DNA of 64,000 nucleotides, taken from assembly GCF_035974275.1 (NCBI RefSeq), contig NZ_CP142422.1, positions 3,472,001-3,536,000 on the forward strand, written 5' to 3'. Numbering within the stretch: the first letter of the stretch is position 1; each line of letters opens with the position of its first letter. The DNA comes from Chryseobacterium sp. MYb264. GTDB lineage: Bacteria > Bacteroidota > Bacteroidia > Flavobacteriales > Weeksellaceae. Positions 1-64,000 of the stretch are shown here, one piece after another. The position numbers were made by a program, and so were the translations under genes. The notes under the pieces are model-generated. The model was not told the DNA's origin, did not search any database, and saw only the letters and a program-made list of their open reading frames with translations.

Positions 1-612
1 CGTGTCACGCCTTATATGGCACAAAGTCTGGCAAAGAAGATCACGCTTATTTTTACGGATTTGTTTAAAGATTCTTATAAAACCAGAGCTTGGGAATTTG
101 GTATTTCTGAAAATGATCTTTCAGATTATACTTCTGTATTAAGAGACAGGCTTGATATTTTTAAAGCAGATACTTTGAAAGAAGGTGTTTACAAAGATTC
201 ATATAGCTTTTTTATGCACAAGCCGGAACCTGGATTTGTTATTCAGACGAACAGTAAGGGTATTGTAACAAAAGCTGTAAATGGAGAAGAAAAGATACCT
301 TTAAGAAATATGTATGCATTTGTACACCAAGGTATACCTTATAAGGTAATTCCTGTGGGGTATACAGAGGTTTTTAAAGATGATAAAGGACTTTCTATTG
401 AAGCTACAAGTGCAGATCTTTTCCCGGAAACATCTACAAGTGGCGTTGCGATTGGTGCTGCCGCAGGTGGCCTGGTGGGCGGAATGATAGGTGCAGTTGT
501 AGATGTAAGTCTGGGAGCTGGAAAACGAAAAACCAACAGTGGTTCTCAGGTTTATCTTGATCCTTTTACTGGAAATTATATTTTACCCGAAAATTTTGGT
601 AAATCAAAATAA
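1..612 (+). CDS. Hypothetical protein with C-terminal glycine zipper (5' end possibly outside window)
   Basis: The reading frame is open from the first base, so the start may lie upstream of the window; the first ATG is at 16 and gives 198 aa. I do not recognise the family. The N-terminal two thirds is mixed charged/hydrophobic with no signal peptide visible. Residues about 142-162 (counted from ATG16) form a Gly/Ala-rich hydrophobic stretch containing GAAAGGLVGGMIGAVV, a glycine-zipper pattern often seen in membrane-inserting hairpins. A strong hairpin terminator follows directly, facing the convergent GH92 gene. Function unknown. Confidence 0.7.
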   Translation, partial: RVTPYMAQSLAKKITLIFTDLFKDSYKTRAWEFGISENDLSDYTSVLRDRLDIFKADTLKEGVYKDSYSFFMHKPEPGFVIQTNSKGIVTKAVNGEEKIPLRNMYAFVHQGIPYKVIPVGYTEVFKDDKGLSIEATSADLFPETSTSGVAIGAAAGGLVGGMIGAVVDVSLGAGKRKTNSGSQVYLDPFTGNYILPENFGKSK

Positions 613-614
613 GC

Positions 615-642
615 AAAAGAGAGACACGCCGTCTCTCTTTTT
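615..642. terminator. Bidirectional hairpin terminator
   Basis: AAAAGAGAGAC and GTCTCTCTTTT pair around a 5-base loop (acgcc), with T-rich sequence on the plus side and A-rich sequence on the other. It lies between two convergent genes and can serve both. Confidence 0.8.
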
Positions 643-645
643 GTT

Positions 646-2934
646 TTATTTTTTATCCGTAGAATAAGAATAAGGAAAATCTTTTTCTTTGGTTCCCCGG
701 TTCTTATTGGGCTTATTTTCCATGTTGAATTGCAATGTTGCCCCTTTCATTAAGTCAGCATGACTCAGCCAGTTTTTAGAATAGGTTTGGCCATTCATAA
801 GTAATGATTTCACATAACGGTTTTCGTCGCTGTTATGATCGGCTTTAATCTCAATTGTTTTTCCGTTTTCTAAATGAACTTTGGCATTTTTAAACAAAGG
901 CGCACCCAAAACATATTGATCCGTTGCCGGAGTTACAGGGTAAAAACCAAGTGCCGAGAAAATATACCAAGCTGAAGTTTGGCCGTTATCTTCATCGCCA
1001 CAATAACCGTCCGGAGTTGGCTGATACATACGATTCATCGTTTCGCGTACCCAATATTGTGTTTTCCAGGGCTCTCCGGAATAATTGTATAAATAAATAA
1101 TATGCTGTGCCGGCTGATTTCCATGAGCATATTGCCCCATGTTTGCATTCACCATTTCCTGAATTTCATGAATGGTTGAACCATAATAAGAATCATCATA
1201 AACAGGAGGAAGCTCAAATATTTTATCTAGATTTTTCGAAAACTCTTTTCTTCCGCCCATCAGTTTTGCCAGCCCGTCAATATCCTGAAAAACCGACCAT
1301 GTATAATGCCATGAATTTCCTTCCGTAAAAGCATCTCCCCATTTAAACGGATTAAAAGGATCCTGAAAACTTCCGTCCTGATTTCTTCCGCGAGCCAATT
1401 TCGTTTCCGGATCAATTACTTTTTGGAAATTCTGGGAACGTTTATAATACTCTTTCCATTCAGATTCAGGTTTTCCTAAAGCTTTTCCCAATTGAGCGAT
1501 CGCAAAATCATCATAAGCGTATTCCAAAGTTCTCGCTGCATTTTCATTGATTTTTACATCATAAGGAACGTAGCCTAATTTTTTATAATATTCAATTCCG
1601 AGTCTTCCTGTTGCTTGCGGACCTTCATTATTCGCACCGTGTAGCAAAGCCTGATATAATGTTTCAATATTATAACCCCGCAATCCTTTCATATAAGCAT
1701 CTGCAACCACCGAAGCAGAATTATTTCCAATCATAATATCAGAATATGACGGGCTCGACCATTCCGGCAACCAACCGCCTTCTTTATAATCATTAATCAA
1801 TCCTTTTTGCATTTCAACATTAATGCTTGGATAAACTAAATTCAGGAAAGGGTAGAGCGCTCTGAACGTATCCCAAAAACCAGTTCCTGCAAAACGATAT
1901 CCCGCTTCAGTTTTTCCTGAATACGGACTGTAATGAACAACTTCTCCAGCCTTATTTATTTCGTACATTTTATGTGGAAAACAAAGCATTCTGTATAAAC
2001 AAGAGTAGAAGGTTCTCATTTGATCAATAGTTCCGCCTGCCACTTCAACTCTTTTTAATTTTTCCTTCCATGCCGTTTTGGCTTTGGCTAAAGTCTGATC
2101 AAATGAATCTTTGCTCAGTTCTCTTTGTAAATTCAATTCTGCCTGTTCTAAACTGATGAATGATGAAGCCACTCTTAAATTTACTTTTTCGCCTTTTTTA
2201 GTGGCAAAACCGACTACAGCGCCACAATGATCTCCTGTAATTTCCAAAGCATCTTTTATAAAATCTTTGTCTTTCCAGGTTGAATATTTAGTGAAAGGTT
2301 TATCAGCATAAATCACAAAATAATTTTTAAAATTGGTCAGTTTCCCTCTTGAATATCTCGTTGAATACCCCACAATTTTATTTTGAGAGGGAATAATGGT
2401 AATGCTCGAACCTTTATCAAAAGCATCCACCACGAACCATGAGTTTTCAGAATCTGGATAGGTTAAACGTAACTGAGCAGCTCTCTCTGTTGGAGCCAAT
2501 TCTGCCGTTACATTATGATCCGCCAGATAAACACTGTAATAATAAGGTTTTGAAACTTCCGATTTATGTGAAAACCAGCTTTGCCTTTCTTCTTCATTAA
2601 AACGCATTTTTCCGGTTATGGGCATAATCGAAAACATTCCGTAATCGTTCATCCAGGGGGAAGGTTGATGCGTTTGTTTAATCCCTCTGATTTTATCAGC
2701 ATCGTAAGTATATTGCCATCCATTTCCGTTTTTTCCGGTTTGAGGCGTCCAGAGGTTCATTCCGTGAGGAACGGCAACTGCCGGATAGGTATTTCCATTA
2801 GAAAGTGAAGGTTTGGAAAGTGAACCAATTAACGGGTTGACAAATTCTTCAGGATTTTGGGGTGCATTTTCAATCCACTGCGATTGGAATGGAGCAAAAG
2901 AAATAATGAAAAGTAATAAAAAAGTTTTTTTCAT
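646..2934 (-). CDS. GH92 family alpha-mannosidase, exported
   Basis: A 762-aa glycoside hydrolase of family GH92, Ca2+-dependent exo-acting enzymes that trim alpha-mannosides from glycans. The signal peptide MKKTFLLLFIISFAPFQSQ points to the periplasm or cell surface; there is no lipobox Cys. The N-terminal domain starts with the family hallmark VNPLIGS near residue 33. The catalytic (alpha/alpha)6 domain carries GTGFWDTFRALYP and, about residues 646-652, GDEDNGQ followed by SAWYIFSALGFYPVTP, both typical of GH92. Length fits the family. It stands alone, divergent from lepA, without SusC/D partners, so it may serve general N-glycan or mannan scavenging. Linkage specificity cannot be read from sequence. 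Confidence 0.95.
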   Translation of the reverse strand: MKKTFLLLFIISFAPFQSQWIENAPQNPEEFVNPLIGSLSKPSLSNGNTYPAVAVPHGMNLWTPQTGKNGNGWQYTYDADKIRGIKQTHQPSPWMNDYGMFSIMPITGKMRFNEEERQSWFSHKSEVSKPYYYSVYLADHNVTAELAPTERAAQLRLTYPDSENSWFVVDAFDKGSSITIIPSQNKIVGYSTRYSRGKLTNFKNYFVIYADKPFTKYSTWKDKDFIKDALEITGDHCGAVVGFATKKGEKVNLRVASSFISLEQAELNLQRELSKDSFDQTLAKAKTAWKEKLKRVEVAGGTIDQMRTFYSCLYRMLCFPHKMYEINKAGEVVHYSPYSGKTEAGYRFAGTGFWDTFRALYPFLNLVYPSINVEMQKGLINDYKEGGWLPEWSSPSYSDIMIGNNSASVVADAYMKGLRGYNIETLYQALLHGANNEGPQATGRLGIEYYKKLGYVPYDVKINENAARTLEYAYDDFAIAQLGKALGKPESEWKEYYKRSQNFQKVIDPETKLARGRNQDGSFQDPFNPFKWGDAFTEGNSWHYTWSVFQDIDGLAKLMGGRKEFSKNLDKIFELPPVYDDSYYGSTIHEIQEMVNANMGQYAHGNQPAQHIIYLYNYSGEPWKTQYWVRETMNRMYQPTPDGYCGDEDNGQTSAWYIFSALGFYPVTPATDQYVLGAPLFKNAKVHLENGKTIEIKADHNSDENRYVKSLLMNGQTYSKNWLSHADLMKGATLQFNMENKPNKNRGTKEKDFPYSYSTDKK

Positions 2935-3225
2935 GACTTAAAATAAGTTTGGGCTACTCTAACCACAAAGATCACTAATAATTTCAAAAATCACACAGAT
3001 TAGAGAATAAAGTTTTTGAAGCATTAAGATAATTTAAGTTTTTAAGATTAATTAAGGCAGTTGCTAAAAGCGAAGGCATCAGATATTCTAAACTTCTTAC
3101 CAAAAATCTTAATGGGCTACATTAAATCCGAAGATTTTCATAGGTGCTTTTAGTGTTAAAAATTTGTGCTATTTGTGTTTAAATCAGATTTAAAATTAAG
3201 AATGAGGATTTATCCTGCATTTTCT
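2935..3225. other. Divergent intergenic region with decayed repeat sequence
   Basis: About 320 bp separate the GH92 and lepA starts. It holds low-complexity stretches of a type repeated elsewhere in this window, such as 'accacaaagatcactaa', 'cacacagattagag' and 'atttgtgctatttgtgttt'. I see no ORF or stable RNA. The part next to lepA contains its promoter. Confidence 0.5.
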
Positions 3226-3233
3226 TATCTTTG
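3226..3233 (+). promoter_or_regulatory. Promoter -7 box of lepA
   Basis: TATCTTTG matches the Bacteroidota -7 consensus TAnnTTTG and lies 19 bp before the lepA ATG. No clear TTG sits at the ideal -33 spacing. Confidence 0.55.
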
Positions 3234-3252
3234 CAAATTACAAGGTTCTTAA

Positions 3253-5049
3253 ATGAAAAACATACGAAATTTTTGCATAATCGCTCATATCGACCACGGT
3301 AAAAGTACTTTGGCGGATCGTCTTTTGGAGTATACCAATACGGTGACTCAAAGAGAATTACAGTCTCAGACGCTAGATGATATGGATTTGGAGAAAGAAC
3401 GTGGGATTACGATTAAGTCTCATGCCATCCAAATGGATTATGAATATAAAGGCGAAAAATTTATATTAAACTTAATTGATACACCGGGACACGTTGATTT
3501 TTCTTACGAAGTTTCCCGTTCAATTGCTGCTTGTGAAGGAGCACTTCTTATTGTGGATGCTGCACAAAGTATTCAGGCACAGACAATTAGTAATTTGTAT
3601 TTGGCGTTGGAAAATGATTTAACGATCATTCCGATTTTGAATAAAATTGACCTTCCTTCTGCAAATCCTGAGGAAGTAACTGATGAAATCATGAATTTGA
3701 TCGGTTGCGAATATGAGGATGTTCTAAGAGTTTCAGGAAAAACAGGTGAAGGTGTTCATAATTTGTTAGAGCAAATTGTTAACAGAATTCCAGCTCCGGT
3801 TGGAGATCCAGACGCACCGCTTCAGGCTTTGGTTTTTGATTCGGTTTATAATCCGTTCAGGGGGATTGAAGCCTATTTTAAAGTAGTAAACGGAAGTATT
3901 TCTAAAAACGAGAAAATCAAATTTTTTGCTACCGGAAAAGAATATGGAGCAGATGAGGTTGGTACTTTAAAGCTGAAACAGGTTCCGAAAAAAACAATTG
4001 GATGTGGTGATGTAGGATATTTAATTTCAGGTATTAAGGATGCAAGAGAGGTAAAAGTAGGTGATACCATTACTTCATTTGAAAATCCTGCTGCAGGACC
4101 AATTGATGGATTTGAGGAAGTAAAACCAATGGTTTTTGCCGGTATTTATCCAATTGAGTCTGAGGATTTTGAGGAATTAAGATTCTCACTTGAAAAATTA
4201 AGACTAAATGATGCTTCTTTGGTTTTCGAACCGGAAAGTTCAGCAGCTCTTGGTTTCGGTTTCCGTTGCGGATTTCTTGGAATGCTTCACATGGAAATTG
4301 TTCAGGAAAGGCTTGATAGAGAGTTCAATATGAACGTGATTACAACGGTTCCGAACGTTTCTTATTTTGGTTATTCTAAAAAAGAACCGGAAGTTCCGAT
4401 CCTGATCAACAACCCGTCTGAAATGATGGATCCTTCAACCATGGACAGAGTAGAAGAGCCATATATCAAGGCTTCTATTATTACAAAATCTGATTTCGTA
4501 GGTGCAGTAATGACGCTTTGTATCGAAAAAAGAGGAGAAATCGTTAACCAGAGTTATTTAACATCAGAAAGAGTAGAATTAATCTTCAATATGCCTTTGG
4601 CTGAGGTTGTTTTCGACTTCTATGACCGATTAAAATCTATTTCTAAAGGATATGCTTCATTCGATTATCACCCAATCGGATTTAGGGCCTCTAAATTGGT
4701 GAAAATGGATATCCTGATCAACGGCGATATGGTAGATGCTCTATCTTCTTTGATTCACGATTCTAACGCTTATTATATTGGTAAAAGAATGTGTGAAAAA
4801 CTTCGTGAACTAATCCCGAGACAGCAGTTTGATATTGCGGTTCAGGCAGCATTAGGAGCGAAAGTTATTGCGAGAGAAACGATTAAAGCATTAAGAAAAG
4901 ACGTTACTGCAAAATGTTACGGAGGGGATATTTCCAGAAAGCGTAAACTTTTGGAGAAGCAGAAAGAAGGTAAGAAAAAAATGAAGCAGATTGGTAGGGT
5001 AGAAGTACCGCAGTCCGCATTCATGGCCGTTTTAAAGCTTAATGATTAG
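3253..5049 (+). CDS. lepA: Elongation factor 4 (LepA), translational GTPase
   Basis: A 598-aa EF4, the normal length. It binds ribosomes and is thought to help resolve stalled or mistranslocated complexes and ribosome assembly. The G domain is complete: P-loop AHIDHGKST (about residues 11-19), switch [15 protein letters not shown], and NKIDLP. Domain II, the EF-G-like domains III and V, and the LepA-specific C-terminal domain ([18 protein letters not shown], ending FMAVLKLND) follow. It is monocistronic, with its own promoter and a strong downstream terminator. The ATG start is fixed by the conserved opening [17 protein letters not shown]. Confidence 0.98.
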
Positions 5050-5081
5050 AAGATAACCAATAAAGGTCAAAAGATATAAGT

Positions 5082-5112
5082 AAAATCCGCAGAAATAATC
5101 TGCGGATTTTTT
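5082..5112 (+). terminator. lepA terminator
   Basis: AAAATCCGCAG and CTGCGGATTTT form an 11-bp stem around a 7-base loop, followed by a T run. Confidence 0.9.
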
Positions 5113-5135
5113 TATGAAATGATTTTCAATAAATT

Positions 5136-5165
5136 TTTGAAATAAAAAATTTTGTCATAGATTTG
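5136..5165 (+). promoter_or_regulatory. Promoter of the Nudix regulator gene
   Basis: TTTG (5136-5139) is followed after 18 bp by TAGATTTG (5158-5165), a good match to the Bacteroidota -33/-7 pattern. The -7 box overlaps the left half-site of the operator at 5162-5182, so a bound regulator would block the polymerase. Confidence 0.65.
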
Positions 5166-5182
5166 TGTATTCATAACGCAAA
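5162..5182. promoter_or_regulatory. Candidate NrtR-type operator (site A)
   Basis: A 21-bp near-palindrome: half-sites TTTGTGT and ACGCAAA around the 7-bp spacer ATTCATA, ending 8 bp before the Nudix-WH gene start. The same motif recurs three times upstream of the NAD/ADP-ribose island (14494, 14548, 15153). Autoregulation by the adjacent regulator is inferred from position. Confidence 0.65.
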
Positions 5183-5190
5183 TTATTTCA

Positions 5191-5886
5191 ATGAGCATTC
5201 CAAAGAAATTACAAGACATAAAAGTGGCGGTAGATGCCGTTATTTTCGGATATTTTGATAAAAAAGATCTTCAGCTTCTGTTGATTAAAAGAAATATTGA
5301 ACCTTTTAAAGGGGGTTGGGCACTTCCGGGCGGTTTGGTTTTGGATGATGAAAATCTGGATGATGCGGTAAGAAGAGAGCTTCACGAAGAAGCAGGCATA
5401 AAGCCTGATTTTTTAGAGCAATTGTATAGTTTTGGAAACGTAGGTCGTGATCCTCGGAATAGGGTGGTTTCTGTGGCTTATTTAGGGCTGGTGAATCCTT
5501 CTTATCACGAATTGTTTGCTGATTCTGATGCAGACGATGCCCAATGGTTCAGTGTCAACAAGCTTCCAAAACTGGCTTTCGATCATCAGACTATTATTGA
5601 TATGGCGTTGAAAAGGCTTCGTACAAAACTTCAGTATCAACCGATCGGATTTAATCTTCTGAATGAAGAATTTGCTTTTTCTGATTTAGAAAATTTGTAT
5701 AAAACGATTATCGGTAAAGAAATCGACCGCCGAAATTTCCGAAAAAAAATTATGAGCTACGGATTGTTAAATGATACCAATACCTTAAAAAAAGAAGGTA
5801 GCGGCAGACCCGGAAAACTCTTCACTTTCAATCAGGAGAAGTATAAAGAGCTTGAAGAGCAGGGTTTTTATTTTGAAATTAAATAG
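5191..5886 (+). CDS. Nudix domain plus winged-helix regulator (NrtR/AraR type)
   Basis: A 231-aa protein. Residues about 10-145 form a Nudix domain with an intact Nudix box: G-x5-E-x7-REL-x-EE-x-G-I (…RRELHEEAGI). Residues about 150-231 match the NrtR winged helix, with RRNFRKKIMSYGLL and SGRPGKLFTFN. NrtR proteins repress NAD-related genes and are released by ADP-ribose; Bacteroidota AraR uses the same fold for arabinose. No sugar genes lie nearby, whereas its own promoter shares a palindrome with the ADP-ribose island 9 kb downstream, which favours an NAD/ADP-ribose role. The complete Nudix box means residual pyrophosphatase activity is possible; many NrtR regulators have lost it. Ligand and targets are inferred. 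Confidence 0.85.
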   Translation: MSIPKKLQDIKVAVDAVIFGYFDKKDLQLLLIKRNIEPFKGGWALPGGLVLDDENLDDAVRRELHEEAGIKPDFLEQLYSFGNVGRDPRNRVVSVAYLGLVNPSYHELFADSDADDAQWFSVNKLPKLAFDHQTIIDMALKRLRTKLQYQPIGFNLLNEEFAFSDLENLYKTIIGKEIDRRNFRKKIMSYGLLNDTNTLKKEGSGRPGKLFTFNQEKYKELEEQGFYFEIK

Positions 5887-6019
5887 TAGTTTACCTTCTT
5901 TTTTTAGTAAAGCCAAAAAGTATTTTCCTAAAGTCATTTGTACGTTTCATAAAGTAGTCTGGTTGTCTTTTTTTTAATTGATTTTTCTTTGTTCATCATA
6001 ATCAAGAAAATTAAATATC

Positions 6020-7681
6020 ATGAGACGCTTACTACTTTTTTTTTCTGCTATTGTAGCATTAAATGTTGCTGCACAGCTTCCTGCTCCAGCCTACGAAGCG
6101 ACCTTTAACGGTGCGAACTGGGATACAGCAACAGGATTTACCATAAATACAACTAACGGAACTACTTCCGGAGCTGATATTTTTAATACTCCGTATTCGG
6201 CATATAATTTTTATTCTCTTAATGGCAAACTTCAGTTGGATGCTGTTTCCCAAACCGGATTGAGAGAGAAGGGGACAATTTCTTTCTTTGCCAAATACAA
6301 CAATACACAAACATCATTAACACCCATAGGATTTACTTATCCCATATTTTATCTCAATAATGGATTGACAAGTTGGTCTGAAGGCCTGATGCTGGGCTTT
6401 GAAATAGTGGCAGGAGCTCCAAAGCTGATGATGAAAAGCTATTCGGCTCAGTATACAGGTTTTAGTGAGCAGCTAAACAATGCTGTTTCTAATACAGATT
6501 GGCATCATTATATTATTTCCTATAAATTTGGGAACGGTGGATATATTAATGTTTATCAGGATGGGAAGTTGGTTTTAACTAAAGATATAAGTCATTCTTT
6601 AAGTAATCTAACGAAGCCTTTTGAGTTTTTCAGCCATACCTCGGGTTCTGTTTTTAATCGTTCGGCAACAGGTTTTGTAGATGAAATCCGAGCTTATACA
6701 GAACCTTTTAATACAGCGCAAGCAAAGGAAATTTATGCCTCTTATTTAAAAATAAACAGCGGCAGTACCATTGCAAAATATAGTTTTGATGATGATCTTA
6801 CCGAGCATTTTGGAAATTATCAGCCTTTAAATTCTTTTTTTGGTTTCAACAGATATATTGCAACCGTCTCCCAAGGAGGTAATAACACCTATGTTGGTAA
6901 TATGGTTGTAGGTGCTACCGCAGAATTACCGATTGGAGTAGGCTCTATTCTCAGCGAAGGTTCTTACACAATTTCTCTTGCTGCTATCGTCACTGGATTT
7001 ACCAATAATGACAATGGCGAAATAATGGCAACAGTGCTTTCCATACCCAATACAACCGGAGGTGATTTTCTGAAAATCGGAATGCATAAAGGAACTAAAG
7101 TGTTAAGGTTTGAAATAAACGAATCCTCAGCAGTATCTGTTAACGGGACTTCTTTAGAAAACTGGCAGCATATTGTATTTAGTGCTAATAATCAAAATAA
7201 TACGCTTAGTATTTATGTAAATGGAGCTCTGGCTGCTACGGCGGTTTACAATAAACACCAGTTTTTAAATACACTGCAAAATATATTACTTGGTAAAAAC
7301 AGAAAGCCTACCCCGACTTATGCCGTCTGTGCAGTAGATGATCTTGTGATTGATCGTAAAACATATAATGCTGTTGAGGCCGCGAAAGCCTATAGACAGT
7401 GGAAAACCGCAGTAACCAGCTATGATACAACCTATTCTACTTTAGGGGTTGATCATATTCAAAAAACACAAAATAATATAAAGGTTTACCCTAATCCAAC
7501 TACAGATTTTGTAAAACTTTCGCAAAAAGCAGACGCAGAGGTTTACGATCTGTCTGGAAAATTAGTGGGTAGCTACAAAAATGCTGAAATGCTTGATCTT
7601 TCGACTTACCAGCAAGGAATTTATCTGTTGAAATTATCTAATTCTAAAGGAACACATTCTGTCAAAATCATTAAAAAGTAA
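6020..7681 (+). CDS. Secreted LamG-domain protein with T9SS type A sorting domain
   Basis: A 553-aa exported protein with signal peptide MRRLLLFFSAIVALNVAAQ. Two concanavalin-like LamG domains lie at about residues 50-235 and 275-450, each with the 'NTDWHHYIISY' or 'LENWQHIVFS' strand followed by 'INVYQDGKLV' or 'LSIYVNGALAA'. The C-terminal about 75 residues are a type A type IX secretion signal: IKVYPNPTTDFVKL, a beta-sandwich, and the end GIYLLKLSNSKGTHSVKIIKK. The protein is therefore probably passed across the outer membrane and anchored or released. LamG domains usually bind glycans or proteins; no catalytic domain is visible. It is 22 bp upstream of a related gene. Confidence 0.9.
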   Translation: MRRLLLFFSAIVALNVAAQLPAPAYEATFNGANWDTATGFTINTTNGTTSGADIFNTPYSAYNFYSLNGKLQLDAVSQTGLREKGTISFFAKYNNTQTSLTPIGFTYPIFYLNNGLTSWSEGLMLGFEIVAGAPKLMMKSYSAQYTGFSEQLNNAVSNTDWHHYIISYKFGNGGYINVYQDGKLVLTKDISHSLSNLTKPFEFFSHTSGSVFNRSATGFVDEIRAYTEPFNTAQAKEIYASYLKINSGSTIAKYSFDDDLTEHFGNYQPLNSFFGFNRYIATVSQGGNNTYVGNMVVGATAELPIGVGSILSEGSYTISLAAIVTGFTNNDNGEIMATVLSIPNTTGGDFLKIGMHKGTKVLRFEINESSAVSVNGTSLENWQHIVFSANNQNNTLSIYVNGALAATAVYNKHQFLNTLQNILLGKNRKPTPTYAVCAVDDLVIDRKTYNAVEAAKAYRQWKTAVTSYDTTYSTLGVDHIQKTQNNIKVYPNPTTDFVKLSQKADAEVYDLSGKLVGSYKNAEMLDLSTYQQGIYLLKLSNSKGTHSVKIIKK

Positions 7682-7703
7682 CCCATTTAAAAATTATTAA
7701 ATC

Positions 7704-9410
7704 ATGAAAAAAATATTTCTGCTGTACAGTATTGTTATTACCCAAATGGCAATAGCACAGGTACTTTCAGCTCCTGTATACGAATATATGGGAACAACGA
7801 CTTCGTCTGAATTTTCTGCAGGCTCCGGGATAACACCAACGACTGATATAACCGGTGTAGGGAATGGTGCCGTTAATCTTGCTGCCAATCATGGTCCATT
7901 GAAATTAAACCTTACGACTCACAAAGCCTCTTTGATGAGTGAAGGAACAGTTTCGATGTGGTTTAAATATAGCAGCAGCGGAACGAGTGCTTTCGGAAGC
8001 GACAAACCCTTAGTTTTCTGGTCAAACGGAGCCGGTTCTTATTCCGAAGGTATTATGATGGGGTTATCAGGAAGTAAACTGATTGCGCGTTCTTATACAT
8101 CAGGAAGCGTTGGGGTAGGAGATACTAGTAACGAGAATTTTGGAACGGCAGGTACATGGAAACACTTTATCGTTACTTGGAAAATGGGGAGTGGTGGCTT
8201 TTTGAAAGCGTATATGAACGGCGCATTGGTCATCAACAGACCGTTAACACATTCTTTGCCGTCTGGAACTTTATCAACAATGTATTTTACAGGTTTTAAC
8301 GATACCTTTTCGAGTGCAATAAACGGAGCAATAGATGAGATAAAAGTGTACACGCAATCCGTAACAGATGCCCAAGCATGGTCTATTTATAGCCCTGCAA
8401 CACCATATTGTGTGGTGCATATTCCTGATGCAAATTTTAAATATGCTTTACTAAATCATTCTCCAATTATCGATACCAATGCCAATGGAGTTATCGAATG
8501 TGCAGAAGCTGCTGCATTTACAGGAATTCTTAATCTTTATAATAAAAATATTTCCAACCTTACAGGGATTGAAGCTTTTACTAATCTTACGAAGCTTTAC
8601 TGTGGTAAAAATTATTTAACAAGCCTGGATGTAAGTGCCAATACTGCATTAAAAGAACTCTCTTTTACCAATAATCAAATAACGAATATCAATCTGAATA
8701 CTAATACAGAACTTAGTATTTTGGATACGAGTTACAACCTTCTTACAAGTTTAGATGTAAGTGCTAATACCTTATTAACCAAGTTGTACTGTAATAATTC
8801 TTCTTTAACAAGCTTAAACGTAAATGGCAGTACTCTATTATCAGATCTATTTTGTAACAATAATCAATTAACCAATTTGGATGTGAGTACAAATTCGGCA
8901 TTATACAGATTCTATTGTTTTAGTAATAATTTAGCGAGTCTTGATACAAGTTCTAATACCACATTATATCAACTGCTTTGTAATGACAATCAATTAACGA
9001 GTTTAAACATTGCAAATGGAAATAATGGATTTCTCAATTATTTAAGATCCAGAGAAAACCCTAACCTTACTTGCGTTCAGGTAGATAATGCAAATTGGAG
9101 CAATACAAACTGGACAGGTTACAATTATGAAATTCCTTTGGGAGCGTCCTATAGCCAAAACTGTTCTGGAATTCTCAGTACATCAGATCATCCAAAAATA
9201 CTGAAAATGGAGGCTTATCCAAATCCAACAAGTGGGCTGGTAAATCTTTCAGAAATGGCAAATGTTATAATATGCGATGCTCAGGGAAGAAAAATTCTTG
9301 AAATCAAAAACACAAATTCTTTTGATTTATCTGCTCAGACTGCAGGAATATATACGGCTCAAATAACAAATGAAAAAGGGATAAAAACAGTGAAAATCAT
9401 AAAAAAATAG
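7704..9410 (+). CDS. Secreted LamG plus leucine-rich-repeat protein with T9SS sorting domain
   Basis: A 568-aa protein with signal peptide MKKIFLLYSIVITQMAIAQ. One LamG domain covers about residues 40-215 (TWKHFIVTWKMGSGGFLKAYMNG). After the linker PYCVVHIPDANFKYALLN, about residues 255-440 carry roughly nine leucine-rich repeats of the LTSLDVSANTALKEL kind. A type A T9SS domain closes the protein (EAYPNPTSGLVNL … GIYTAQITNEKGIKTVKIIKK). The first LamG domain resembles that of the upstream gene, so the pair probably arose by duplication, with the LRR module gained here. It is likely a surface adhesin or binding protein; the partner is unknown. Confidence 0.9.
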   Translation: MKKIFLLYSIVITQMAIAQVLSAPVYEYMGTTTSSEFSAGSGITPTTDITGVGNGAVNLAANHGPLKLNLTTHKASLMSEGTVSMWFKYSSSGTSAFGSDKPLVFWSNGAGSYSEGIMMGLSGSKLIARSYTSGSVGVGDTSNENFGTAGTWKHFIVTWKMGSGGFLKAYMNGALVINRPLTHSLPSGTLSTMYFTGFNDTFSSAINGAIDEIKVYTQSVTDAQAWSIYSPATPYCVVHIPDANFKYALLNHSPIIDTNANGVIECAEAAAFTGILNLYNKNISNLTGIEAFTNLTKLYCGKNYLTSLDVSANTALKELSFTNNQITNINLNTNTELSILDTSYNLLTSLDVSANTLLTKLYCNNSSLTSLNVNGSTLLSDLFCNNNQLTNLDVSTNSALYRFYCFSNNLASLDTSSNTTLYQLLCNDNQLTSLNIANGNNGFLNYLRSRENPNLTCVQVDNANWSNTNWTGYNYEIPLGASYSQNCSGILSTSDHPKILKMEAYPNPTSGLVNLSEMANVIICDAQGRKILEIKNTNSFDLSAQTAGIYTAQITNEKGIKTVKIIKK

Positions 9411-9449
9411 ACTTTTTATCCGAAAAATAAACTTTAAAAATGTAAAACC

Positions 9450-10640
9450 ATGAAAAAAATAACCACAATCTGCTTAGTCGCTTTTATAACCACGGCAGTA
9501 CAAGTTCAGGCTCAGGGACTATTGGGTAGACTTGCCAATAAATTAGAACAGGCTTCCTCCGGAAATGGGGAATCTGGTAGTAATGAAAAAGAAGTAAAAA
9601 AAGATGTGGAGTCCACTGTTTTAGATGGTAAACCCATTCATAAAGACAGCCGTAATCTGAGTGGGATTTACTTTGCAAAATATCCAATCAGAATAGGACA
9701 GGGCGGAACCGGAAAATATAGCTATGCAAAGAAATTCTTAGTGAATTATGAGGAAGGTGAAAAGCAGGAAATTGAGTTTATTTCTCGCTATTATTTTGAA
9801 AACAGAAAGGATATTCCGCCATTGGTATATGCTCCTGCTCCGGGAACTCCGGATTATTTTCCGGTAACGACCAGTAAAAAAATGGGGCATTTGTATTTAG
9901 ACGGTATCAGCAATAAAAAGTACGGAGGAAATGCGACTTCCAATTATGCTTCTCTAACCCGTTATATAGATTTTTTTGCTCCGGATGGAAACTATTCGAG
10001 ACAGGAAACAATGGCGTTCAATTATGAAGGGCTCTTGGAGCTGGAAGAAGGAATTTTAGTGATAGGCCGTTTAGATTATATTCCTAAAGCAAATACTCCT
10101 GAGAAATATAAATTTTTACAGGAAAAAGGAAGTTATAATTTATTCTACAAAAAAGATAAAGAAGCTAAAGCTTTAGCCATGACAGATGCACAGGTTTGGG
10201 ACAGGATGAAAGCATTTTACGATCCGTATTATAAAGCCTTTAAAGCGGCAGAAGGCGGTAATGTAGAATTGGTAAAACCTGTCGGAAAGTTTAAAGATGA
10301 ACCTAAAAATGGTGACTTAGTGCAAGCTGCTAATGACAGAATGAAGTCGATGCCCCATTTTTCTGAAGAGCTTGTTTATCTGTATCCGGTAACCACCTGG
10401 GAAAACCGTTTTGAAAATATAGGTTTAATGGGAAAAACTCTTACACACCGTGTTTTGCAGGCACAGGCTGTTTTGAAGAAAGGAAACGAATGCCAGATTA
10501 CTCAGTTTTTAATCCGCCAGGACAATACCTACAGAGGAGGTTCAAACGCAGAAAACTTTACAGGTAATCCCGTAAAAGCAGTAGGAGACATTGGAAAAAC
10601 AGTGATAAGCTGTAGTAATGCCATGAAGTATAAAAAGTAA
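9450..10640 (+). CDS. Exported protein of unknown function
   Basis: A 396-aa protein with a clear signal peptide (MKKITTICLVAFITTAVQVQAQG) and no T9SS tail or membrane anchor. After a low-complexity charged stretch (SSGNGESGSNEKEVKKDVES) comes a globular region rich in aromatic residues, with no motif I recognise. It lies 39 bp after the LamG-LRR gene in the same direction and precedes a terminator, so it probably forms an operon with the two LamG proteins. It might be a periplasmic partner of these secreted proteins, but nothing in the sequence proves it. Confidence 0.75.
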   Translation: MKKITTICLVAFITTAVQVQAQGLLGRLANKLEQASSGNGESGSNEKEVKKDVESTVLDGKPIHKDSRNLSGIYFAKYPIRIGQGGTGKYSYAKKFLVNYEEGEKQEIEFISRYYFENRKDIPPLVYAPAPGTPDYFPVTTSKKMGHLYLDGISNKKYGGNATSNYASLTRYIDFFAPDGNYSRQETMAFNYEGLLELEEGILVIGRLDYIPKANTPEKYKFLQEKGSYNLFYKKDKEAKALAMTDAQVWDRMKAFYDPYYKAFKAAEGGNVELVKPVGKFKDEPKNGDLVQAANDRMKSMPHFSEELVYLYPVTTWENRFENIGLMGKTLTHRVLQAQAVLKKGNECQITQFLIRQDNTYRGGSNAENFTGNPVKAVGDIGKTVISCSNAMKYKK

Positions 10641-10674
10641 ATGAAGTAAGTTTTCTTTATCATACTGGCTATAC

Positions 10675-10709
10675 AATCTTGTCAAGGTGCTGAACTTTGG
10701 CAAGATTTT
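10675..10709 (+). terminator. Hairpin terminator after the LamG operon
   Basis: AATCTTG and CAAGATT, extended inward by a partly paired segment, form a long stem ending in a short T run. Confidence 0.65.
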
Positions 10710-10794
10710 GTAAATTTAATCATGACTTTACGAGTAAAATGAGAAGAAAAAACAAAAAAGAATTTATTTTTAATCATTAAATAATTTTTTAGAA

Positions 10795-13689
10795 ATGCTG
10801 ATGAGGGAATCCGAAATAAAATACATTTTACTGAATTTTTTATTCTTATCCTGTGTTTTTACACAGGCTCAGCAGCCATATGCCTTGTCTCTCAGAAATA
10901 TCAGCGAATTGCCAGATGAAAGTATTTACAGCATCCATCAGGATAAAAAAGGTCTTATTTGGATGGCAACAGATGAAGGCTTACTACAATATGATGGATT
11001 TCGTTACACTTCTTATAAGTCCGAAAAGCAAACCTCAATTTCAGGAAGTAATATAAAGGAAGATAAATTTGGAAGAATCTGGTATCAGAATTTTGACGGA
11101 TATCTTTATTACGTTTCTGAGGGTAAACTTAAACACCTGCGGCAAAATCCACCACCTGGTTTTATTTCCTACGGAATTACGGATCGCTATCTCTTTGTCG
11201 TTCAGAAAAAAGGGGTTGATATTTTTGATCTTAAGTCTTTGAAATTAATTAAAACAATTTTCATTTCGATAGAAAAAATTGAAAGCTCAGCGGTACTAGG
11301 TCAGGATATTTACCTTATTTCAGATGATATTATTTACAAAATAGACGAATGCTTTAATCTTGTGTCCAATCATTTCTTTGTGGGAAAGAACCTTCATATC
11401 AAATATATTTTTCCGTATAAAAACAAGCTTTATGTCATTTCAAAATTGAATGAGACGAAGCGTCTTTATTTTTTTGATAATCAATTGAACTTTATCAAAA
11501 GCTTTCCTATTTCTAAAATTTCTCAAATTCAGGGAAGTGATGTTATTGATGAAAATATTTGGTTACATACTCCACAGGGTACTTTGATAATTGATGAAAA
11601 CGGAAGGGATAAAACGGAGAAAGTCTTGTTCCCGGAAAACAGCAGCTCTAAAGTAATTAAAGATTATCAGGATAATTATTGGTTTTCATCAGTGAACAAC
11701 GGTATTTATATTGTTCCCGACTTAGAGGACAAGATGTACAGTCTTGCTCCTTTTTATCCCAAAACCTTCATGAAAACTCGCGAAGGTTATTTGTCAGGAA
11801 CTGAAAACGGAGAACTTATTATTTCAGATTCAACATTTGGGAATAAGAAAATTCTGTATTCCAATAAAAATAAATTACCCATTTACTATCTGTATTATGA
11901 CAAAACAGATCAGAACATCATTTTTTCGGATAATGGTTTTTCTGTCATTAATGAAAAAAAATCAGCCACAAAGCATTTTGATATGGCGCTGAAAGAAGCA
12001 GTGCGTCTTGATCAAAAATATTATGCAATAGCTGTAAGCGGTTTTTTCGGGTTGCTTCTGAACCCTAATGCCAATGAAAAGGAACCTTCGGCTTGGGATG
12101 ATTTATTTTATAAAAACAGAGATAAAAAAGAACCTCAGATTGCGCAATTGAAAAAAGGGCTAAGAGCAAAATCTGTTGCCTTTTTACCGGAAAGAAAGCA
12201 ATTGATTTTTGCAACCAATGTAGGGACGTATAGTGTACATCCAAATGCGGAAAAAGAACTGAGAAGATACAGCTTGCCATTGTATTCCAACAGCCTTGTT
12301 ACTTTTGAAAATGCTATTTATTTGCTTGATACGAAAGGAAATATTTCTCGTTTAAAAGCCGGTCAAAAGCTGGACGATATGAATGTGAAATGGAAAATTC
12401 CGGTGGGAAACATCCGAAAAATGAAATGTACAGATGATAAGCTGATTCTATTAAGTACAAATTCTGTTTACAGTTTTAGCAATGAAAAGTTGGAGAAATT
12501 CAATCTTCCGGTAAAAAATAGCAGTATTAAAGATTTTTGGTTAGAAGAAAGTTCCATTATTTTACTGAATAATGAAAATATTCTCACGTTTTCCCAAAAA
12601 ACTCAAAAAAATCCAAAAAATATCAGATTTCAAATAGATCATTTCTTGGTGAATGCTATTTCCAGAGATTCACGAAAATTTCAAGAATTCAATTATAATG
12701 AAAATAATATTTCGGTTCAGTTTTCGGTCTTAGAATTTGTTAACAATCATCCTGAGGTGTATTACAGAATCAACGGAAACCGTTGGGTTTTAATCAATAA
12801 AGAAAGCAGAACTGTAGAGTTTCCTTCCCTTTCTGCAGGAAATTATCTGATAGAATTTAAACTTCAGGATATGGTAAGCGATCAGAAAATTCAGTTTGAA
12901 ATTTTGCTTCCTTTCTGGAAAAAATGGTGGTTTTATCTGGCCGTTTGTAGTTTGAGTGCGGCATTAATTTTCCTTTACTTCAGAAGACAGTCCAAAATAA
13001 TGCAGCAACAGATCGAATTACTGGATGAAAAATTACTTCTGGAAAAAAGCCTCAGAAAATCGGTGTTGGTTTCAATAAAATCACAAATGAACCCTCATTT
13101 TTTCTATAATGCACTCAATACTATTCAGGCTTATATTTTTACTAATGATAAAAAACGCGCAAGCAATTACCTGTCTAAGTTCTCTAAGCTTACCCGCATT
13201 ATTCTTGAAATGTCTGAGAAAGAAATAATTTCACTTAGTGAAGAACTAGTCGCTATCGAACTTTATCTGGATTTGGAAAGAATGCGTTTTTCGGATAATT
13301 TCACTTACAAAATCTCCATCGATGATAACATTGACAAAGATGAGGTTACATTTCCTCCCATGCTGCTGCAACCTTATATTGAAAACGCTGTAAAACATGG
13401 TCTTTTACATCAACGTGGAGCAAAATATCTTCATATTTCATTTGAGCAGAAAAAGGATCTGCTTTATATTTCTGTTGATGATAATGGGGTTGGGCGTAAA
13501 CGTGCGATGGAGCTTAGTGCGATTAAAAATAAAAATCACAAATCTTTTTCTACTCAGGCAAATGAAAAGCGGTTGGAAATGCTGAATAAGGAAAGATCCC
13601 AAAAAATTACGGTAGAAATTACGGATCAGTATGATTCAGACGGAAAAGCTGCAGGAACTTTAGTTCAACTGGTAATCCCGATAAAATAA
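10795..13689 (+). CDS. Hybrid beta-propeller sensor histidine kinase, LytS type
   Basis: A 964-aa membrane kinase. The N-terminus carries a signal-like segment (ILLNFLFLSCVFTQAQQ), then about 600 residues of Reg_prop propeller repeats (YSIHQDKKGLIWMATDEGLLQYDGF). A Y_Y_Y-like immunoglobulin domain follows at about residues 620-700 (VYYRINGNRWVLINKESRTVEFPSLSAGNYLIEF). One transmembrane helix sits near 707-725, then a coiled coil and a His_kinase domain with the phospho-acceptor motif QMNPHFFYNALN (about 762-773) and the ATPase motif PYIENAVKHGL. The first ATG (MLMRESE) or the second, two codons on, could be used. The response regulator begins 6 bp downstream. The periplasmic ligand is unknown. 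Confidence 0.93.
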   Translation: MLMRESEIKYILLNFLFLSCVFTQAQQPYALSLRNISELPDESIYSIHQDKKGLIWMATDEGLLQYDGFRYTSYKSEKQTSISGSNIKEDKFGRIWYQNFDGYLYYVSEGKLKHLRQNPPPGFISYGITDRYLFVVQKKGVDIFDLKSLKLIKTIFISIEKIESSAVLGQDIYLISDDIIYKIDECFNLVSNHFFVGKNLHIKYIFPYKNKLYVISKLNETKRLYFFDNQLNFIKSFPISKISQIQGSDVIDENIWLHTPQGTLIIDENGRDKTEKVLFPENSSSKVIKDYQDNYWFSSVNNGIYIVPDLEDKMYSLAPFYPKTFMKTREGYLSGTENGELIISDSTFGNKKILYSNKNKLPIYYLYYDKTDQNIIFSDNGFSVINEKKSATKHFDMALKEAVRLDQKYYAIAVSGFFGLLLNPNANEKEPSAWDDLFYKNRDKKEPQIAQLKKGLRAKSVAFLPERKQLIFATNVGTYSVHPNAEKELRRYSLPLYSNSLVTFENAIYLLDTKGNISRLKAGQKLDDMNVKWKIPVGNIRKMKCTDDKLILLSTNSVYSFSNEKLEKFNLPVKNSSIKDFWLEESSIILLNNENILTFSQKTQKNPKNIRFQIDHFLVNAISRDSRKFQEFNYNENNISVQFSVLEFVNNHPEVYYRINGNRWVLINKESRTVEFPSLSAGNYLIEFKLQDMVSDQKIQFEILLPFWKKWWFYLAVCSLSAALIFLYFRRQSKIMQQQIELLDEKLLLEKSLRKSVLVSIKSQMNPHFFYNALNTIQAYIFTNDKKRASNYLSKFSKLTRIILEMSEKEIISLSEELVAIELYLDLERMRFSDNFTYKISIDDNIDKDEVTFPPMLLQPYIENAVKHGLLHQRGAKYLHISFEQKKDLLYISVDDNGVGRKRAMELSAIKNKNHKSFSTQANEKRLEMLNKERSQKITVEITDQYDSDGKAAGTLVQLVIPIK

Positions 13690-13695
13690 AAAAAC

Positions 13696-14430
13696 ATGTA
13701 TAAAGCGATTATTATTGATGATGAAGAAATGGCGAGAATGCTCTTAAAGGGTATGGTTAAAGAATTCTGCCCGGATGTAGACATCGCAGATCTTTGTTGT
13801 GACTTGCCCAATGGGATAAAATCCATCCGAAAACATAAACCGGATATTGTATTTCTTGATATCGAAATGCCCGGTCACAGTGGTCTGGAATTATTGGATT
13901 TCTTCGACGAAAATGAGATTGATTTCTCTATTATTTTTGTCACGGCGTATCATCAGTATGCCATTCAGGCATTTAAATTATCTGCGGTTGATTATCTTTT
14001 AAAACCTATTGATGACAGAGATCTTGTGAATGCAGTTTCTTCCTTCAAAAAGCGAAAAAATAGCAGGACGGATTATTCTTTACTGAAAGAAAACCTCAAT
14101 TCTCCGACAAAGAAGATTGCGTTAAGTGTTGCCAACTCAGTTTTATTTGTTCCTCTGGAGGACATTTTGTTTTTTAAAGCAGATGGTTCTTATACCCACG
14201 TTATTTTGAGAAATGGGGAAACTATTCTGACAAGCAGAAATCTAAAATATTACGAGGAGACTCTGTTTTCAGACAACAGCTTTTACAGATGTCATAAGTC
14301 GTTTATTGTCAATATCAGCCATATTACGGAGTATGTAAAATCTGATGGAGGATATCTGAAAGTAGGTGAACATTGTGTAAATGTGTCTTCTGATAAAGTT
14401 TCTTTAATTTTTGATAAACTGAAAATATAA
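13696..14430 (+). CDS. LytTR-family response regulator
   Basis: A 244-aa two-domain regulator. The receiver domain (about residues 1-120) has the acidic pair IIDDEE, the phosphorylation site Asp55 in FLDIEMPG, the switch Thr in FVTAYH, and the Lys of LLKPID. The C-terminal LytTR DNA-binding domain (about 140-244) has ILFFKADGSYTHVILRNGE and FYRCHKSFIVNISHI. It is co-transcribed with the kinase just upstream. A weak hairpin follows, then the promoter region of the ADP-ribose island; no LytTR direct-repeat site is obvious there. Confidence 0.95.
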   Translation: MYKAIIIDDEEMARMLLKGMVKEFCPDVDIADLCCDLPNGIKSIRKHKPDIVFLDIEMPGHSGLELLDFFDENEIDFSIIFVTAYHQYAIQAFKLSAVDYLLKPIDDRDLVNAVSSFKKRKNSRTDYSLLKENLNSPTKKIALSVANSVLFVPLEDILFFKADGSYTHVILRNGETILTSRNLKYYEETLFSDNSFYRCHKSFIVNISHITEYVKSDGGYLKVGEHCVNVSSDKVSLIFDKLKI

Positions 14431-14438
14431 AAAGCTTT

Positions 14439-14458
14439 AAAAACAATAGTTTTTATAT
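14439..14458 (+). terminator. Weak hairpin after the LytTR regulator
   Basis: TAAAAAC and GTTTTTA around the loop AATA, with AT-rich sequence following. It is short and AT-only, so termination may be leaky. Confidence 0.4.
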
Positions 14459-14493
14459 ATTTTAATTACTGAATAACAGTGTTTTATATTTTT

Positions 14494-14514
14494 TTAGCGT
14501 AAAATTAACACAAA
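14494..14514. promoter_or_regulatory. Candidate NrtR-type operator (site C)
   Basis: Half-sites TTAGCGT and ACACAAA around the spacer AAAATTA. On the reverse strand it reads TTTGTGT, 7 bp, ACGCTAA, the same as sites A and B. Its centre is 54 bp, about five helical turns, from site B. Confidence 0.6.
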
Positions 14515-14518
14515 TAAA

Positions 14519-14551
14519 TTTGGAAGATAAAATTATATTCTTTTATATTTG
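14519..14551 (+). promoter_or_regulatory. Promoter of the NAD/ADP-ribose island
   Basis: TTTG (14519-14522) and TATATTTG (14544-14551), a perfect TAnnTTTG -7 box, with 21 bp between. The -7 box overlaps operator B. The leader before the ATG at 14570 would be only about 11 nt. Confidence 0.6.
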
Positions 14552-14568
14552 TGTAATAATAACGCAAT
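14548..14568. promoter_or_regulatory. Candidate NrtR-type operator (site B)
   Basis: Half-sites TTTGTGT and ACGCAAT around the spacer AATAATA. It overlaps the -7 box and ends one base before the NADAR start codon, an ideal place for repression. Confidence 0.65.
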
Positions 14569-14569
14569 A

Positions 14570-15111
14570 ATGAAATACACATTACAAAATATAATTGAAA
14601 GATTTCAGAAGAAAGAAAAATTAAAATTTTTATTCTTTTGGGGACATACAGTAAAAGATGAAATCACAAAATCATGTTTCAGTCAATGGTTTCCTTTTCA
14701 GTTTGAAGAAAACGGAATAAAATACAAAACGGCGGAACATTATATGATGGCCGGAAAAGCGAAACTATTCAATGATGAAGAAATTTTAGAAAAGATTTTA
14801 AATGCAGGCTCTCCTAATCAGGCGAAAAGTTTAGGTAGAAAAGTCAAAAATTTTGATGCAAAATCTGGGATGAACATAAATATGAAATCGTAAAACAGGG
14901 AAATCTGTTGAAGTTTTCTCAAAACGAAAAGTTTAAAGAATTTCTTTTGTCCACAAATAATAAAATTCTGGTAGAAGCGAGTCCTTATGATAAAATCTGG
15001 GGAATCGGAATGCTGGAATCAGATTCAAGAGCGGAAAACCCATTATTGTGGAACGGTGAAAATCTGTTGGGATTCGCTTTAATGGAAGTGAGAGATTTGC
15101 TTAAAAAATAA
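14570..15111 (+). pseudogene. NADAR (YbiA-like) ADP-ribose hydrolase, broken by a 1-base deletion
   Basis: NADAR proteins cleave N-glycosidic bonds of ADP-ribose or riboflavin intermediates; some remove ADP-ribose from guanine bases. The first frame (from ATG 14570) gives FLFFWGHTV … SQWFPFQFEENGIKYKTAEHYMMAGKAKLF, then shifts and stops at 14890-14892. The second frame to 15111 gives FLLSTNNKILVEASPYDKIWGIGM … PLLWNGENLLGFALMEVRD. Adding one A to the A4 run at 14860-14863 restores a continuous NADAR protein of about 180 aa through the junction (DAKIWDEHKYEIVKQGNLLKF). The sequence shows no other damage, so this is either a recent mutation, a homopolymer-based switch, or a sequencing error. 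The longer upstream TTG start would run through the operator and is unlikely. Confidence 0.88.
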
Positions 15112-15152
15112 ATCAATTCGCTGATAATCATTCAAAACTATGTCTTTTTTAA

Positions 15153-15173
15153 TTAGCGTAATATCAACACAAA
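15153..15173. promoter_or_regulatory. Candidate NrtR-type operator (site D)
   Basis: Half-sites TTAGCGT and ACACAAA around the spacer AATATCA, 11 bp before the ATG at 15185. On the reverse strand it reads TTTGTGT, 7 bp, ACGCTAA. It implies a second regulated promoter inside the island, although I see no clear -7 box beside it. Confidence 0.6.
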
Positions 15174-15184
15174 CAAAAAATAAT

Positions 15185-15520
15185 ATGGAAGAAGACCTAA
15201 AACCCAGATTTATTGAGTCATTACAGAGAAATAATGACCAGATCAGAGAAGATCGTGCCCGGATTATCGGTGAAGATGCCGAGCTGATCTATAAAAGAAG
15301 AGTAGAAGATATCGAACTGAAAATCAAAAGACTGGAAAGAGAACAGGAAGGGTTAACGGATGTGAGTCCTTTAGATAAAAACAGTCTTACTTTCGTAGAT
15401 TTTCAGCCGGAAGCATTTGTTCAGAAAGACATAGAATTATCATTAACAATCAGAAATTTAAATATTCAGCTAGAATTAACAAGAAATAGATTTGAGTATT
15501 TATTTGGCAAAAAAATTTAA
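15185..15520 (+). CDS. Small coiled-coil protein of unknown function
   Basis: 111 aa from the ATG at 15185; the frame is open 45 bp further upstream, but that extension would cover operator D. The protein is highly charged. Residues about 20-60 (RARIIGEDAELIYKRRVEDIELKIKRLEREQE) look like a coiled coil, followed by a short mixed segment and a second amphipathic helix near the C-terminus. No known domain. The next gene (VWA) starts 3 bp after the stop, so the two are probably translated together and may form a complex. Confidence 0.75.
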   Translation: MEEDLKPRFIESLQRNNDQIREDRARIIGEDAELIYKRRVEDIELKIKRLEREQEGLTDVSPLDKNSLTFVDFQPEAFVQKDIELSLTIRNLNIQLELTRNRFEYLFGKKI

Positions 15521-15523
15521 GTT

Positions 15524-16378
15524 ATGGGAGGTACAAGATACGATATGGACGCTCGTTTTGACAGAGCAAAGAAAGCAGGTTATGCATCAAAATCTGCAGG
15601 AGAGATCTTTACACAGAATGCAAAAAGAAAAGCACATGAATCGATGAATCCTCATGGGATTTCTTTCAGAGAATCAAGAGATTCAGACGTTCACCCGAAT
15701 TCAGTTCCTATTATTTTAGGATTGGATGTAACGGGAAGTATGGGGCATATTCCTTATGATCTGATTCAGGAAGGATTACCCAAATTAATGGGCGGAATTA
15801 TTCAGGGTGGTGTTCCCGATCCGGCACTTTTATTCCTGGGAATCGGCGATCATGAATGCGACAGTTATCCTTTGCAGGTCGGTCAGTTTGAATCCGGAGA
15901 TGAAGAGCTTGATATGTGGTTAACAAGAACTTATATCGAATCGGGCGGTGGAGGAAATGCAGGCGAAAGTTATTTACTGGCTTGGTATTTTGCCGCTTTT
16001 CACACAAGAACAGATGCTTTTGAAAAGAGAAATCAAAAGGGATTATTGTTCACGGTGGGTGATGAGCCTTGTCTGAAAACACTTCCGGCATCTGCGATCA
16101 GAGAATTGATGGGAACGGGCCAGCAAACCTTTAAACATACAGAGCTCCTGGCAGAAGCGCAAAAGAAATATGAGGTTTTTCACATCAGCGTTTTACATTC
16201 CGGACAGGCAGTGAATGCAGATGCAGGCTGGAAAGATCTGTTGGGGCAAAACTGTTTATCTATTGAAGATTACAAAGATGTTCCCAAGGTTATTAAGGAA
16301 GTGGTTTGCGGAAGATTTAAAGATCAGGCGACCAGAACAACAGGATTAAACGGATTCGATACTATTCAAATGTATTAA
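15524..16378 (+). CDS. VWA (von Willebrand A-like) domain protein
   Basis: A 284-aa cytoplasmic protein with a VWA-like fold. The MIDAS motif is ILGLDVTGSMG (Asp68, Thr70, Ser72), a D-x-T-x-S variant. Further likely metal-site residues are in FLGIGDHECD and the glycine-rich loop YIESGGGGNAGES. The N-terminal about 60 residues (RYDMDARFDRAKKAGYASKSAGEIF) form a family-specific extension. There is no signal peptide or transmembrane segment. VWA proteins generally act as Mg2+-dependent assembly platforms. It sits 3 bp after the coiled-coil gene and 3 bp before the PurA-like gene, so it belongs to the core of the operon. Its exact role is unknown. Confidence 0.85.
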   Translation: MGGTRYDMDARFDRAKKAGYASKSAGEIFTQNAKRKAHESMNPHGISFRESRDSDVHPNSVPIILGLDVTGSMGHIPYDLIQEGLPKLMGGIIQGGVPDPALLFLGIGDHECDSYPLQVGQFESGDEELDMWLTRTYIESGGGGNAGESYLLAWYFAAFHTRTDAFEKRNQKGLLFTVGDEPCLKTLPASAIRELMGTGQQTFKHTELLAEAQKKYEVFHISVLHSGQAVNADAGWKDLLGQNCLSIEDYKDVPKVIKEVVCGRFKDQATRTTGLNGFDTIQMY

Positions 16379-16381
16379 AAA

Positions 16382-17452
16382 ATGAAAACAGCACAAATAG
16401 TTATAGGCTTAGGATTTGGGGATGAAGGTAAAGGGATTACCACCGATTTTCTGGCTCAGCAACATCCTGAGTCTGTCATTATTCGGTTTTCAGGAGGTCA
16501 GCAGGCAGCGCATACGGTGATGATCGATGATAAAAAGCACATTCATTCCAGCTTTGGAAGTGGAGCGTTGCGCGGTCTGCCTTCCTATTTTACAGAACAT
16601 TGCACGATTCATCCGACCTTTTTATTCAACGAAAGAGAAGAATTGATTCAGAAAAACGGAAATATTGAACTTACGATTCATCCTTTGGCAAAAGTGACCA
16701 CGCCTTTTGATGTTTTATACAACAGGAAAAATATCAAAAATCTCGAACACGGAACCTGCGGAAAAGGAGTCGGCGCTACGATGAAACGAAATGAAAGTCC
16801 GTTTAAATTATTTGCTGTTGATTTAATTGCTCCACGAGCGATGTTGATTGAGAAATTAAAAGGAATCGCCAATTATTATGGTTTTGAAGAAGATGAAGAA
16901 ATTACAAATGCATTGCAGGATTTTTTAGAAGCCATCGATGAAATTGATTGGAAAATAGAAGGTTATGAGTATTTAAAAAACTTTGATCATCTTATTTTTG
17001 AAGGCAGTCAGGGAATTTTGCTCGATATGGATCACGGAGTTTTTCCGAATGTAACCTTTGCGAACACAACTTCAAAAAATGCGTATGAAGTTTGTAAGCA
17101 ATTAAAAATTGAAGATATAGAAATGTTTTACGTGACAAGAAACTACGCAACCCGTCACGGAAGTGGATGGATGAGCAATGAAAAATCGTTAACATTAAAG
17201 AATAATGACGAAGAAACCTGTATTTTTAATGAATATCAAAAAGATTTACGTTTCGGAGATTTAGATTATGATTTGTTGAATTATGCATTGAAAGTGGATG
17301 AAGCGTATGTTGTTGCTCAAAAGAAAAATCTTGTGGTAACTTGTCTTGATCAAATTTATGAGGAATTTAAAACAGAAAATCTAAAGGTGAAATTTGATGC
17401 TGTATTTGGATCTTATTCGCCTTATTCAAAAGATTTTAGAAAAATTAATTGA
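16382..17452 (+). CDS. Short, divergent adenylosuccinate synthetase-like enzyme
   Basis: A 356-aa PurA-fold protein, about 70 residues shorter than normal bacterial PurA. The catalytic Asp14 (in GLGFGDEGKG) and His44 (in GGQQAAHTV) are present. EGSQGILLDMDHGVFPNVT and YVTRNYATRHGSG align with the IMP/ribose-binding segments. It departs from housekeeping PurA in that the Lys after GDEGKG is Ile, and the TKLD GTP-base motif reads TCLD. Phage PurZ has Ser in place of the catalytic Asp, so this is not a typical PurZ. It may add aspartate to a nucleotide-like substrate other than IMP, possibly one derived from NAD or ADP-ribose; that is speculation. The next gene is 133 bp away. Confidence 0.85.
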   Translation: MKTAQIVIGLGFGDEGKGITTDFLAQQHPESVIIRFSGGQQAAHTVMIDDKKHIHSSFGSGALRGLPSYFTEHCTIHPTFLFNEREELIQKNGNIELTIHPLAKVTTPFDVLYNRKNIKNLEHGTCGKGVGATMKRNESPFKLFAVDLIAPRAMLIEKLKGIANYYGFEEDEEITNALQDFLEAIDEIDWKIEGYEYLKNFDHLIFEGSQGILLDMDHGVFPNVTFANTTSKNAYEVCKQLKIEDIEMFYVTRNYATRHGSGWMSNEKSLTLKNNDEETCIFNEYQKDLRFGDLDYDLLNYALKVDEAYVVAQKKNLVVTCLDQIYEEFKTENLKVKFDAVFGSYSPYSKDFRKIN

Positions 17453-17510
17453 TATAAAGAGATTGATTAAATTTAAAAATAATTAAAACACAACTATCAT
17501 ATCAATAGTA

Positions 17511-17567
17511 ATGGGCTTTAGCCCATTTACATCATAAAAATAAGTCCACAGGCTTTAGCCAAAACTT
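17511..17567. repeat. Paired GGCTTTAGCC palindromic intergenic repeat
   Basis: ATGGGCTTTAGCCCAT (17511-17526) is a perfect palindrome with a TT/TA centre; 24 bp on, GGCTTTAGCC recurs (17551-17560). It looks like a small dispersed palindromic repeat. It divides the island between the PurA-like and macrodomain genes and could form an RNA hairpin that tunes expression. Confidence 0.55.
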
Positions 17568-17585
17568 AAAATATTAATAACAACC

Positions 17586-18056
17586 ATGAAAACCATAACA
17601 TATTTAAAAGGCGATGCAACAAACCCTCAAATTGAAGGGAATAAAATCATTACCCATATCTGCAACTATATCGGAGGTTGGGGAAAAGGTTTTGTTTTGG
17701 CAATTTCAAATCGATGGAAGAAGCCTGAAAATGAATACAGAAAATGGTTTCAAAATGGGAATAATTTTAACCTTGGCGAAATTCAAATGGTTCAGGTTGA
17801 AGACAAACTTTGGGTTTGCAACATGATTGGGCAGCATAAAATTATTACCAATTCAAAAGGAGTTCCGCCGATCAGATATGAAGCTGTTGAAGTGTGTTTG
17901 GAGAAACTTTCTGCTGAAGCTTTACAGTTAAATGCAAGTATTCACATGCCAAGAATCGGATGCGGTTTGGCAGGTGGAAAATGGGAAGAAATTGAACTAA
18001 TTATTGATAGAACCTTGCTGAAAAATAATGTAGAGGTATATGTTTATGATTTTTGA
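17586..18056 (+). CDS. Macrodomain protein, TARG1/Poa1-like
   Basis: A stand-alone 156-aa macrodomain. LKGDATNP begins the fold; NYIGGWGKGFVLAIS is the ribose/phosphate loop (GKG type), and MPRIGCGLAGGKWEE matches the second loop of the ALC1/TARG1/Poa1 branch. Enzymes of this branch release ADP-ribose from acidic residues or DNA, or hydrolyse ADP-ribose 1''-phosphate. The Asp that serves as nucleophile partner in TARG1 (GCGLD) is Ala here, as in Poa1-like proteins. ADP-ribose 1''-phosphate is a downstream product of KptA chemistry, and kptA lies in the same island, which makes a Poa1-like role attractive. Confidence 0.88.
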   Translation: MKTITYLKGDATNPQIEGNKIITHICNYIGGWGKGFVLAISNRWKKPENEYRKWFQNGNNFNLGEIQMVQVEDKLWVCNMIGQHKIITNSKGVPPIRYEAVEVCLEKLSAEALQLNASIHMPRIGCGLAGGKWEEIELIIDRTLLKNNVEVYVYDF

Positions 18057-18071
18057 TAAAATGAAATAACA

Positions 18072-18665
18072 ATGAAGGAATTTGAAATAAGAGCAGATTA
18101 TAAAAACGAAACTTTGGTTGTATATCAGGCCTATAACAAAGCCATTGCAAAATCGGCGGTAGAAAATCAAAAATTTTGTTCTCCATTTTCATTTGCAAGA
18201 ATGACTTGGATAAAACCTTCTTTTCTTTGGATGATGGAACGTAGCAATTATGGCCAGAAATCTAACCAGGAATGTACTCTTGCGTTGCATATTAAACGAG
18301 ATGCATGGGAAAATGCGCTACAGAAAGCGATTCTTACTTCACCGGAGAAAAGAGTTTATTCCGATCCAAGTTTATGGGAAAAAGAGTTTGAAAATGCTGA
18401 GGTATATGTGCAATGGGATCCTGAAAGAAATATCAAAGGAGCAAAGCTTAATTATCGGTCTATTCAGGTTGGAATAAGTCGTTATCTGATTGAGGAGTTT
18501 AATGAAGACTGGATTGTGAAAATAGAAGATTATTCTCCTTTGGTTAAGAAAATACTGAATCTTACAAAATCAGGGGATTTTAGCAAAGCAAAAAAATTAT
18601 TGCCTGTCGAAAAAAATTATCCTTTATCAGAGAAACTCGCTCATAGGATTGGGGCGGATATTTAA
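18072..18665 (+). CDS. DUF4291 protein, copy 1
   Basis: A 197-aa member of DUF4291, recognised by VYQAYNKAIAKSAVENQKF, FARMTWIKPSFLWMMERSNYG (around residues 41-60) and the Trp-Asp-Pro motif VQWDPERN with RSIQVGIS. No biochemical function is established that I can state. The invariant Arg, Trp, Lys and the WDP motif suggest an enzyme that binds a nucleotide-like ligand. A second copy lies at 19914-20549, with the crystallin-J1-type and PARG genes between them. It starts 15 bp after the macrodomain gene. A role in making or reading ADP-ribose marks is guessed from context. Confidence 0.88.
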   Translation: MKEFEIRADYKNETLVVYQAYNKAIAKSAVENQKFCSPFSFARMTWIKPSFLWMMERSNYGQKSNQECTLALHIKRDAWENALQKAILTSPEKRVYSDPSLWEKEFENAEVYVQWDPERNIKGAKLNYRSIQVGISRYLIEEFNEDWIVKIEDYSPLVKKILNLTKSGDFSKAKKLLPVEKNYPLSEKLAHRIGADI

Positions 18666-18685
18666 TTAATTATTAACCATTCGAA

Positions 18686-19099
18686 ATGAAAACAAAAATA
18701 CTATACAGACCCGTCGGAGAAAAAGAAATGCTTTTAATTATAGAAAGCAATTACAAAAAGTTTCCTCCAAGGCTGAAATGGCAACCGATTTTCTATCCCG
18801 TTTTGAATGAAGATTATGCTTCCGAAATTGCAGAAAAATGGAACACAAGAGATGAAGCTGGAAATTATTTAGGTTTGGTGACGAAGTTTGAAGTGTTGGA
18901 GGAAGTTGTCAATCAATATCCTTCACAAAATGTTGGCGCGAGAAATCATAATGAATTGTGGGTTCCTTCAGAAGAATTGGAAATATTTAATCAGGCAATC
19001 GTTGGAAATATTGAAGTGACAAAAGTTTTCATGGGAAAAGATTTCAAAAAAGCGGCAAATGAAGCGATAGAAAATTTATTATTAAACATTAAAAACTAA
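18686..19099 (+). CDS. Small ADP-ribosylation/crystallin-J1-type protein
   Basis: A 137-aa protein beginning KILYRPVGEKEMLLIIESNYKKFP, then PRLKWQPIFYPVLNEDYASEIAEKWN and ELWVPSEELEIFNQAIVGNIEV. Relatives in this phylum are commonly annotated 'ADP-ribosylation/crystallin J1', but it lacks the Asp clusters of true ADP-ribosylglycohydrolases and is less than half their length. The L-Y-R-P-V opening and the W-V-P-x-E-E-L segment resemble the R … E layout of small ADP-ribosyltransferase-like folds; this is only an impression. It sits 20 bp after DUF4291 copy 1 and 2 bp before the PARG gene. Confidence 0.65.
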   Translation: MKTKILYRPVGEKEMLLIIESNYKKFPPRLKWQPIFYPVLNEDYASEIAEKWNTRDEAGNYLGLVTKFEVLEEVVNQYPSQNVGARNHNELWVPSEELEIFNQAIVGNIEVTKVFMGKDFKKAANEAIENLLLNIKN

Positions 19100-19101
19100 C
19101 A

Positions 19102-19914
19102 ATGACCAATAAAGGAATGGCAAAAGATACATTGGAAATCTTAGCCAAGAAATATTATATAAACGAACACAACGAAAAAATCAGCATAGAAAATGAAATG
19201 GAAATCTGTACGAAAGAAACCGTTTTATTTTCATCCGAAAAATTGTCTGAAATGACAAAAAATGAGCTTCCTGACACCAATTTCGAAACACAATTTGAAG
19301 TCTGGAAATGCAGTTCTTTAAAAGCAATTTTACAATTAGCCGAAGAAGAAGATCAGGAAAAACTGATGTGTCTGAATTTTGCATCAGCAAAAAATCCGGG
19401 CGGTGGCTTTATCAACGGAGCCGAAGCGCAGGAAGAAAGTCTGGCGAGAACTTCGGGACTTCACGACAGTTTGCTTCAGGGTTGGGAATATTACGATACC
19501 CATCGCGCAATGGAGTCTTGTTTTTATACCGATATGATGATTTACAGCCCGAAAGTTCCGGTTTTCAGAAAGGATAAAGGTGAATTGTTGCCGAAACCTG
19601 TTTTGTGCAATTTCATCACTTCTCCGGCGGTTAATGCAGGAGTTGTAAAACGTCAGGAACCGGAAAGAGAAGGTGAAATTTTCGGAGCAATGGATATTAG
19701 AACAGATAAAATGCTGTCTTTGGCTTTAAGTCAGGGAAATGAAACCTTGATTTTGGGAGCTTGGGGATGCGGAGTTTTTAGAAATGATCCGAAAGAAATT
19801 GCCGAATTATTCAAAAAGCATCTTCACGGGAAGTATAAAAATAAATTTAAAAGAGTGGTTTTTGCAATTCTCACGAAGAAGGAGGAAATGATACAACCGT
19901 TCGAGGAAATATAA
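19102..19914 (+). CDS. Bacterial-type poly(ADP-ribose) glycohydrolase (TIGR02452)
   Basis: A 270-aa macrodomain-fold hydrolase. The PARG signature GGG-x7-QEE is complete: Gly100-Gly102 then Gln110-Glu111-Glu112 in NPGGGFINGAEAQEESLART. Later motifs YSPKVPVFR and ILGAWGCGVFRNDP complete the ADP-ribose pocket. Such enzymes cleave ribose-ribose bonds in poly(ADP-ribose), and bacterial ones often act on terminal ADP-ribose. MTNKGMAKDT could also start at Met6. Its last base overlaps the ATG of DUF4291 copy 2, so the two are translationally coupled. It is catalytically intact by inspection. Confidence 0.93.
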   Translation: MTNKGMAKDTLEILAKKYYINEHNEKISIENEMEICTKETVLFSSEKLSEMTKNELPDTNFETQFEVWKCSSLKAILQLAEEEDQEKLMCLNFASAKNPGGGFINGAEAQEESLARTSGLHDSLLQGWEYYDTHRAMESCFYTDMMIYSPKVPVFRKDKGELLPKPVLCNFITSPAVNAGVVKRQEPEREGEIFGAMDIRTDKMLSLALSQGNETLILGAWGCGVFRNDPKEIAELFKKHLHGKYKNKFKRVVFAILTKKEEMIQPFEEI

Positions 19915-20549
19915 TGGAACTCAAATTAAAAAAATATAGAGAACAACTACAAGATTGGCCTGAAAAAGGACATCACATCATGGCTCAATATGATGATGAA
20001 AAAATAATTGTGTATCAATCATACCGAAAAGAAATTGGTGGATTTGCTGTTGAAAATCAATATTTTGGCGGAGCATTCAGCCTGGAAAGAATGACATGGA
20101 TTAAACCTAATTTCCTTTGGATGATGTACCGAAACGGTTGGGGAAGAAAAGAAGATCAGGAATCAGTTTTGGCAATTCATTTGAAAATGGAAGCGTTCAA
20201 AAAATATCTAGAAAACGCAGTGTATTCTTCCTATAATGAACGATTGGGAATTTCAAGAGAAAAATGGCAAGATCAAGTGAAAGAATCTTCTGTAAGATTG
20301 CAATGGGATCCGGATCATGATCCTTTTGGAAATAAATTGGAAAGAAGAGCGATCCAGATTGGTTTAAGAAATGATTTCGTTAAAACTTTTACTAAAGAAG
20401 ATCTAATTTTAATTGAAGATATTTCGGAATTTGTAAAAGAACAACATCAATTTGTATTGAATGACGATTTGGATCAATTAATTCTTCCTGAAGAAAAATC
20501 GTTGTTGTTTGATGATGAAGATTTAAATAAAAAATTAAGGTTAAAGTAA
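19914..20549 (+). CDS. DUF4291 protein, copy 2
   Basis: A 211-aa second DUF4291 member with the same motifs as copy 1: VYQSYRKEIGGFAVENQYF, LERMTWIKPNFLWMMYRNGWG, VRLQWDPDHDP and RRAIQIGLR. Overall similarity to copy 1 is moderate, so the duplication is not recent or the copies were acquired separately. It overlaps the PARG gene upstream and the ADP-ribosylglycohydrolase downstream by 1 bp each. The tight coupling of PARG, DUF4291 and ARH suggests they act on one substrate. Confidence 0.9.
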   Translation: MELKLKKYREQLQDWPEKGHHIMAQYDDEKIIVYQSYRKEIGGFAVENQYFGGAFSLERMTWIKPNFLWMMYRNGWGRKEDQESVLAIHLKMEAFKKYLENAVYSSYNERLGISREKWQDQVKESSVRLQWDPDHDPFGNKLERRAIQIGLRNDFVKTFTKEDLILIEDISEFVKEQHQFVLNDDLDQLILPEEKSLLFDDEDLNKKLRLK

Positions 20550-21457
20550 TGAAAGATAAACTCTTACTCGCTTCAAAATCCTTGACAGGAATTTCCATTG
20601 GTGATGCTTTTGGAGAAAGTTTCTTTGGTGAAGAAAGCTTGATTAAAACCCATATTCATCAAAGAATTATTCCTGAAAGTTCTATGGATTTTACGGATGA
20701 TACAATTATGGCGATTGCTGTTTTTAAGTCTTTGGAGAAATTCGGAGAAATTAGTCAGGATTTTTTGGCAGAAGAGTTTACAAAAAATTATTATTTGGAT
20801 ATCAACCGAGGTTATGGACCTTCGATGCATCAATATTTCAGAGAGATAAAAAGCGGGGAAAATTGGAAAAATGTTTCTTATTCAAAATTTGAAGGACAAG
20901 GTTCAATGGGGAATGGAGGAGCAATGAGAGCAGCTTTAATTGGAGCTTATTTTTATGATGATTTAGTTCAGCTTAAAAGAAATGCAGAACTTTCCTGCGA
21001 AGTTACTCACGCAAACAAAGAAGCAATCGAAGGAACAAAAGCCATTGCTTTGGCGGCGGCTTTTGCAGTTCAGGAAAAATTGGGATTAATACAATTGAAT
21101 CAACAGGATTTTATTCAAAAAGTTCAAAATGAATTGGATGATTCTGATATGAAGAGCAAATTGAATAAGGCACTATATTTAGATGGAAATCCAAGTATCG
21201 AATTATTGGTGAAAACTCTTGGAAACGGCACAAAAATGACTGCTCAGGATACTGTCCCGATCGTCATCTGGATGCTTTCCAGATACAGAAAAAATTTTGA
21301 AGAATGTCTTTGGAATACTATTTCTGCTTTAGGCGACAGAGATACAACATGTGCAATGTCGGGAGGAATTAGCATTTTATGTTGTGATGAAAATACAATT
21401 CCGAACTGGATAAAAAATGTTGAAAATTTGAAAAACAGCAAATTTTATGAAAATTGA
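20549..21457 (+). CDS. ADP-ribosylglycohydrolase (DraG/ARH type), copy 1
   Basis: A 302-aa all-alpha ARH enzyme with both metal-binding clusters: FTDDT (Thr49-Asp50-Asp51) and GDRDTT (Asp263, Asp265, Thr266-267). [14 protein letters not shown] and [13 protein letters not shown] are further family motifs. These di-Mg2+ enzymes remove ADP-ribose from Arg or Ser side chains, from acetyl-ADP-ribose, or from nucleic acid ends. Its 3' end overlaps the MacroD-like gene by 11 bp in another frame, indicating translational coupling. Confidence 0.93.
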
Positions 21458-21953
21458 ATTAATAAAAGTAGACATCACCAAAATAAAAGCAGATGCCATC
21501 GTCAACGCAGCCAATTCTTCCTTGCTCGGTAGAGGCGGTGTTGATGGAGCGATTCATCGGGCAGGAGGAAAACAAATTCTTGATGAATGCATTGAAATCA
21601 GAAACCGACAAGGCAAATGTAAAACAGGAGAAGCCGTGGTAACAACTGCCGGAAATCTTCCTGCAAAATATGTCATTCATACAGTCGGTCCGGTTTGGAA
21701 TGGAGACGACGAAAAATGTTCACAATTATTGGCAAATTGTTATCAAAATTCCTTAAAATTAGCGGAAAGTCTGGATATTAAAACGATTGCTTTTCCCAAT
21801 ATCAGTACAGGAATTTACAGGTTTCCAAAAGAATTGGCTGGAAAGATTGCTGTGGATGAGGTAAAGAAATTTAATTCAGATATCATCGAAAAAATTATTT
21901 TCGTCTGTTTTGATGATGAAAATGTAGAAATTTATAAAAAATTATTGGAATAA
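21447..21953 (+). CDS. MacroD-type macrodomain hydrolase
   Basis: A 168-aa macrodomain of the MacroD/YmdB branch. [24 protein letters not shown] is split by the conserved catalytic loop, followed by [18 protein letters not shown] and [12 protein letters not shown]. MacroD enzymes remove mono-ADP-ribose from Asp/Glu and deacetylate O-acetyl-ADP-ribose, the product of sirtuins, and a sirtuin lies two genes downstream. It overlaps the 3' end of the ARH gene by 11 bp. It is the last gene before a 338-bp gap, so it may end the first operon, though I see no terminator. Confidence 0.95.
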
Positions 21954-22291
21954 TTTAAGACTGTTTAAATTATAAAGAGTTTATTTTAACGCAAAGTTTT
22001 AATTTAAATGTTAAAAATATTCAAGTGAGCAAAGAAGAATCAACCAATTGATTTGATATAGCTTGTTTTCAAGCCTCGCGAAGTCAATTCATTTGCCTTC
22101 TAAAAATAAGCAGAAAGAAATAAAATCTTTGTGTTAAAAAGATAGCATATTTTACCATTTAACATGATATAAGCTAAAACATTTTAAAATGCTAAACGCT
22201 CTTAAAGTATTCCGTCAGAGAATAGTGTAATTTTCCAGATTAAAAATCTGTGCAATTTGCTAAATCTGCGAGAGATTAAAAAATAAAACAA
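21954..22291. other. 338-bp gap inside the island, repeat-rich
   Basis: No ORF of note. It contains a partial 'gactgtttaaatt' resembling the MITE end at 31316, text such as 'acgcaaagttttaat' and 'aatctttgtgttaaa', and 'aatctgtgcaatttgctaaatctgcgagagatt' (22244-22276), a member of a decayed repeat found at several places in this window. The TTTGTGT at 22129 has no ACGC partner at the right spacing, so I do not call an operator. A promoter for the sirtuin operon probably lies here but is not clear. Confidence 0.5.
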
Positions 22292-22978
22292 ATGAAAAAA
22301 CTAACCATATTAACCGGCGCAGGAATTAGTGCCGAAAGCGGAATAAAAACCTTCAGAGACGGAGATGGTCTTTGGGAAAATCATAGCATCACAGATGTTG
22401 CAAGTCCGGAAGGATGGCGAAAAGACAGAGCGTTGGTATTGGAGTTTTACAACCAGAGACGTCGTCAGCTTCATGAAGTGGAACCCAATGATGCGCACAG
22501 ACTATTGGCAGAATTAGAAAAACATTTCGAGGTTCAGATCATCACGCAAAACATTGATGATTTGCACGAAAGAGCAGGTTCTACGAATATCATCCACATT
22601 CACGGAGAATTATTCAAGTCGTGTTCATGCAATAATAAAAACCTGATCTATGAAGAAAAAGGGGACATCAACATCGGGGATAAGGCGGAAGACGGCGCTC
22701 AGTTGCGACCTTTTATAGTTTGGTTCGGAGAAGATGTTCCGTTGATGAAAGAAGCGATTAAAAAAACAAAAGAGGCCGATATTTTTCTGGTAATCGGAAC
22801 GTCTTTGCAGGTGTATCCGGCAGCGGGATTATTGCACGATATTAAAGATGATTGTCTGTTAATCGTTATCAATCCTAATGAAACGGGATTTGGATACGGG
22901 CAAAGAGCGGTTGTAATGAAAGAAACGGCAACTAACGGAATGAAATTGCTGTTTGATAAATTGGTAAATCTTGCCTAA
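22292..22978 (+). CDS. Sir2-family NAD-dependent protein deacylase (CobB-like)
   Basis: A 228-aa class III sirtuin. GAGISAESGIKTFR binds NAD; TQNIDDLHERAG holds the catalytic Asn/Asp, and IHIHGELF the catalytic His. The Tyr-x-x-Arg pair in EFYNQRRR is the signature of succinyl/malonyl-accepting sirtuins. Only a CSC pair remains of the usual four zinc Cys; where the second pair should be, the sequence reads EDGAQLRPFIVWFGE. The reaction uses NAD and releases nicotinamide and O-acyl-ADP-ribose, feeding ADP-ribose hydrolases of the island. It overlaps the second ARH gene by 1 bp. Confidence 0.95.
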   Translation: MKKLTILTGAGISAESGIKTFRDGDGLWENHSITDVASPEGWRKDRALVLEFYNQRRRQLHEVEPNDAHRLLAELEKHFEVQIITQNIDDLHERAGSTNIIHIHGELFKSCSCNNKNLIYEEKGDINIGDKAEDGAQLRPFIVWFGEDVPLMKEAIKKTKEADIFLVIGTSLQVYPAAGLLHDIKDDCLLIVINPNETGFGYGQRAVVMKETATNGMKLLFDKLVNLA

Positions 22979-23919
22979 TGGAAAATGTTGTAAAAGCAGG
23001 AATTTTCGGGGTTTGCATTGGTGATGCTCTGGGTGTTCCGGTGGAATTCAAAAGCAGAGAAACTTTGAAAAGTTTTCCTGTCGCAACCATGCAGGAATTC
23101 GGATCCTGGAACCAGCCAAAAGGAACCTGGAGCGATGACAGTTCGTTAACTCTTTGTATTGCAGAACAATTAACCAAAGGATATGACTTGGAAAAGATTG
23201 GAGAAAGCTTTGTAAAATGGGTAAAATATGGACATTGGACGGCTCACGGAAGACTTTTTGATATTGGCGGAACAACCCGGCATTCCATTGCAAGATTAAT
23301 TAAAGGGGAAAGTGCCAGGTTTTCAGGAAATATTTTTGAAGAAGATAATGGGAACGGTTCTTTAATGCGAACTCTTCCCCTGGCTTTTTATCTTAAAGAT
23401 GAAGAAAATATTGAAAAATTATATCAAACGGTAAAGGAAGTTTCATCGATTACTCACGGACATTTTCGTTCGGTTTTCGCATGCTTTATCTATGTGATTT
23501 TTGCCATTGAATTAATTAAAGGGAAAGATAAAAAAGAAGCCTATCAGCGTACTCAAAAAATAGCCTTAGAATTTGCAGAAATTCAGGGTTTTAACCCCAA
23601 AGCGATTCAGCTTTTTGATAGAATTTTAAAGAATGATATTTCAAAATATCATGAAGATGAAATTAGTTCAGGAGGTTATGTTCTTCACAGTTTAGAAGCC
23701 TCATTATGGTGCTTTCTAAACTCTGAAAGTTATGCTGAAGCAGTATTGAAAGCGGTCAATTTAGGAGAAGATACCGATACAACAGGAGCCATCACAGGCG
23801 GAATTGCCGGAATTTATTATGGTTTTGATAATATTCCTGAAGAATGGGTTGAGGTGTTGGTAAGGAAAGTGGATATTGAAAAGCTGTGTGAAAAATTAGA
23901 TAAAAAAATAATGAAATAA
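22978..23919 (+). CDS. ADP-ribosylglycohydrolase, copy 2
   Basis: A 313-aa ARH enzyme distinct from copy 1. IFGVCIGDALGVPVEF opens the fold, TWSDDSS (Ser52-Asp53-Asp54) is the first metal cluster, DNGNGSLMRTLPLAF and ITHGHFRSV the middle motifs, and LGEDTDTTGAITGGIAG the second metal cluster. It is closer to the canonical bacterial ARH consensus (GxDTDT) than copy 1. It starts in overlap with the sirtuin stop and is followed 12 bp later by kptA. Two ARH enzymes in one island suggests different linkages or substrates. Confidence 0.95.
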   Translation: MENVVKAGIFGVCIGDALGVPVEFKSRETLKSFPVATMQEFGSWNQPKGTWSDDSSLTLCIAEQLTKGYDLEKIGESFVKWVKYGHWTAHGRLFDIGGTTRHSIARLIKGESARFSGNIFEEDNGNGSLMRTLPLAFYLKDEENIEKLYQTVKEVSSITHGHFRSVFACFIYVIFAIELIKGKDKKEAYQRTQKIALEFAEIQGFNPKAIQLFDRILKNDISKYHEDEISSGGYVLHSLEASLWCFLNSESYAEAVLKAVNLGEDTDTTGAITGGIAGIYYGFDNIPEEWVEVLVRKVDIEKLCEKLDKKIMK

Positions 23920-23931
23920 AAAACACAAACC

Positions 23932-24477
23932 ATGAACGAACAACAAAAGAAAAAAATAAGCAAATTTCTAAGCCTGGTTCTTAGACATAAACCCGAAGTT
24001 ATCAATCTGACTTTGGATGAAAACGGCTGGACAAGCGTTGATGAATTACTTACAAAATCAAAAAGAGATGTTCATCAGGGCTTGACCTTTGAGGAACTCG
24101 ATGAAATTGTGGAAACCAATGATAAAAAACGTTTTGTTTTTAATGAAGATAAAACCAGAATCAGAGCCAATCAAGGGCATTCGATTGATATTGATTTGGC
24201 ATTGAAACCACAACAACCGCCTGAGTTTTTGTATCACGGAACGGCCGAAAGTAATATCGACTCCATTTTAGAAAAAGGAATTGAAAAAAGAAACCGACAA
24301 CATGTTCATTTGAGTCAGGATAAAGAAACCGCTACCAAAGTAGGAATGCGTCACGGAAAACCTGTTATCCTGAGCATTAAAACTACAGAAATGTCTGAAG
24401 ACGGAATTCTGTTTTATCTTTCAGAAAATAATGTTTGGTTAACGGATTTTGTGGATGCTAAATATATTTTAAAGTAA
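23932..24477 (+). CDS. kptA: RNA 2'-phosphotransferase (Tpt1/KptA)
   Basis: A 181-aa KptA of normal length. It transfers an internal RNA 2'-phosphate to NAD, releasing ADP-ribose 1'',2''-cyclic phosphate and nicotinamide; some homologues also ADP-ribosylate RNA or DNA ends. The N-terminal domain has the catalytic pair Arg18-His19 in LSLVLRHKPE and ENGWTSVDELL. The C-terminal ART-fold domain has RIRANQGHSI, YHGT and GMRHGKPVIL with the remaining catalytic Arg residues. It is the one enzyme of the island whose reaction clearly attaches ADP-ribose. The phosphoesterase gene starts at the base after its stop. Confidence 0.96.
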   Translation: MNEQQKKKISKFLSLVLRHKPEVINLTLDENGWTSVDELLTKSKRDVHQGLTFEELDEIVETNDKKRFVFNEDKTRIRANQGHSIDIDLALKPQQPPEFLYHGTAESNIDSILEKGIEKRNRQHVHLSQDKETATKVGMRHGKPVILSIKTTEMSEDGILFYLSENNVWLTDFVDAKYILK

Positions 24478-25233
24478 ATGAAAAGAACATTAGCAATAGG
24501 TGACATTCACGGAGGGTTCGGAGCATTGAAACAGGTTTTGGAAAGAGCCAATGTAACCGAAAATGATACCTTAATTTTCCTCGGCGATTATGTCGATGGC
24601 TGGAGTGAATCTGCCCAAACCATGAAGTTTTTAATCGAACTTTCCAAAAAGCAGGAATGTATTTTCATTAAAGGAAATCATGATGCATGGACGGAAGATT
24701 GGCTTTCTTTCGGAAATGCTCCTGATGTCTGGCTTTTCAATGGCGGACAAAGCACAGTCGACAGCTATTCGGAATATTCTCCGGAAGATCTTGAAATCCA
24801 TTTAACGTTTTTTGAAAGGATGAAAAACTATTATGTAGACGAAGAAAACCGCTTGTTTATTCATGCCGGTTATTCTTCTATGCATGGACCTGAAAAAGAG
24901 GTGTATTCCAGCAATTACCGTTGGGACAGAACGCTTTGGGAAACTGCGGTTGCGATGGATAAAAAATTAGACAAAAACTCAGAACTTTATCCAAAAAGAT
25001 TGCTTTTATATAAAGAAATTTTCATCGGTCACACCCCGACTTTGTATTTGGGAAGTAAAGAGCCGATAAACAAAGCCAATGTCTGGAATTTAGATACCGG
25101 AGCCGCTTTCACGGGAGCATTGACGATTATGGATGTCAATACCAAAGAATTCTGGCAAAGCGATCCGCTTCCGAATTTATATCCTGATGAAAAAGGCAGA
25201 AATAATGATAGTTTAAGACAAAAAAACAGCTGA
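24478..25233 (+). CDS. PPP-type metallophosphoesterase
   Basis: A 251-aa calcineurin-like phosphoesterase. The metal-binding motifs are intact: GDIHG (8-12), FLGDYVDG, KGNHD, and later FIHAGYS and GHTPT. The domain is of the PPP Ser/Thr phosphatase and ApaH-like group, whose members also cleave 2',3'-cyclic phosphates or dinucleoside polyphosphates. Being directly coupled to kptA, it could act on the cyclic phosphate of ADP-ribose or prepare or erase RNA phosphates. It is the last gene of the island and is followed by a strong terminator. Confidence 0.93.
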   Translation: MKRTLAIGDIHGGFGALKQVLERANVTENDTLIFLGDYVDGWSESAQTMKFLIELSKKQECIFIKGNHDAWTEDWLSFGNAPDVWLFNGGQSTVDSYSEYSPEDLEIHLTFFERMKNYYVDEENRLFIHAGYSSMHGPEKEVYSSNYRWDRTLWETAVAMDKKLDKNSELYPKRLLLYKEIFIGHTPTLYLGSKEPINKANVWNLDTGAAFTGALTIMDVNTKEFWQSDPLPNLYPDEKGRNNDSLRQKNS

Positions 25234-25266
25234 AATATCTTCTCTGAAAAAAGGAAGATATTTTTT
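25233..25266 (+). terminator. Terminator at the end of the NAD/ADP-ribose island
   Basis: AAATATCTTC and GAAGATATTT pair around an 11-base loop and run into a T tract, starting in the phosphoesterase stop codon. Confidence 0.85.
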
Positions 25267-25276
25267 CGACATAAAA

Positions 25277-25312
25277 AATCTGCATCATCTGCAAAATCTG
25301 CGCGAATAAAAA
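25277..25312. repeat. Decayed 'ATCTGCG' intergenic repeat
   Basis: The text 'aaaatctgcatcatctgcaaaatctgcgcg' resembles stretches at 22244, 42047 (reverse) and 42210, a family of short degenerate tandem units of type AATCTGYGNN. Confidence 0.5.
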
Positions 25313-25324
25313 TATACGTCCAAT

Positions 25325-25403
25325 TTGTCATTCCGTAGGAATCTCGGCGGTTACTCTAAAAAAATAGATTCCACGCTCCTCTTCGTTCCGCTCTGAATGA
25401 CAA
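25325..25403. repeat. REP-like inverted repeat element
   Basis: TTGTCATTC (25325-25333) and GAATGACAA (25395-25403) form perfect ends of a 79-bp element. Inner arms GGAATCT and AGATTCC add pairing. This looks like a mobile palindromic intergenic element. Confidence 0.65.
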
Positions 25404-25554
25404 GCTGAATGTACATTTTGTTGAATTTCTTTGTTGAGTGAAACGCCCTTGCGAACGAAAAATATGCAGAACAATTGTAAATAAAATCTTTGCGGGCTTT
25501 GCGTTAAAAATAATCAATCAGTTTCGTAATTTTAAAGCTCGAAATATCACTTCA

Positions 25555-27279
25555 ATGAAACTGAAATATCTTTTATTTTCTTTCGCTTCATCCTTGTTTT
25601 TTGGTCAAACGCAATTTCAGACGCCTTTTGAAAAAGGAAATGGAAATCAGACCGTTACTTATGGCGAGATGAACGCGTATTATCAAAATTTAGCTGAAAA
25701 TTTCAATACCATTCAATATTTAAAAAAAGGAGAAGACGATAACGGAAAACCTATTTATGTGGTCGTTTACAATCCTTTTCCTGAAAAAGATCTGAATCAG
25801 TTAAGAAAAGACAAGGCGATTTTGTTTGTCAATAACGGAATTCATCCTGGCGAACCGGACGGAATTGATGCTACAATGATGCTGATGAGAGATTTAGCAA
25901 CGAAGAAAATAAAAATACCTCAGAATTTTATTATTGCAGCGATTTCGGCTTATAATATTAGCGGAATGCTGAATCGTGGTTCTTTTTCAAGAGCAAATCA
26001 AAACGGTCCTGAACAATATGGTTTCAGAGGAAATGCCCGGAATTATGATTTGAATCGAGATTTTATTAAAGCGGATACAAAAAATGCGAAAAGTTTTCAG
26101 GAGATTTATCAATGGCTGAAACCGGATGTTTTCATTGATAATCATGTGAGTAACGGGGCAGATTATCAATACACCTTCACTTATATTTCGACGTTTAAAG
26201 AACGATTAGGAAATGTTTTGGGTGAATATTTTTACAACAATTATCAGGCAAAAAATCTTGAAGATCTAAAGAAATTAGGATACGAAAGCACACCTTATGT
26301 GAATATTCATGGTGATGTTCCGGAGGTTGGTTTTGCTTCGTTTGAGGATTCGCCGAGATATTCTACGGGTTATACGACGTTGTTCAATTCTTTAGGAACC
26401 GTTCCTGAAACACACATGTTGAAGCCTTATGACAAAAGGGTGGACGCCACGTACCAATATATGCTGGTCAATCTTCAAAATTTGGATAAGGATTATAAAA
26501 AGATCAAACAGCTTAGAATTGAAAATTTAAAGCAATATCAGGCCGGAAAACAGTACGGCATTCGTTGGAAAATAGATTCTACGAAATATTCTACAATGGA
26601 TTTTAAAGGATATGAAGGAAAATATAAGCCAAGCGAAATTTCCGGAAAGCCAAGATTGTACTACGACAGAAATAAACCTTTCACGAAAAATATAAAACTG
26701 TTCACAACAGCGATTCCGACAGGTTATATCACGATTCCGAAATATTATGTAATTCCACAGTCGCAATATCGCGTGATTGAAGAATTTAAAAGAAACCAGA
26801 TTCAGATGAAACCTATTCAGAAAGATAGTCTGATTACAGTGGAGTCTTATAAAATTAATGATTTTAAAACGGTAAAAAGCCCTTACGAAGGTCATTATTC
26901 ACATTTTGAAACAACGATTGATAAATCAAATAAAAAACTGACATTTGCTGCAGGAGATTACCTTGTTCCAACGAATCAGGATGGCGTAAAATATATCATA
27001 GAAACGCTTGAACCGGAAGCTTTGGACTCTTTCTTCAACTGGAATTTTTTCGACGGAATTTTAGCTCAAAAAGAATATTATTCAGCGTATATTTTTGAAG
27101 ATACGGCGGCTGAGTTACTGAAAAATAATAAAGAGTTAAAAGAGAGATTTGAATCCAAAAAAGCATCTGATAAAAAATTCTCAGATGATGGAACAGCTCA
27201 ATTGGATTGGGTGTATAAAAATTCGCCTTACTTCGAAGAAAAAACATTTAAACAATATCCGATTTACAGGATTTTATAA
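25555..27279 (+). CDS. Exported M14-family zinc carboxypeptidase
   Basis: 574 aa from the ATG at 25555, chosen because it gives a good signal peptide (MKLKYLLFSFASSLFFG); the frame is open 117 bp upstream through repeat-like sequence. The peptidase domain carries the zinc pair in NNGIHPGEPDG (His and Glu), the substrate Arg/Asn region NARNYDLNRDF, and the third zinc ligand in DNHVSNGADYQYT. PETHMLKPYDKR supplies a candidate catalytic Glu. A C-terminal about 200-residue domain is of unknown fold. It probably acts in the periplasm on peptides or peptidoglycan fragments. It converges on the cupin gene across a shared terminator. Confidence 0.92.
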   Translation: MKLKYLLFSFASSLFFGQTQFQTPFEKGNGNQTVTYGEMNAYYQNLAENFNTIQYLKKGEDDNGKPIYVVVYNPFPEKDLNQLRKDKAILFVNNGIHPGEPDGIDATMMLMRDLATKKIKIPQNFIIAAISAYNISGMLNRGSFSRANQNGPEQYGFRGNARNYDLNRDFIKADTKNAKSFQEIYQWLKPDVFIDNHVSNGADYQYTFTYISTFKERLGNVLGEYFYNNYQAKNLEDLKKLGYESTPYVNIHGDVPEVGFASFEDSPRYSTGYTTLFNSLGTVPETHMLKPYDKRVDATYQYMLVNLQNLDKDYKKIKQLRIENLKQYQAGKQYGIRWKIDSTKYSTMDFKGYEGKYKPSEISGKPRLYYDRNKPFTKNIKLFTTAIPTGYITIPKYYVIPQSQYRVIEEFKRNQIQMKPIQKDSLITVESYKINDFKTVKSPYEGHYSHFETTIDKSNKKLTFAAGDYLVPTNQDGVKYIIETLEPEALDSFFNWNFFDGILAQKEYYSAYIFEDTAAELLKNNKELKERFESKKASDKKFSDDGTAQLDWVYKNSPYFEEKTFKQYPIYRIL

Positions 27280-27284
27280 AACAA

Positions 27285-27313
27285 AAAAGACGTTTCAATT
27301 AGAAACGTCTTTT
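27285..27313. terminator. Bidirectional terminator
   Basis: AAAAGACGTTTC and GAAACGTCTTTT, a perfect 12-bp stem with 5-base loop, between the convergent M14 and cupin genes. Confidence 0.92.
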
Positions 27314-27317
27314 CATT

Positions 27318-28202
27318 TTATCTTCTAGGTAACCCCTTTTTCAAAGCGAGTTCTGCTCTTTCGACTGCTTTTTTCTCTTTCCAGTCCATGTATTTCTTCT
27401 TGAAATTCTTCTTCATAATATCATCAAACTTACGTTGGAAAGTAAGATTCCACAAAGAATGCGCTTTTACTGCCCAAGATTTATCCCAAGCTCTTAAAGA
27501 AATAGAGAAACTTCCGTCCAGATACTTCATCCAGTGCCACCAACCTGTTGGCATAAACAGCGTATCGCCATGCTCAAGATAACATTCAATACCTTCTACG
27601 CCATCTAAGGCAGGGAATTTTGTAAAATCCGGATTTTCAATATCATAATCTTCCAGAGCATACGTTGCATAAGGAATCTGGTATAATCTTTCTCTCCATT
27701 TGTAGTCAAAAAGGAGAACGTGCTTTCTTCCGTTGAAGTGGGTATGGAAAATATGCGCCATATCGATATCGTAGTGAAGAAAAGTTACAGAACCTTTTCC
27801 CCCAAAAAACATGGAAGGGTATTTATCTAAAAAACCACCCATTAAATCTTTTGGAGAGATATAATCATCTAATAATTTTTTAGCATGTTTTATAGGATCA
27901 AAAAAGAATATTCTAAGATCAGTAGGTTCTCTCTGGATAAGATCGATATAATCCTTGAACATCATTTTAGCTGCAGAAGCATTGATGGGAGCAGCGGGGT
28001 CAGCCTTGGAACTGTCGTATAACGGAACTTCTACATCTCCAACTACTTCTTTCATATACTCCATTGTCCATTTCTGGTAAGCAGGCCACTTTTTTGCCAT
28101 ATTTTTAATGACAACGGGCTTCCTGGGCTTTAGATATTTTTCTATGAATTCTTCTTGAGTAATATCATCTACAATATCTATAGGCTTTAAATTAATTCCC
28201 AT
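27318..28202 (-). CDS. Cupin-like (JmjC-type) Fe(II)/2-oxoglutarate oxygenase
   Basis: A 294-aa cytoplasmic protein of the Cupin_8/JmjC group. KYLKPRKPVVIKNMAKKWPAYQKW is the typical N-terminal segment. LHYDIDMAH contains the His-x-Asp iron ligands, and MPTGWWHWMKYL the distal His. GRKHVLLFDYKWRERLYQ follows the first strand. Such enzymes hydroxylate protein side chains, including ribosomal proteins, or small molecules. A basic C-terminal helix (KKNFKKKYMDWKEKKAVER) is a possible RNA- or protein-contact region. It is alone on the minus strand; substrate unknown. Confidence 0.9.
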   Translation of the reverse strand: MGINLKPIDIVDDITQEEFIEKYLKPRKPVVIKNMAKKWPAYQKWTMEYMKEVVGDVEVPLYDSSKADPAAPINASAAKMMFKDYIDLIQREPTDLRIFFFDPIKHAKKLLDDYISPKDLMGGFLDKYPSMFFGGKGSVTFLHYDIDMAHIFHTHFNGRKHVLLFDYKWRERLYQIPYATYALEDYDIENPDFTKFPALDGVEGIECYLEHGDTLFMPTGWWHWMKYLDGSFSISLRAWDKSWAVKAHSLWNLTFQRKFDDIMKKNFKKKYMDWKEKKAVERAELALKKGLPRR

Positions 28203-28438
28203 CTTATAAATTTTATGTTACAAAATTATTAAATAAATACTTAGGTTGTAGCGTTTAAGTTTTTTTTAATCTATGATTCAAATCACTATTTTAAATATTT
28301 AGACTAAATAAAATTAAATAATTCGTTGTTTTTATTTATGGAAATATTTTTTTCTTAAATGTTGAAATTTATAACTATGTTTGTAGTGATAATAATTTGA
28401 TTTAACTTTAGAGATCAAATAACATCTTTACTAAAAGT

Positions 28439-28469
28439 GTAACAAAAACTTAAAACCGCAAACTAATTA
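28439..28469 (+). promoter_or_regulatory. Leader element shared with the GLPGLI gene (copy 1)
   Basis: GTAACAAAAA, then ACC and AACTAATTA at fixed distances, matches 31625-31655 over 31 bases (25 identical by my count). It lies 8 bp before the barrel-protein ATG. It may be a common promoter, perhaps for an alternative sigma factor. Confidence 0.5.
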
Positions 28470-28477
28470 CACAAATA

Positions 28478-31183
28478 ATGATTATGAAAAAGAAGATTTC
28501 TTTGTTTTTGATGATATTTTTCTCGGTATTGTCTTTTGCCCAAAAAACAGTTTCGGGGAAAATTACAGATGAGGACGGAGTGGCGATTCCCAGCGCAAGT
28601 GTGACCATTGAGGAACCTGGAAAAGATGCAATTCTGGCATACGGAATTACCAATTCTAAAGGGGAATATAAGGTGACTTTTACCACGGCTGAGCCCAATG
28701 TAGATTTGAAGGTAAAGGCTTTCAACCAAAAACCATTAACAAAGCAAATCAGCAATAGCGATCAGAGTTTGAGTTTTAAACTTCAGTCTGAAGCTACCGA
28801 AATTAAAGAAGTTCAGCTGAAAACGAAGATGATTACTTCAAGAGGAGACACCATTGCTTATGATCTGAAGGCCTTTGACAGTAAAAGCGACAGAACATTG
28901 GCGGATGTCATGAAAAAAATTCCGGGTATTGAGGTAAATGCAGACGGAAGTATTCTCTATCAGGGAAATGCGATCAATAAATTTTATGTTAATGGTAAAG
29001 ATTTAATGGAAGGCGGGTATGGAACAATTAATAACTCGCTTCCCAAGGATGCTGTACAAAAAGTGGAAGTTCTTGAAAATCATCAACCGGTAAAGATTCT
29101 TTCAGGTAAGGTTCCCTCTGATCAGGCGGCTATTAATATCAAATTAAAAAATGCCGTTACCATGACGGGGCGTGGCGAAGTGGGAACGGGATTCGGTGAT
29201 CCTTGGTTATGGAATGTGAAGTTAACCCCTATGTTTTTCGGGCAGAAAAGTCAGTGGGTAGTCAACTATAAAACCAATAATATGGGCGAACAGGTTGAAA
29301 ATGAAGGGAATATTCTGGCATTTGGAAGCGCCTGGGAGGGAAGAAGGATTAATGCCTCCCAAAATGACTGGCTGAATGTAGAAACGGCAAGTACTCCGAA
29401 TACGCCGGTGAAAAGATATTTGATGAATAACGTCCATTATTTATCAGCCAATTACCTTACCAATATTGATAATAAGAAGGAATGGGAGCTGAAAGTAAGT
29501 GCCAATTATACCAATAATGCGGTAGAAAGAGAGGACTATAGGGAGACGACCTACCTTGACGGCTCTAAAATTATCAACAGTACAAGAAATAATTTTTTTA
29601 CAGATAAAATTAAAGGAGAATTAATTTTTACTAAGAATGCGAAGAAAGGCTTCTTTAAGAATACAACGAGTTTCAGCCAATTCTGGAACGGTGATAGGGC
29701 TTTTGTCGTCCGCGACGGAAGAACAGGAGGGCAATCGGTACAGTCGCCGACATCATCTTTTCAAAACTCATTGAGTACCATTATTCCCTGGAAAGAAAAG
29801 ATGGTTAATTTTAAGTCCTATATTAATTATCAGGATGACAGCCAGGTACTTGAGGTCTCACCAGCAAGCTATCTGCTGATTCCTTATAAAGAAAATGAAA
29901 ATTCTCCTGTGGGAACTATTAATTTTGCGCCGGGAACTATCGCTCAACAGGCATTCAGACTTAAAACTTTAGACACTTCCCACTCTGCAAATATAAGTTT
30001 TTCAACTAAAGGATGGACATTTACTCCACAGGTCGGTTTCGATTTCTCCTCGGATAAATTAACAACCAATTTTGATGGGCAGGCTACTTCCGGAAGTCCT
30101 GACTTCAGTTCTGCGGCTTACGAAAATAATCTCCGCTTCACAGAAATCAACCCCAATGCATCAGTAGGCGTCAACTATAAATCGGAGAGTTGGAGTTTAT
30201 TTGCCAATTTTCCTGTAAACTTTAATAACATTAAGGCGGAAGACGATATGAGAGGAGTTTCGAAATCGCTAAGTAAAGCTACTTTTACGCCAAATGTCTT
30301 TGCCCAGTATACATTTGCCTCTTTCTGGAAGGCAAGTGTAAATGGAAATATTAGCAATAATTTCGGAGACGTTAAATCTGCTTATGCTGGCTATATGCTT
30401 TTATCTCCGACAGGATTTAATGTAATGGATCCCCGAAATCCGATTCCGCAAACAACAACTTCAAGCGGTGGTGCCCGAATTGAATATAGAAACCCACTGA
30501 ATAATCTTTTCTTTAATATCAATTATTCCCTGTCAGACAGTAAGCGAAACCTTCTGAGTTCACCGATTTTGGATCCTACCACAGGATTTACGCTTATGCA
30601 GTACAGAGACCAGGAGAACCATTCGAAAAATAACAGATTCAGTGCTGAGGTCGGAAAGTATTTCCCTAAATTTAAAACGAATGCGTCTGTAAGCTACGGA
30701 AATACCACTTCAATATCTGATGCTTTCCTTGATGAGCAGCAGTTCAAAAATAAAAATAATGCCCAGAATTATGGTTTTAAAATCAACAATACCTATTTCA
30801 GCTGGATGAGTGTGGATTATAATATGACGATCTCAAGAACGAAGCAGGACAGCCGTGGAGGCTCATTAGGAATGAATAAAGGGTATAATCATAATCTTGG
30901 GGTATTCTTTTACCCGATTGAAAACCATACTGTAGGATTTAACTGGGATCAGGTTAATACGGTGAACGGAGAAAATAAGTACAATAACCCCTTTTATGAT
31001 ATTTCCTACCAGTTTACGTGGTCTAAAAAGAAAATTGATTTCGAGCTGAAATGGATGAATATCGGAAACCGTAAAGTATTTGAAACCTATAATCTGGATG
31101 GTAACCTCGGAGCACTTACCTATACAAGGATTCAGCTTCGTCCAAGTCAGGTCATGTTTACCGTAAAATTCAACTTTAAATAA
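28478..31183 (+). CDS. TonB-receptor-like outer-membrane beta-barrel protein
   Basis: A 901-aa outer-membrane protein. After the signal peptide (KKKISLFLMIFFSVLSFAQ) comes a carboxypeptidase-regulatory-like domain (GKITDEDGVAIPSASVTIE, about 20-105). A plug-like domain follows with DVMKKIPGIEVNADGSILYQGNAINKFYVNGKDLM, then a long region of alternating aromatic strands ending in the classic terminal strand QVMFTVKFNFK. A TonB box is not evident. It belongs to the barrel type found beside GLPGLI genes, and one lies 487 bp downstream. Start choice is between ATG 28478 and ATG 28484. It probably imports or secretes an unidentified substrate. Confidence 0.88.
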   Translation: MIMKKKISLFLMIFFSVLSFAQKTVSGKITDEDGVAIPSASVTIEEPGKDAILAYGITNSKGEYKVTFTTAEPNVDLKVKAFNQKPLTKQISNSDQSLSFKLQSEATEIKEVQLKTKMITSRGDTIAYDLKAFDSKSDRTLADVMKKIPGIEVNADGSILYQGNAINKFYVNGKDLMEGGYGTINNSLPKDAVQKVEVLENHQPVKILSGKVPSDQAAINIKLKNAVTMTGRGEVGTGFGDPWLWNVKLTPMFFGQKSQWVVNYKTNNMGEQVENEGNILAFGSAWEGRRINASQNDWLNVETASTPNTPVKRYLMNNVHYLSANYLTNIDNKKEWELKVSANYTNNAVEREDYRETTYLDGSKIINSTRNNFFTDKIKGELIFTKNAKKGFFKNTTSFSQFWNGDRAFVVRDGRTGGQSVQSPTSSFQNSLSTIIPWKEKMVNFKSYINYQDDSQVLEVSPASYLLIPYKENENSPVGTINFAPGTIAQQAFRLKTLDTSHSANISFSTKGWTFTPQVGFDFSSDKLTTNFDGQATSGSPDFSSAAYENNLRFTEINPNASVGVNYKSESWSLFANFPVNFNNIKAEDDMRGVSKSLSKATFTPNVFAQYTFASFWKASVNGNISNNFGDVKSAYAGYMLLSPTGFNVMDPRNPIPQTTTSSGGARIEYRNPLNNLFFNINYSLSDSKRNLLSSPILDPTTGFTLMQYRDQENHSKNNRFSAEVGKYFPKFKTNASVSYGNTTSISDAFLDEQQFKNKNNAQNYGFKINNTYFSWMSVDYNMTISRTKQDSRGGSLGMNKGYNHNLGVFFYPIENHTVGFNWDQVNTVNGENKYNNPFYDISYQFTWSKKKIDFELKWMNIGNRKVFETYNLDGNLGALTYTRIQLRPSQVMFTVKFNFK

Positions 31184-31191
31184 AATCAAAG

Positions 31192-31216
31192 CCAACCCCA
31201 ACAGGTTGGTTTTTTA
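31192..31216 (+). terminator. Terminator of the barrel-protein gene
   Basis: CCAACC and GGTTGG around a 6-base loop followed by six T residues. Confidence 0.8.
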
Positions 31217-31315
31217 TTTCCCCGGATATTCCCCATATTTTCGATGCCATCAGTTTGAAATCCGGGCGAAACTGTTCTATTGCTGAAAAATGGTGGTAAA
31301 GTTTATTTTTACTTA

Positions 31316-31507
31316 GAGGCTGTTTAAATTTTATTGCTAAAAATTTTTATAGCTATTTTGAGATGGATTTTTTGCTTCGTGTTTGCAGATTTAGCGGGCT
31401 AAATCAAAAATAGGAAGTGAAAAATACGCTCAAAAGAGCATCAAAATGGAGCAAAGATCAACTTCATTAAGGATAATAAATAAAACGGTAAAATTTTAAA
31501 CAGGCTC
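31316..31507. mobile_element. 192-bp MITE with TTA target duplication
   Basis: The left end GAGGCTGTTTAAATTTTA (31316-31333) and the right end, whose reverse complement is GAGCCTGTTTAAAATTTTA (31489-31507), are near-perfect inverted repeats. TTA flanks both sides (31313-31315 and 31508-31510). No ORF is inside. Ends and a 3-bp T-N-A duplication are consistent with a non-autonomous relative of IS5-family (IS1031-type) elements; the family assignment is inference. Confidence 0.78.
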
Positions 31508-31624
31508 TTAAAAAAGTTAAAAAAATAATGAACTGACGTTTATCATGTTATGGATTTCAATGAATTGGTTATCAGTGGTTAATTTATTTATTTCCTGCAT
31601 CAAAAAAAATAAGTCAAAAAAACT

Positions 31625-31655
31625 GTAACAAAAAATACGAACCACTAACTAATTA
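31625..31655 (+). promoter_or_regulatory. Leader element shared with the barrel gene (copy 2)
   Basis: Same arrangement as 28439-28469: GTAACAAAAA, then ACC and AACTAATTA at identical spacing, 15 bp before the GLPGLI start codon. Confidence 0.5.
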
Positions 31656-31670
31656 TATAAACCTTTCGAA

Positions 31671-32564
31671 ATGAAAAAACTTTTCTCTATATTTTTACTG
31701 ACCGCTATTTTTTTTGCAAACGCTCAGGAAAAGGAAACCGCCAACCGTTTCTTTTATGAATTGACATTTAAACCAAAGAAAGATTCAGCAAAGCTTGATA
31801 AAGTAATTACAATTCTGGATATTACGAGTAAAAAATCAATCTATCAGGATTACACAATACCGGCTCAGGACTCGATCTTAAAATTGACGGTAGAAGAGAT
31901 GGAAAAAACAAAAACTTGGAAAGATGTAACCAAGTTGATAAAGATGCCTAAATTCTCTTTTAAAATTATCAAGACCTATCCAGATATGAAAGAGCAGTAT
32001 GTTGACAGAATCAGCATGAATTTATTTGGATATGAGGATGACGTGAAATATAATTGGAATATTTTACCAGATAAAGAGAAAATAGGTGAATATAATACTC
32101 AAAAAGCATATGCTGAATTTGGAGGCAGAAAATGGACAGCATGGTTCAGTACCGATATTCCTTTTCAGGACGGACCTTATAAATTCTATGGTCTTCCGGG
32201 TCTCATTGTTAAAATTGAAGATTCTGAAAAAAACTATTCTTGGAAACTAAGTGGGAATAAAAAGATTGAAAATTATGATGAATTGTCCTATTCTGATAAA
32301 ATAAACGCAAAATATGGAATTTCTCAAACGGTTACTCCGACAACAAAAGATAAGTTTGAAAAAGCCTATATTGCTTTTAAACAAGATCCGATGGCAGAAT
32401 TCCGAAGCAAAGTTACTCCGGAAATGATGAATATGAAAATGCCGGGTTCAGATACTACCATTGGTGAAATGGCAAAAAAACAGGAAAAAATGGCTAAAGA
32501 TTTCCTGAGTGCAAATGATAATCCAATAGAAATAAAATCACAGATATCCGAGAAGAAAAAATAA
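31671..32564 (+). CDS. GLPGLI-family exported protein
   Basis: A 297-aa protein with signal peptide MKKLFSIFLLTAIFFANAQ and the family signature GPYKFYGLPGLIVKIED at about residues 166-182. GLPGLI proteins are Bacteroidota-specific and usually encoded beside TonB-type barrels or peptidases; their role is not known, and a periplasmic partner or substrate-processing function is generally assumed. The shared leader element supports co-regulation with the barrel gene upstream. The C-terminus is Met- and Lys-rich (MMNMKMPGSDTTIGEMAKKQEKM). Confidence 0.92.
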   Translation: MKKLFSIFLLTAIFFANAQEKETANRFFYELTFKPKKDSAKLDKVITILDITSKKSIYQDYTIPAQDSILKLTVEEMEKTKTWKDVTKLIKMPKFSFKIIKTYPDMKEQYVDRISMNLFGYEDDVKYNWNILPDKEKIGEYNTQKAYAEFGGRKWTAWFSTDIPFQDGPYKFYGLPGLIVKIEDSEKNYSWKLSGNKKIENYDELSYSDKINAKYGISQTVTPTTKDKFEKAYIAFKQDPMAEFRSKVTPEMMNMKMPGSDTTIGEMAKKQEKMAKDFLSANDNPIEIKSQISEKKK

Positions 32565-32591
32565 GCTTCATATCAACTAAATTATATTTAT

Positions 32592-32632
32592 AAATCAACC
32601 TAAATACAGAATGGTATTTAGGTTGATTTTTT
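32592..32632 (+). terminator. Terminator of the GLPGLI gene
   Basis: AAATCAACCTAAATAC and GTATTTAGGTTGATTT form a perfect 16-bp stem with a 6-base loop and T run. Its upstream flank is nearly identical to that of the terminator at 33112. Confidence 0.93.
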
Positions 32633-32747
32633 ATATTTTGTGATAATCAGATGATGCTTTAACTTGTTTTATTTCAATAAAATAATTCATCGCTATTTGA
32701 TATTTGCAATTTCTTTCCTATTTTAGCCTAAACAATAATTTACAACC

Positions 32748-33029
32748 ATGAACAAATTTTTTTTAACTCTACTCGTAGGATCGTCTACTTTATTATTTGC
32801 TAATACAGAGAAGCCTAAAGAGAATCATCCTTTAAATGATCAAAATAATAAAGTTTTGATCGCTAAAAAAACAATAGAGACAGAAGAAACTGTAAAAAAA
32901 GAACCAATTACTTTAAAAAAGATAGGTAATCTTTCTTCTGATGCATGCTATATTGCGATGTCACAAGTTACCCCTCCGGCATTCCCTGATTATAGCCTTT
33001 GTGCGGCTTTAGCAGAAGCAGGGTATTAA
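32748..33029 (+). CDS. Small exported protein of unknown function
   Basis: 93 aa with signal peptide MNKFFLTLLVGSSTLLFAN. The mature part is about 74 residues, starting with a Lys/Glu/Asn-rich segment and ending SSDACYIAMSQVTPPAFPDYSLCAALAEAGY. Two Cys about 20 residues apart could form a disulfide. It is not a lipoprotein (no lipobox). It is followed by its own terminator. I do not recognise it; the coding call rests on the signal peptide, the isolated terminator and a reasonable start context. Confidence 0.65.
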   Translation: MNKFFLTLLVGSSTLLFANTEKPKENHPLNDQNNKVLIAKKTIETEETVKKEPITLKKIGNLSSDACYIAMSQVTPPAFPDYSLCAALAEAGY

Positions 33030-33111
33030 TTTGGCATCCTATTCTATTTTAATTTTAAAACTTTAGCGAATGATATTTTAATCATTCATCAACTAAATGA
33101 TATTTATAAAC

Positions 33112-33141
33112 CAACCCAGATACACCCACGTATCTGGGTTG
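33112..33141 (+). terminator. Terminator of the small exported protein gene
   Basis: CAACCCAGATAC and GTATCTGGGTTG, a perfect 12-bp stem with 6-base loop, followed by a T-rich stretch. Confidence 0.88.
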
Positions 33142-33160
33142 ATTTCTTTCATAGAAACCT

Positions 33161-33194
33161 GTTATTTAGATTAAATTTAAATAACGTATATTTG
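33161..33194 (+). promoter_or_regulatory. feo promoter with palindromic candidate iron-regulator site
   Basis: GTTATTTA (33161-33168) and TAAATAAC (33178-33185) are perfect 8-bp inverted arms; the inner part (TTTAGATT, A, AATTTAAA) continues the symmetry with one mismatch. The -7 box TATATTTG (33187-33194) follows directly. The position just upstream of an iron-uptake operon suggests a DtxR/MntR- or Fur-type operator; which one is not determined. Confidence 0.6.
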
Positions 33195-33214
33195 CATATA
33201 CAAAAAAGTAGGCT

Positions 33215-33469
33215 TTGAAAGAGAAGGATTTACATAAGTTGAGCGGATTTCCCCAAAAAAAAATGGGGAAGATTGTAGGGTATGATAATGACAGTCTGAA
33301 AATGCCCAACAAGATCATTGAAATGGGGCTTCTTCCCGAAACTTTTTTTAGGATTTTGTATCAGGCGCCTTTCAACGGACCAATGTATGTGGAGTTTGGG
33401 GATGAAAAAAGCCGAATTGCTCTTCGTGAGGAAGAAGGAGATTATATCATTGTTGAAGAATTGAATTAA
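33215..33469 (+). CDS. feoA: FeoA-family ferrous iron transport protein
   Basis: An 84-aa SH3-like FeoA domain: HKLSGFPQKKMGKIVGYDNDSLKMPNKIIEMGLLPETFFRILYQAPFNGP is characteristic, split here by the LLPG-like turn, and it ends ALREEEGDYIIVEE. The start is TTG at 33215: the promoter -7 box lies only 21 bp upstream and the next ATG (33263) would cut into the domain. FeoA aids FeoB-mediated Fe2+ uptake on the cytoplasmic side. Its stop codon overlaps the feoB ATG by one base. Confidence 0.9.
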   Translation: MKEKDLHKLSGFPQKKMGKIVGYDNDSLKMPNKIIEMGLLPETFFRILYQAPFNGPMYVEFGDEKSRIALREEEGDYIIVEELN

Positions 33470-35502
33470 TGCAGGACACTCAAAAAAAACAGGTACTTTT
33501 AGTAGGGAACCCGAACGTAGGAAAATCAACGGTTTTTAATGCGCTCAGCAACAAAAAGCAGAAAACCGGAAACTATGCAGGGGTTACCGTAGCCAGCCAT
33601 TCAGGGAATTATACGTATAAAAACGAGGAAGTTGAGATTATTGATCTGCCGGGTTCTTATAGCTTGTATCCAAGTTCAGAAGACGAAGCTATCTTTTCGA
33701 AATATTTAATTGATAATCAGAAAGATTACGCCGGGGTTATTTATATTCTTGAAGCGCTAAGCTTAAAAAGAGGTCTTCTTTTATTCCAGCAGATTCAGGA
33801 CTTGGGAATCCCAATGATTTTGGTTGTCAATCAGATCGATCAGGCAGAAAGAAGAGGAATTGACATTGATATCCAGAAATTTTCTGAAGCATTAGGCATA
33901 AAAATTATTCAGACTAACGCTAAAGAGTATCTTGGCATTGATGAAATAAAAGAAGCTGTCTTTCAAAACGAATTTCTAAAAATAGATCACCTTTCTTTTG
34001 AAACACCAACAGAGCACAAAGATTTCATCCAGAAATTAGCTGCTCACAAGGGGTTTGATAGTGAATATAAGGCCTGGTTGAGCCTTTCTTTAGGAACGGA
34101 TCTCGGTAGGATTGACAGCATCACAGGTTTAATGAATGAGCCTGATGCTAAAAGTTTAGTTCCGAAAAGATTACAGGTTCAGGAAACCGTAAGAAGATAT
34201 CAGAAAGTAGATAAGGTTTTATCCAATGTAATTACCAAAAAACCGCAGTTCAAAGAATTGCTGACGGAAAAGCTGGATAAGGTTTTAGTTCATAAATTCT
34301 GGGGATATGTAGTTTTCCTTTTCATCTTGTTAATTATCTTCCAGTGTGTTTTCTTCCTGGCAGCGTATCCAATGGATGGAATCGACTGGCTTTTTGGTGA
34401 GCTTGGTGCTTTCGCATCAGAATATTTGCCGGAAGGACCTGTCAATTCTTTGATTTCCAACGGAATTATTCCGGGAGTCGGAGGAATTGTCATTTTTGCC
34501 CCTCAAATCGGGATTTTACTTTATTTCCTGTATCTTTTGGAAGATTCCGGATACATGGCGAGGGTTGTCTTCCTGATGGACAGGCTACTTCGACCGTTTG
34601 GGCTAAATGGTAAAAGTATTGTTCCGCTGGTTTCGGGGACTGCGTGCGCCATTCCTGCGGTGATCTCTACGAGAAATATTGAAAACTTAAGGGAAAGATT
34701 GCTTACCATTTTGGTAACGCCTTTTATGACCTGCTCGGCGAGGCTTCCTGTGTACAGTATTATCATTGGATTAATTATTTCAGATAAAACATTCTTCGGA
34801 ATACAGTATAAAGCCTTGGTTTTGATGGGAATGTATCTGTTAGGTTTTGCCGTAGCATTGCTTTCTGCTGCCATTCTTAAAGGTTTTATTAAAGATAAAG
34901 GAAAAACCTATCTTGTGATGGATTTGCCTACGTATAAAAAACCACTGTTCTTATATGATTTTAAAATGGTTTTGGGAAAAGTGTGGGACTTTATTACAGG
35001 AGCCGGAAAGATTATTTTCATTGTAAGTATCATCATTTGGTTTCTGAGTTATTTCGGACCCAAACAGCAGCCGGATCAGTTGGTGGCAACCAATGTTGAG
35101 CTCGATCATTCTTATTTGGCTAAAATGGGTAAAGGAATCGAGCCCGTTATTGCACCATTGGGATACGACTGGAAAATGGGCGTTGGAATCCTGACAAGTT
35201 TCGTCGCAAGAGAAGTGTTTGTAGGAACCATGTCAACGCTTTACAGCTTAGATGATGATGCTCCTGAAGTGAAAGTGATTGATAAAATGAGAAGAGATAT
35301 AAAACCGAATGGCGAGAAGGTCTTCAGTTTTGCAACCGGTGTTTCGGTACTCTTGTTTTATGCGTTTGCAATGCAGTGTATTTCTACACTTGCAGTAGTC
35401 TACAGAGAAACCAAAAGCTGGAAATGGACTGGCTTACAGGTAGCGATGATGACAGGTTTGGCATACTTTGTGTCGATGATAGCATATCAGATATTAAAAT
35501 AA
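33469..35502 (+). CDS. feoB: Ferrous iron transporter FeoB
   Basis: A 677-aa FeoB, the main Fe2+ importer of the inner membrane. The N-terminal G domain has GNPNVGKST (about residues 11-19), the switch region NYAGVTV, DLPGSYSL and NQID. A helical domain follows, then from about residue 275 the membrane part with duplicated Gate motifs (PLVSGTACAIPAVISTRNI with the transport Cys, TPFMTCSARLPVYS, and SFVAREVFVGTMSTLY). Length is on the short side for FeoB but all parts are there. Operon feoA-feoB-small Cys protein with 1-bp overlaps. Confidence 0.97.
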   Translation: MQDTQKKQVLLVGNPNVGKSTVFNALSNKKQKTGNYAGVTVASHSGNYTYKNEEVEIIDLPGSYSLYPSSEDEAIFSKYLIDNQKDYAGVIYILEALSLKRGLLLFQQIQDLGIPMILVVNQIDQAERRGIDIDIQKFSEALGIKIIQTNAKEYLGIDEIKEAVFQNEFLKIDHLSFETPTEHKDFIQKLAAHKGFDSEYKAWLSLSLGTDLGRIDSITGLMNEPDAKSLVPKRLQVQETVRRYQKVDKVLSNVITKKPQFKELLTEKLDKVLVHKFWGYVVFLFILLIIFQCVFFLAAYPMDGIDWLFGELGAFASEYLPEGPVNSLISNGIIPGVGGIVIFAPQIGILLYFLYLLEDSGYMARVVFLMDRLLRPFGLNGKSIVPLVSGTACAIPAVISTRNIENLRERLLTILVTPFMTCSARLPVYSIIIGLIISDKTFFGIQYKALVLMGMYLLGFAVALLSAAILKGFIKDKGKTYLVMDLPTYKKPLFLYDFKMVLGKVWDFITGAGKIIFIVSIIIWFLSYFGPKQQPDQLVATNVELDHSYLAKMGKGIEPVIAPLGYDWKMGVGILTSFVAREVFVGTMSTLYSLDDDAPEVKVIDKMRRDIKPNGEKVFSFATGVSVLLFYAFAMQCISTLAVVYRETKSWKWTGLQVAMMTGLAYFVSMIAYQILK

Positions 35503-35654
35503 TGGACTCTTCATTAATTTTACAATACGTAATTGTTCTGCTAATCGTTGCATTCGCCTGTTACTCTTTATTTAAGGTACTCAGAAAGAATTTTGCACCG
35601 AAAAAGTTTAGCTCAAAAAGAACCAACTGCGATAAGGATTGCGGTTGTTCATAA
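35502..35654 (+). CDS. FeoB-associated Cys-rich membrane peptide
   Basis: 50 aa from the ATG at 35502, which overlaps the feoB stop. One transmembrane helix (LILQYVIVLLIVAFACYSLF) is followed by a basic segment (KVLRKNFAPKKFSSKRTN) and the Cys cluster CDKDCGCS at the C-terminus. This matches the FeoB-associated Cys-rich family found after feoB in many bacteria. The Cys cluster on the cytoplasmic side may receive Fe2+ or sense redox state. An upstream extension of the frame inside feoB is not used. Confidence 0.85.
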   Translation: MDSSLILQYVIVLLIVAFACYSLFKVLRKNFAPKKFSSKRTNCDKDCGCS

Positions 35655-35728
35655 ATTTATAACGTTCCTTGTGGAAAACTAAACGAGTAGATTGATTTTA
35701 TTTTTTCTAATTTTGTAAAAAACTACAG

Positions 35729-36568
35729 ATGAAATTAGAAACAGTAGAATCATTAACTAACTCGTTTGAAGACTTTTCTCATACTACAGAAGAAGGAATC
35801 GAATTTTGGTTTGCAAGGGATTTACAACATTTATTAGGCTATTCTGAATGGAGAAACTTCAATAATGTAATTATTAAAGCTAAAACCTCTTGTGAGGTAA
35901 GTGATAATAAGATTTCAGACCATTTTGTTGATATCAACAAAATGGTAACACTAGGATCGGGATCCCAAAGAGAAATTGAAGATATTATGTTGACGAGGTA
36001 TGCTTGTTACTTAATTGCTCAAAATGGAGATCCTCAAAAAGAACCCATTGCATTTGCTCAAAGTTATTTCGCAATTCAAACGAGAAAATTTGAAGAAATT
36101 CAAAAAAGAATAAAAGAATGTGAAAGACTTCAGGCAAGACAAAAGTTTAGTCTTTCAGAAAAAGAACTTTCAGGTCTTATTTACGAGAAAACAGGAAATG
36201 ACAAGGATTTTGGGATCATTAGAAGTAAAGGAGATTTGGCACTTTTTGGCAAAACAACCCAACAAATGAAAGACATTCTAAATATTCCTCAAAACAGACC
36301 TTTAGCAGATTTCCTTCCAACAATTACTATTAAAGCGAAAGATTTTGCAACAGAAATCACAATCTTTAATACAAAAGATAAGGATTTGAAAACTGAAAAT
36401 GCTATTTCATCTGAACATGTAACAAACAATAAATCGGTTCGTGAAATTTTATTACAAAGAGGGATTGTACCCGAAAATTTACCTCCTGAAGAGGATATTA
36501 AAAAGCTGGAAAGGAGAGTAAATTCAGAAAGTAAGAAAATAGAAAAGAATCCAAAGAAATTAAAGTAA
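35729..36568 (+). CDS. dinD: DinD-like DNA-damage-inducible protein (BRO-N domain)
   Basis: A 279-aa DinD homologue. The N-terminal BRO-N domain has the typical EFWFARDLQHLLGYSEWRNF, then IIKAKTSCEVS and VTLGSGSQREIEDIMLTRYACYLIAQNGDP. The C-terminal half has FGIIRSKGDLALFGKTTQQMK and RPLADFLPTITIKAKDFA. E. coli DinD modulates RecA, and SOS control is known there; I see no LexA box here. TAATTTTG at 35708-35715 is a plausible -7 box. BRO domains are common in phage, but no phage genes surround it. glmM starts 3 bp downstream. Confidence 0.9.
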   Translation: MKLETVESLTNSFEDFSHTTEEGIEFWFARDLQHLLGYSEWRNFNNVIIKAKTSCEVSDNKISDHFVDINKMVTLGSGSQREIEDIMLTRYACYLIAQNGDPQKEPIAFAQSYFAIQTRKFEEIQKRIKECERLQARQKFSLSEKELSGLIYEKTGNDKDFGIIRSKGDLALFGKTTQQMKDILNIPQNRPLADFLPTITIKAKDFATEITIFNTKDKDLKTENAISSEHVTNNKSVREILLQRGIVPENLPPEEDIKKLERRVNSESKKIEKNPKKLK

Positions 36569-36571
36569 ATT

Positions 36572-37954
36572 ATGTCATTAATAAAAAGTATTTCAGGAAT
36601 CCGAGGAACCATTGGCGGTAAAGTAAATGATAACTTAACGCCGTTGGACGTGGTCAAGTTTGCTTCGGCATTCGGAACCTGGCTTCAGACTCAAAAAAAT
36701 AAAAAAGATTTAACGTTGATCATCGGAAGAGACGCCAGAATTTCTGGGCAAATGGTTTCTTCTTTGGTGACAGCAACGTTACAAGGTCTTGGAATCAACG
36801 TAGTTGATTTGGGACTTTCTACCACTCCGACCGTTGAAATTATGGTTCCGGAACTTAAAGCAGACGGTGGAATTATCCTTACCGCTTCTCATAATCCTAA
36901 ACAATGGAACGCTCTGAAATTATTGAATGATAAAGGAGAGTTCATTAGTGGTGAAAATGGGGCAGAAGTTTTGGCTTTGGCTGAAAGCGAAGACTTCAAC
37001 TATGCTGAGGTGGACGATTTAGGAAATTATGAAACCAGAGACGATGCTTTCGATATTCATATTCAGCAAATTCTAGACTTGCCGATGGTAGATGTTGAAG
37101 CGATTAAGTCTAAAAACTTTAAAGTGGTTTTAGATGCTGTAAACTCTACGGGAGGTATCGCAATTCCAATGCTGTTGGATAAATTGGGTTGTGAGACAGT
37201 AAAATTATATTGCGAGCCGACAGGTCATTTCCCACATAATCCTGAACCGTTAAAGGAACATTTGGGAGACATCTGTGAATTGGTGAAAAAAGAAGGCGCA
37301 GACTTCGGAATCGTTGTAGATCCGGATGTTGACAGATTAGCATTGATCGATGAAAAAGGCGAAATGTTTGGGGAAGAATATACGTTGGTTGCCGTTGCAG
37401 ATTATTTATTGAAACATAAAAATGGCGTGGCAATTTCCAACCTTTCTTCAAGCCGTGCTTTGAGAGATATTGCTAAAACTCACAATTCAGAATATTTTGC
37501 AAGTGCTGTAGGAGAAGTAAACGTGGTTACTTTGATGAAGGAGAAAAATGCAGTAATTGGTGGTGAAGGAAACGGAGGAATTATTTACCCTGAGCTACAT
37601 TACGGAAGAGATTCTCTAGTGGGTGTTGCTCTATTTTTAACACATTTAGCAAAGGAAAATAAAACTGTTTCTGAGTTGAGAGCAGGATATCCGAGCTATT
37701 TTATGGGTAAAAAGAAAATTGAGCTGACTCCGGAAATTAATGTGGATGATATTTTAACCAAAATGGAAAAAGAATATCAAAATGAAGAGGTTTCTACGGT
37801 AGATGGCGTAAAAATAGATTTTGAAAACAATTGGGTTCACCTTAGAAAATCTAATACAGAACCGATTATCAGAATCTATACAGAGGCTAAATCTCAGGAA
37901 GAAGCCGACAAATTGGGTGATGATATAATAGCTAAAATCAATAGTTTGATTTAA
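36572..37954 (+). CDS. glmM: Phosphoglucosamine mutase
   Basis: A 460-aa alpha-D-phosphohexomutase of GlmM type, making glucosamine-1-phosphate for peptidoglycan and LPS precursors. ISGIRGTIGG opens it. The catalytic phosphoserine is in LTASHNPKQWNALK, the metal loop is DPDVDRLALID, the sugar loop GEGNGGIIYPE, and the phosphate loop RKSNTEPIIRIYTEA. It is the Bacteroidota form, without tight linkage to other cell-wall genes here. It could also have phosphomannomutase activity; GlmM is favoured by overall resemblance to the phylum's single-copy enzyme. Confidence 0.93.
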   Translation: MSLIKSISGIRGTIGGKVNDNLTPLDVVKFASAFGTWLQTQKNKKDLTLIIGRDARISGQMVSSLVTATLQGLGINVVDLGLSTTPTVEIMVPELKADGGIILTASHNPKQWNALKLLNDKGEFISGENGAEVLALAESEDFNYAEVDDLGNYETRDDAFDIHIQQILDLPMVDVEAIKSKNFKVVLDAVNSTGGIAIPMLLDKLGCETVKLYCEPTGHFPHNPEPLKEHLGDICELVKKEGADFGIVVDPDVDRLALIDEKGEMFGEEYTLVAVADYLLKHKNGVAISNLSSSRALRDIAKTHNSEYFASAVGEVNVVTLMKEKNAVIGGEGNGGIIYPELHYGRDSLVGVALFLTHLAKENKTVSELRAGYPSYFMGKKKIELTPEINVDDILTKMEKEYQNEEVSTVDGVKIDFENNWVHLRKSNTEPIIRIYTEAKSQEEADKLGDDIIAKINSLI

Positions 37955-38079
37955 AAAAATTTAACAGCTAATTCATCATTCTAAAAAAAATAATTATTAA
38001 ATTTATAGTACTAAGATTTTCAGAACAGAGTATTTGTATATCTCATCTCTCAAGTCTTAAATCTTAAAACTGGTTTATA

Positions 38080-39459
38080 TTGGAAGAATATTTTGGAAAT
38101 GAACTTGTAAAAAAGTTCGAAGAAATGATGGAAACTCATGATGAATTATACTTTGATACAGAAGAGTTAGAAGACATTATTGTTTATTATCTGGAGCTTG
38201 GAGACTTTAATTATGCCGATACAGCGGTTACTTACGGTTTAAAGCTTCATCCCAATTCTTTAGATATCAAGATCAAAAAACTTGAGATTCTTCTGGAATG
38301 GGAAGAGTATAATACAGCAAAAGACCTTATTGATGAGCTGAAAGGTTCTTCTATGGAAAGCACAGACTTTTTGGTGTGCTACGCGAAGTATTATTCGAAT
38401 TTAGGAAATCCGAGAAAATCCATTGAAATATGTAAAAAAGCGCTGGAACTGAAAGAAGAAGAGAACTTCCTTCACAATTTTATCGCGGATGAATATGTGA
38501 ATCTTGGAGATCCTTTTAACGCGCTTAAACATTACAGAAAAGCACTTAAAGAAGATCCTACGGACGAGTATTCTTTAGAAAATTCCATGATTTGTTTTTC
38601 TGAACTGAATAAGAGCGAGGAGGCAATTGCCTTTCTTAATGAATATTTGGATGAATTTGCCTATTCAGAAATTGCCTGGTTTGAATACGGACAGTTTTAT
38701 TTCAACAGAAAGAATTATGAAGAAGCCATAAAAGGTTATGATTACCTGTTGGCCATCAATTCAAGCTCTGTTGGGGTATATGCCAATAAAGCGGCTTGTT
38801 ATGAAGCGCTGGGACAGTATAAAAAGGCCATTGAAGTGTATGAGGAAATGTTGGAGTTAGAATACACCAAAGCCTTTACATTTTATAAAATAGGCCTTTG
38901 TTATAAGGCTTTAAAGCAGCCCACTGTTTCATTAAACTTTTTTCAGAAATCATTGAGAGAAGATCCTCAGTTCTATCTGGCGATGATGGAACAGTCTTAT
39001 CTTTACGAAGAAATGGGCGGTATGACGGAAGCTCTACATTTTGCAAAAGAAGCGACCTTTCTGAATGGAAGTAATCTCGATTATCAGAAAAGGCTGGCAT
39101 TTTTATTCATTGATTCAGGAAGCTTTGAAGAAAGTCTTTCCTGTCTGAAGATATTGGTAGAGGCTGAACCGGCGAGATTTTATAATTGGTATGCGTATTC
39201 TGAGGTGCTAATGCTATTGGGGGAATATGAAGAAGCCATTATGATTTTAAATAAAGCGGTAAAAGCACATCATAGAGCCGAATTATTTTATCAGCTAAGC
39301 AACTGTTATCTAAATCTTAAAGAACAGCAAAAAGGGATAGAATCACTTCAGAAAGCTTTAGAACTGGATTCTTCATTGGTTTCGGATATGCAGAAAAAAT
39401 ATCCGTTTATTAAAGATGAAGTGAAAAAAGTAAAAGCTAAAGTAAAAAAGAAGAATTAA
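38080..39459 (+). CDS. TPR-repeat protein
   Basis: A 459-aa cytoplasmic protein made almost entirely of tetratricopeptide repeats, about 11 helix-turn-helix units, for example ALKHYRKALKEDPTDEYSLEN and YKKAIEVYEEMLELEYTKAFTFYKIG (each cut here to a part of the unit). Start is TTG at 38080 (MEEYFGNELVKKFEEMM), as the acidic opening segment before the first repeat seems to belong to the protein and the first in-frame ATG comes later. The basic tail KKVKAKVKKKN may bind nucleic acid. No enzyme domain; probably a scaffold. Ends at a bidirectional terminator. Confidence 0.85.
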   Translation: MEEYFGNELVKKFEEMMETHDELYFDTEELEDIIVYYLELGDFNYADTAVTYGLKLHPNSLDIKIKKLEILLEWEEYNTAKDLIDELKGSSMESTDFLVCYAKYYSNLGNPRKSIEICKKALELKEEENFLHNFIADEYVNLGDPFNALKHYRKALKEDPTDEYSLENSMICFSELNKSEEAIAFLNEYLDEFAYSEIAWFEYGQFYFNRKNYEEAIKGYDYLLAINSSSVGVYANKAACYEALGQYKKAIEVYEEMLELEYTKAFTFYKIGLCYKALKQPTVSLNFFQKSLREDPQFYLAMMEQSYLYEEMGGMTEALHFAKEATFLNGSNLDYQKRLAFLFIDSGSFEESLSCLKILVEAEPARFYNWYAYSEVLMLLGEYEEAIMILNKAVKAHHRAELFYQLSNCYLNLKEQQKGIESLQKALELDSSLVSDMQKKYPFIKDEVKKVKAKVKKKN

Positions 39460-39473
39460 TCTTAAATAAAAAG

Positions 39474-39499
39474 AAAATCCTGCGGAGATGCAGGATTTT
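39474..39499. terminator. Bidirectional terminator
   Basis: AAAATCCTGC and GCAGGATTTT, 10-bp stem and 6-base loop, between the convergent TPR and EamA genes. Confidence 0.9.
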
Positions 39500-39500
39500 T

Positions 39501-40391
39501 TTATTGTATTGTTTTTGGTTTAGATCTTAAAAATATTAATCCAGCAATGATAATTCCCGCACCTACGAATTGCATTGATGTTAATTTCTCACCATCCAAA
39601 AATCCCCAAATAATAGCAACGATCGGCATTACCAAAGTTACAGTTGAAGCAAAAAGAGGAGTGGATACTTTTAACAATCGATAATTCATCATCATCGCCA
39701 ATCCGGTTCCGAAAATTGAAAGTAAACTAACAAATAGTAATCCCGTTAAATTATTTTCATTAAAACTAAAGGTCGAAAAAAATCCTGAAAAAGCCAACGC
39801 AATTACCGATGGTAAAAATAAAACGAAAGAAAATACAAAAGCCGACAAAACTGTTGAAGAAACTTCCATTAATTTAGATTTTACCGTTGTTGTGCTCAAG
39901 GCGTAACAAAAAGTAGCTAAAAGCAATAACAAAATCGGCAGTAATTTAAATGAACCGCCTTCTCCGTCACCACCACCAAAAGCCAGTAAACAAACACCTG
40001 TAAAGCTTATTAAAGTCCCGATAATCTGTTGTTTTGTGGTTTCAAACTTCCAGATCAAAGAGCCGACAATAATCACAAAAATAGGCATCATTGAGTTGAT
40101 AATTCCTGCAATACTGCTGCTCACCTGTGTTTCAGCAATCGGAAATAAAAACATCGGAATAAAATTACCCGTAAATGCTGCTAAGATTAACCATTTTAAG
40201 TGCTTTTTCGGAAACAGTTTATATTTTGAGATCGCTACAGGCATTAAAATAATTCCGGCAATCAAAACACGCAAAGCTCCTACCTGATAAGGATTGAAAT
40301 GTTCTAAAGATTTTTTAATTAAAATAAAAGAAGATCCCCAGATAATACTCAAAACAATCAGAAGAATCCATTTTTCTTTATCTGCGTTCAT
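39501..40391 (-). CDS. EamA/DMT-family membrane transporter
   Basis: A 296-aa inner-membrane protein with about ten transmembrane helices in two EamA repeats (first: IIWGSSFILIKKSLEHFNPYQ; second starts near residue 150 with LLLLLATFCYALSTT). Members export amino acids, metabolites or drugs. The start overlaps the aat 3' end by 14 bp in another frame, so the two are co-transcribed. Substrate unknown. Confidence 0.9.
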   Translation of the reverse strand: MNADKEKWILLIVLSIIWGSSFILIKKSLEHFNPYQVGALRVLIAGIILMPVAISKYKLFPKKHLKWLILAAFTGNFIPMFLFPIAETQVSSSIAGIINSMMPIFVIIVGSLIWKFETTKQQIIGTLISFTGVCLLAFGGGDGEGGSFKLLPILLLLLATFCYALSTTTVKSKLMEVSSTVLSAFVFSFVLFLPSVIALAFSGFFSTFSFNENNLTGLLFVSLLSIFGTGLAMMMNYRLLKVSTPLFASTVTLVMPIVAIIWGFLDGEKLTSMQFVGAGIIIAGLIFLRSKPKTIQ

Positions 40392-41031
40392 TGTTTTTGT
40401 GTAAAATTTTTAAAAATTCTCTTTTGGGAATCATTTTCGCACCAAGACTTTCGAGATGTTCTGTATGAGACTGACAATCAATTAATGAAAGGTTATTTTT
40501 ATTACTTTCAACAAAATGAATAAAGCCAGCTTTGGAAGCATTGCTTACCTTGGCAAACATACTTTCTCCACAAAAAACATCGCCAACCTGCAAACCATAA
40601 AATCCACCAACCAGGTCTCCGTTTTGCCATACTTCAATGCTTTTTGCCAAACCATATTCATGAAGCTGAATGAAAGATTCCATCAATTCATCAGAAAGCC
40701 AAGTTCCTGTTTGTCCTCTTCGGCTAATTTCCTGACAATTTTGAATAACCTCCCTGAAATGTTGATTTTCGGTAAAACTGAAAACATTCCGAGCCAATAT
40801 TTTTTTCATCGATTTTGAAATCTTCAATTCCTCAGGAACCAATACAAATCGAGGATCGGGGCACCACCAAAGAATTTCTTCATCAGGATTATACCAAGGG
40901 AAAATTCCTAACTGATAGGCAAACCAAAGCCTTTCGATGGACAAATCTCCACCAAAGGCAATTACTCCTTCGTGCCCGTCATACAATTCCGGATCGGGAA
41001 ATGAAATTTCGTTTTCGTCTAATCGAACCAT
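40378..41031 (-). CDS. aat: Leucyl/phenylalanyl-tRNA-protein transferase
   Basis: A 217-aa L/F-transferase. It adds Leu or Phe to proteins with N-terminal Arg or Lys, marking them for ClpAP through the N-degron pathway. Family motifs: GLIAFGGDLS-like EGVIAFGGDLSIERLWFAYQ, GIFPWYNPDEEILWWCPDPRFVL, TGTWLSDELMESFIQLHEYGLAKSIEVW, and GGFYGLQVGDVFCGESMF, each present in partial form. It is co-transcribed with the EamA gene downstream. Confidence 0.96.
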   Translation of the reverse strand: MVRLDENEISFPDPELYDGHEGVIAFGGDLSIERLWFAYQLGIFPWYNPDEEILWWCPDPRFVLVPEELKISKSMKKILARNVFSFTENQHFREVIQNCQEISRRGQTGTWLSDELMESFIQLHEYGLAKSIEVWQNGDLVGGFYGLQVGDVFCGESMFAKVSNASKAGFIHFVESNKNNLSLIDCQSHTEHLESLGAKMIPKREFLKILHKNNERR

Positions 41032-41039
41032 TGTTAGAA

Positions 41040-41070
41040 AAAAAATCCCACTTCATAAAAAGTAGGATTT
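41040..41070 (-). terminator. Terminator of the DUF3127 gene
   Basis: Read on the minus strand: AAATCCTACT pairs (one mismatch) with AGTGGGATTT and runs into eight T residues. Confidence 0.75.
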
Positions 41071-41091
41071 GTATTTGATTGTATTCTTTAA

Positions 41092-41469
41092 TTAAAAAGG
41101 TAAATCGTCATCATCATCTCCTGCGAAAGGATTTTCGTTGGATACTGAAGATGCAGATTGAGAAGGTGCTGCCTGTGTAGGCTCTGAAGCGTTATCAAAA
41201 ACTTTTTCTACTCTCCATCCTGTAATAGAGTTGAAGTATTTAGTTTCACCCTGAGGAGAAACCCATTCTCTTCCTCTGATGTTGATTCCCACCTTTACAT
41301 TTTCACCTTCTTTCAAATTATCCAATAAACTAATCTTATCAGACAAAAATTCTATGTTTATCGGTTGTGGATACTGTTCCTGAGTTAAAATAACCATTTC
41401 TCTCTTTTGGAAACCGCTCGCAAATGTTTGAGCATCAAATATTTTCTTTACCGTTCCTTGTAATTCCAT
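41092..41469 (-). CDS. DUF3127 OB-fold protein
   Basis: A 125-aa Bacteroidota protein of family DUF3127. The first 90 residues look like an OB fold (MELQGTVKKIFDAQTF, KREMVILTQEQYPQPINIEF, NVKVGINIRGREW, KYFNSITGWRVEKV). A Ser/Ala/Pro linker leads to an acidic tail ending DDDDDLPF, like the C-terminal tip of single-stranded DNA-binding proteins, which recruits partners. A role in binding ssDNA or RNA is plausible but not shown. Confidence 0.9.
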   Translation of the reverse strand: MELQGTVKKIFDAQTFASGFQKREMVILTQEQYPQPINIEFLSDKISLLDNLKEGENVKVGINIRGREWVSPQGETKYFNSITGWRVEKVFDNASEPTQAAPSQSASSVSNENPFAGDDDDDLPF

Positions 41470-41566
41470 ATCGTAATTATTAACGTGGTAAAAGTAAGAA
41501 AATCAATCGTAATAAAGGGTACGAGAAAAAAAAAATGTAAAAATTTTAATTTTTTTTGCTGAAAAG

Positions 41567-41597
41567 TTTGGAGGTAAAAGAATTTATCCTATCTTTG
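41567..41597 (+). promoter_or_regulatory. Promoter of the tRNA operon
   Basis: TTTG (41567-41570), 19-bp spacer, TATCTTTG (41590-41597): an almost ideal Bacteroidota housekeeping promoter about 60 bp before the first tRNA. Confidence 0.8.
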
Positions 41598-41658
41598 CAC
41601 CACTGAAAACGGAAAACGATACAAGTTCTTTAAGAAATAAGTTTTCAGAATAGACAAC

Positions 41659-41740
41659 GCGGATGTGGTGTAATTGGTAGCCACGCCAGACTTAGGATCT
41701 GGTGCCGAGAGGCGTGGGGGTTCGAGTCCCTTCATCCGCA
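41659..41740 (+). tRNA. tRNA-Leu (anticodon UAG)
   Basis: An 82-nt cloverleaf. Acceptor arms GCGGATG and CATCCGC pair, discriminator A; the anticodon loop is CTTAGGA with TAG as anticodon; the long variable arm marks a class II tRNA; the T arm GGGGTTCGAGTCCC is normal. CCA is not encoded. Confidence 0.95.
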
Positions 41741-41746
41741 CAGTAT

Positions 41747-41822
41747 GCGAAAATAGCTCAGCTGGTAGAGCACAACCTTGCCAAGGTTGGGGTCGCGGGT
41801 TCGAATCCCGTTTTTCGCTCCA
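41747..41822 (+). tRNA. tRNA-Gly (anticodon GCC), CCA encoded
   Basis: Acceptor arms GCGAAAA and TTTTCGC pair, D arm AGCTCAGCTGGTAGAGC, anticodon loop TTGCCAA flanked by CAACC/GGTTG, T arm CGGGTTCGAATCCCG. Discriminator T at 41819 and an encoded CCA at 41820-41822. Confidence 0.96.
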
Positions 41823-41828
41823 CTCCAT

Positions 41829-41912
41829 GCCCTGGTGGTGGAACTGGTAGACACGCAGGACTTAAAATCCTGTGCCTCTTTTGGCGTGCGGGTTCAAGTC
41901 CCGCCCGGGGTA
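41829..41912 (+). tRNA. tRNA-Leu (anticodon UAA)
   Basis: An 84-nt class II tRNA. GCCCTGG pairs with CCGGGGT (two G-U pairs), anticodon loop CTTAAAA with TAA, long variable arm, T arm GCGGGTTCAAGTCCCGC, discriminator A. It is the last of the three-tRNA operon. Confidence 0.95.
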
Positions 41913-41914
41913 CT

Positions 41915-41948
41915 AAAACCCTCTGTAATTTATTACGGAGGGTTTTTT
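41915..41948 (+). terminator. Terminator of the tRNA operon
   Basis: AAAACCCTCTGTAA pairs with TTACGGAGGGTTTT (one G-U) and continues into T residues. Confidence 0.93.
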
Positions 41949-42366
41949 GTTTTATATCTTAAAATTTTTAGCTATCTATGGATCAAGCGCAAAATTTGGG
42001 GACTAAGCAAAAAGTTTAACTCATCAGAACGTTTTTTTTGTTACTCTCGCAGATTTTGCAAATGATGCAGATTTTTTCCTTGCACTTTACATATTGAACA
42101 CTATGTTCTCCAAGGTTTTTGACAACTACTAATCGTTGACAGGCTTACCAGGCCATTCTACTTATCAGAGATCACTAAGATTAAACAAAAAAATATCAGC
42201 AGCATCATCTGTGAGAATCCGTATATCTGTGGGAAATAAAAATATAGGTGCATTCGTGGCAAAAAAGATACTTCAACAATTTCTCCCCAGGTTTTGAAAC
42301 TGATCCTTCATCTTCCTTCTTCCAAGACAAATAAATTTTCTATTTTTGTGAAATTCCTTATTTCAA
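41949..42366. repeat. 418-bp gap filled with decayed repeat sequence
   Basis: No convincing ORF. It holds 'tctcgcagattttgcaaatgatgcagatt' (42046-42074), 'atcactaagattaaac', 'catctgtgagaatccgtatatctgtggg' (42206-42233), 'gtgcattcgtggcaaaa' and 'ccttcatcttccttcttcc', all relatives of text in other gaps of this window. At its end TATTTTTG (42341-42348) is a likely -7 box for the response regulator gene. Confidence 0.55.
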
Positions 42367-43077
42367 ATGAAAAAGATTATCCTTATTGAAGACGAGACAA
42401 GTGTGGTGTCCTTTATTAAAAAGGGGCTTCAGGAGAATGGATACGAAATTTCTGTGGCTTTTGACGGGCGTACAGGTGTCCGGCTTGTACAAACCAATGA
42501 TTTTGATCTGGTAATTTTGGATATTATGCTGCCCGAAATGAATGGTCTGGATGTCTGTAAGGAGATTCGAAAAACCAATCAGCATGTTCCGATTTTATTT
42601 CTGACTGCCTTGGGAACGTCTGAAAATATCGTTCTCGGATTGGAAAGTGGAGGGGATGACTATTTGGTTAAACCTTTTAAATTTATCGAGTTGGTAGCCC
42701 GTGTGAAGTCTTTGCTGAGGAGGAGTCATAACGGAGGATCTGTTCCTGAAATTATAGAGCCAGAAGTAGACAACAAGCATGTTTTTCAGTTTTCAGATTT
42801 GGTGTTGAATGATTATACTAAAAAAGTGACGCGCTCCGGAGAGGAGATTTCGCTAACTTCAACGGAGTATAAATTGCTTTTATATTTTCTAAATAATCCC
42901 GAAAAAGTAATTTCCCGAGCTGAAATTTTAGATGCCGTCTGGGGAGTGAATTATGAGCTGGGAACAAATGTAGTAGATGTGTATGTGAATTATTTAAGGA
43001 AAAAATTAGATCATCAGGATGATAATAAATTAATCCATACCGTGATAGGAATGGGGTATGTGCTTAAAAAACCGTAA
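42367..43077 (+). CDS. OmpR-family response regulator
   Basis: A 236-aa regulator. Receiver: acidic pair IEDE (residues 6-9 region), phospho-acceptor Asp52 in LVILDIMLPEMNG, FLTALG and LVKPFKFIEL. The C-terminal winged helix (about 140-236) has SLTSTEYKLLLYFLNNPEKVISR and VVDVYVNYLRKKL. It precedes its kinase by 3 bp. Likely targets are not visible here. Confidence 0.96.
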   Translation: MKKIILIEDETSVVSFIKKGLQENGYEISVAFDGRTGVRLVQTNDFDLVILDIMLPEMNGLDVCKEIRKTNQHVPILFLTALGTSENIVLGLESGGDDYLVKPFKFIELVARVKSLLRRSHNGGSVPEIIEPEVDNKHVFQFSDLVLNDYTKKVTRSGEEISLTSTEYKLLLYFLNNPEKVISRAEILDAVWGVNYELGTNVVDVYVNYLRKKLDHQDDNKLIHTVIGMGYVLKKP

Positions 43078-43080
43078 TGA

Positions 43081-44490
43081 ATGTTTAATAAAGTAATCAC
43101 AAATCAAACTAAAACGATGGTGCTTTTGATGTTGGTATTTACCGCCATCATATTGCTGTTCAGTGGATTGGTTTATTTTTCGATTGTTAATTTTTCGCAT
43201 CAGAGGTTTTATGAGTTATTAAAGATTCGTACCACAACCATTGTTCAGATTGAAAAAAGTAAGGATGATCTGGATATTCCTGAAAATTATATTCTGAACA
43301 GTTTAAATGATGAAGAGTTGCCAATGGAGCGCGATTATGTTTTTGCGATTCCGGCAGATTCTAATTATAAAAAAATTTCCCATGAAGTTCATATTCCGGA
43401 TTATTTTTTCAAGAGTATTGTGAAAAAAGGTGAAGCCAATTATAATGATAAAGAGTTTTACTATATCGGGCAAACCTTTAAACATGATAACAAAGATTAT
43501 ATTGCGATAGCTTCCGCCAAAAACCACTATGTGGTTTATTATTTGGGCTTTTTAAAGCGAACTTTAATTACCTGCATCGTACTTTCTCTGTTTTTTAGTA
43601 TGATTTTTTCTTTTTATCTGTCTAAAACTTTATTTAAACCGATCTTAAAAATTACGGGTAAAGTAAAAGAAATCAGTTCTGAAAACCTGCATTTACGCCT
43701 TGAGCCACAACCGGATAATAAAGAGTTAAATGAGTTGGTCGATACTTTCAACGGAATGTTGAATCGTATTGAAACTTCTTTTGAGACTCAAAATCATTTG
43801 ATTGGAAATGTTTCCCACGAATTGAGAACGCCTTTAACATCCATTATGGGCGAGGCAGATGTGGCGCTTTCCATCAGCAGGACGAATGAGGAATACAAGG
43901 AGACGCTGGGGATTATTCTGGATGAGGCTGAAAAGCTCGATAAAAAAATTAAAGCTTTATTAATGATCGCTCAAACCGGATTCGACGGTAAGATTCAGAA
44001 AATGGATAAGGTGAGAATGGATCAGTTGCTTTGGGATGTGATTGAAACATTGAGAAGAATAGATTCACGAAATAATATCTATCTCGACATCAGTATGTTG
44101 CCTGATAATCCCAAGAAGTTAAAGGTTCAGGGTAATGAACAGTTGTTGCATCTCGCCGCGGCAAATATTATCAGTAATGGCTGTAAGTATTCTAATTTCC
44201 AGCAGGTTAAAGTTTCTCTGGGAGCTACGGATTCAGATGTTTATCTGATCGTAAAAGACAATGGAATCGGGATTCCGAAAGAAGAAATGAATAAAATTTA
44301 TGATCCCTTTTTCAGGGCTTCCAATACCAAAAATTACGAAGGCTACGGAATCGGACTTCCTTTGGCGAGAAATATTGTAAGAATGCACCGGGGAGAACTG
44401 ATTGTAAGCTCTCATGAAAATGAAGGAACTACTGTGCAGCTTCGTTTTCCTAATTTTTACAGTGTCCAGCAGGAGGAAAAGTTGGATTAA
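43081..44490 (+). CDS. Sensor histidine kinase (HisKA type)
   Basis: A 469-aa membrane kinase. Two transmembrane helices (about residues 13-35 and 158-180) flank a periplasmic sensor of about 120 residues. A HAMP domain (KPILKITGKVKEISSENLHLRL) and HisKA dimerisation domain follow, with phospho-acceptor His246 in GNVSHELRTPLTSIMGE. The ATPase domain has N, G1 and G2 boxes (AANIISNGCKYS, VKDNGIGIPKEE, YEGYGIGLPLARNIV). It is in an operon with the OmpR-type regulator. Signal unknown. Confidence 0.96.
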   Translation: MFNKVITNQTKTMVLLMLVFTAIILLFSGLVYFSIVNFSHQRFYELLKIRTTTIVQIEKSKDDLDIPENYILNSLNDEELPMERDYVFAIPADSNYKKISHEVHIPDYFFKSIVKKGEANYNDKEFYYIGQTFKHDNKDYIAIASAKNHYVVYYLGFLKRTLITCIVLSLFFSMIFSFYLSKTLFKPILKITGKVKEISSENLHLRLEPQPDNKELNELVDTFNGMLNRIETSFETQNHLIGNVSHELRTPLTSIMGEADVALSISRTNEEYKETLGIILDEAEKLDKKIKALLMIAQTGFDGKIQKMDKVRMDQLLWDVIETLRRIDSRNNIYLDISMLPDNPKKLKVQGNEQLLHLAAANIISNGCKYSNFQQVKVSLGATDSDVYLIVKDNGIGIPKEEMNKIYDPFFRASNTKNYEGYGIGLPLARNIVRMHRGELIVSSHENEGTTVQLRFPNFYSVQQEEKLD

Positions 44491-45094
44491 TTTAAAGTAA
44501 AAAGGTAAAGGTAAAAAGAGCTAAGTAGCTGAGGGCAAGGTCGAGAAAGAGGGGCCATTTGTATTACATTTTATATCACACGTTACTTTAGTCTTATTGA
44601 ATATCAAGCAGGTATCGTCGATTCTTGACAGATAAAACTTCCGACCTCCGGCTTCCTGCTTCCATCAGATGAACCGAATTTCCACTTCATATTAACGTGG
44701 ATTTGATGGTATTTCCCTTGTTTTCAATTTGTTAAAATTAATGAGTAGTGAATAGTGAATTTTGATGCACAAGTGAATTTTATGTATGGTTAAGATTGAT
44801 CATTGACTCGAAGAAATTCACGATTCACAATTCATCAACCCTCATCTGTGGGTCTTAAAAGGCTGCTTTTTCGTTCTGTTGACAATAAAACTTCCAGCCT
44901 CCAACTTCTATCTTCCAGCTCTTTAACTAATGTTTTTTTTTCATCGAATTCATGTATATTAATTTCCATTAACAATTTTCTAATCTCATTTTAATCTCTT
45001 TAATGACATTTTAATTCTATTCCAAAGAGCTTCTAATTTGGTCGTTCTAGTTTTGTATTATCAAAATAAGATAACGAAACTAAATCTTAATACT
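44491..45094. repeat. 600-bp gap of repeat-like sequence
   Basis: No credible gene. It contains two versions of a pyrimidine-rich text ('aaacttccgacctccggcttcc' type at about 44636 and 'aaacttccagcctccaacttc' type at about 44888), and 'agtagtgaatagtgaa' with its inverted partner 'ttcacgattcacaattc' (44744 and 44817). These appear to be decayed dispersed repeats. TAGTTTTG at 45048-45055 could be the -7 box of the next gene. Confidence 0.55.
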
Positions 45095-45589
45095 ATGACC
45101 AAAACGATTTTAATTGCCACAGATTACTCTCTTGAGTCTTTAAATATTTTGAAGAAAGTGCTTAAAGAGAAGGATGCTTCTGAAGACCAAAATCAGTATA
45201 ATATTCTTTTGGTTTCAGGATACGATATGGGAGACTCTATCAGAGATCTTCTGTTCAAGACAAAAAGTACGATTTTCAGTAAAATAAAATCCAGGGAATT
45301 CAGCGATGCTTACGGAATTATAAAGAACAAATATCCACATCTCATCAATAGGATCGTGTGTGATGTTTTCACAGGAAGCTTCCAGCGTACCTTCAATAAC
45401 TTTGTGAAAGCGGAAAATATTGAGGAGGCATATTACTCTTCGTCCATTAAAAGTAAAGGGAAAGGAAAGTTTGACATCGTTCCTTATATCAAAAAATGCA
45501 AGGATTTAGAATGTCACGAAATTACTGTCGAGATGCCGGAGAGACTTCCTGAAAAAGGAAGGCTGGCAGAGATCTTTGTGGAGGCTTAG
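45095..45589 (+). CDS. Universal-stress-protein-like protein
   Basis: 164 aa from the ATG at 45095 (the frame is open further upstream, across the promoter). The opening TKTILIATDYSLESLNILKKVLKE is USP-like, as is ILLVSGYDMGD, but the ATP-binding glycine motif of classical USPs is not evident. A later segment (SFQRTFNNFVKAENIEEAYYSSS) matches a USP-like beta-alpha unit. It is followed 29 bp later by the DUF1275 gene. Function unknown; a stress-related role is a family-based guess. Confidence 0.7.
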   Translation: MTKTILIATDYSLESLNILKKVLKEKDASEDQNQYNILLVSGYDMGDSIRDLLFKTKSTIFSKIKSREFSDAYGIIKNKYPHLINRIVCDVFTGSFQRTFNNFVKAENIEEAYYSSSIKSKGKGKFDIVPYIKKCKDLECHEITVEMPERLPEKGRLAEIFVEA

Positions 45590-45618
45590 AGTAGATTAAT
45601 TATTAAAAAACAAAGAAA

Positions 45619-46458
45619 ATGTTAAGGAATTATAGTAACAGCAGGACTTTGGGAGACAACATCAGGTTGGGGACGCTGACTGCCTTTACGGCAGGTACTA
45701 TAAATATAGCATCCCTATTGATATTCCTCTCTTTTACCTCAAACGTAACAGGGCATTACGCCATTTTAGCAGCGGAAATAAGTAAAGGAAACTGGGGGCA
45801 GGTAGCTGTTGTCGGGCTATGGATTTTCCTGTTTTTTTTCGGAGGCTTTGTGTCGAATTTTATTGTTATTAATTTCAATAAAAGAAGTAAATATTTTGCC
45901 CATGCAATGCCTTTAATCTTAGAAATCATCTGTCTATTGTTTGTCGGAATTTACGGGCAGTTTTATTATCAGAAAACTCTGGAAGAAACGGAATATCTGG
46001 TAGCACTCATGTTATTCGCAACCGGTTTACAGAATGGTTTAACGGCAAGTATTTCCAATTTTTCGGTGAAAACAACCCACCTTACAGGTACCACAACCGA
46101 TTTGGGTATTTTGGTTTCCATGTTTACTCAGAAAAAATTCCGAAAGAATGGTGAATTGGTGGCAAGAGCAAAATTACTTTCGAGCATAATGTTTGCCTAT
46201 GTTTTGGGTGCGGTTTTCTCGGGATTAACTTATTATTATCTTGAATTCAGAGTGTTTTATGTGATCAGTTTGTGCTTATTGGTTGTTATCGGATATGACG
46301 CTTATAAAATTCATATCAGGCACTTTAATACGCAATACAGATACAGTAAAATCTATAAGAAACCGAACATCCTGGCTTATCTGTATGATAAGATTCACGG
46401 TATTCCTGAAATTAAAGAAAAGCGGGAGAAAAAGAGAAAGCTTGTATTTGAAGATTAA
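45619..46458 (+). CDS. DUF1275 (YoaK-family) membrane protein
   Basis: A 279-aa protein of family DUF1275 with about six transmembrane helices. GTLTAFTAGTINIASLLIFL, SNVTGHYA, and GLQNGLTASISNFSVKTTHLTGTTTDLG carry the family pattern (G-N and T-H-x-T-G-T motifs). The basic tail KREKKRK is cytoplasmic. Function is not known; a transporter role is often supposed. It probably shares an operon with the USP-like gene. Confidence 0.9.
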   Translation: MLRNYSNSRTLGDNIRLGTLTAFTAGTINIASLLIFLSFTSNVTGHYAILAAEISKGNWGQVAVVGLWIFLFFFGGFVSNFIVINFNKRSKYFAHAMPLILEIICLLFVGIYGQFYYQKTLEETEYLVALMLFATGLQNGLTASISNFSVKTTHLTGTTTDLGILVSMFTQKKFRKNGELVARAKLLSSIMFAYVLGAVFSGLTYYYLEFRVFYVISLCLLVVIGYDAYKIHIRHFNTQYRYSKIYKKPNILAYLYDKIHGIPEIKEKREKKRKLVFED

Positions 46459-46561
46459 TTAAATACTAACGATGAATATATGCGACGGAATGTATTTTTA
46501 GAACAGACCATGTAATAAGAGATATAAATATCAGTATTAATTTTGTGTAAACTAGCTGTGA

Positions 46562-46600
46562 AACACCCCTGATCTGTAATGGAAAAGGGGTGTTATTTTA
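46562..46600 (+). terminator. Terminator after the DUF1275 gene
   Basis: AACACCCCT and AGGGGTGTT pair around a 15-base loop, followed by T-rich sequence. Confidence 0.7.
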
Positions 46601-46708
46601 GAAATACACCAGGTTGTAAAGCCGTCGAAAAATGGGAAAAGCGGAAAAAATGTTAATAATTAAATTTTAATTCACCGTTTTACTATTTTTATTCTTAATC
46701 CGAATGAC

Positions 46709-46716
46709 TATTTTTG
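46709..46716 (+). promoter_or_regulatory. Promoter -7 box of mutL
   Basis: TATTTTTG fits TAnnTTTG, 19 bp before the mutL ATG. Confidence 0.5.
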
Positions 46717-46735
46717 TAAGTTGATTAACCAATTT

Positions 46736-48517
46736 ATGTCAGATATTATTCAGCTTTTACCGGATCATGTAGCCAATCAAATAGCAGCAGGAGAGGTGGT
46801 GCAGAGGCCTGCATCCATTGTGAAAGAACTTTTGGAAAATTCCATAGATGCGGAGGCTACTAAAATAGAACTGATTATACGGGATGCCGGCAAAAATCTG
46901 ATTCAGGTTGTAGACGATGGAAAAGGAATGTCTGAGACGGATGCGAGAATGGCGTTTGAAAGGCATGCTACTTCCAAGATCCGCGGGACTGAAGATATTT
47001 TTAAGATTGCTACCAAGGGATTCCGGGGGGAAGCTCTGGCTTCCATTGCAGCAGTCTCACAAGTAGAGCTGAAAACAAAACAGAAAAATACTGAAGTGGG
47101 AACCAATATCTATATTGAAGGGGGCGTTTTCCAGTTTCAGGATCCTGTACAAACGGCAGACGGGTGTAATTTTTTAGTTAAAAACCTCTTTTACAACGTT
47201 CCGGCAAGAAGAAAGTTTCTTAAAAATAATAATGTTGAATTCAGACATGTTATCGATGAATTTCAGCGTGTCGCTTTAGCGCATGAGAGTCTTGAGTTTT
47301 CACTTTTCCATGATGATGAGGCTGTTTTCAGGTTAAGAAAAGGAAGCCAGATGCAGCGTATTGTAGATATTTTCGGAAGAAAGCTACAACCCCTGTTGAT
47401 TCCTATTAAAGAAGATATCATCTGGTGCAAGCTCCACGGATTTGTAGCCAAACCTGAAGGGGCAAAGAAAACCAGAGGCGAGCAGTTTCTTTTCGTAAAC
47501 GGGAGGTATTTTAAAAGTCCGTATTTTAATAAAGCAGTTCAGGAAGCCTTTGAAGGTCTGCTTTTACCGGGATATGTGCCCTCTTTCTTTTTGTTTTTAA
47601 ATCTGGATCCTGAAAAGATTGACGTTAATATCCATCCGCAAAAAACCGAAGTGAAATTTGAAGATGAGCATCTTATTTTTGCCTTACTTCGTTCAACCAT
47701 AAAAAGGTCATTGGGAATCTATAATGTAGCACCAAGTCTTGATTTTGAAAGAGATCCGGAATTGGATAGTATGATGAATTCTTCACCAAGCAAAAACAAC
47801 AGCAGCGGTGGAATGATTAAAATGCCTGAAATTATTGTTGATAAAGATTATAATCCGTTTTTGGAGGAAAGAGAAGTTGCACAAGCAGAATTTCAGAACC
47901 TTACGGAAATGTATCATCAGAATATCACAGCAGAACCATCTAAGATTAATTTGTTCGAAGAGGAAGATTTTGATGAAGATTTAATGAGGCTTCCAAACGG
48001 CTACTGGCTGTTTAATAAAGGAGACAGTACATTAATGCTTGACTTGGGTAGAATGCACAGGCTGGTGGTTGCCGAGAATAATAAAAGCTCAAAAAAAACC
48101 ACTACCAATAGCCATTCATTACTGTTTTCTCTGGAATATCACATGAATGAAATTGAACATGTAAAGTATAAATCTTTTAAAAAATACCTTCCTGGCCTGG
48201 GATTTGAAACAACAACCGCTCATGGAAATGTATTGAGAATAGACGCGGTTCCGGAAGGTATGAAAGAGACTCAGGTGATAAAATTTCTGGAGAATCTTTT
48301 TGAAATATTAGAATATAAAACGGAAGAAGAATTTATGCAACATTATCAAAATCAGTGGGGTAAGATGAATTCTAAATCTCGATTCGATTTTATTTATAAA
48401 GCCGATGCTGAGCAGTTAATTAAAGATTTCACCGCATTAGGCTTTCCGGAATTTTTACCAACAGGAAAAAGATGCTTCTTTGAAGTTCCTTTCAATGATT
48501 TTAAAAATAAATTTTAA
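46736..48517 (+). CDS. mutL: DNA mismatch repair protein MutL
   Basis: 593 aa from the ATG at 46736 (a TTG 15 bp upstream is less likely). The GHKL ATPase N-terminus is complete: IIQLLPDHVANQIAAGEVVQRP, VKELLENSIDA, VDDGKGM and GFRGEALASIA. The transducer domain has FVNGRYF and INVHPQKTEVKF-like NIHPQKTEVKF. The C-terminal dimerisation domain lacks an obvious DQHAxxER endonuclease motif; the segment at that place reads LMLDLGRMHRLVVAENN. Thus MutL may be nuclease-deficient, an unusual trait outside enterics, and worth checking. The rhomboid gene begins 4 bp after its stop. Confidence 0.96.
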   Translation: MSDIIQLLPDHVANQIAAGEVVQRPASIVKELLENSIDAEATKIELIIRDAGKNLIQVVDDGKGMSETDARMAFERHATSKIRGTEDIFKIATKGFRGEALASIAAVSQVELKTKQKNTEVGTNIYIEGGVFQFQDPVQTADGCNFLVKNLFYNVPARRKFLKNNNVEFRHVIDEFQRVALAHESLEFSLFHDDEAVFRLRKGSQMQRIVDIFGRKLQPLLIPIKEDIIWCKLHGFVAKPEGAKKTRGEQFLFVNGRYFKSPYFNKAVQEAFEGLLLPGYVPSFFLFLNLDPEKIDVNIHPQKTEVKFEDEHLIFALLRSTIKRSLGIYNVAPSLDFERDPELDSMMNSSPSKNNSSGGMIKMPEIIVDKDYNPFLEEREVAQAEFQNLTEMYHQNITAEPSKINLFEEEDFDEDLMRLPNGYWLFNKGDSTLMLDLGRMHRLVVAENNKSSKKTTTNSHSLLFSLEYHMNEIEHVKYKSFKKYLPGLGFETTTAHGNVLRIDAVPEGMKETQVIKFLENLFEILEYKTEEEFMQHYQNQWGKMNSKSRFDFIYKADAEQLIKDFTALGFPEFLPTGKRCFFEVPFNDFKNKF

Positions 48518-48521
48518 CTCA

Positions 48522-49253
48522 ATGTTTAACAATATACCGCCGATTACAAGAAATATCATCATCATCAATGCGATCGTATTTGTGGTGGCTAATTTTATCT
48601 TTAAAGATCAACTTATAGAGGCTTTGGCAGGCTTTTATCCTTTTTCTCCCTTTTTCAAATCATGGCAGGTGATTACGCATATGTTTATGCACGGGAGTAT
48701 AATGCATATTCTTTTTAATATGCTGACTTTGTTCAGTTTCGGCCCTATTTTGGAGCACGCATTAGGGGAAAAGAGATATTTGATTCTGTATTTTGCCAGC
48801 GGTTTGGGAGCATTTGCCCTGTTCAATCTCTGGAATTTTGTTGAGGTTCAGCAGATTACATCGGCTTTAAATGAATTGGGATTTAATACCAATGCTTATC
48901 TGGCGGGGGCTGAAGTTCATTTTTCGGGATCATCAGAAGCTATTGTAAAGCAGCAGGAGCTGGTGGAAAACTTGAAGAATATCGTTGCAACACCTATGGT
49001 GGGAGCTTCAGGTGCTATTTTTGGTGTCGTTGCTGCATTTGCGACTCTGTATCCCGATGCGAAGATTGCCATGATGTTTATTCCCGTTCCTATGAAGGTT
49101 AAATATTTAATGCCTGTTCTTATTGTAATTTCAGTATTTTTGGGTGTTTCAGGAAATGTTGGAGGGATTGCCCATCTGGCTCATGTGGGTGGGGCTCTGG
49201 TTGGTTTTATTTTGGCATGGAGCTGGAGAAAGCATTTGTATAGATTTAATTAA
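48522..49253 (+). CDS. Rhomboid-family intramembrane serine protease
   Basis: 243 aa from the ATG at 48522. Six or seven transmembrane helices. ITHMFMHGSIMHILFNML carries the conserved His and Asn of helix 2. GASGAIFG holds the nucleophile Ser163, and LAHVGGALVG the catalytic His. An about 50-residue insertion after helix 3 (VEVQQITSALNELGFNTNAY…) lies in a loop, as often seen in Bacteroidota rhomboids. It is tightly linked to mutL upstream and the EEP genes downstream. Confidence 0.94.
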   Translation: MFNNIPPITRNIIIINAIVFVVANFIFKDQLIEALAGFYPFSPFFKSWQVITHMFMHGSIMHILFNMLTLFSFGPILEHALGEKRYLILYFASGLGAFALFNLWNFVEVQQITSALNELGFNTNAYLAGAEVHFSGSSEAIVKQQELVENLKNIVATPMVGASGAIFGVVAAFATLYPDAKIAMMFIPVPMKVKYLMPVLIVISVFLGVSGNVGGIAHLAHVGGALVGFILAWSWRKHLYRFN

Positions 49254-49259
49254 AATTCT

Positions 49260-50258
49260 GTGAAAGTTGTTCGCCTGATACTTTTAGTTTTGCATTTTGG
49301 AATTTTATTTCTTTTGCTCTGTACGTTGCTGAATGCTTACGTTCCGCCAAAAGTATTTCCATGGTTTAATTTACTTTCATTAGGTTTCCCGGTTTTAATA
49401 ATCTCCTATTTTCTCTTAATTTTTTTCTGGATATTTTCATGGAAAAAAAGGGCTTTTGTTTTTCTGTTCTGTAGTCTGGCATTCATTAATCCAATAAAAA
49501 GATGGATTAATTATTCTCCTGAAAGCAAAGAAACTCCTGATTTGAAAGTGATTTCTTTTAATACTAAAGGAGCAGAATTTGGACAAAAAAATATTGAAGA
49601 TTATATTAACTCAAAAAATGCTGATGTTGTATTGCTTCAAGAAGATGGAGATAAGGATTATAAGTTTGGAGAATTAAAAAAATCCAACTTAGAGAGAATG
49701 TATATTGTTTCTTTATTTACGAAACATAAAATTGTTGGTCATAAAATTTTAATATTGGGGAATTATGATGATTTAAATGCCTATGCCGATCAAAATGATA
49801 TCGAAATAAAAGGAAAAACTTATCGTTTCATCAATCTTTATTTACAACCATTTAAATTTGAAAAAAAGATGGTTAAGCTGGATGGCAACAGTGATGAAGA
49901 TAAGCAAAAAATTAAAAATGTGGTGAAAAGACTGATTCCCACGTTTAAAATGCATCAGGAGCAGGTTGCGATGATCAGAAAAGCAATTGACGCATCACCT
50001 TATCCCGTTTTTGTTACGGGAGATTTCAACTCGGTTCCGAATTCCTACGAATATTATCATTTGTCTGAAGGTTTAAAGGATGCTTTTGTAGAATCGGGGC
50101 GTGGAAGCGGGACCAGTTTTCACGATTATAAATTTCCTTTGAGAATAGATTATATTTTTACTTCTCCTTCCATAAAACCAATTAGTTATCAGGTAGATCG
50201 CTCGGTGCACCTGTCAGACCACTTTCCGGTTATTTCCACTTTTTATCTTCAAAAATAG
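49260..50258 (+). CDS. Membrane-anchored endonuclease/exonuclease/phosphatase (EEP) protein, copy 1
   Basis: A 332-aa protein with GTG start. Three transmembrane helices in the first about 90 residues (LLLVLHFGILFLLLCTLLNAYVP …) precede an EEP domain: LKVISFNTKGAEF, DVVLLQEDGD (catalytic Glu), FVTGDFNSVPNSYEY (Asp and Asn), RIDYIFTS, and LSDHFPVIS with the terminal catalytic His. The domain therefore seems active, facing either cytoplasm or periplasm. It is the first of two tandem paralogues. Substrates of EEP enzymes range from DNA to phosphoinositides. Confidence 0.92.
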   Translation: MKVVRLILLVLHFGILFLLLCTLLNAYVPPKVFPWFNLLSLGFPVLIISYFLLIFFWIFSWKKRAFVFLFCSLAFINPIKRWINYSPESKETPDLKVISFNTKGAEFGQKNIEDYINSKNADVVLLQEDGDKDYKFGELKKSNLERMYIVSLFTKHKIVGHKILILGNYDDLNAYADQNDIEIKGKTYRFINLYLQPFKFEKKMVKLDGNSDEDKQKIKNVVKRLIPTFKMHQEQVAMIRKAIDASPYPVFVTGDFNSVPNSYEYYHLSEGLKDAFVESGRGSGTSFHDYKFPLRIDYIFTSPSIKPISYQVDRSVHLSDHFPVISTFYLQK

Positions 50259-50337
50259 AAATCATAAAATTCGTTAAAATCTACTTTATTGGTAGGGTTT
50301 TTGCTAAAGAAGATGCGGAACTAGTAAAGTTTATTTT

Positions 50338-51318
50338 ATGAAGCCGAGCCGGATTGTACTGTTTTTTCACTTCACCGTTATTTTCTTATTGTTGTGTACT
50401 TTTGCAAACGCCTGGGTTCCTCCTAATTATTTCAGCAAACTCAATCTCCTCTCCCTCGGGTTCCCCTATCTTATGTTCGTTCACGTTCTGCTCACGGTAA
50501 TTTGGATTATCAGCCGTAAAAAGTTCGCTCTCTTTTTTGTTTTAACAACGTTTATATTTTACAATCCCATTCGAAGGTGGATTAATTTTTCTCCTCAGAC
50601 TCCAAATACCGGCAAAACGAAAAATGATATTAAGGTATTGACCTTTAATGTGAAATATGGCAGCGTAGGAGGTTGGCCGACGGTAAAGAAGTATATTACA
50701 GATCAGAATGCGGATATTATTTTAGTTCAGGAGAAAGATACCAACACATCGATAAAAGAAAATCTCGTAAAATATCCCACAGTTATTCTGAAAACCAAGC
50801 ATAAAATCGTCAGGCAGCAAGAACTTATTAATGACGGATCCAGAGGAAATTCTTTTTATGCAGATATCGATATCAACGGGAAGATTGTTCGGGTCATCAA
50901 TGTATATCTTGAGCCTTTCAGGCTGCACAAATCAATGATGGAATTCAATGGAGTGTCGAATGAGACCAATAAATTAGGGATGATTTTTTCGCGTTTAATT
51001 CCGACTTTCAGGGCGCATGAAGATCAGATAAAAAAAATAAGAAAGGCCGTAGACGGCTCTCCCTATCCGGTTATCTTAGCCGGCGATTTTAATTCTGTGC
51101 CCAATTCCTATGAATATTATAATTTAGGAAAAAACCTGGAAGATGCTTTTGTTAAGGCAGGTAACGGGATATCTACCAGTTTTCATGAATACAGCGTTCC
51201 CTTGCGTATCGATTATATTTTTACTTCCAGTTCCATCGTCCCTGTAAGCTATAAAGTAGATCATTCTGTAAAATTATCAGATCACTATCCGGTAATTGCA
51301 GAATTTCTATTAAATTAG
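50338..51318 (+). CDS. Membrane-anchored EEP protein, copy 2
   Basis: A 326-aa paralogue of the preceding gene with the same three N-terminal helices (VLFFHFTVIFLLLCTFANAWVPP) and an intact EEP domain: VLTFNVKYGSVGGW, IILVQEKDTN, ILAGDFNSVPNSYEYYNL, RIDYIFTSS, and LSDHYPVIAEFLL. Long identical blocks with copy 1 show a tandem duplication that is not very recent. It is 79 bp from copy 1 and 4 bp from the lipoprotein gene. Confidence 0.92.
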   Translation: MKPSRIVLFFHFTVIFLLLCTFANAWVPPNYFSKLNLLSLGFPYLMFVHVLLTVIWIISRKKFALFFVLTTFIFYNPIRRWINFSPQTPNTGKTKNDIKVLTFNVKYGSVGGWPTVKKYITDQNADIILVQEKDTNTSIKENLVKYPTVILKTKHKIVRQQELINDGSRGNSFYADIDINGKIVRVINVYLEPFRLHKSMMEFNGVSNETNKLGMIFSRLIPTFRAHEDQIKKIRKAVDGSPYPVILAGDFNSVPNSYEYYNLGKNLEDAFVKAGNGISTSFHEYSVPLRIDYIFTSSSIVPVSYKVDHSVKLSDHYPVIAEFLLN

Positions 51319-51322
51319 TTCC

Positions 51323-51685
51323 ATGAAAAATTTCCTATTCGGGATAGGGGTGTTCTCTTTATCGTTTACGGCATGTTCCAAGAAAGAACCTGTAGATCTT
51401 TATCCTGTGGACAGCCCAAAGGCTCCATATGATACGATTGCAAAAGATTCTTTTGCCAACGGGTCGACTTCTATAGATATTGTAAGGCAGATCAGAATGT
51501 CATCACAGAAATATCAGGATTCGATTAAACAGGCTCTGAAAGTTCAGGCCGAGGAGAAACGTATTCAGGCTGAATTGGAAAAAGAAAATAAAAAGAAAGC
51601 CGAAGAAGAGAAAAAGAAACTGGAGGAGGAAAAGAGAAGACAAAAGGCGGCAGAAACTTCAGCGGGTACTGAAACAACCAATTAA
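51323..51685 (+). CDS. Coiled-coil lipoprotein of unknown function
   Basis: 120 aa. Lipobox FSLSFTAC puts the lipid on Cys18. The mature protein ends in a long charged helix (QAEEKRIQAELEKENKKKAEE …), a single alpha-helix or coiled coil. It sits 4 bp after EEP copy 2, so is probably co-transcribed. No domain recognised. Confidence 0.78.
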   Translation: MKNFLFGIGVFSLSFTACSKKEPVDLYPVDSPKAPYDTIAKDSFANGSTSIDIVRQIRMSSQKYQDSIKQALKVQAEEKRIQAELEKENKKKAEEEKKKLEEEKRRQKAAETSAGTETTN

Positions 51686-51710
51686 TGAACATTTAAAAAA
51701 TATAAAAAGT

Positions 51711-52121
51711 ATGAAAAAACAAATTTTAGCAGCGGCAATCATTTCTCTTGCCGTAGTATCCTGCAAAAAATCTGTAACTAAAACCGAAAGCGTTGAAAAC
51801 CCTGACGGGTCTGTAACTACCACCACAACAACGGAAACAAGCAATACAGACCTGGTGGACAGTGCTAAGATCGACGAGGCGAAAGCCAACGTAAAAAACA
51901 AGGTAGATGAGGCCGGAAATAAAATAGATGATGCCGCTCAAAAAGCGAAAGAGAAAATCGATGCTACGGCAGATAAAACCAAACAAGATCTTCACAAAGC
52001 CGGACAGGATATTAAATCTGAAGCCGATAAAGTAGGTAAAGATGCTAAAGAAGCAGCTAAAAAAGGAGCTTCTAAAGTAGAAGATGCCGCTAAAAAACTA
52101 AAAGAAGATCTAAGCAAATAA
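51711..52121 (+). CDS. LEA-like helical lipoprotein
   Basis: 136 aa. Lipobox ISLAVVSC gives a lipoprotein. It has a Thr-rich spacer (GSVTTTTTTETSNT), then about 80 residues of 11-mer-like Lys/Ala/Asp repeats (VKNKVDEAGNKIDDAAQKAK …), as in LEA or YtxH-like stress proteins, which may protect membranes or act as spacers. It is followed by a terminator. The Lys/Glu/Ala composition makes homology calls uncertain. Confidence 0.78.
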   Translation: MKKQILAAAIISLAVVSCKKSVTKTESVENPDGSVTTTTTTETSNTDLVDSAKIDEAKANVKNKVDEAGNKIDDAAQKAKEKIDATADKTKQDLHKAGQDIKSEADKVGKDAKEAAKKGASKVEDAAKKLKEDLSK

Positions 52122-52127
52122 AAAACA

Positions 52128-52151
52128 AACCGCAGTTGTCGCTGCGGTTTT
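52128..52151. terminator. Bidirectional terminator
   Basis: AAACCGCAG and CTGCGGTTT, 9-bp stem and 6-base loop, between convergent genes. Confidence 0.9.
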
Positions 52152-52153
52152 CG

Positions 52154-53677
52154 TTATTTATAATTAAGATCTAGCAAGGGCTCTATATATTCTCTGTCAT
52201 TGCTTAGTCTGGGAACCTTATTTTGGCCTCCGAGCTTTCCTTTTGACTCTAACCATGAGTAAAATAAATTAGGCTTCGCAACATGCACTATCGGCCTTTT
52301 TAAGGTCATGTTATTATAACGCTTAGCTTCGTAATCGGAATTAATGGACTTCAAATGCTGATCAAAAATATCGATAAAACTTTCGATATCGTCTGGTTTC
52401 TTACAGAATTCAAAAATCCACTCGTGGGCACCCCCTTCATTTTCCTTCATAAAAACTGGAGCTCCGGTAAAATCGGTTACAGACGCTTGGGTTTCATTAC
52501 AGGCTTTGGAAAGGGCAGATTCTACATTGGTAATCATTAATTCTTCTCCAAAAGCATTGATATAATGTTTCGTACGACCCGTAATTTTTATTCTGAAAGG
52601 ATTTACTGAGGTAAAAATGACGGTATCTCCAATTAAATACCTCCAAAGTCCACCATTGGTCGTAATCACCATGGCATAATTTTTACCTGCTTCCACGTCT
52701 TCCAGGCTTACGACTTTCGGATGGGAATAGTGAAATTGATCCATCGGGATAAACTCGTAAAAAATGCCATAATCCAACATCAAAAGCATTTCATCACTAT
52801 TTGGTCTGTCCTGGATTCCAAAAAAGCCTTCGGAAGCATTATAGATTTCGTAATAATTGATGTTTTTTCCGATAATCTGCTTGAACTGTTCCTTGTAAGG
52901 TTTAAAACTGATTCCGCCATGAAAGAAAACTTCGAGGTTGGGCCACAATTCAGAAACACTGTCTACATCGGTTTCTTTCAAAACGCGTTGAAGCAAAACC
53001 ATCATCCAGCTCGGAACGCCTAAAATACTTCCGACATCTTCATTTTTAACTTCAGATGTAATTGCATTAAGTTTACTTTCCCATTCTCCCATCAGAGAAA
53101 CCTTTTTGCTTGGCGTGGTGGTGATCTCCACCCAAAACGGAAGGTTATCAATCAAAATAGCAGATAGATCCCCGAATTTGGTATTAAAGTCGGCGTATAA
53201 TTCAGAACTTCCTCCTAAACGTAAATTTTTATAATTGAATAACTGATTTTCAGGATGATTATTGGCATAAATGGAAACCATGTCCTTTCCTGCTTTCATA
53301 TGGCAATATTCAAGGCTTTCTGCGGAAATAGGGATGAATTTGCTCTTTGCATTGGTTGTGCCCGAAGACTTTGCAAAATGCTTGATGTATCCTGGCCAGG
53401 TGACATCCTTTTGCCCTTGTCTTGCCTTTTCAATATAAGGTTCAAAATCTTCGTAGGTAACGATAGGAACTTTATTTTTAAAATCCTCATAGCTCGAAAT
53501 AGAATTAAAACCATATTTTCTGCCGTATTCAGTATCCTCAGCATGAAACAGTTGTGAAAATAAAATTCCCTTCTGTGTTTCAATGGGATGATCCATAAAA
53601 TTCTGTATCTGATCTATCCTTTGGCGGATAAACCAGTTGACCACAGTATTGAAAAGTGCTTTCGTTGCCATATCCAA
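52154..53677 (-). CDS. GH3-family acyl-adenylate/acid-amido synthetase
   Basis: A 507-aa bacterial member of the GH3 (auxin-responsive promoter) family, an ANL-type enzyme that adenylates carboxylic acids and couples them to amino acids in plants. The ATP motif is KSSGTTNAKSKFIP; YNASEGFFGIQ and GLWRYLIGDTVIFTS are the second and third ATP motifs, and GRTKHYINAFGEEL the hinge. Substrates of bacterial GH3 enzymes are mostly unknown. Start is at ATG 53677 or the ATG two codons later. It is transcribed alone. Confidence 0.92.
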   Translation of the reverse strand: MDMATKALFNTVVNWFIRQRIDQIQNFMDHPIETQKGILFSQLFHAEDTEYGRKYGFNSISSYEDFKNKVPIVTYEDFEPYIEKARQGQKDVTWPGYIKHFAKSSGTTNAKSKFIPISAESLEYCHMKAGKDMVSIYANNHPENQLFNYKNLRLGGSSELYADFNTKFGDLSAILIDNLPFWVEITTTPSKKVSLMGEWESKLNAITSEVKNEDVGSILGVPSWMMVLLQRVLKETDVDSVSELWPNLEVFFHGGISFKPYKEQFKQIIGKNINYYEIYNASEGFFGIQDRPNSDEMLLMLDYGIFYEFIPMDQFHYSHPKVVSLEDVEAGKNYAMVITTNGGLWRYLIGDTVIFTSVNPFRIKITGRTKHYINAFGEELMITNVESALSKACNETQASVTDFTGAPVFMKENEGGAHEWIFEFCKKPDDIESFIDIFDQHLKSINSDYEAKRYNNMTLKRPIVHVAKPNLFYSWLESKGKLGGQNKVPRLSNDREYIEPLLDLNYK

Positions 53678-53721
53678 ATATAATAATATTTGCCTTTTTA
53701 GAGAATATTTTATTAGTTAAA

Positions 53722-53750
53722 TAAAAAAACCGCTACAATAGTGCAGCGGT
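53722..53750 (-). terminator. Terminator of the bacilliredoxin gene
   Basis: On the minus strand ACCGCT, 10-base loop, AGCGGT, then seven T residues. Confidence 0.75.
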
Positions 53751-53774
53751 CGTGTATCTGAAATGATTGTGCTC

Positions 53775-54185
53775 TTAGCAATACTCGTCATAAGCAGCCT
53801 GAAGGTTGGCAGCAATTGCTCCTGCAGGGTTTCCTTCGATGTGGTGTCTTTCAAGCATATGAACCAATTCTCCGTCTTTAAAAAGAGCCACACATGGTGA
53901 GCTTGGAGGGAATGGTGCTAAATGCTTTCTCGCTTCTACAACTGCCTCAGTATCGAAACCAGCGAAAACAGTCGTTAAATGATCAGGTTTTTTCTCACCT
54001 GTCAAAGAATATACAACTCCCGGTCTTGCAGCTCCGGCAGCACATCCGCATACAGAGTTGATCACCAGTAGAGTGGTTCCCGATTGTTTTAATGCTTCTT
54101 CTACCTGCGTTGGTGTCGTTAAGTCTTCGAAGCCTTTATCTGTAAGTTCAGCCTTCATAGGCAGTACTAAATCTTGTGGATACAT
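53775..54185 (-). CDS. BrxA/BrxB-family bacilliredoxin
   Basis: A 136-aa thioredoxin-fold protein of the YphP/YqiW family. The active-site motif CGCAAGAARPG (Cys-Gly-Cys) follows TTLLVINSV, and the family-specific end FKDGELVHMLERHHIEG is present. In Bacillus these reduce bacillithiol mixed disulfides; in Bacteroidota, which mostly also make bacillithiol, a similar role is expected. It has a further Cys at the C-terminus. Transcribed alone. Confidence 0.94.
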   Translation of the reverse strand: MYPQDLVLPMKAELTDKGFEDLTTPTQVEEALKQSGTTLLVINSVCGCAAGAARPGVVYSLTGEKKPDHLTTVFAGFDTEAVVEARKHLAPFPPSSPCVALFKDGELVHMLERHHIEGNPAGAIAANLQAAYDEYC

Positions 54186-54600
54186 ATTTTTGTTTTTTTT
54201 GATCTATGCAAATTTAAGCAATTAATTACGTTTCTTCAATACATAAAAACTATCAAAGCTTTTGGGAAAGAAAATGAACTGATTATTAATTGTATATAAA
54301 TATTCTAAAAATTGTGAATTAAAATGATGGATAAGTGATTTTTTTTACTAAATTTGAAATGATTCTAAAAACAAGAGCCTTTTGAAAAAACATTACCCTT
54401 TCCCTCTAATGAAAGAATGCCAATAATTTAATGCGAGATTATTGATATGCAAGAAATAACAAGAAGCCCTGAACTAATGTTCAGGGCTTCTTTAATCAAA
54501 TCGATATGCAAAGGTTGAATATCCTTTTTTAATGGTTGATGGTTTTTTGGTTGTTAGTTGATAGTTTAATACCTATCGGTGGACAACAATTAACCAACGA
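54186..54600. repeat. 415-bp gap with terminator and repeat text
   Basis: No gene seen. A perfect hairpin at 54463-54490 is listed separately. Between it and yqeY lies 'aatggttgatggtttttt' and 'gttagttgatagttt' (54530-54570), the same kind of sequence that is found translated within murG. Confidence 0.55.
54463..54490. terminator. Strong hairpin, terminator of the dcw/yqeY operon
   Basis: GAAGCCCTGAAC and GTTCAGGGCTTC, perfect 12-bp stem, 4-base loop. It lies downstream of the minus-strand ftsZ-yqeY unit. Confidence 0.85.
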
Positions 54601-55047
54601 TTAAGAAAGCAGCTTTTTCGCCATCTCGGAAATACTTTTTCCGTCAGATTTTCCGGCTAATGTTTTTGAGGCTACTCCCATTACTTTTCCTAAATCTTTC
54701 ACAGATTCAGCGCCAGTTTCAGCAATAATATTTTTCATTTCTGCTTCCAACTCTTCAGCAGAAAGTTGCTTTGGTAAAAATTGCTCAATAATTTTCATCT
54801 GAGCATCTTCTACTTCCGCAAGGTCATTTCTTCCCTGCGCGGTAAACTGATCGTAAGAATCTTTACGCTGTTTTACCATTCTCTGAAGAATAGCAATTTC
54901 CTGTTCTGCTGTTACTTCTGCACCTCTGGCTTCAGTTTGCAGCAATAATATTTGAGATTTTACAGCACGAAGAGAGTCCAAAGCAACTCTGTCTTTTGCT
55001 CTCATTGCTGTTTTTATAGCTTCGCTTATGGTATGTTCTAAACTCAT
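54601..55047 (-). CDS. GatB/YqeY domain protein
   Basis: 148 aa from the ATG at 55047 (MSLEHTISEAIKTAM); an in-frame ATG 33 bp upstream gives an extension without family support. The helical YqeY fold has RAKDRVALDSLRAVKSQILL, QRMVKQRKDSYDQF and KIIEQFLPKQLS, and ends with the GatB-tail-like part DLGKVMGVASKTLAGKSDGKSIS. YqeY proteins resemble the tRNA-binding tail of the amidotransferase GatB; function is not settled. It follows ftsZ, as is common in this phylum. Confidence 0.92.
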   Translation of the reverse strand: MSLEHTISEAIKTAMRAKDRVALDSLRAVKSQILLLQTEARGAEVTAEQEIAILQRMVKQRKDSYDQFTAQGRNDLAEVEDAQMKIIEQFLPKQLSAEELEAEMKNIIAETGAESVKDLGKVMGVASKTLAGKSDGKSISEMAKKLLS

Positions 55048-55142
55048 TTTAATTAATTTACCAATGTAAAAGTGTATCAATGTATCAATAATGCGTAATA
55101 TAAAAATTGTTACATTATTTAGATTGATACATTGTTACATGA

Positions 55143-57026
55143 TTAGTCTACGTCTTTATTTAAAAATCTATTCTCTCTGATCTGCATATTTCCATCGTTA
55201 TCAGATAAATAGGTGTTGATATTCTGATCTGATGCATTGGTTCCTTCAATAGAAATATTCTTTCTTTTGAATGCAGGGATCGATTCAAATTCACTGGTGC
55301 TGTCAAAATTCTGATAACGCGAATTGAATTCTTTTAATTTATTTCTTCTTTCAATGACTCTTTCCTGATCAACGGTTTTATTCACAAACGTGAATTCTTC
55401 TTCAGTTTTCTGAGCTTCTGTTTGAGGTTTTGTTTCTGCTACAGGCTCTTCTTTCAAATGCTGAAAGAAATGTTCTACTTTCTGAAGCGGTTCCTCTGTT
55501 AGCTGATTTACCTCACCGGCTGTTGCCAATTCTGCTTTAGGCTGCCCGAAATCAGATTTGGGCTCATTTCTTGTGGGTTCATTCACAAAAAAACTAAATT
55601 CCACAGGCTTTTCCTGAGAATAAGAATTATTGAATGAATTCGATTGTGGCTCATCTTTTTTATTATCAAAATCAAACTTGAAAGATTCAATTTCAAGATC
55701 ATTAGGATCATCTATATCATCTTCAGAAGTGAAAAGACTGTAAGACTCTTCGTTTTCTTCCTGATTTTTCCAACTTTGAGCATCTTCTTCTCTGTCGGTA
55801 AACTTTATTTCAGCTCTTCTTTCTTCCTGCTCGATAATCATCTTTTTCTCTGCAGATGCAGCAGCTCCGTAATGATGAGTATCATTTTCTTCATCATCTA
55901 ATCTGAAAAGATTTTTCCCTCCAAAATCATGAGATCCCGTAGTTTGTCTTTCTTCTCTTGTTTTGAAAGGTGAAGCTTTTGGAGAATCGAAACTATCATT
56001 TAAGCTAATTTTGATTTTCTCAGTCGGTCCGGCAAATTTTTTATTGTCATTAGAAAAACCTGTTGCAATAACAAGAACGCTTACAGAATCTCCTAATTCT
56101 TCATCAGCACCCACCCCGAAAATAATATCCGCGGTGTTTCCTGCCTCTTTCTGGATGTGGTCCATAATGATACCGATCTCGTCCATCGTTACTTCTTCAG
56201 CACCACTTCTGATCAACAATAGAACGTTTTTCGCGCCCGTAATTTTGTTGTCATTCAATAGAGGTGAGTCTAATGCCTTTCTTACCGCTTCTTCTGCTTT
56301 ATTTTCGCCGGAAGCAATACCTGTAGACATCAACGCTGTACCGGAATTCTGAAGCACAGATTTAGCATCTCTAAAGTCAATGTTGACATCAAAGTAACCT
56401 GTAATAACTTCTGCCATTCCTTTAGCAGCATTTGTCAACACTTCATCGGCCTTTGAGAATCCTTGTTTGAATCCTAGATTTCCGAATTGTTGTCTTAGTT
56501 TATCATTATTGATTACAATAAGTGAATCAACATTATTTCTTAATTTATCAAGACCGTTTTCCGCTTGTTCTAATCTTCTTTTACCTTCAAAACTAAAAGG
56601 AACGGTAACAATACCCACGGTAAGAATTCCCATGTCTTTTGCCACCTTAGCGATTACAGGAGCAGCACCGGTACCTGTACCACCACCCATTCCGGCAGTG
56701 ATGAATACCATTTTGGTGTTTTGCCCCATTGCAGCTTTGATGTCTTCGATGCTTTCGATAGCAGATTTTTCACCTACTTCCGGATCGGCACCTGCACCAA
56801 GACCTTCTGTAATGGTGGTTCCCAACTGTACTTTGTTGGCAACCGGGTTATTATCTAGAGTTTGAGCATCCGTATTACAAATTACGAAGTCTACCCCGTA
56901 AATTCCTTTCTCGTACATGTGCTTCAGCGCGTTGTTTCCACCGCCACCTACACCGATAACTTTGATGATCGATGAATTTCCCTTTGGCAAATCAAATGAA
57001 AATCCTTGTGTACCTATATTTTCCAT
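55143..57026 (-). CDS. ftsZ: Cell division protein FtsZ, with very long C-terminal linker
   Basis: A 627-aa FtsZ. The GTPase/polymerisation core (about residues 1-330) is standard: GVGGGGNNA, AGMGGGTGTGAAPVIA (tubulin signature) and the T7 loop NIDFRDAKSVL. The remaining about 300 residues are a highly charged, disordered linker rich in Glu, Asn, Lys and Pro, far longer than in E. coli (about 50). The extreme C-terminus (QIRENRFLNKDVD) is only a loose match to the usual FtsA-binding peptide. It follows ftsA with an 85-bp gap containing 'aattgataatcgatttcatgataattgata' type repeats. Confidence 0.97.
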   Translation of the reverse strand: MENIGTQGFSFDLPKGNSSIIKVIGVGGGGNNALKHMYEKGIYGVDFVICNTDAQTLDNNPVANKVQLGTTITEGLGAGADPEVGEKSAIESIEDIKAAMGQNTKMVFITAGMGGGTGTGAAPVIAKVAKDMGILTVGIVTVPFSFEGKRRLEQAENGLDKLRNNVDSLIVINNDKLRQQFGNLGFKQGFSKADEVLTNAAKGMAEVITGYFDVNIDFRDAKSVLQNSGTALMSTGIASGENKAEEAVRKALDSPLLNDNKITGAKNVLLLIRSGAEEVTMDEIGIIMDHIQKEAGNTADIIFGVGADEELGDSVSVLVIATGFSNDNKKFAGPTEKIKISLNDSFDSPKASPFKTREERQTTGSHDFGGKNLFRLDDEENDTHHYGAAASAEKKMIIEQEERRAEIKFTDREEDAQSWKNQEENEESYSLFTSEDDIDDPNDLEIESFKFDFDNKKDEPQSNSFNNSYSQEKPVEFSFFVNEPTRNEPKSDFGQPKAELATAGEVNQLTEEPLQKVEHFFQHLKEEPVAETKPQTEAQKTEEEFTFVNKTVDQERVIERRNKLKEFNSRYQNFDSTSEFESIPAFKRKNISIEGTNASDQNINTYLSDNDGNMQIRENRFLNKDVD

Positions 57027-57111
57027 AACTGTTTTTTTAATAATTGATAATCGATTTCATGATAATTGATAACAAGACATTTTATCGATTACCATTCACC
57101 ATTTATATTTT

Positions 57112-58500
57112 TTACTCTACTTCTTCAAAGAATTTTTTAACTTTCTCCATAAGCGACTGGCCGAATGTCAACTTTGCCGCCCTCTTGCTTTCCTGTGGCT
57201 GAGGAACAACTTCCTGTTCCTGAATAGGCGCAATTTGCTGAACTACTGGTTGTGCAGTTTCAACAGGTGCTTTTGCTGCTTCCTGCTTTGGTTTTTCGGG
57301 AACAATTTCTTCTTCCGCCAAAGCGTTCTGCTTTTTGTCGCGAATTTTTAAACTTTCCATCAACAATCCAATGGAAGTAGCAAATTCCGGACCTTTAAGA
57401 TACTGGTTTTTATCATTCGCAATGTATTCATTTGCAAAACCAATTCTGCTGTCGAAACCTGTTGTATAATTGGCTAGCTGACGAAGATGCTTCAGATTAG
57501 AACCACCACCCGTCAAAACAATTCCTGCAATCAGTTTTTTCTTTTGTTCAAACGCACCATAAGCTTTTAATTCTGTATTTACCATTTCAAGGATTTCTTC
57601 AACTCTCGCATTGATGATCTGTGCTAAAGTTTTTAACGAAATCTCTTTGTCAGGTCTTCCATGAAGCCCCGGAATGGTCACATACGTACTGTCTTTTTCA
57701 AGCTCAGGAACTGCAGAACCGAATTTTACCTTCAGTTGTTCTGCATGTTTTTCGATGATCGAACAGCCTTCTTTAATGTCTTCCGTGATAATTCCACCTC
57801 CGTAAGGGATCACACACGTATGACGAATAATATTATCTTTGAATATAGCAATATCCGTAGTACCACCACCAATGTCTACGATGGCCACTCCGGCTTCTTT
57901 TTCTTCTTTTGTCAATACAGCTTCAGATGATGCTAAAGGTTCCAAGGTAAGAGCTTCCATTTCCAGACCTGCTTCACGAACGCATCTTGCGATGTTTCGG
58001 ATGCTTCCCATTTGTCCTACAACAACGTGGAAATTAGCCTCCAAACGTTTCCCATGCATTCCCACAGGCTCCTGAATTTCACCTTCAGAATCTACCTTAT
58101 ACTCCTGAGGAAGTACGTGGATGATTTCTTCACCGGGAAGCATGACCAGCTTTTTTACCTGATCTTTTAACGCTTCAATGTCGTCATCGGTAATGAACTT
58201 ATCCGGATGTTCACGCATAATATAATCAGAGTGCTGTAGAGAACGAATATGTTTTCCTGCAATTCCTACCGTAACTTTGCGGATAGGAACACCAGCACTT
58301 GACTGTGCTTCAGACACAGCTGCTTTGATTGAATTAATGGTTTGCGAAATATTGTTCACAATCCCTTTATGAACCCCAAGACTTTTGGCCTTACCAACAC
58401 CGAGAACTTCTATTTTCCCGTGTGCATTCCTCCTTCCGACAATGGCGACAATCTTCGTTGTCCCAATGTCCAGACCTACTGAATACTCTTGATTTTCCAT
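57112..58500 (-). CDS. ftsA: Cell division protein FtsA
   Basis: A 462-aa actin-like ATPase that anchors FtsZ to the membrane. SVGLDIGTTKIVAIVGR is phosphate loop 1; the 1C domain region, IVDIGGGTTDIAIF (phosphate 2) and GIVLTGGGSNLKHL (adenosine) are clear. A Pro/Gln/Glu-rich linker (about 390-440) leads to the amphipathic tip SLMEKVKKFFEEVE that would bind the membrane. Located between ftsQ and ftsZ. Confidence 0.97.
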   Translation of the reverse strand: MENQEYSVGLDIGTTKIVAIVGRRNAHGKIEVLGVGKAKSLGVHKGIVNNISQTINSIKAAVSEAQSSAGVPIRKVTVGIAGKHIRSLQHSDYIMREHPDKFITDDDIEALKDQVKKLVMLPGEEIIHVLPQEYKVDSEGEIQEPVGMHGKRLEANFHVVVGQMGSIRNIARCVREAGLEMEALTLEPLASSEAVLTKEEKEAGVAIVDIGGGTTDIAIFKDNIIRHTCVIPYGGGIITEDIKEGCSIIEKHAEQLKVKFGSAVPELEKDSTYVTIPGLHGRPDKEISLKTLAQIINARVEEILEMVNTELKAYGAFEQKKKLIAGIVLTGGGSNLKHLRQLANYTTGFDSRIGFANEYIANDKNQYLKGPEFATSIGLLMESLKIRDKKQNALAEEEIVPEKPKQEAAKAPVETAQPVVQQIAPIQEQEVVPQPQESKRAAKLTFGQSLMEKVKKFFEEVE

Positions 58501-58522
58501 TTTTTATATCGATTTGATTTTT

Positions 58523-59491
58523 TTATTCTATTTTAACCTTTGCTTTAGTCTTCGGTTTTGCGGCCGTGGGTTTCTTCTCTGTTTTTGGGTTCTCCTTGGG
58601 TTTGGGTTTAGTTTTTGGTTTTATACTTTCCTTCGGTTTTGCCGAAGCAGAGCTAGGTTTTTTAGTTTCTTTTTTGGTCTCGGTTGTTTTCTTTACAGCG
58701 GTTGGAGTAGGAACTTTTGCGAGTTCTTTATTTCCAGCCTTTAAAATACTGTCATTTTCTTTAAAATAAGGATTTAAAGTGGTTACAATCTGATTTTGAT
58801 ATTTCACCGAAACCATATTGTACTTTTGAGGATCCTGAAATACAAGGTATTTTTCGACAAATGTTTTAAAGCCTTTTACTTTAAAATCAATATTATCCAG
58901 ATCACCAATTTCCACTCTGTAGTTTCCTTCACTGGTCAAAAGATTAAAATCTCCGTTCCGGTCTTTTGAAACACCAATAAAGAATTTTTTACTGAAATCA
59001 TCTTTATCAATTTTTTCAACCAACTCTGCCAGTTTTGCATATTCCTCTCTCTTCACCTTTCCTGTTACCAACATACAGGGGTGGGAATAGGTTTTCGATA
59101 TAGGAAACTCAATCCCTTTTTCATCTACATAGAAATCTTTTCCATCATAATTCAATCTGAAAACCGGAATTCTCTGCTTAATATCTAAATTCAATTTTCC
59201 ATTTAAATTTAAATAAACATTGGCACTGTCAACAGCCGGAAGCGCATTTATTTTCTTTTCCAGTGTCGGAATATCAATATCTCCAACTTTACCCGACGGA
59301 TTTTCTTTTTTTACAATCTCGCGAATGTCTTTTTCATCAACAAAATAAACAGGTGTCTTCTCATTCATCTTTACAGAAATTTTATTGTCAGTAATCGTCT
59401 GACCATTGAATTTCTTCAAAGAGAAACTCAACAGAAACCCAAGGATGATTACTGTGATGGCAATTTTTAATATTCTGTATTTATTTTTCAT
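58523..59491 (-). CDS. ftsQ: Cell division protein FtsQ (POTRA), with Lys/Pro-rich tail
   Basis: A 322-aa bitopic protein. One transmembrane helix (ILKIAITVIILGFLLSFSL), then a POTRA-like domain (PVYFVDEKDIREIVKKENPSGKVGDIDIPTLEKKINALP) and the FtsQ beta domain with INLDIKQRIPVFRL-like LNLDIKQRIPVFRL and YVDEKGIEFPIS. The last about 60 residues are a periplasmic low-complexity tail of Lys, Pro, Thr and Ala (KPKESIKPKTKPKPKENPKT), absent in most FtsQ proteins and possibly binding peptidoglycan or teichoic-like anions. Confidence 0.9.
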   Translation of the reverse strand: MKNKYRILKIAITVIILGFLLSFSLKKFNGQTITDNKISVKMNEKTPVYFVDEKDIREIVKKENPSGKVGDIDIPTLEKKINALPAVDSANVYLNLNGKLNLDIKQRIPVFRLNYDGKDFYVDEKGIEFPISKTYSHPCMLVTGKVKREEYAKLAELVEKIDKDDFSKKFFIGVSKDRNGDFNLLTSEGNYRVEIGDLDNIDFKVKGFKTFVEKYLVFQDPQKYNMVSVKYQNQIVTTLNPYFKENDSILKAGNKELAKVPTPTAVKKTTETKKETKKPSSASAKPKESIKPKTKPKPKENPKTEKKPTAAKPKTKAKVKIE

Positions 59492-59563
59492 TATTTTAAG
59501 ATGACAGATTTTAGACGTCAGATTTCAGACATTTAAAACTGTTTTAATATTTTCATTAATGCT

Positions 59564-60922
59564 TTATTTATTTTCCATCAATTCACAAATAGGATCATAC
59601 AGCGTATCAATATTTCCTGCACCTACTGTAAGAATGATATCAAAATCTTTTTCTTTTATTTTATCGAAAGCTTCACTTAATGTTGAAACTTCCTTTTTAT
59701 CTAAATTAACTTTTTTTATTAACCAATCTGAAGTAATTCCTTCAAAATTTTCCTGAAGTTCTCTCGCAGGATAAATATCAAGCAAAATCAATTCATCAGC
59801 CTGACTTAAACTTTCTGCAAATCCGTCTGCGAAATCTCTCGTTCTGCTGAAAAGATGAGGTTGAAAAACCACCAATAATTTCTTTTCAGGGTAAAAAGTC
59901 CGGATCGAGCTCATCACCGCATTGATTTCCGTTGGATGATGCGCGTAATCGTCGATGTAAATTTTACCGTTTTCGTATCTGTGCTTGGTATATCTTCTTT
60001 TAATTCCTTTAAAATTGGCAATTGCTTTTTTCAGGGTTTCGAAATCAACGCCCAAATTGCTTAAAATGGCTAATGCAACCGTTGCATTTTCCACATTATG
60101 AATTCCGGGAACATCCCAAACAAAATCTTTAATCGTTTCTGTTGGAGTATGGAAATCAAAATAATTTTGATCGCCTTCCATTCTTAGGTTATCCGCGTAA
60201 TAATCAGCTACTTCATTTACTGCATACGTGATATGGGGTCTTCCGATCTCAATTCCTTTTCTTACAAAAAGCTGTTTGTCATTCGGAACTAAGGCTGCAA
60301 ATTGTCGGAAACCTTCTTCAATGGTATTTTTATCACCATAAATATCCAAATGATCTGCATCTGTGGAAGTTACTACCGCCCAATCCGGAGAAAGGTTAAG
60401 GAAACTTCTGTCATATTCATCTGCTTCAACAACAGAATATTGCGAACCATTATAAAGGAAATTCGATTTAAAATTCTCGGAAATTCCACCTAAAAAACAT
60501 GAGAAAGGCAAATCTGCTTCTTTGCACAAGTGCGAAACTAGGGTAGAAGTCGTTGTTTTTCCATGAGTTCCGGCAACAGCAATACAATCTGTATTTTCTG
60601 TAATTAAACCTAGAACTTTTGCTCTTTTTAAAACTTCAAACTGATGATCATTAAAATAATCTAAAATCCTTAAAACCTTGATGGCAGGAGTATAAATTAC
60701 TAATGTATTTTCCTTCTGAAGCGAAGTGATTCTTTCATCAATAACATCTTCAAAAACAATATCAATTCCCTCACTCATTAAAGTCTGAGTAAGTTTGGTG
60801 TTGGTTTTATCATAGCCAGAAACTTTCTTGCCTGAAGCATGGAAATAACGTGCTAAAGCACTCATTCCGATACCTCCGATTCCAACGAAGTAAAAATTTT
60901 GATATGTTTCTAAAACTTTCAT
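59564..60922 (-). CDS. murC: UDP-N-acetylmuramate-L-alanine ligase
   Basis: A 452-aa MurC. FVGIGGIGMSALARYFHASG binds UDP; CIAVAGTHGKTTTSTLVSHL is the ATP P-loop; EADEYDRSFLNLSPDWAVVTSTDADHLDIY is the central domain hallmark, given in part. The C-terminal domain has DDYAHHPTEINAV and FQPHLFSRTRDF. It adds L-Ala to UDP-MurNAc in the cytoplasm. Between murG and ftsQ. Confidence 0.97.
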   Translation of the reverse strand: MKVLETYQNFYFVGIGGIGMSALARYFHASGKKVSGYDKTNTKLTQTLMSEGIDIVFEDVIDERITSLQKENTLVIYTPAIKVLRILDYFNDHQFEVLKRAKVLGLITENTDCIAVAGTHGKTTTSTLVSHLCKEADLPFSCFLGGISENFKSNFLYNGSQYSVVEADEYDRSFLNLSPDWAVVTSTDADHLDIYGDKNTIEEGFRQFAALVPNDKQLFVRKGIEIGRPHITYAVNEVADYYADNLRMEGDQNYFDFHTPTETIKDFVWDVPGIHNVENATVALAILSNLGVDFETLKKAIANFKGIKRRYTKHRYENGKIYIDDYAHHPTEINAVMSSIRTFYPEKKLLVVFQPHLFSRTRDFADGFAESLSQADELILLDIYPARELQENFEGITSDWLIKKVNLDKKEVSTLSEAFDKIKEKDFDIILTVGAGNIDTLYDPICELMENK

Positions 60923-60976
60923 TATTTAATTAAAATATTTAAAGATTAAATGATTAAAAAATTAATTCAGATTATC

Positions 60977-62131
60977 TTACTTTATCACTTTAAAAATCTC
61001 ATCTACAATCTCTTTTGCGGCATTCGGCTTGGCAAAATATTTCAGATTGTCGGACATTTCTTTTCTTATATTTTCATTTTCGCAGATTTCTGAAAGCATA
61101 TTCCAGAATTTTTCCTGCATTTCGGAGTCTTTTACCATTCTGGCTGCATTTTTTTCAACCAGATTCATCGCATTTTTGGTTTGATGATCTTCCGCTGCAA
61201 AAGGGAAAGGAACCAATAAAACAGGCTTTTGCGCTACCGCCAACTCTGAAATGGCAATCGCTCCCGCTCTCGAAACAATCACATCTGCTGCAGAATAGGC
61301 TGTTTCCATGTCTTTGATGAATTCCTTGATTTTTATCTGGTTGTTGGTTGCTGGTTGCTGGTTTTTTCCATCAACTGTCAACTGAAAACCATCAACAATT
61401 TCTTTATAATCCAGTTTTCCTGTTTGCCAGATCAATTGATACCCTTTTTCTTTTAGGTTTTCAAGGTTTTCTTTCCACCCGTTGTTTAATGTTCTTGAGC
61501 CTAAAGATCCGCCGACTGATAAAATCGTCAGCTTTTCTTTATCCAAGCCCATTTTTTCTTTTGCCTGAGATGTTTCCTGCATTCCTGAAACTATAGTTGA
61601 ACGAATCGGATTCCCCAGAAATTTTATTTTTTCAGCCGGAAAGCCTTCCACTTTCGGATAGGCTGTAAACACGGCTTTAGCTTTTTTACTTAATATTTTA
61701 TTCGTGACTCCTGCATGGGCATTCTGCTCCTGAATAAAAATCGGAATTCCCATTTTGCTGGCTTCATACAAAGCCGGTCCGCTTGCGAAACCACCAGTTC
61801 CCACCGCGAAATCCGGAGCAAAATTTTTAATGATTCTTTTAGATTTAGATAAACTTTTTAAAATCTTAAAGGGTAGCCCTAAATTCGACAGCATATTTCC
61901 TCTGTCGATTCCGGCAATATCAATTCCTTCAATCTTATAACCTGCCTGCGGAACTTTTTCCATTTCCATTTTTCCGTTGGCTCCGATGAACAAAAACTCT
62001 GCATCAGGAAATCTCTTTCTGATTTCGTCTGCAATAGCAATGGCAGGGAAGATGTGACCTCCTGTTCCTCCACCCGATAGTAAAACGCGGATGGCTTTTG
62101 GCTTTTGGCTATTGGATGATTGATTGTTCAT
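60977..62131 (-). CDS. murG: UDP-GlcNAc:lipid I transferase MurG, with repeat-derived insertion
   Basis: A 384-aa GT28 enzyme making lipid II at the inner face of the membrane. RVLLSGGGTGGHIFPA, GTGGFASGPALYEAS and QEQNAHAGVTNK are N-domain motifs; SVGGSLGSRTLN and SRAGAIAISELAVAQKPVLLVPFP C-domain motifs. Two parts appear to derive from intergenic repeats: the N-terminal NNQSSNSQKPKA and an internal segment near residues 246-262, QLTVDGKNQQPATNNQ, between DYKEIVDG and IKIKEFIKDM. The insertion is in frame and falls in a surface loop region, so the enzyme probably still works. Confidence 0.96.
   Translation of the reverse strand: MNNQSSNSQKPKAIRVLLSGGGTGGHIFPAIAIADEIRKRFPDAEFLFIGANGKMEMEKVPQAGYKIEGIDIAGIDRGNMLSNLGLPFKILKSLSKSKRIIKNFAPDFAVGTGGFASGPALYEASKMGIPIFIQEQNAHAGVTNKILSKKAKAVFTAYPKVEGFPAEKIKFLGNPIRSTIVSGMQETSQAKEKMGLDKEKLTILSVGGSLGSRTLNNGWKENLENLKEKGYQLIWQTGKLDYKEIVDGFQLTVDGKNQQPATNNQIKIKEFIKDMETAYSAADVIVSRAGAIAISELAVAQKPVLLVPFPFAAEDHQTKNAMNLVEKNAARMVKDSEMQEKFWNMLSEICENENIRKEMSDNLKYFAKPNAAKEIVDEIFKVIK
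61336..61396. repeat. Repeat-derived segment inside murG
   Basis: On the minus strand the DNA reads as GTTGATGGTTTTCAGTTGA followed by CAGTTGATGG and three CAACCA/CCAGCAA units. It closely matches intergenic text at 54534-54568 (GTTGATGGTTTTTTGGTTG…AGTTGATAG). It keeps the murG frame. Confidence 0.65.
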
Positions 62132-62164
62132 TTTTTTTAGTCTTGTTTCTTTATTTTTCTAATG

Positions 62165-63403
62165 TTAAGCGATGTCGTTAATTTCGACGATGCTTTGTTT
62201 TTTGCCCATGCCTTCTTCATCGTAAATCTGAATTCTGGAGCTGATATTCAGGATAATTCCTAACTGCAAATATGTTACCAGCATTGAGGTACCTCCGTAA
62301 CTTATCAATGGCAGCGGCTGCCCGGTAACAGGGATTAAATTGACCGCAACTGCAATATTTACAGAGAGTTGTATAAAAATCATCACACCGAGACTGAGAA
62401 CGAGCAACGATCCGAAAAATGCGGGCATCTTACTGGCTATCATTACGATACGAATCATCATAATTAAATATAAACTAATCAGAAAAACTGCACCAATTAC
62501 TCCATATTCTTCAACAATGACTGCGAAAATGAAGTCGGAGGCGGATTGTGGAAGCATTTGCTTTAACGCGCTCTTCCCTGGTCCCATCCCTGTAATTCCG
62601 CCGTGAACAATGGCTGCTTTCGCCTGCATCACCTGATAATTCTTGGCTTTTACACTTTCATCATCTACATCGGCCGTTTTTGCTTTGCTTGATGTAAAAG
62701 TTTCGATACGGCTCATCCATGTGTGAACACGGTTTCCGCCGATCATATTGGTATTTAAAGCAATCAATAAAAAGAAAACAATTGCCACGAATGATGCAGA
62801 AATAAATCCTGCAATATATTTCCAGTGCAATTGGCCTATAACCAAAACAACTACGGAAACCATTAAGATCATTAATGCCGTAGAACCGTTATCTTTTGCA
62901 ACCAAAACGAAAACCAATAAAATAGGTCCGAAAATGTACATAATGTTCTCAATCGGAAGCCGTTCTCTGGTTATTTTTTTAGTTAAATATCTACAGAGAT
63001 AAATAATCAACATTAAAAACGCAAACGAAGATGGCTGGAAGGAAATAGGCGTTCCCGGAATTTTCAACCAACGGGAAGCACTCGCTCCGTCAATGGTCTG
63101 CCCGGTAAACATGGTGACAATCAGCAAAACAATCATTAAGCCGAGCAAAATACTGCTGAGCTTTCCGATATATTCGTATTTCACCATTCCTACTACTCTC
63201 ATGATTCCCAAACCTAAGACTACGAAGAACATATGCTTGATCACGTGACCTGTTGTGGTCCCGTTATTTACAATATATTCCAGATTCGAACTTGCAGAAT
63301 AAACAGGGAAAATAGAGAAAATGGAGATCACAAGAATGACCATCCAAAGTACTTTATCGCCCTTCAGGAATTCAAATCTGTTTTCTGTATCGTGTTCGTT
63401 CAT
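62165..63403 (-). CDS. ftsW: FtsW/RodA-family peptidoglycan polymerase (FtsW)
   Basis: A 412-aa SEDS protein with about ten transmembrane helices. Position between murD and murG identifies it as FtsW, the septal glycosyltransferase. Motifs: GASRWLKIPGTPISFQPSSFA, VAKDNGSTALMILMV, QVMQAKAAIVHGGITGMGPGKS given in part, DFIFAVIVEEYGVIGA (catalytic Asp/Glu region), and PVTGQPLPLISYGGTSM. The C-terminus is cytoplasmic and basic. The start at 63403 fits the spacing to murD. Confidence 0.96.
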   Translation of the reverse strand: MNEHDTENRFEFLKGDKVLWMVILVISIFSIFPVYSASSNLEYIVNNGTTTGHVIKHMFFVVLGLGIMRVVGMVKYEYIGKLSSILLGLMIVLLIVTMFTGQTIDGASASRWLKIPGTPISFQPSSFAFLMLIIYLCRYLTKKITRERLPIENIMYIFGPILLVFVLVAKDNGSTALMILMVSVVVLVIGQLHWKYIAGFISASFVAIVFFLLIALNTNMIGGNRVHTWMSRIETFTSSKAKTADVDDESVKAKNYQVMQAKAAIVHGGITGMGPGKSALKQMLPQSASDFIFAVIVEEYGVIGAVFLISLYLIMMIRIVMIASKMPAFFGSLLVLSLGVMIFIQLSVNIAVAVNLIPVTGQPLPLISYGGTSMLVTYLQLGIILNISSRIQIYDEEGMGKKQSIVEINDIA

Positions 63404-63424
63404 ATGTTCTGCTATTGGCTATAG

Positions 63425-64000
63425 CTAATTGCCATTGGCTTTTAATACTTGCTCTTTAAACTGTCGACCTCTGTCTTCATAGCTTTTGAAAAGATCAAAA
63501 CTTGCACAACAAGGAGAAAGTAAAATCGTATCTCCTTTTTTAGCCAAAGATTTTGAAATCTCAACTGCTTTTTCCATGCTCGAGGTGTCGTAAATGAACT
63601 CTTTCTTATCTTTAAAGAAATTGATAATTTTCTCATTATCAATTCCTAAGCATACAATTGCCTTTACTTTTCTTTTAACTAAATCTTCAATTTCGGTATA
63701 GTCATTTCCTTTATCTAAGCCACCAACAATCCAAACGGTCGGGGTTTTCATACTTTCCAACGCATAATAAGTGGCATTCACGTTGGTTGCTTTGCTGTCA
63801 TTGATGTATTTTATGCCATCAATTTCAGTGACCAGCTCTAATCTGTGTTCAACCGCCTGAAAAGTCATTAATGAATTTCTTATGCTTTCATTGTTGATTT
63901 TCAAAATCTTACCGGCTATTGATGCAGCCAGGCTATTCGCCACATTATGAGTTCCAATTAATGATAACTCGTCAATTTTCATTGAGAAATCATCCTTTAA
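63425..64000 (-). CDS. murD: UDP-N-acetylmuramoyl-L-alanine:D-glutamate ligase, C-terminal part
   Basis: The frame is open at the window edge (KDDFSM before the first Met), so only about 190 C-terminal residues are here. GTHNVANSLAASIAGKI starts the last part of the central domain; HRLELVTEIDGIKYINDSKATN binds the phosphorylated intermediate; IVGGLDKGNDYTEIE and LLSPCCASFDLFKSYEDRGRQFKE are MurD-specific. The final residues KANGN come from a 'gccaatggcaattagc' type repeat at the gene end. First gene of the dcw segment visible here. Confidence 0.96.
   Translation of the reverse strand, partial: LKDDFSMKIDELSLIGTHNVANSLAASIAGKILKINNESIRNSLMTFQAVEHRLELVTEIDGIKYINDSKATNVNATYYALESMKTPTVWIVGGLDKGNDYTEIEDLVKRKVKAIVCLGIDNEKIINFFKDKKEFIYDTSSMEKAVEISKSLAKKGDTILLSPCCASFDLFKSYEDRGRQFKEQVLKANGN

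Follow-up and report, generated by a model that had tools for sequence, protein, structure and literature searches.

In the window, the whole 64-kb stretch of Chryseobacterium DNA that was analysed, the product of nrtR is probably an NrtR-family repressor that coordinates the removal of ADP-ribose with the restoration of NAD; it is predicted to act as a dimer on a 21-bp operator, with ADP-ribose as its presumed inducer. Comparative genomics shows that the predicted operator is located at nrtR itself, at the head of an island of ADP-ribosyl hydrolase genes and at the NAD gene pncB, and that at all three places one copy coincides with a −7 element of the TAnnTTTG type, where a bound repressor would block RNA polymerase. 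The features of the nrtR locus and of the island are listed in Table 1.

Table 1. Features of the nrtR locus and the island, with positions in the window
Feature	Position	Strand	Evidence and remarks
nrtR promoter	5136..5165	+	TTTG 5136-5139, 18-bp spacer, TAGATTTG 5158-5165; predicted from sequence
Operator A	5162..5182	+	TTTGTGT-N7-ACGCAAA; begins 29 bp before nrtR start
nrtR, Nudix domain and NrtR winged helix	5191..5886	+	PF21906 78.4 bits, PF00293 74.7 bits; Nudix box intact
Operator B, first of pair	14494..14514	-	Exact site, 4 bp before -33 box
Island promoter	14519..14551	+	TTTG 14519-14522, 21-bp spacer, TATATTTG 14544-14551; predicted from sequence
Operator C, second of pair	14548..14568	+	Exact site, overlapping -7 box
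NADAR gene, first part	14570..14893	+	PF08719 70.2 bits, over cut-off; reading frame breaks off
Operator D, before 15185-vWA-AdSS genes	15153..15173	-	Exact site; no overlapping -7 box
111-aa protein	15185..15520	+	No Pfam match; in 35/52 complete islands
vWA-like protein	15524..16378	+	Named by eye from DVTGSMG; without Pfam match; in 42/52 islands
Adenylosuccinate-synthetase-like protein	16382..17452	+	PF00709 147.7 bits
DarG-like macrodomain (weak)	17586..18056	+	NF048014 36.1 bits (cut-off 250); PADLOC DarG 42.1 bits; Pfam Macro 17.5 (cut-off 22)
DUF4291 protein	18072..18665	+	Predicted ADP-ribosyltransferase fold
137-aa protein	18686..19099	+	No match in profile searches
Microbial-type PARG	19102..19914	+	PF10021 163.6 bits; TIGR02452 296.9 bits, over cut-off
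Second DUF4291 protein	19914..20549	+	PF14124 222.9 bits
ADP-ribosylglycohydrolase	20549..21457	+	PF03747 150.7 bits
Macrodomain	21447..21953	+	PF01661 164.5 bits
Sir2 family NAD-dependent enzyme	22292..22978	+	PF02146 154.3 bits; in 52/52 islands
Second ADP-ribosylglycohydrolase	22978..23919	+	PF03747 262.5 bits; in 44/52 islands
KptA/Tpt1 RNA 2'-phosphotransferase	23932..24477	+	PF01885 191.4 bits; in 51/52 islands
Calcineurin-like phosphoesterase	24478..25233	+	PF00149 66.7 bits

Operator sites and promoters

All four operator copies claimed in the preliminary description are present in the window and match TTTGTGT-N7-ACGCWAW with no mismatches. Exact matches to the palindromic form, WTWGYGT-N7-ACRCWAW, numbered four in the window against a mean of 0.00 in 100 shuffles. 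Across the whole genome, the pattern TTTGTGT-N7-ACGCWAW had five exact matches, namely the four window sites and C1:927642. The palindromic form had six in the 5.23-Mb genome (one in the reversed control), rather than the hundreds of unrelated matches that would have spoken against a dedicated operator; the pncB site was the sixth match, and five of the six lie at nrtR, the island or pncB. The site at C1:927642 (matrix score 18.1) was excluded as a target because the list of open reading frames shows no start codon nearby. A weight matrix trained solely on the loci of relatives (202 sites, 63 of them distinct) gave the window sites scores of 24.7–26.7, compared with 10.1 for the next best window position and 15.0 for the top of 40 Markov sequences; a site at 25498, with a score of 10.1, was dropped as it lies inside the null range. 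The matrix columns carry 1.73–1.85 bits in the half-sites, 1.30–1.48 bits in the spacer and 0.52–1.07 bits upstream. Looser scans gave no signal, neither with three mismatches in the window (28 found versus 26.18 expected) nor with up to one mismatch of WTWGYGT-N7-ACRCWWW in the genome (57 forward versus 84 in the reversed control). Specificity is therefore confined to the full consensus, and counts were restricted to exact or matrix-based matches.

The −33 and −7 boxes at nrtR are predicted to function as a promoter on the basis of the Bacteroidota consensus. The operator starts 27–30 bp before nrtR in 57/57 Chryseobacterium loci and is overlapped by TAnnTTTG in all 57 nrtR promoters, only 25 of which have TTG in the −33 range. 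At the island head, an operator pair brackets the promoter in 55 of 59 loci, with a spacing of 54 bp in 49, 53 bp in five and 55 bp in one, and TAnnTTTG plus an upstream TTG is found in 55/55 of these. An equivalent of operator D is present in 39 loci. The overlap of operator sites with TAnnTTTG, proposed earlier, holds at 5162 and 14548 but, in the loci examined, not at the copies equivalent to 14494 (0/55) and 15153 (0/39).

NAD genes and the ADP-ribose island as predicted targets

The operator is found 24–26 bp before pncB (nicotinate phosphoribosyltransferase; TIGR01514 437.9 bits, cut-off 269.55) in 55 of 59 Chryseobacterium genomes and is missing there in two nrtR-bearing genomes, G008 and G011. 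For other families of the Flavobacteriales, 20 of 29 orthologue loci (54–65% identity) were fetched. An exact operator is present in all 20, a tandem pair in 18, ADP-ribose genes in 13 and an exact self-site at nrtR in only seven. These operators mostly head Adps-Namat-like (NARP1) genes, which remake NAD from ADP-ribose: 19 of the 20 loci contain an Adps-like or Namat-like gene, and L385, the one exception, has just an NAD-kinase-like gene (the labels NAD kinase, NadR, SPFH, TonB and vWA were assigned by eye). Of the 16 Namat-like proteins, two were compared with solved structures: their scores against Namat of phage (9W5X/9W5W) were 615 and 624 bits, and the first of them reached 232 bits against Nampt. 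The clamp residues of Namat (R40, F392 and Y396) are kept, with aromatic residues at positions 392 and 396 in all 15 proteins that reach them (the remaining one is cut by a contig end) and R (12/16) or K (4/16) at position 40. Ribose-phosphate-diphosphokinase-like genes encoding 275–281 aa, found in 15 of the 20 loci, are candidates for the Adps partner. Unlike these relatives, the genus of the window has no detected Namat (0/59 genomes). NrtR is not mentioned in the searched portions of the literature on Namat, Adps and NARP1. A regulon made of the regulator and the island, as first described, is supported in its shared operator, which relatives keep, but is too narrow in scope, since the operator is also found at pncB and, in other families, at the NARP1-like genes.

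Gene content of the island was counted in 52 complete islands out of 59 loci, with the other seven excluded. These 52 islands have 45 different gene combinations, in which Sir2 and KptA are the most constant members. The NADAR product has 107 aa in the window, whereas its length is at least 150 aa in 42 of 44 gene-bearing loci of relatives (counts from cluster U1). DUF4291, a term absent from the literature searched, is predicted to adopt an RhsP2-like ADP-ribosyltransferase fold; it has invariant residues and a putative catalytic activity. The genes for DUF4291 and PARG lie side by side in 24 of the 52 islands and were considered as a writer-eraser pair. Their presence is not associated (both in 26 islands, only DUF4291 in 13, only PARG in seven, neither in six; Fisher p 0.51), so no pairing is claimed.

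The ADP-ribose-induced island had been put forward as a simple model, and a closely similar one was published in 2022 for other operons: section 3.8 of PMC9503650 (Iyer et al.) proposes a Nudix-HTH repressor that senses ADP-ribose and controls the genes for ARG, a phosphatase, vWA, Macro and NADAR, and names actinobacteria, planctomycetes and proteobacteria. Those ARG-centred systems have in common with the present one a regulator of the Nudix-HTH type, genes for ARH, a calcineurin-like phosphatase, vWA, Macro and NADAR, and the same proposed induction; the combination that marks them, in which ARH is joined to a Nudix or WYL regulator, a phosphatase and accessory genes, is present here. As far as that section describes it, the published search demanded the absence of coupled ADP-ribosyltransferases or sirtuins, whereas here Sir2 (52/52) and KptA (51/52) are near-universal and DUF4291 has a predicted ADP-ribosyltransferase fold, which places the island outside strict membership. 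The same section gives no operator and no link to pncB or NARP1. The additions to the published model are thus the operator, the links to pncB and NARP1 and the predicted fold of DUF4291.

The variable gene content would also suit a locus devoted foremost to anti-phage or anti-toxin conflict, induced when foreign enzymes ADP-ribosylate host molecules, with NAD restoration as a secondary effect. Such a role, already proposed for ARG-centred systems in section 3.8 of PMC9503650, agrees with the predicted RhsP2-like fold of DUF4291 and with the reversal of RhsP2-type RNA ADP-ribosylation by PARG given in section 19 of PMC11833690. However, 58 of 59 Chryseobacterium genomes keep the regulator (in two, its gene is broken or shortened), and the presence of the operator at pncB and at NARP1-like genes suggests a housekeeping function in NAD balance; we regard the conflict role as a serious possibility that nonetheless falls short of being probable.

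The regulator, its presumed inducer and its phylogenetic distribution

The NrtR domains PF00293 and PF21906 are both over cut-off in the single protein encoded by 5191-5886, and, as in the NrtR family, a palindromic operator is found at its own gene and at NAD genes. The AraR_C domain (PF19368) is also over its cut-off (56.3 versus 23.8 bits). With 143.5 bits, the protein misses the cut-off of 400 of the NCBIfam NtrR equivalog NF050029 and is not filed there. Its closest solved relative by sequence is AraR, with 173.8 bits; SoNrtR, which responds to ADP-ribose, scores 120.7 bits. The structure predicted for the regulator was of poor quality (pLDDT 47.6) and was left unused. SoNrtR and MsNrtR have the same combination of Nudix domain and NrtR winged helix, an N7-centred palindromic operator (GTTTTCGA-N7-TCGAAAAC for MsNrtR in the consulted text of PMC6800001), a site at their own gene and NAD-gene targets. 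Differences lie in the Nudix box, which is degenerate in SoNrtR and MsNrtR and intact in 56/56 orthologues here, in the main target, here an ADP-ribosyl hydrolase island, and in the unreached NtrR cut-off. The introduction of PMC6800001 terms the prototype NrtR dual-function. AraR of Bacteroides, an NrtR-family regulator that responds to arabinose, has tandem 21-bp sites at its target promoters according to the part of PMC4666351 consulted; unlike AraR, the regulator described here has an intact Nudix box and targets found at NAD and ADP-ribose genes. Arg89, present in 56/56 orthologues, matches the ADP-ribose-contacting Arg98 of SoNrtR and replaces Gly89 of AraR, so the protein lacks this mark of the arabinose pocket and is not filed as AraR. 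Three other ADP-ribose-contacting residues of SoNrtR, Phe15, Asn43 and Lys76, are not kept (here Leu7, Ile36 and Glu67), and Tyr10 could not be aligned.

The same repressor and operator could respond to a different inducer. Because Sir2 and KptA are near-constant in the islands, their products are plausible signals (O-acyl-ADP-ribose by the Sir2 route, ADP-ribose 1''-phosphate or cyclic phosphate by the KptA route); NAD, to which NdnR of C. glutamicum responds in the passage of PMC4666351 used here, and a pentose, as in the closest solved relative AraR, are further candidates. The invariant Arg89 and the nature of the genes found at the operators, namely nrtR, the island and NAD genes, argue against this, and we consider a different inducer rather unlikely.

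The operator largely follows the regulator through the genus and the family. The 59 Chryseobacterium genomes contain 247 sites, compared with 32 in the reversed control, and at least 232 of these can be placed: 206 at nrtR, in the pair or at the third position, and 26 as exact sites at pncB. Sites are present in 58 genomes; G031, the sole genome without an nrtR orthologue, has neither a site nor a pncB operator, and relatives with both loci keep the motif, the absence of which would have argued against the regulon. Across the family, the mean number of sites is 4.1 in the 20 genomes that carry nrtR (14 of them Chryseobacterium) and 0.69 in the 100 that lack it. Within four other genera, the six genomes with nrtR have 4, 3, 3, 4, 4 and 2 sites, and the 24 without it have none (22) or one (two). 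In genus g17, in which a threshold of E 1e-60 gave no nrtR orthologue, each genome has 2.7 sites on average; these mostly contain a WTAGTGT half in place of TTTGTGT (8 of 13 g17 genomes examined, with G063 and G031), and 18 short loci (at most two per genome) gave one match to reference proteins, a histidine kinase. The related palindromes of g17 and the sites retained in G013, in which nrtR is broken, could indicate that the operator serves another DNA-binding protein, with nrtR as just one of its targets, but this is improbable given the loss of sites together with nrtR in G031 and within the four other genera, the self-site in 57/57 genus loci and the symmetric 21-bp form of the site, as described for AraR in the consulted part of PMC4666351.

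Proposed circuit and its significance

In the circuit that we propose, a dimer of the NrtR-family repressor would bind the 21-bp operator and exclude RNA polymerase, at the island head through two copies, 54 bp apart, that would flank the promoter. Consumption of NAD by Sir2, KptA, ADP-ribosyltransferases, toxins or phage enzymes would produce free ADP-ribose or a close relative, which may bind the Nudix domain and release the repressor from the operator. Derepression would then supply ADP-ribosyl hydrolases (ARH, macro, PARG and NADAR) that strip ADP-ribose from macromolecules, together with enzymes that rebuild NAD, PncB in this genome and Adps-Namat-like enzymes in relatives. With its intact Nudix box, the sensor may hydrolyse its own inducer and so reset the system.

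The physiological role of bacterial NARP1 is called open by its describers (section 24 of PMC12774641, the portion consulted). We tentatively extend the circuit to an ADP-ribose-recycling regulon of the whole order Flavobacteriales. Its Nudix repressor would both sense and hydrolyse ADP-ribose and therefore reset itself; the hydrolases would release ADP-ribose attached to proteins, DNA and RNA, NARP1 or PncB would turn the products back to NAD, and DUF4291 would act as an ADP-ribosyltransferase within the regulon. This extension, which would make recycling the physiological task of NARP1 in bacteria, is possible rather than probable. No comparable operator for Flavobacteriales was found in the literature searched. 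The operator gives a testable definition, at the level of DNA, of a regulon joining the removal of ADP-ribosylation to the restoration of NAD; DUF4291 is placed, by prediction, in the ADP-ribosyltransferase fold, and an NrtR is predicted that may sense its signal and also destroy it. The regulon is a concrete candidate answer to what bacterial NARP1 does.

Operator sites in the window and across the genus

All four 21-bp operators, A–D, lie at the positions proposed in the preliminary description, and each is an exact match. The symmetric form of the motif, WTWGYGT-N7-ACRCWAW, matched four times in the 64-kb window and never in 100 shuffles. With a weight matrix trained on relatives' loci only, operators A–D ranked highest (scores of 24.7–26.7; the next window position scored 10.1, and the best of 40 random sequences 15.0). 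The complete genome (5.23 Mb, one contig) contained six exact palindromic matches (see table), compared with one for the reversed control, and the signal was lost when one mismatch was allowed in a relaxed pattern (57 matches versus 84 in the control). The match at C1:927642 has a matrix score of 18.1 and no listed gene start close by. The one-mismatch sequence TTTCTGTTGGTTTTACGCAAA, present three times in the genome, is probably a dispersed repeat.

Coordinates of operators and associated features (C1, contig of the genome; other positions are those of the window)
Feature	Position	Strand
Operator A	5162–5182	+
nrtR (Nudix and NrtR winged helix)	5191–5886	+
Unrelated genes between nrtR and island	6020–14430	
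Operator B	14494–14514	-
Operator C	14548–14568	+
NADAR region, frame interrupted	14570–15111	
Operator D	15153–15173	-
Gene for 111-aa protein	15185–15520	
Operator at pncB	C1:3992811	
Exact match without nearby gene start	C1:927642 (L164:7643–7663)	
TTTCTGTTGGTTTTACGCAAA	C1:844320, C1:4007912, C1:4958223	

In the genus sample (59 genomes, including our own), an nrtR orthologue with 85–100% identity was found in 58 genomes, broken in G013 and lacking its first part in G038, and operator sites were likewise found in 58 (247 in total versus 32 in the reversed control). In the remaining genome, G031, the best match to nrtR reached only 42%, and the genome-wide scan returned no sites. We examined 60 stretches, two at other sites of our own genome and 58 at nrtR/island loci of 57 relatives (two from G009, none from G031), which with the window gave 59 mapped loci. 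The nrtR operator starts 27–30 bp ahead of the gene and is fused to TAnnTTTG in all 57 loci that include the nrtR start; a −33 TTG is present in only 25 of them. At the island head, 55 loci have an operator pair, spaced by 54 bp (49 loci), 53 bp (5) or 55 bp (1), and in all 55 the second copy overlaps TAnnTTTG and is accompanied by a −33-range TTG. The first copy of the window's pair ends 4 bp ahead of the −33 element. A third copy, without a TAnnTTTG box, lies downstream of the pair in 39 loci. Among 53 loci with measurable positions for nrtR and the island operators, the operators start no more than 740 bp past the nrtR end in 51. The gap is 3.1 kb in L143 and 8.6 kb in the window; control in the window must therefore act at a distance. 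In G009, nrtR and the island operators are on separate stretches ∼38 kb apart. The intervening ∼8.6 kb in the window include, as named by eye, two secreted-protein-like genes, a histidine kinase and a response regulator. The NADAR frame of the window stops after 107 aa (at least 150 aa in 42 of 44 related loci), through either a real break or a sequencing error.

The genomic site at C1:3992811 lies immediately upstream of the nicotinate phosphoribosyltransferase gene pncB (TIGR01514, 437.9 bits; cut-off 269.55). PncB is an NAD salvage enzyme and a classical type of NrtR target. Scanning 150 bp upstream of pncB in all 59 genus genomes revealed an operator starting 24–26 bp before the start with no mismatch in 26 genomes and one mismatch in 29; one further genome has two mismatches, and no operator was found in G008, G011 and G031.

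Regulator protein

In the nrtR product, Nudix and NrtR winged-helix domains both exceed their Pfam cut-offs, as does a match to AraR_C. Among solved sequences, AraR (173.8 bits) is nearest, followed by SoNrtR (120.7 bits). PMC4666351 describes Arg98 of SoNrtR as touching ADP-ribose, with Gly89 as its AraR equivalent; this position is Arg89 in our regulator and is conserved in 56 of 56 orthologues. However, SoNrtR Phe15, Asn43 and Lys76 are not kept (Leu7, Ile36 and Glu67). All 56 orthologues and five of six sister-genus proteins have an intact Nudix box (GX5EX7REUXEEXGU), unlike the AraR and SoNrtR segments. MsNrtR, with three changes within the box, is given as inactive in PMC6800001, the introduction of which terms the prototype NrtR dual-function. 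The intact box suggests that the sensor may be catalytic.

Distribution in the family and order

Among 120 family genomes, the 20 with the regulator (E 1e-60 or better) have on average 4.1 sites and the other 100 have 0.69, or 0.39 when genus g17 is excluded; 14 of the 20 are from the window's genus and are thus not independent. In four other genera with mixed presence, six regulator-bearing genomes have 2–4 sites each, and 24 genomes without it have none (22) or one (2). In five of the six mapped loci of these regulator-bearing genomes, operators occur at nrtR and at adjoining genes (SPFH and NAD-kinase-like, NADAR, or TonB and NadR-like). In the sixth, whose regulator is the most distant (50% identity), one-mismatch sites lie upstream of nrtR and an exact operator ahead of a macro-PARG pair. 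A near-identical extra site, TTTGTGTCTACATGACACAAT, occurs distant from nrtR in G095, G146 and G158. Loci of g17 (L338–L354) carry scattered TTAGTGT/ATAGTGT-N7-ACACTAA palindromes with no nrtR orthologue at E 1e-60, perhaps sites of another regulator.

Across the order, 99 of 296 genomes gave a match to the regulator at E 1e-50. Of 29 extra-family orthologues (54–65% identity), 20 loci were analysed; all 20 contain an exact operator, and seven have an exact site upstream of nrtR. A tandem pair is present in 18, 52 bp apart in 12 of these, and in 14 of the 18 a short ribose-phosphate-diphosphokinase-like gene comes first downstream. Either this type of gene or a Nampt-like one occurs in 19 of 20 loci, the remaining one (L385) having an NAD-kinase-like gene only; ADP-ribose genes occur in 13. 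In L372 and L373, a second pair with 52-bp spacing (at 17286 and 19595, respectively, as oriented) precedes a relative of the window's 111-aa protein gene.

For two of the 16 Nampt-like proteins, comparison with solved structures gave 9W5X/9W5W as the nearest matches (615 and 624 bits), which are phage Namat according to PMC12774641, followed by 9ke8 (457 and 472 bits); Nampt gave about 232 bits with the first protein. Selection of ADP-ribose pyrophosphate is reportedly due to clamp residues, which are kept here. Positions 392 and 396 are aromatic in all 15 Nampt-like proteins extending that far, and position 40 is Arg in 12 and Lys in four of the 16. Given this similarity and the kept clamp residues, the order genes are probably bacterial NARP1, the NAD-rebuilding Adps-Namat pair, with a putative Adps partner. 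According to section 24 of PMC12774641, a NARP1 from Paenibacillus is active and its role is open. No Namat-like gene was found in the 59 genus genomes at E 1e-40.

Proposed regulon

These comparisons show that nrtR, the island head and pncB share a single predicted operator, joined at each of them to a −7-type element, and that it travels with nrtR across the order. The regulatory link between nrtR and the island is strongly supported, with ADP-ribose as a putative inducer; the regulon is wider than drawn earlier and also takes in pncB and, in other families, NARP1-like genes. Section 3.8 of PMC9503650 proposes Nudix-HTH repressors as ADP-ribose sensors against viral ADP-ribosylation, controlling ARG, phosphatase, vWA, Macro and NADAR genes, so the ADP-ribose-induced model is not new in outline. 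In the open PMC literature, mostly at the abstract level, we found neither an operator for a Nudix-HTH/ADP-ribose system nor an NrtR-NARP1 link, and NrtR is unmentioned in the four articles there that use at least two of the names Namat, Adps, NrtR and NARP1. In the proposed mechanism, the repressor would block polymerase at operator-overlapped promoters, ADP-ribose would release it, and Nudix hydrolysis would reset the system. Consumption of NAD yields ADP-ribose and nicotinamide, and the regulon would detach ADP-ribose from macromolecules and remake NAD.
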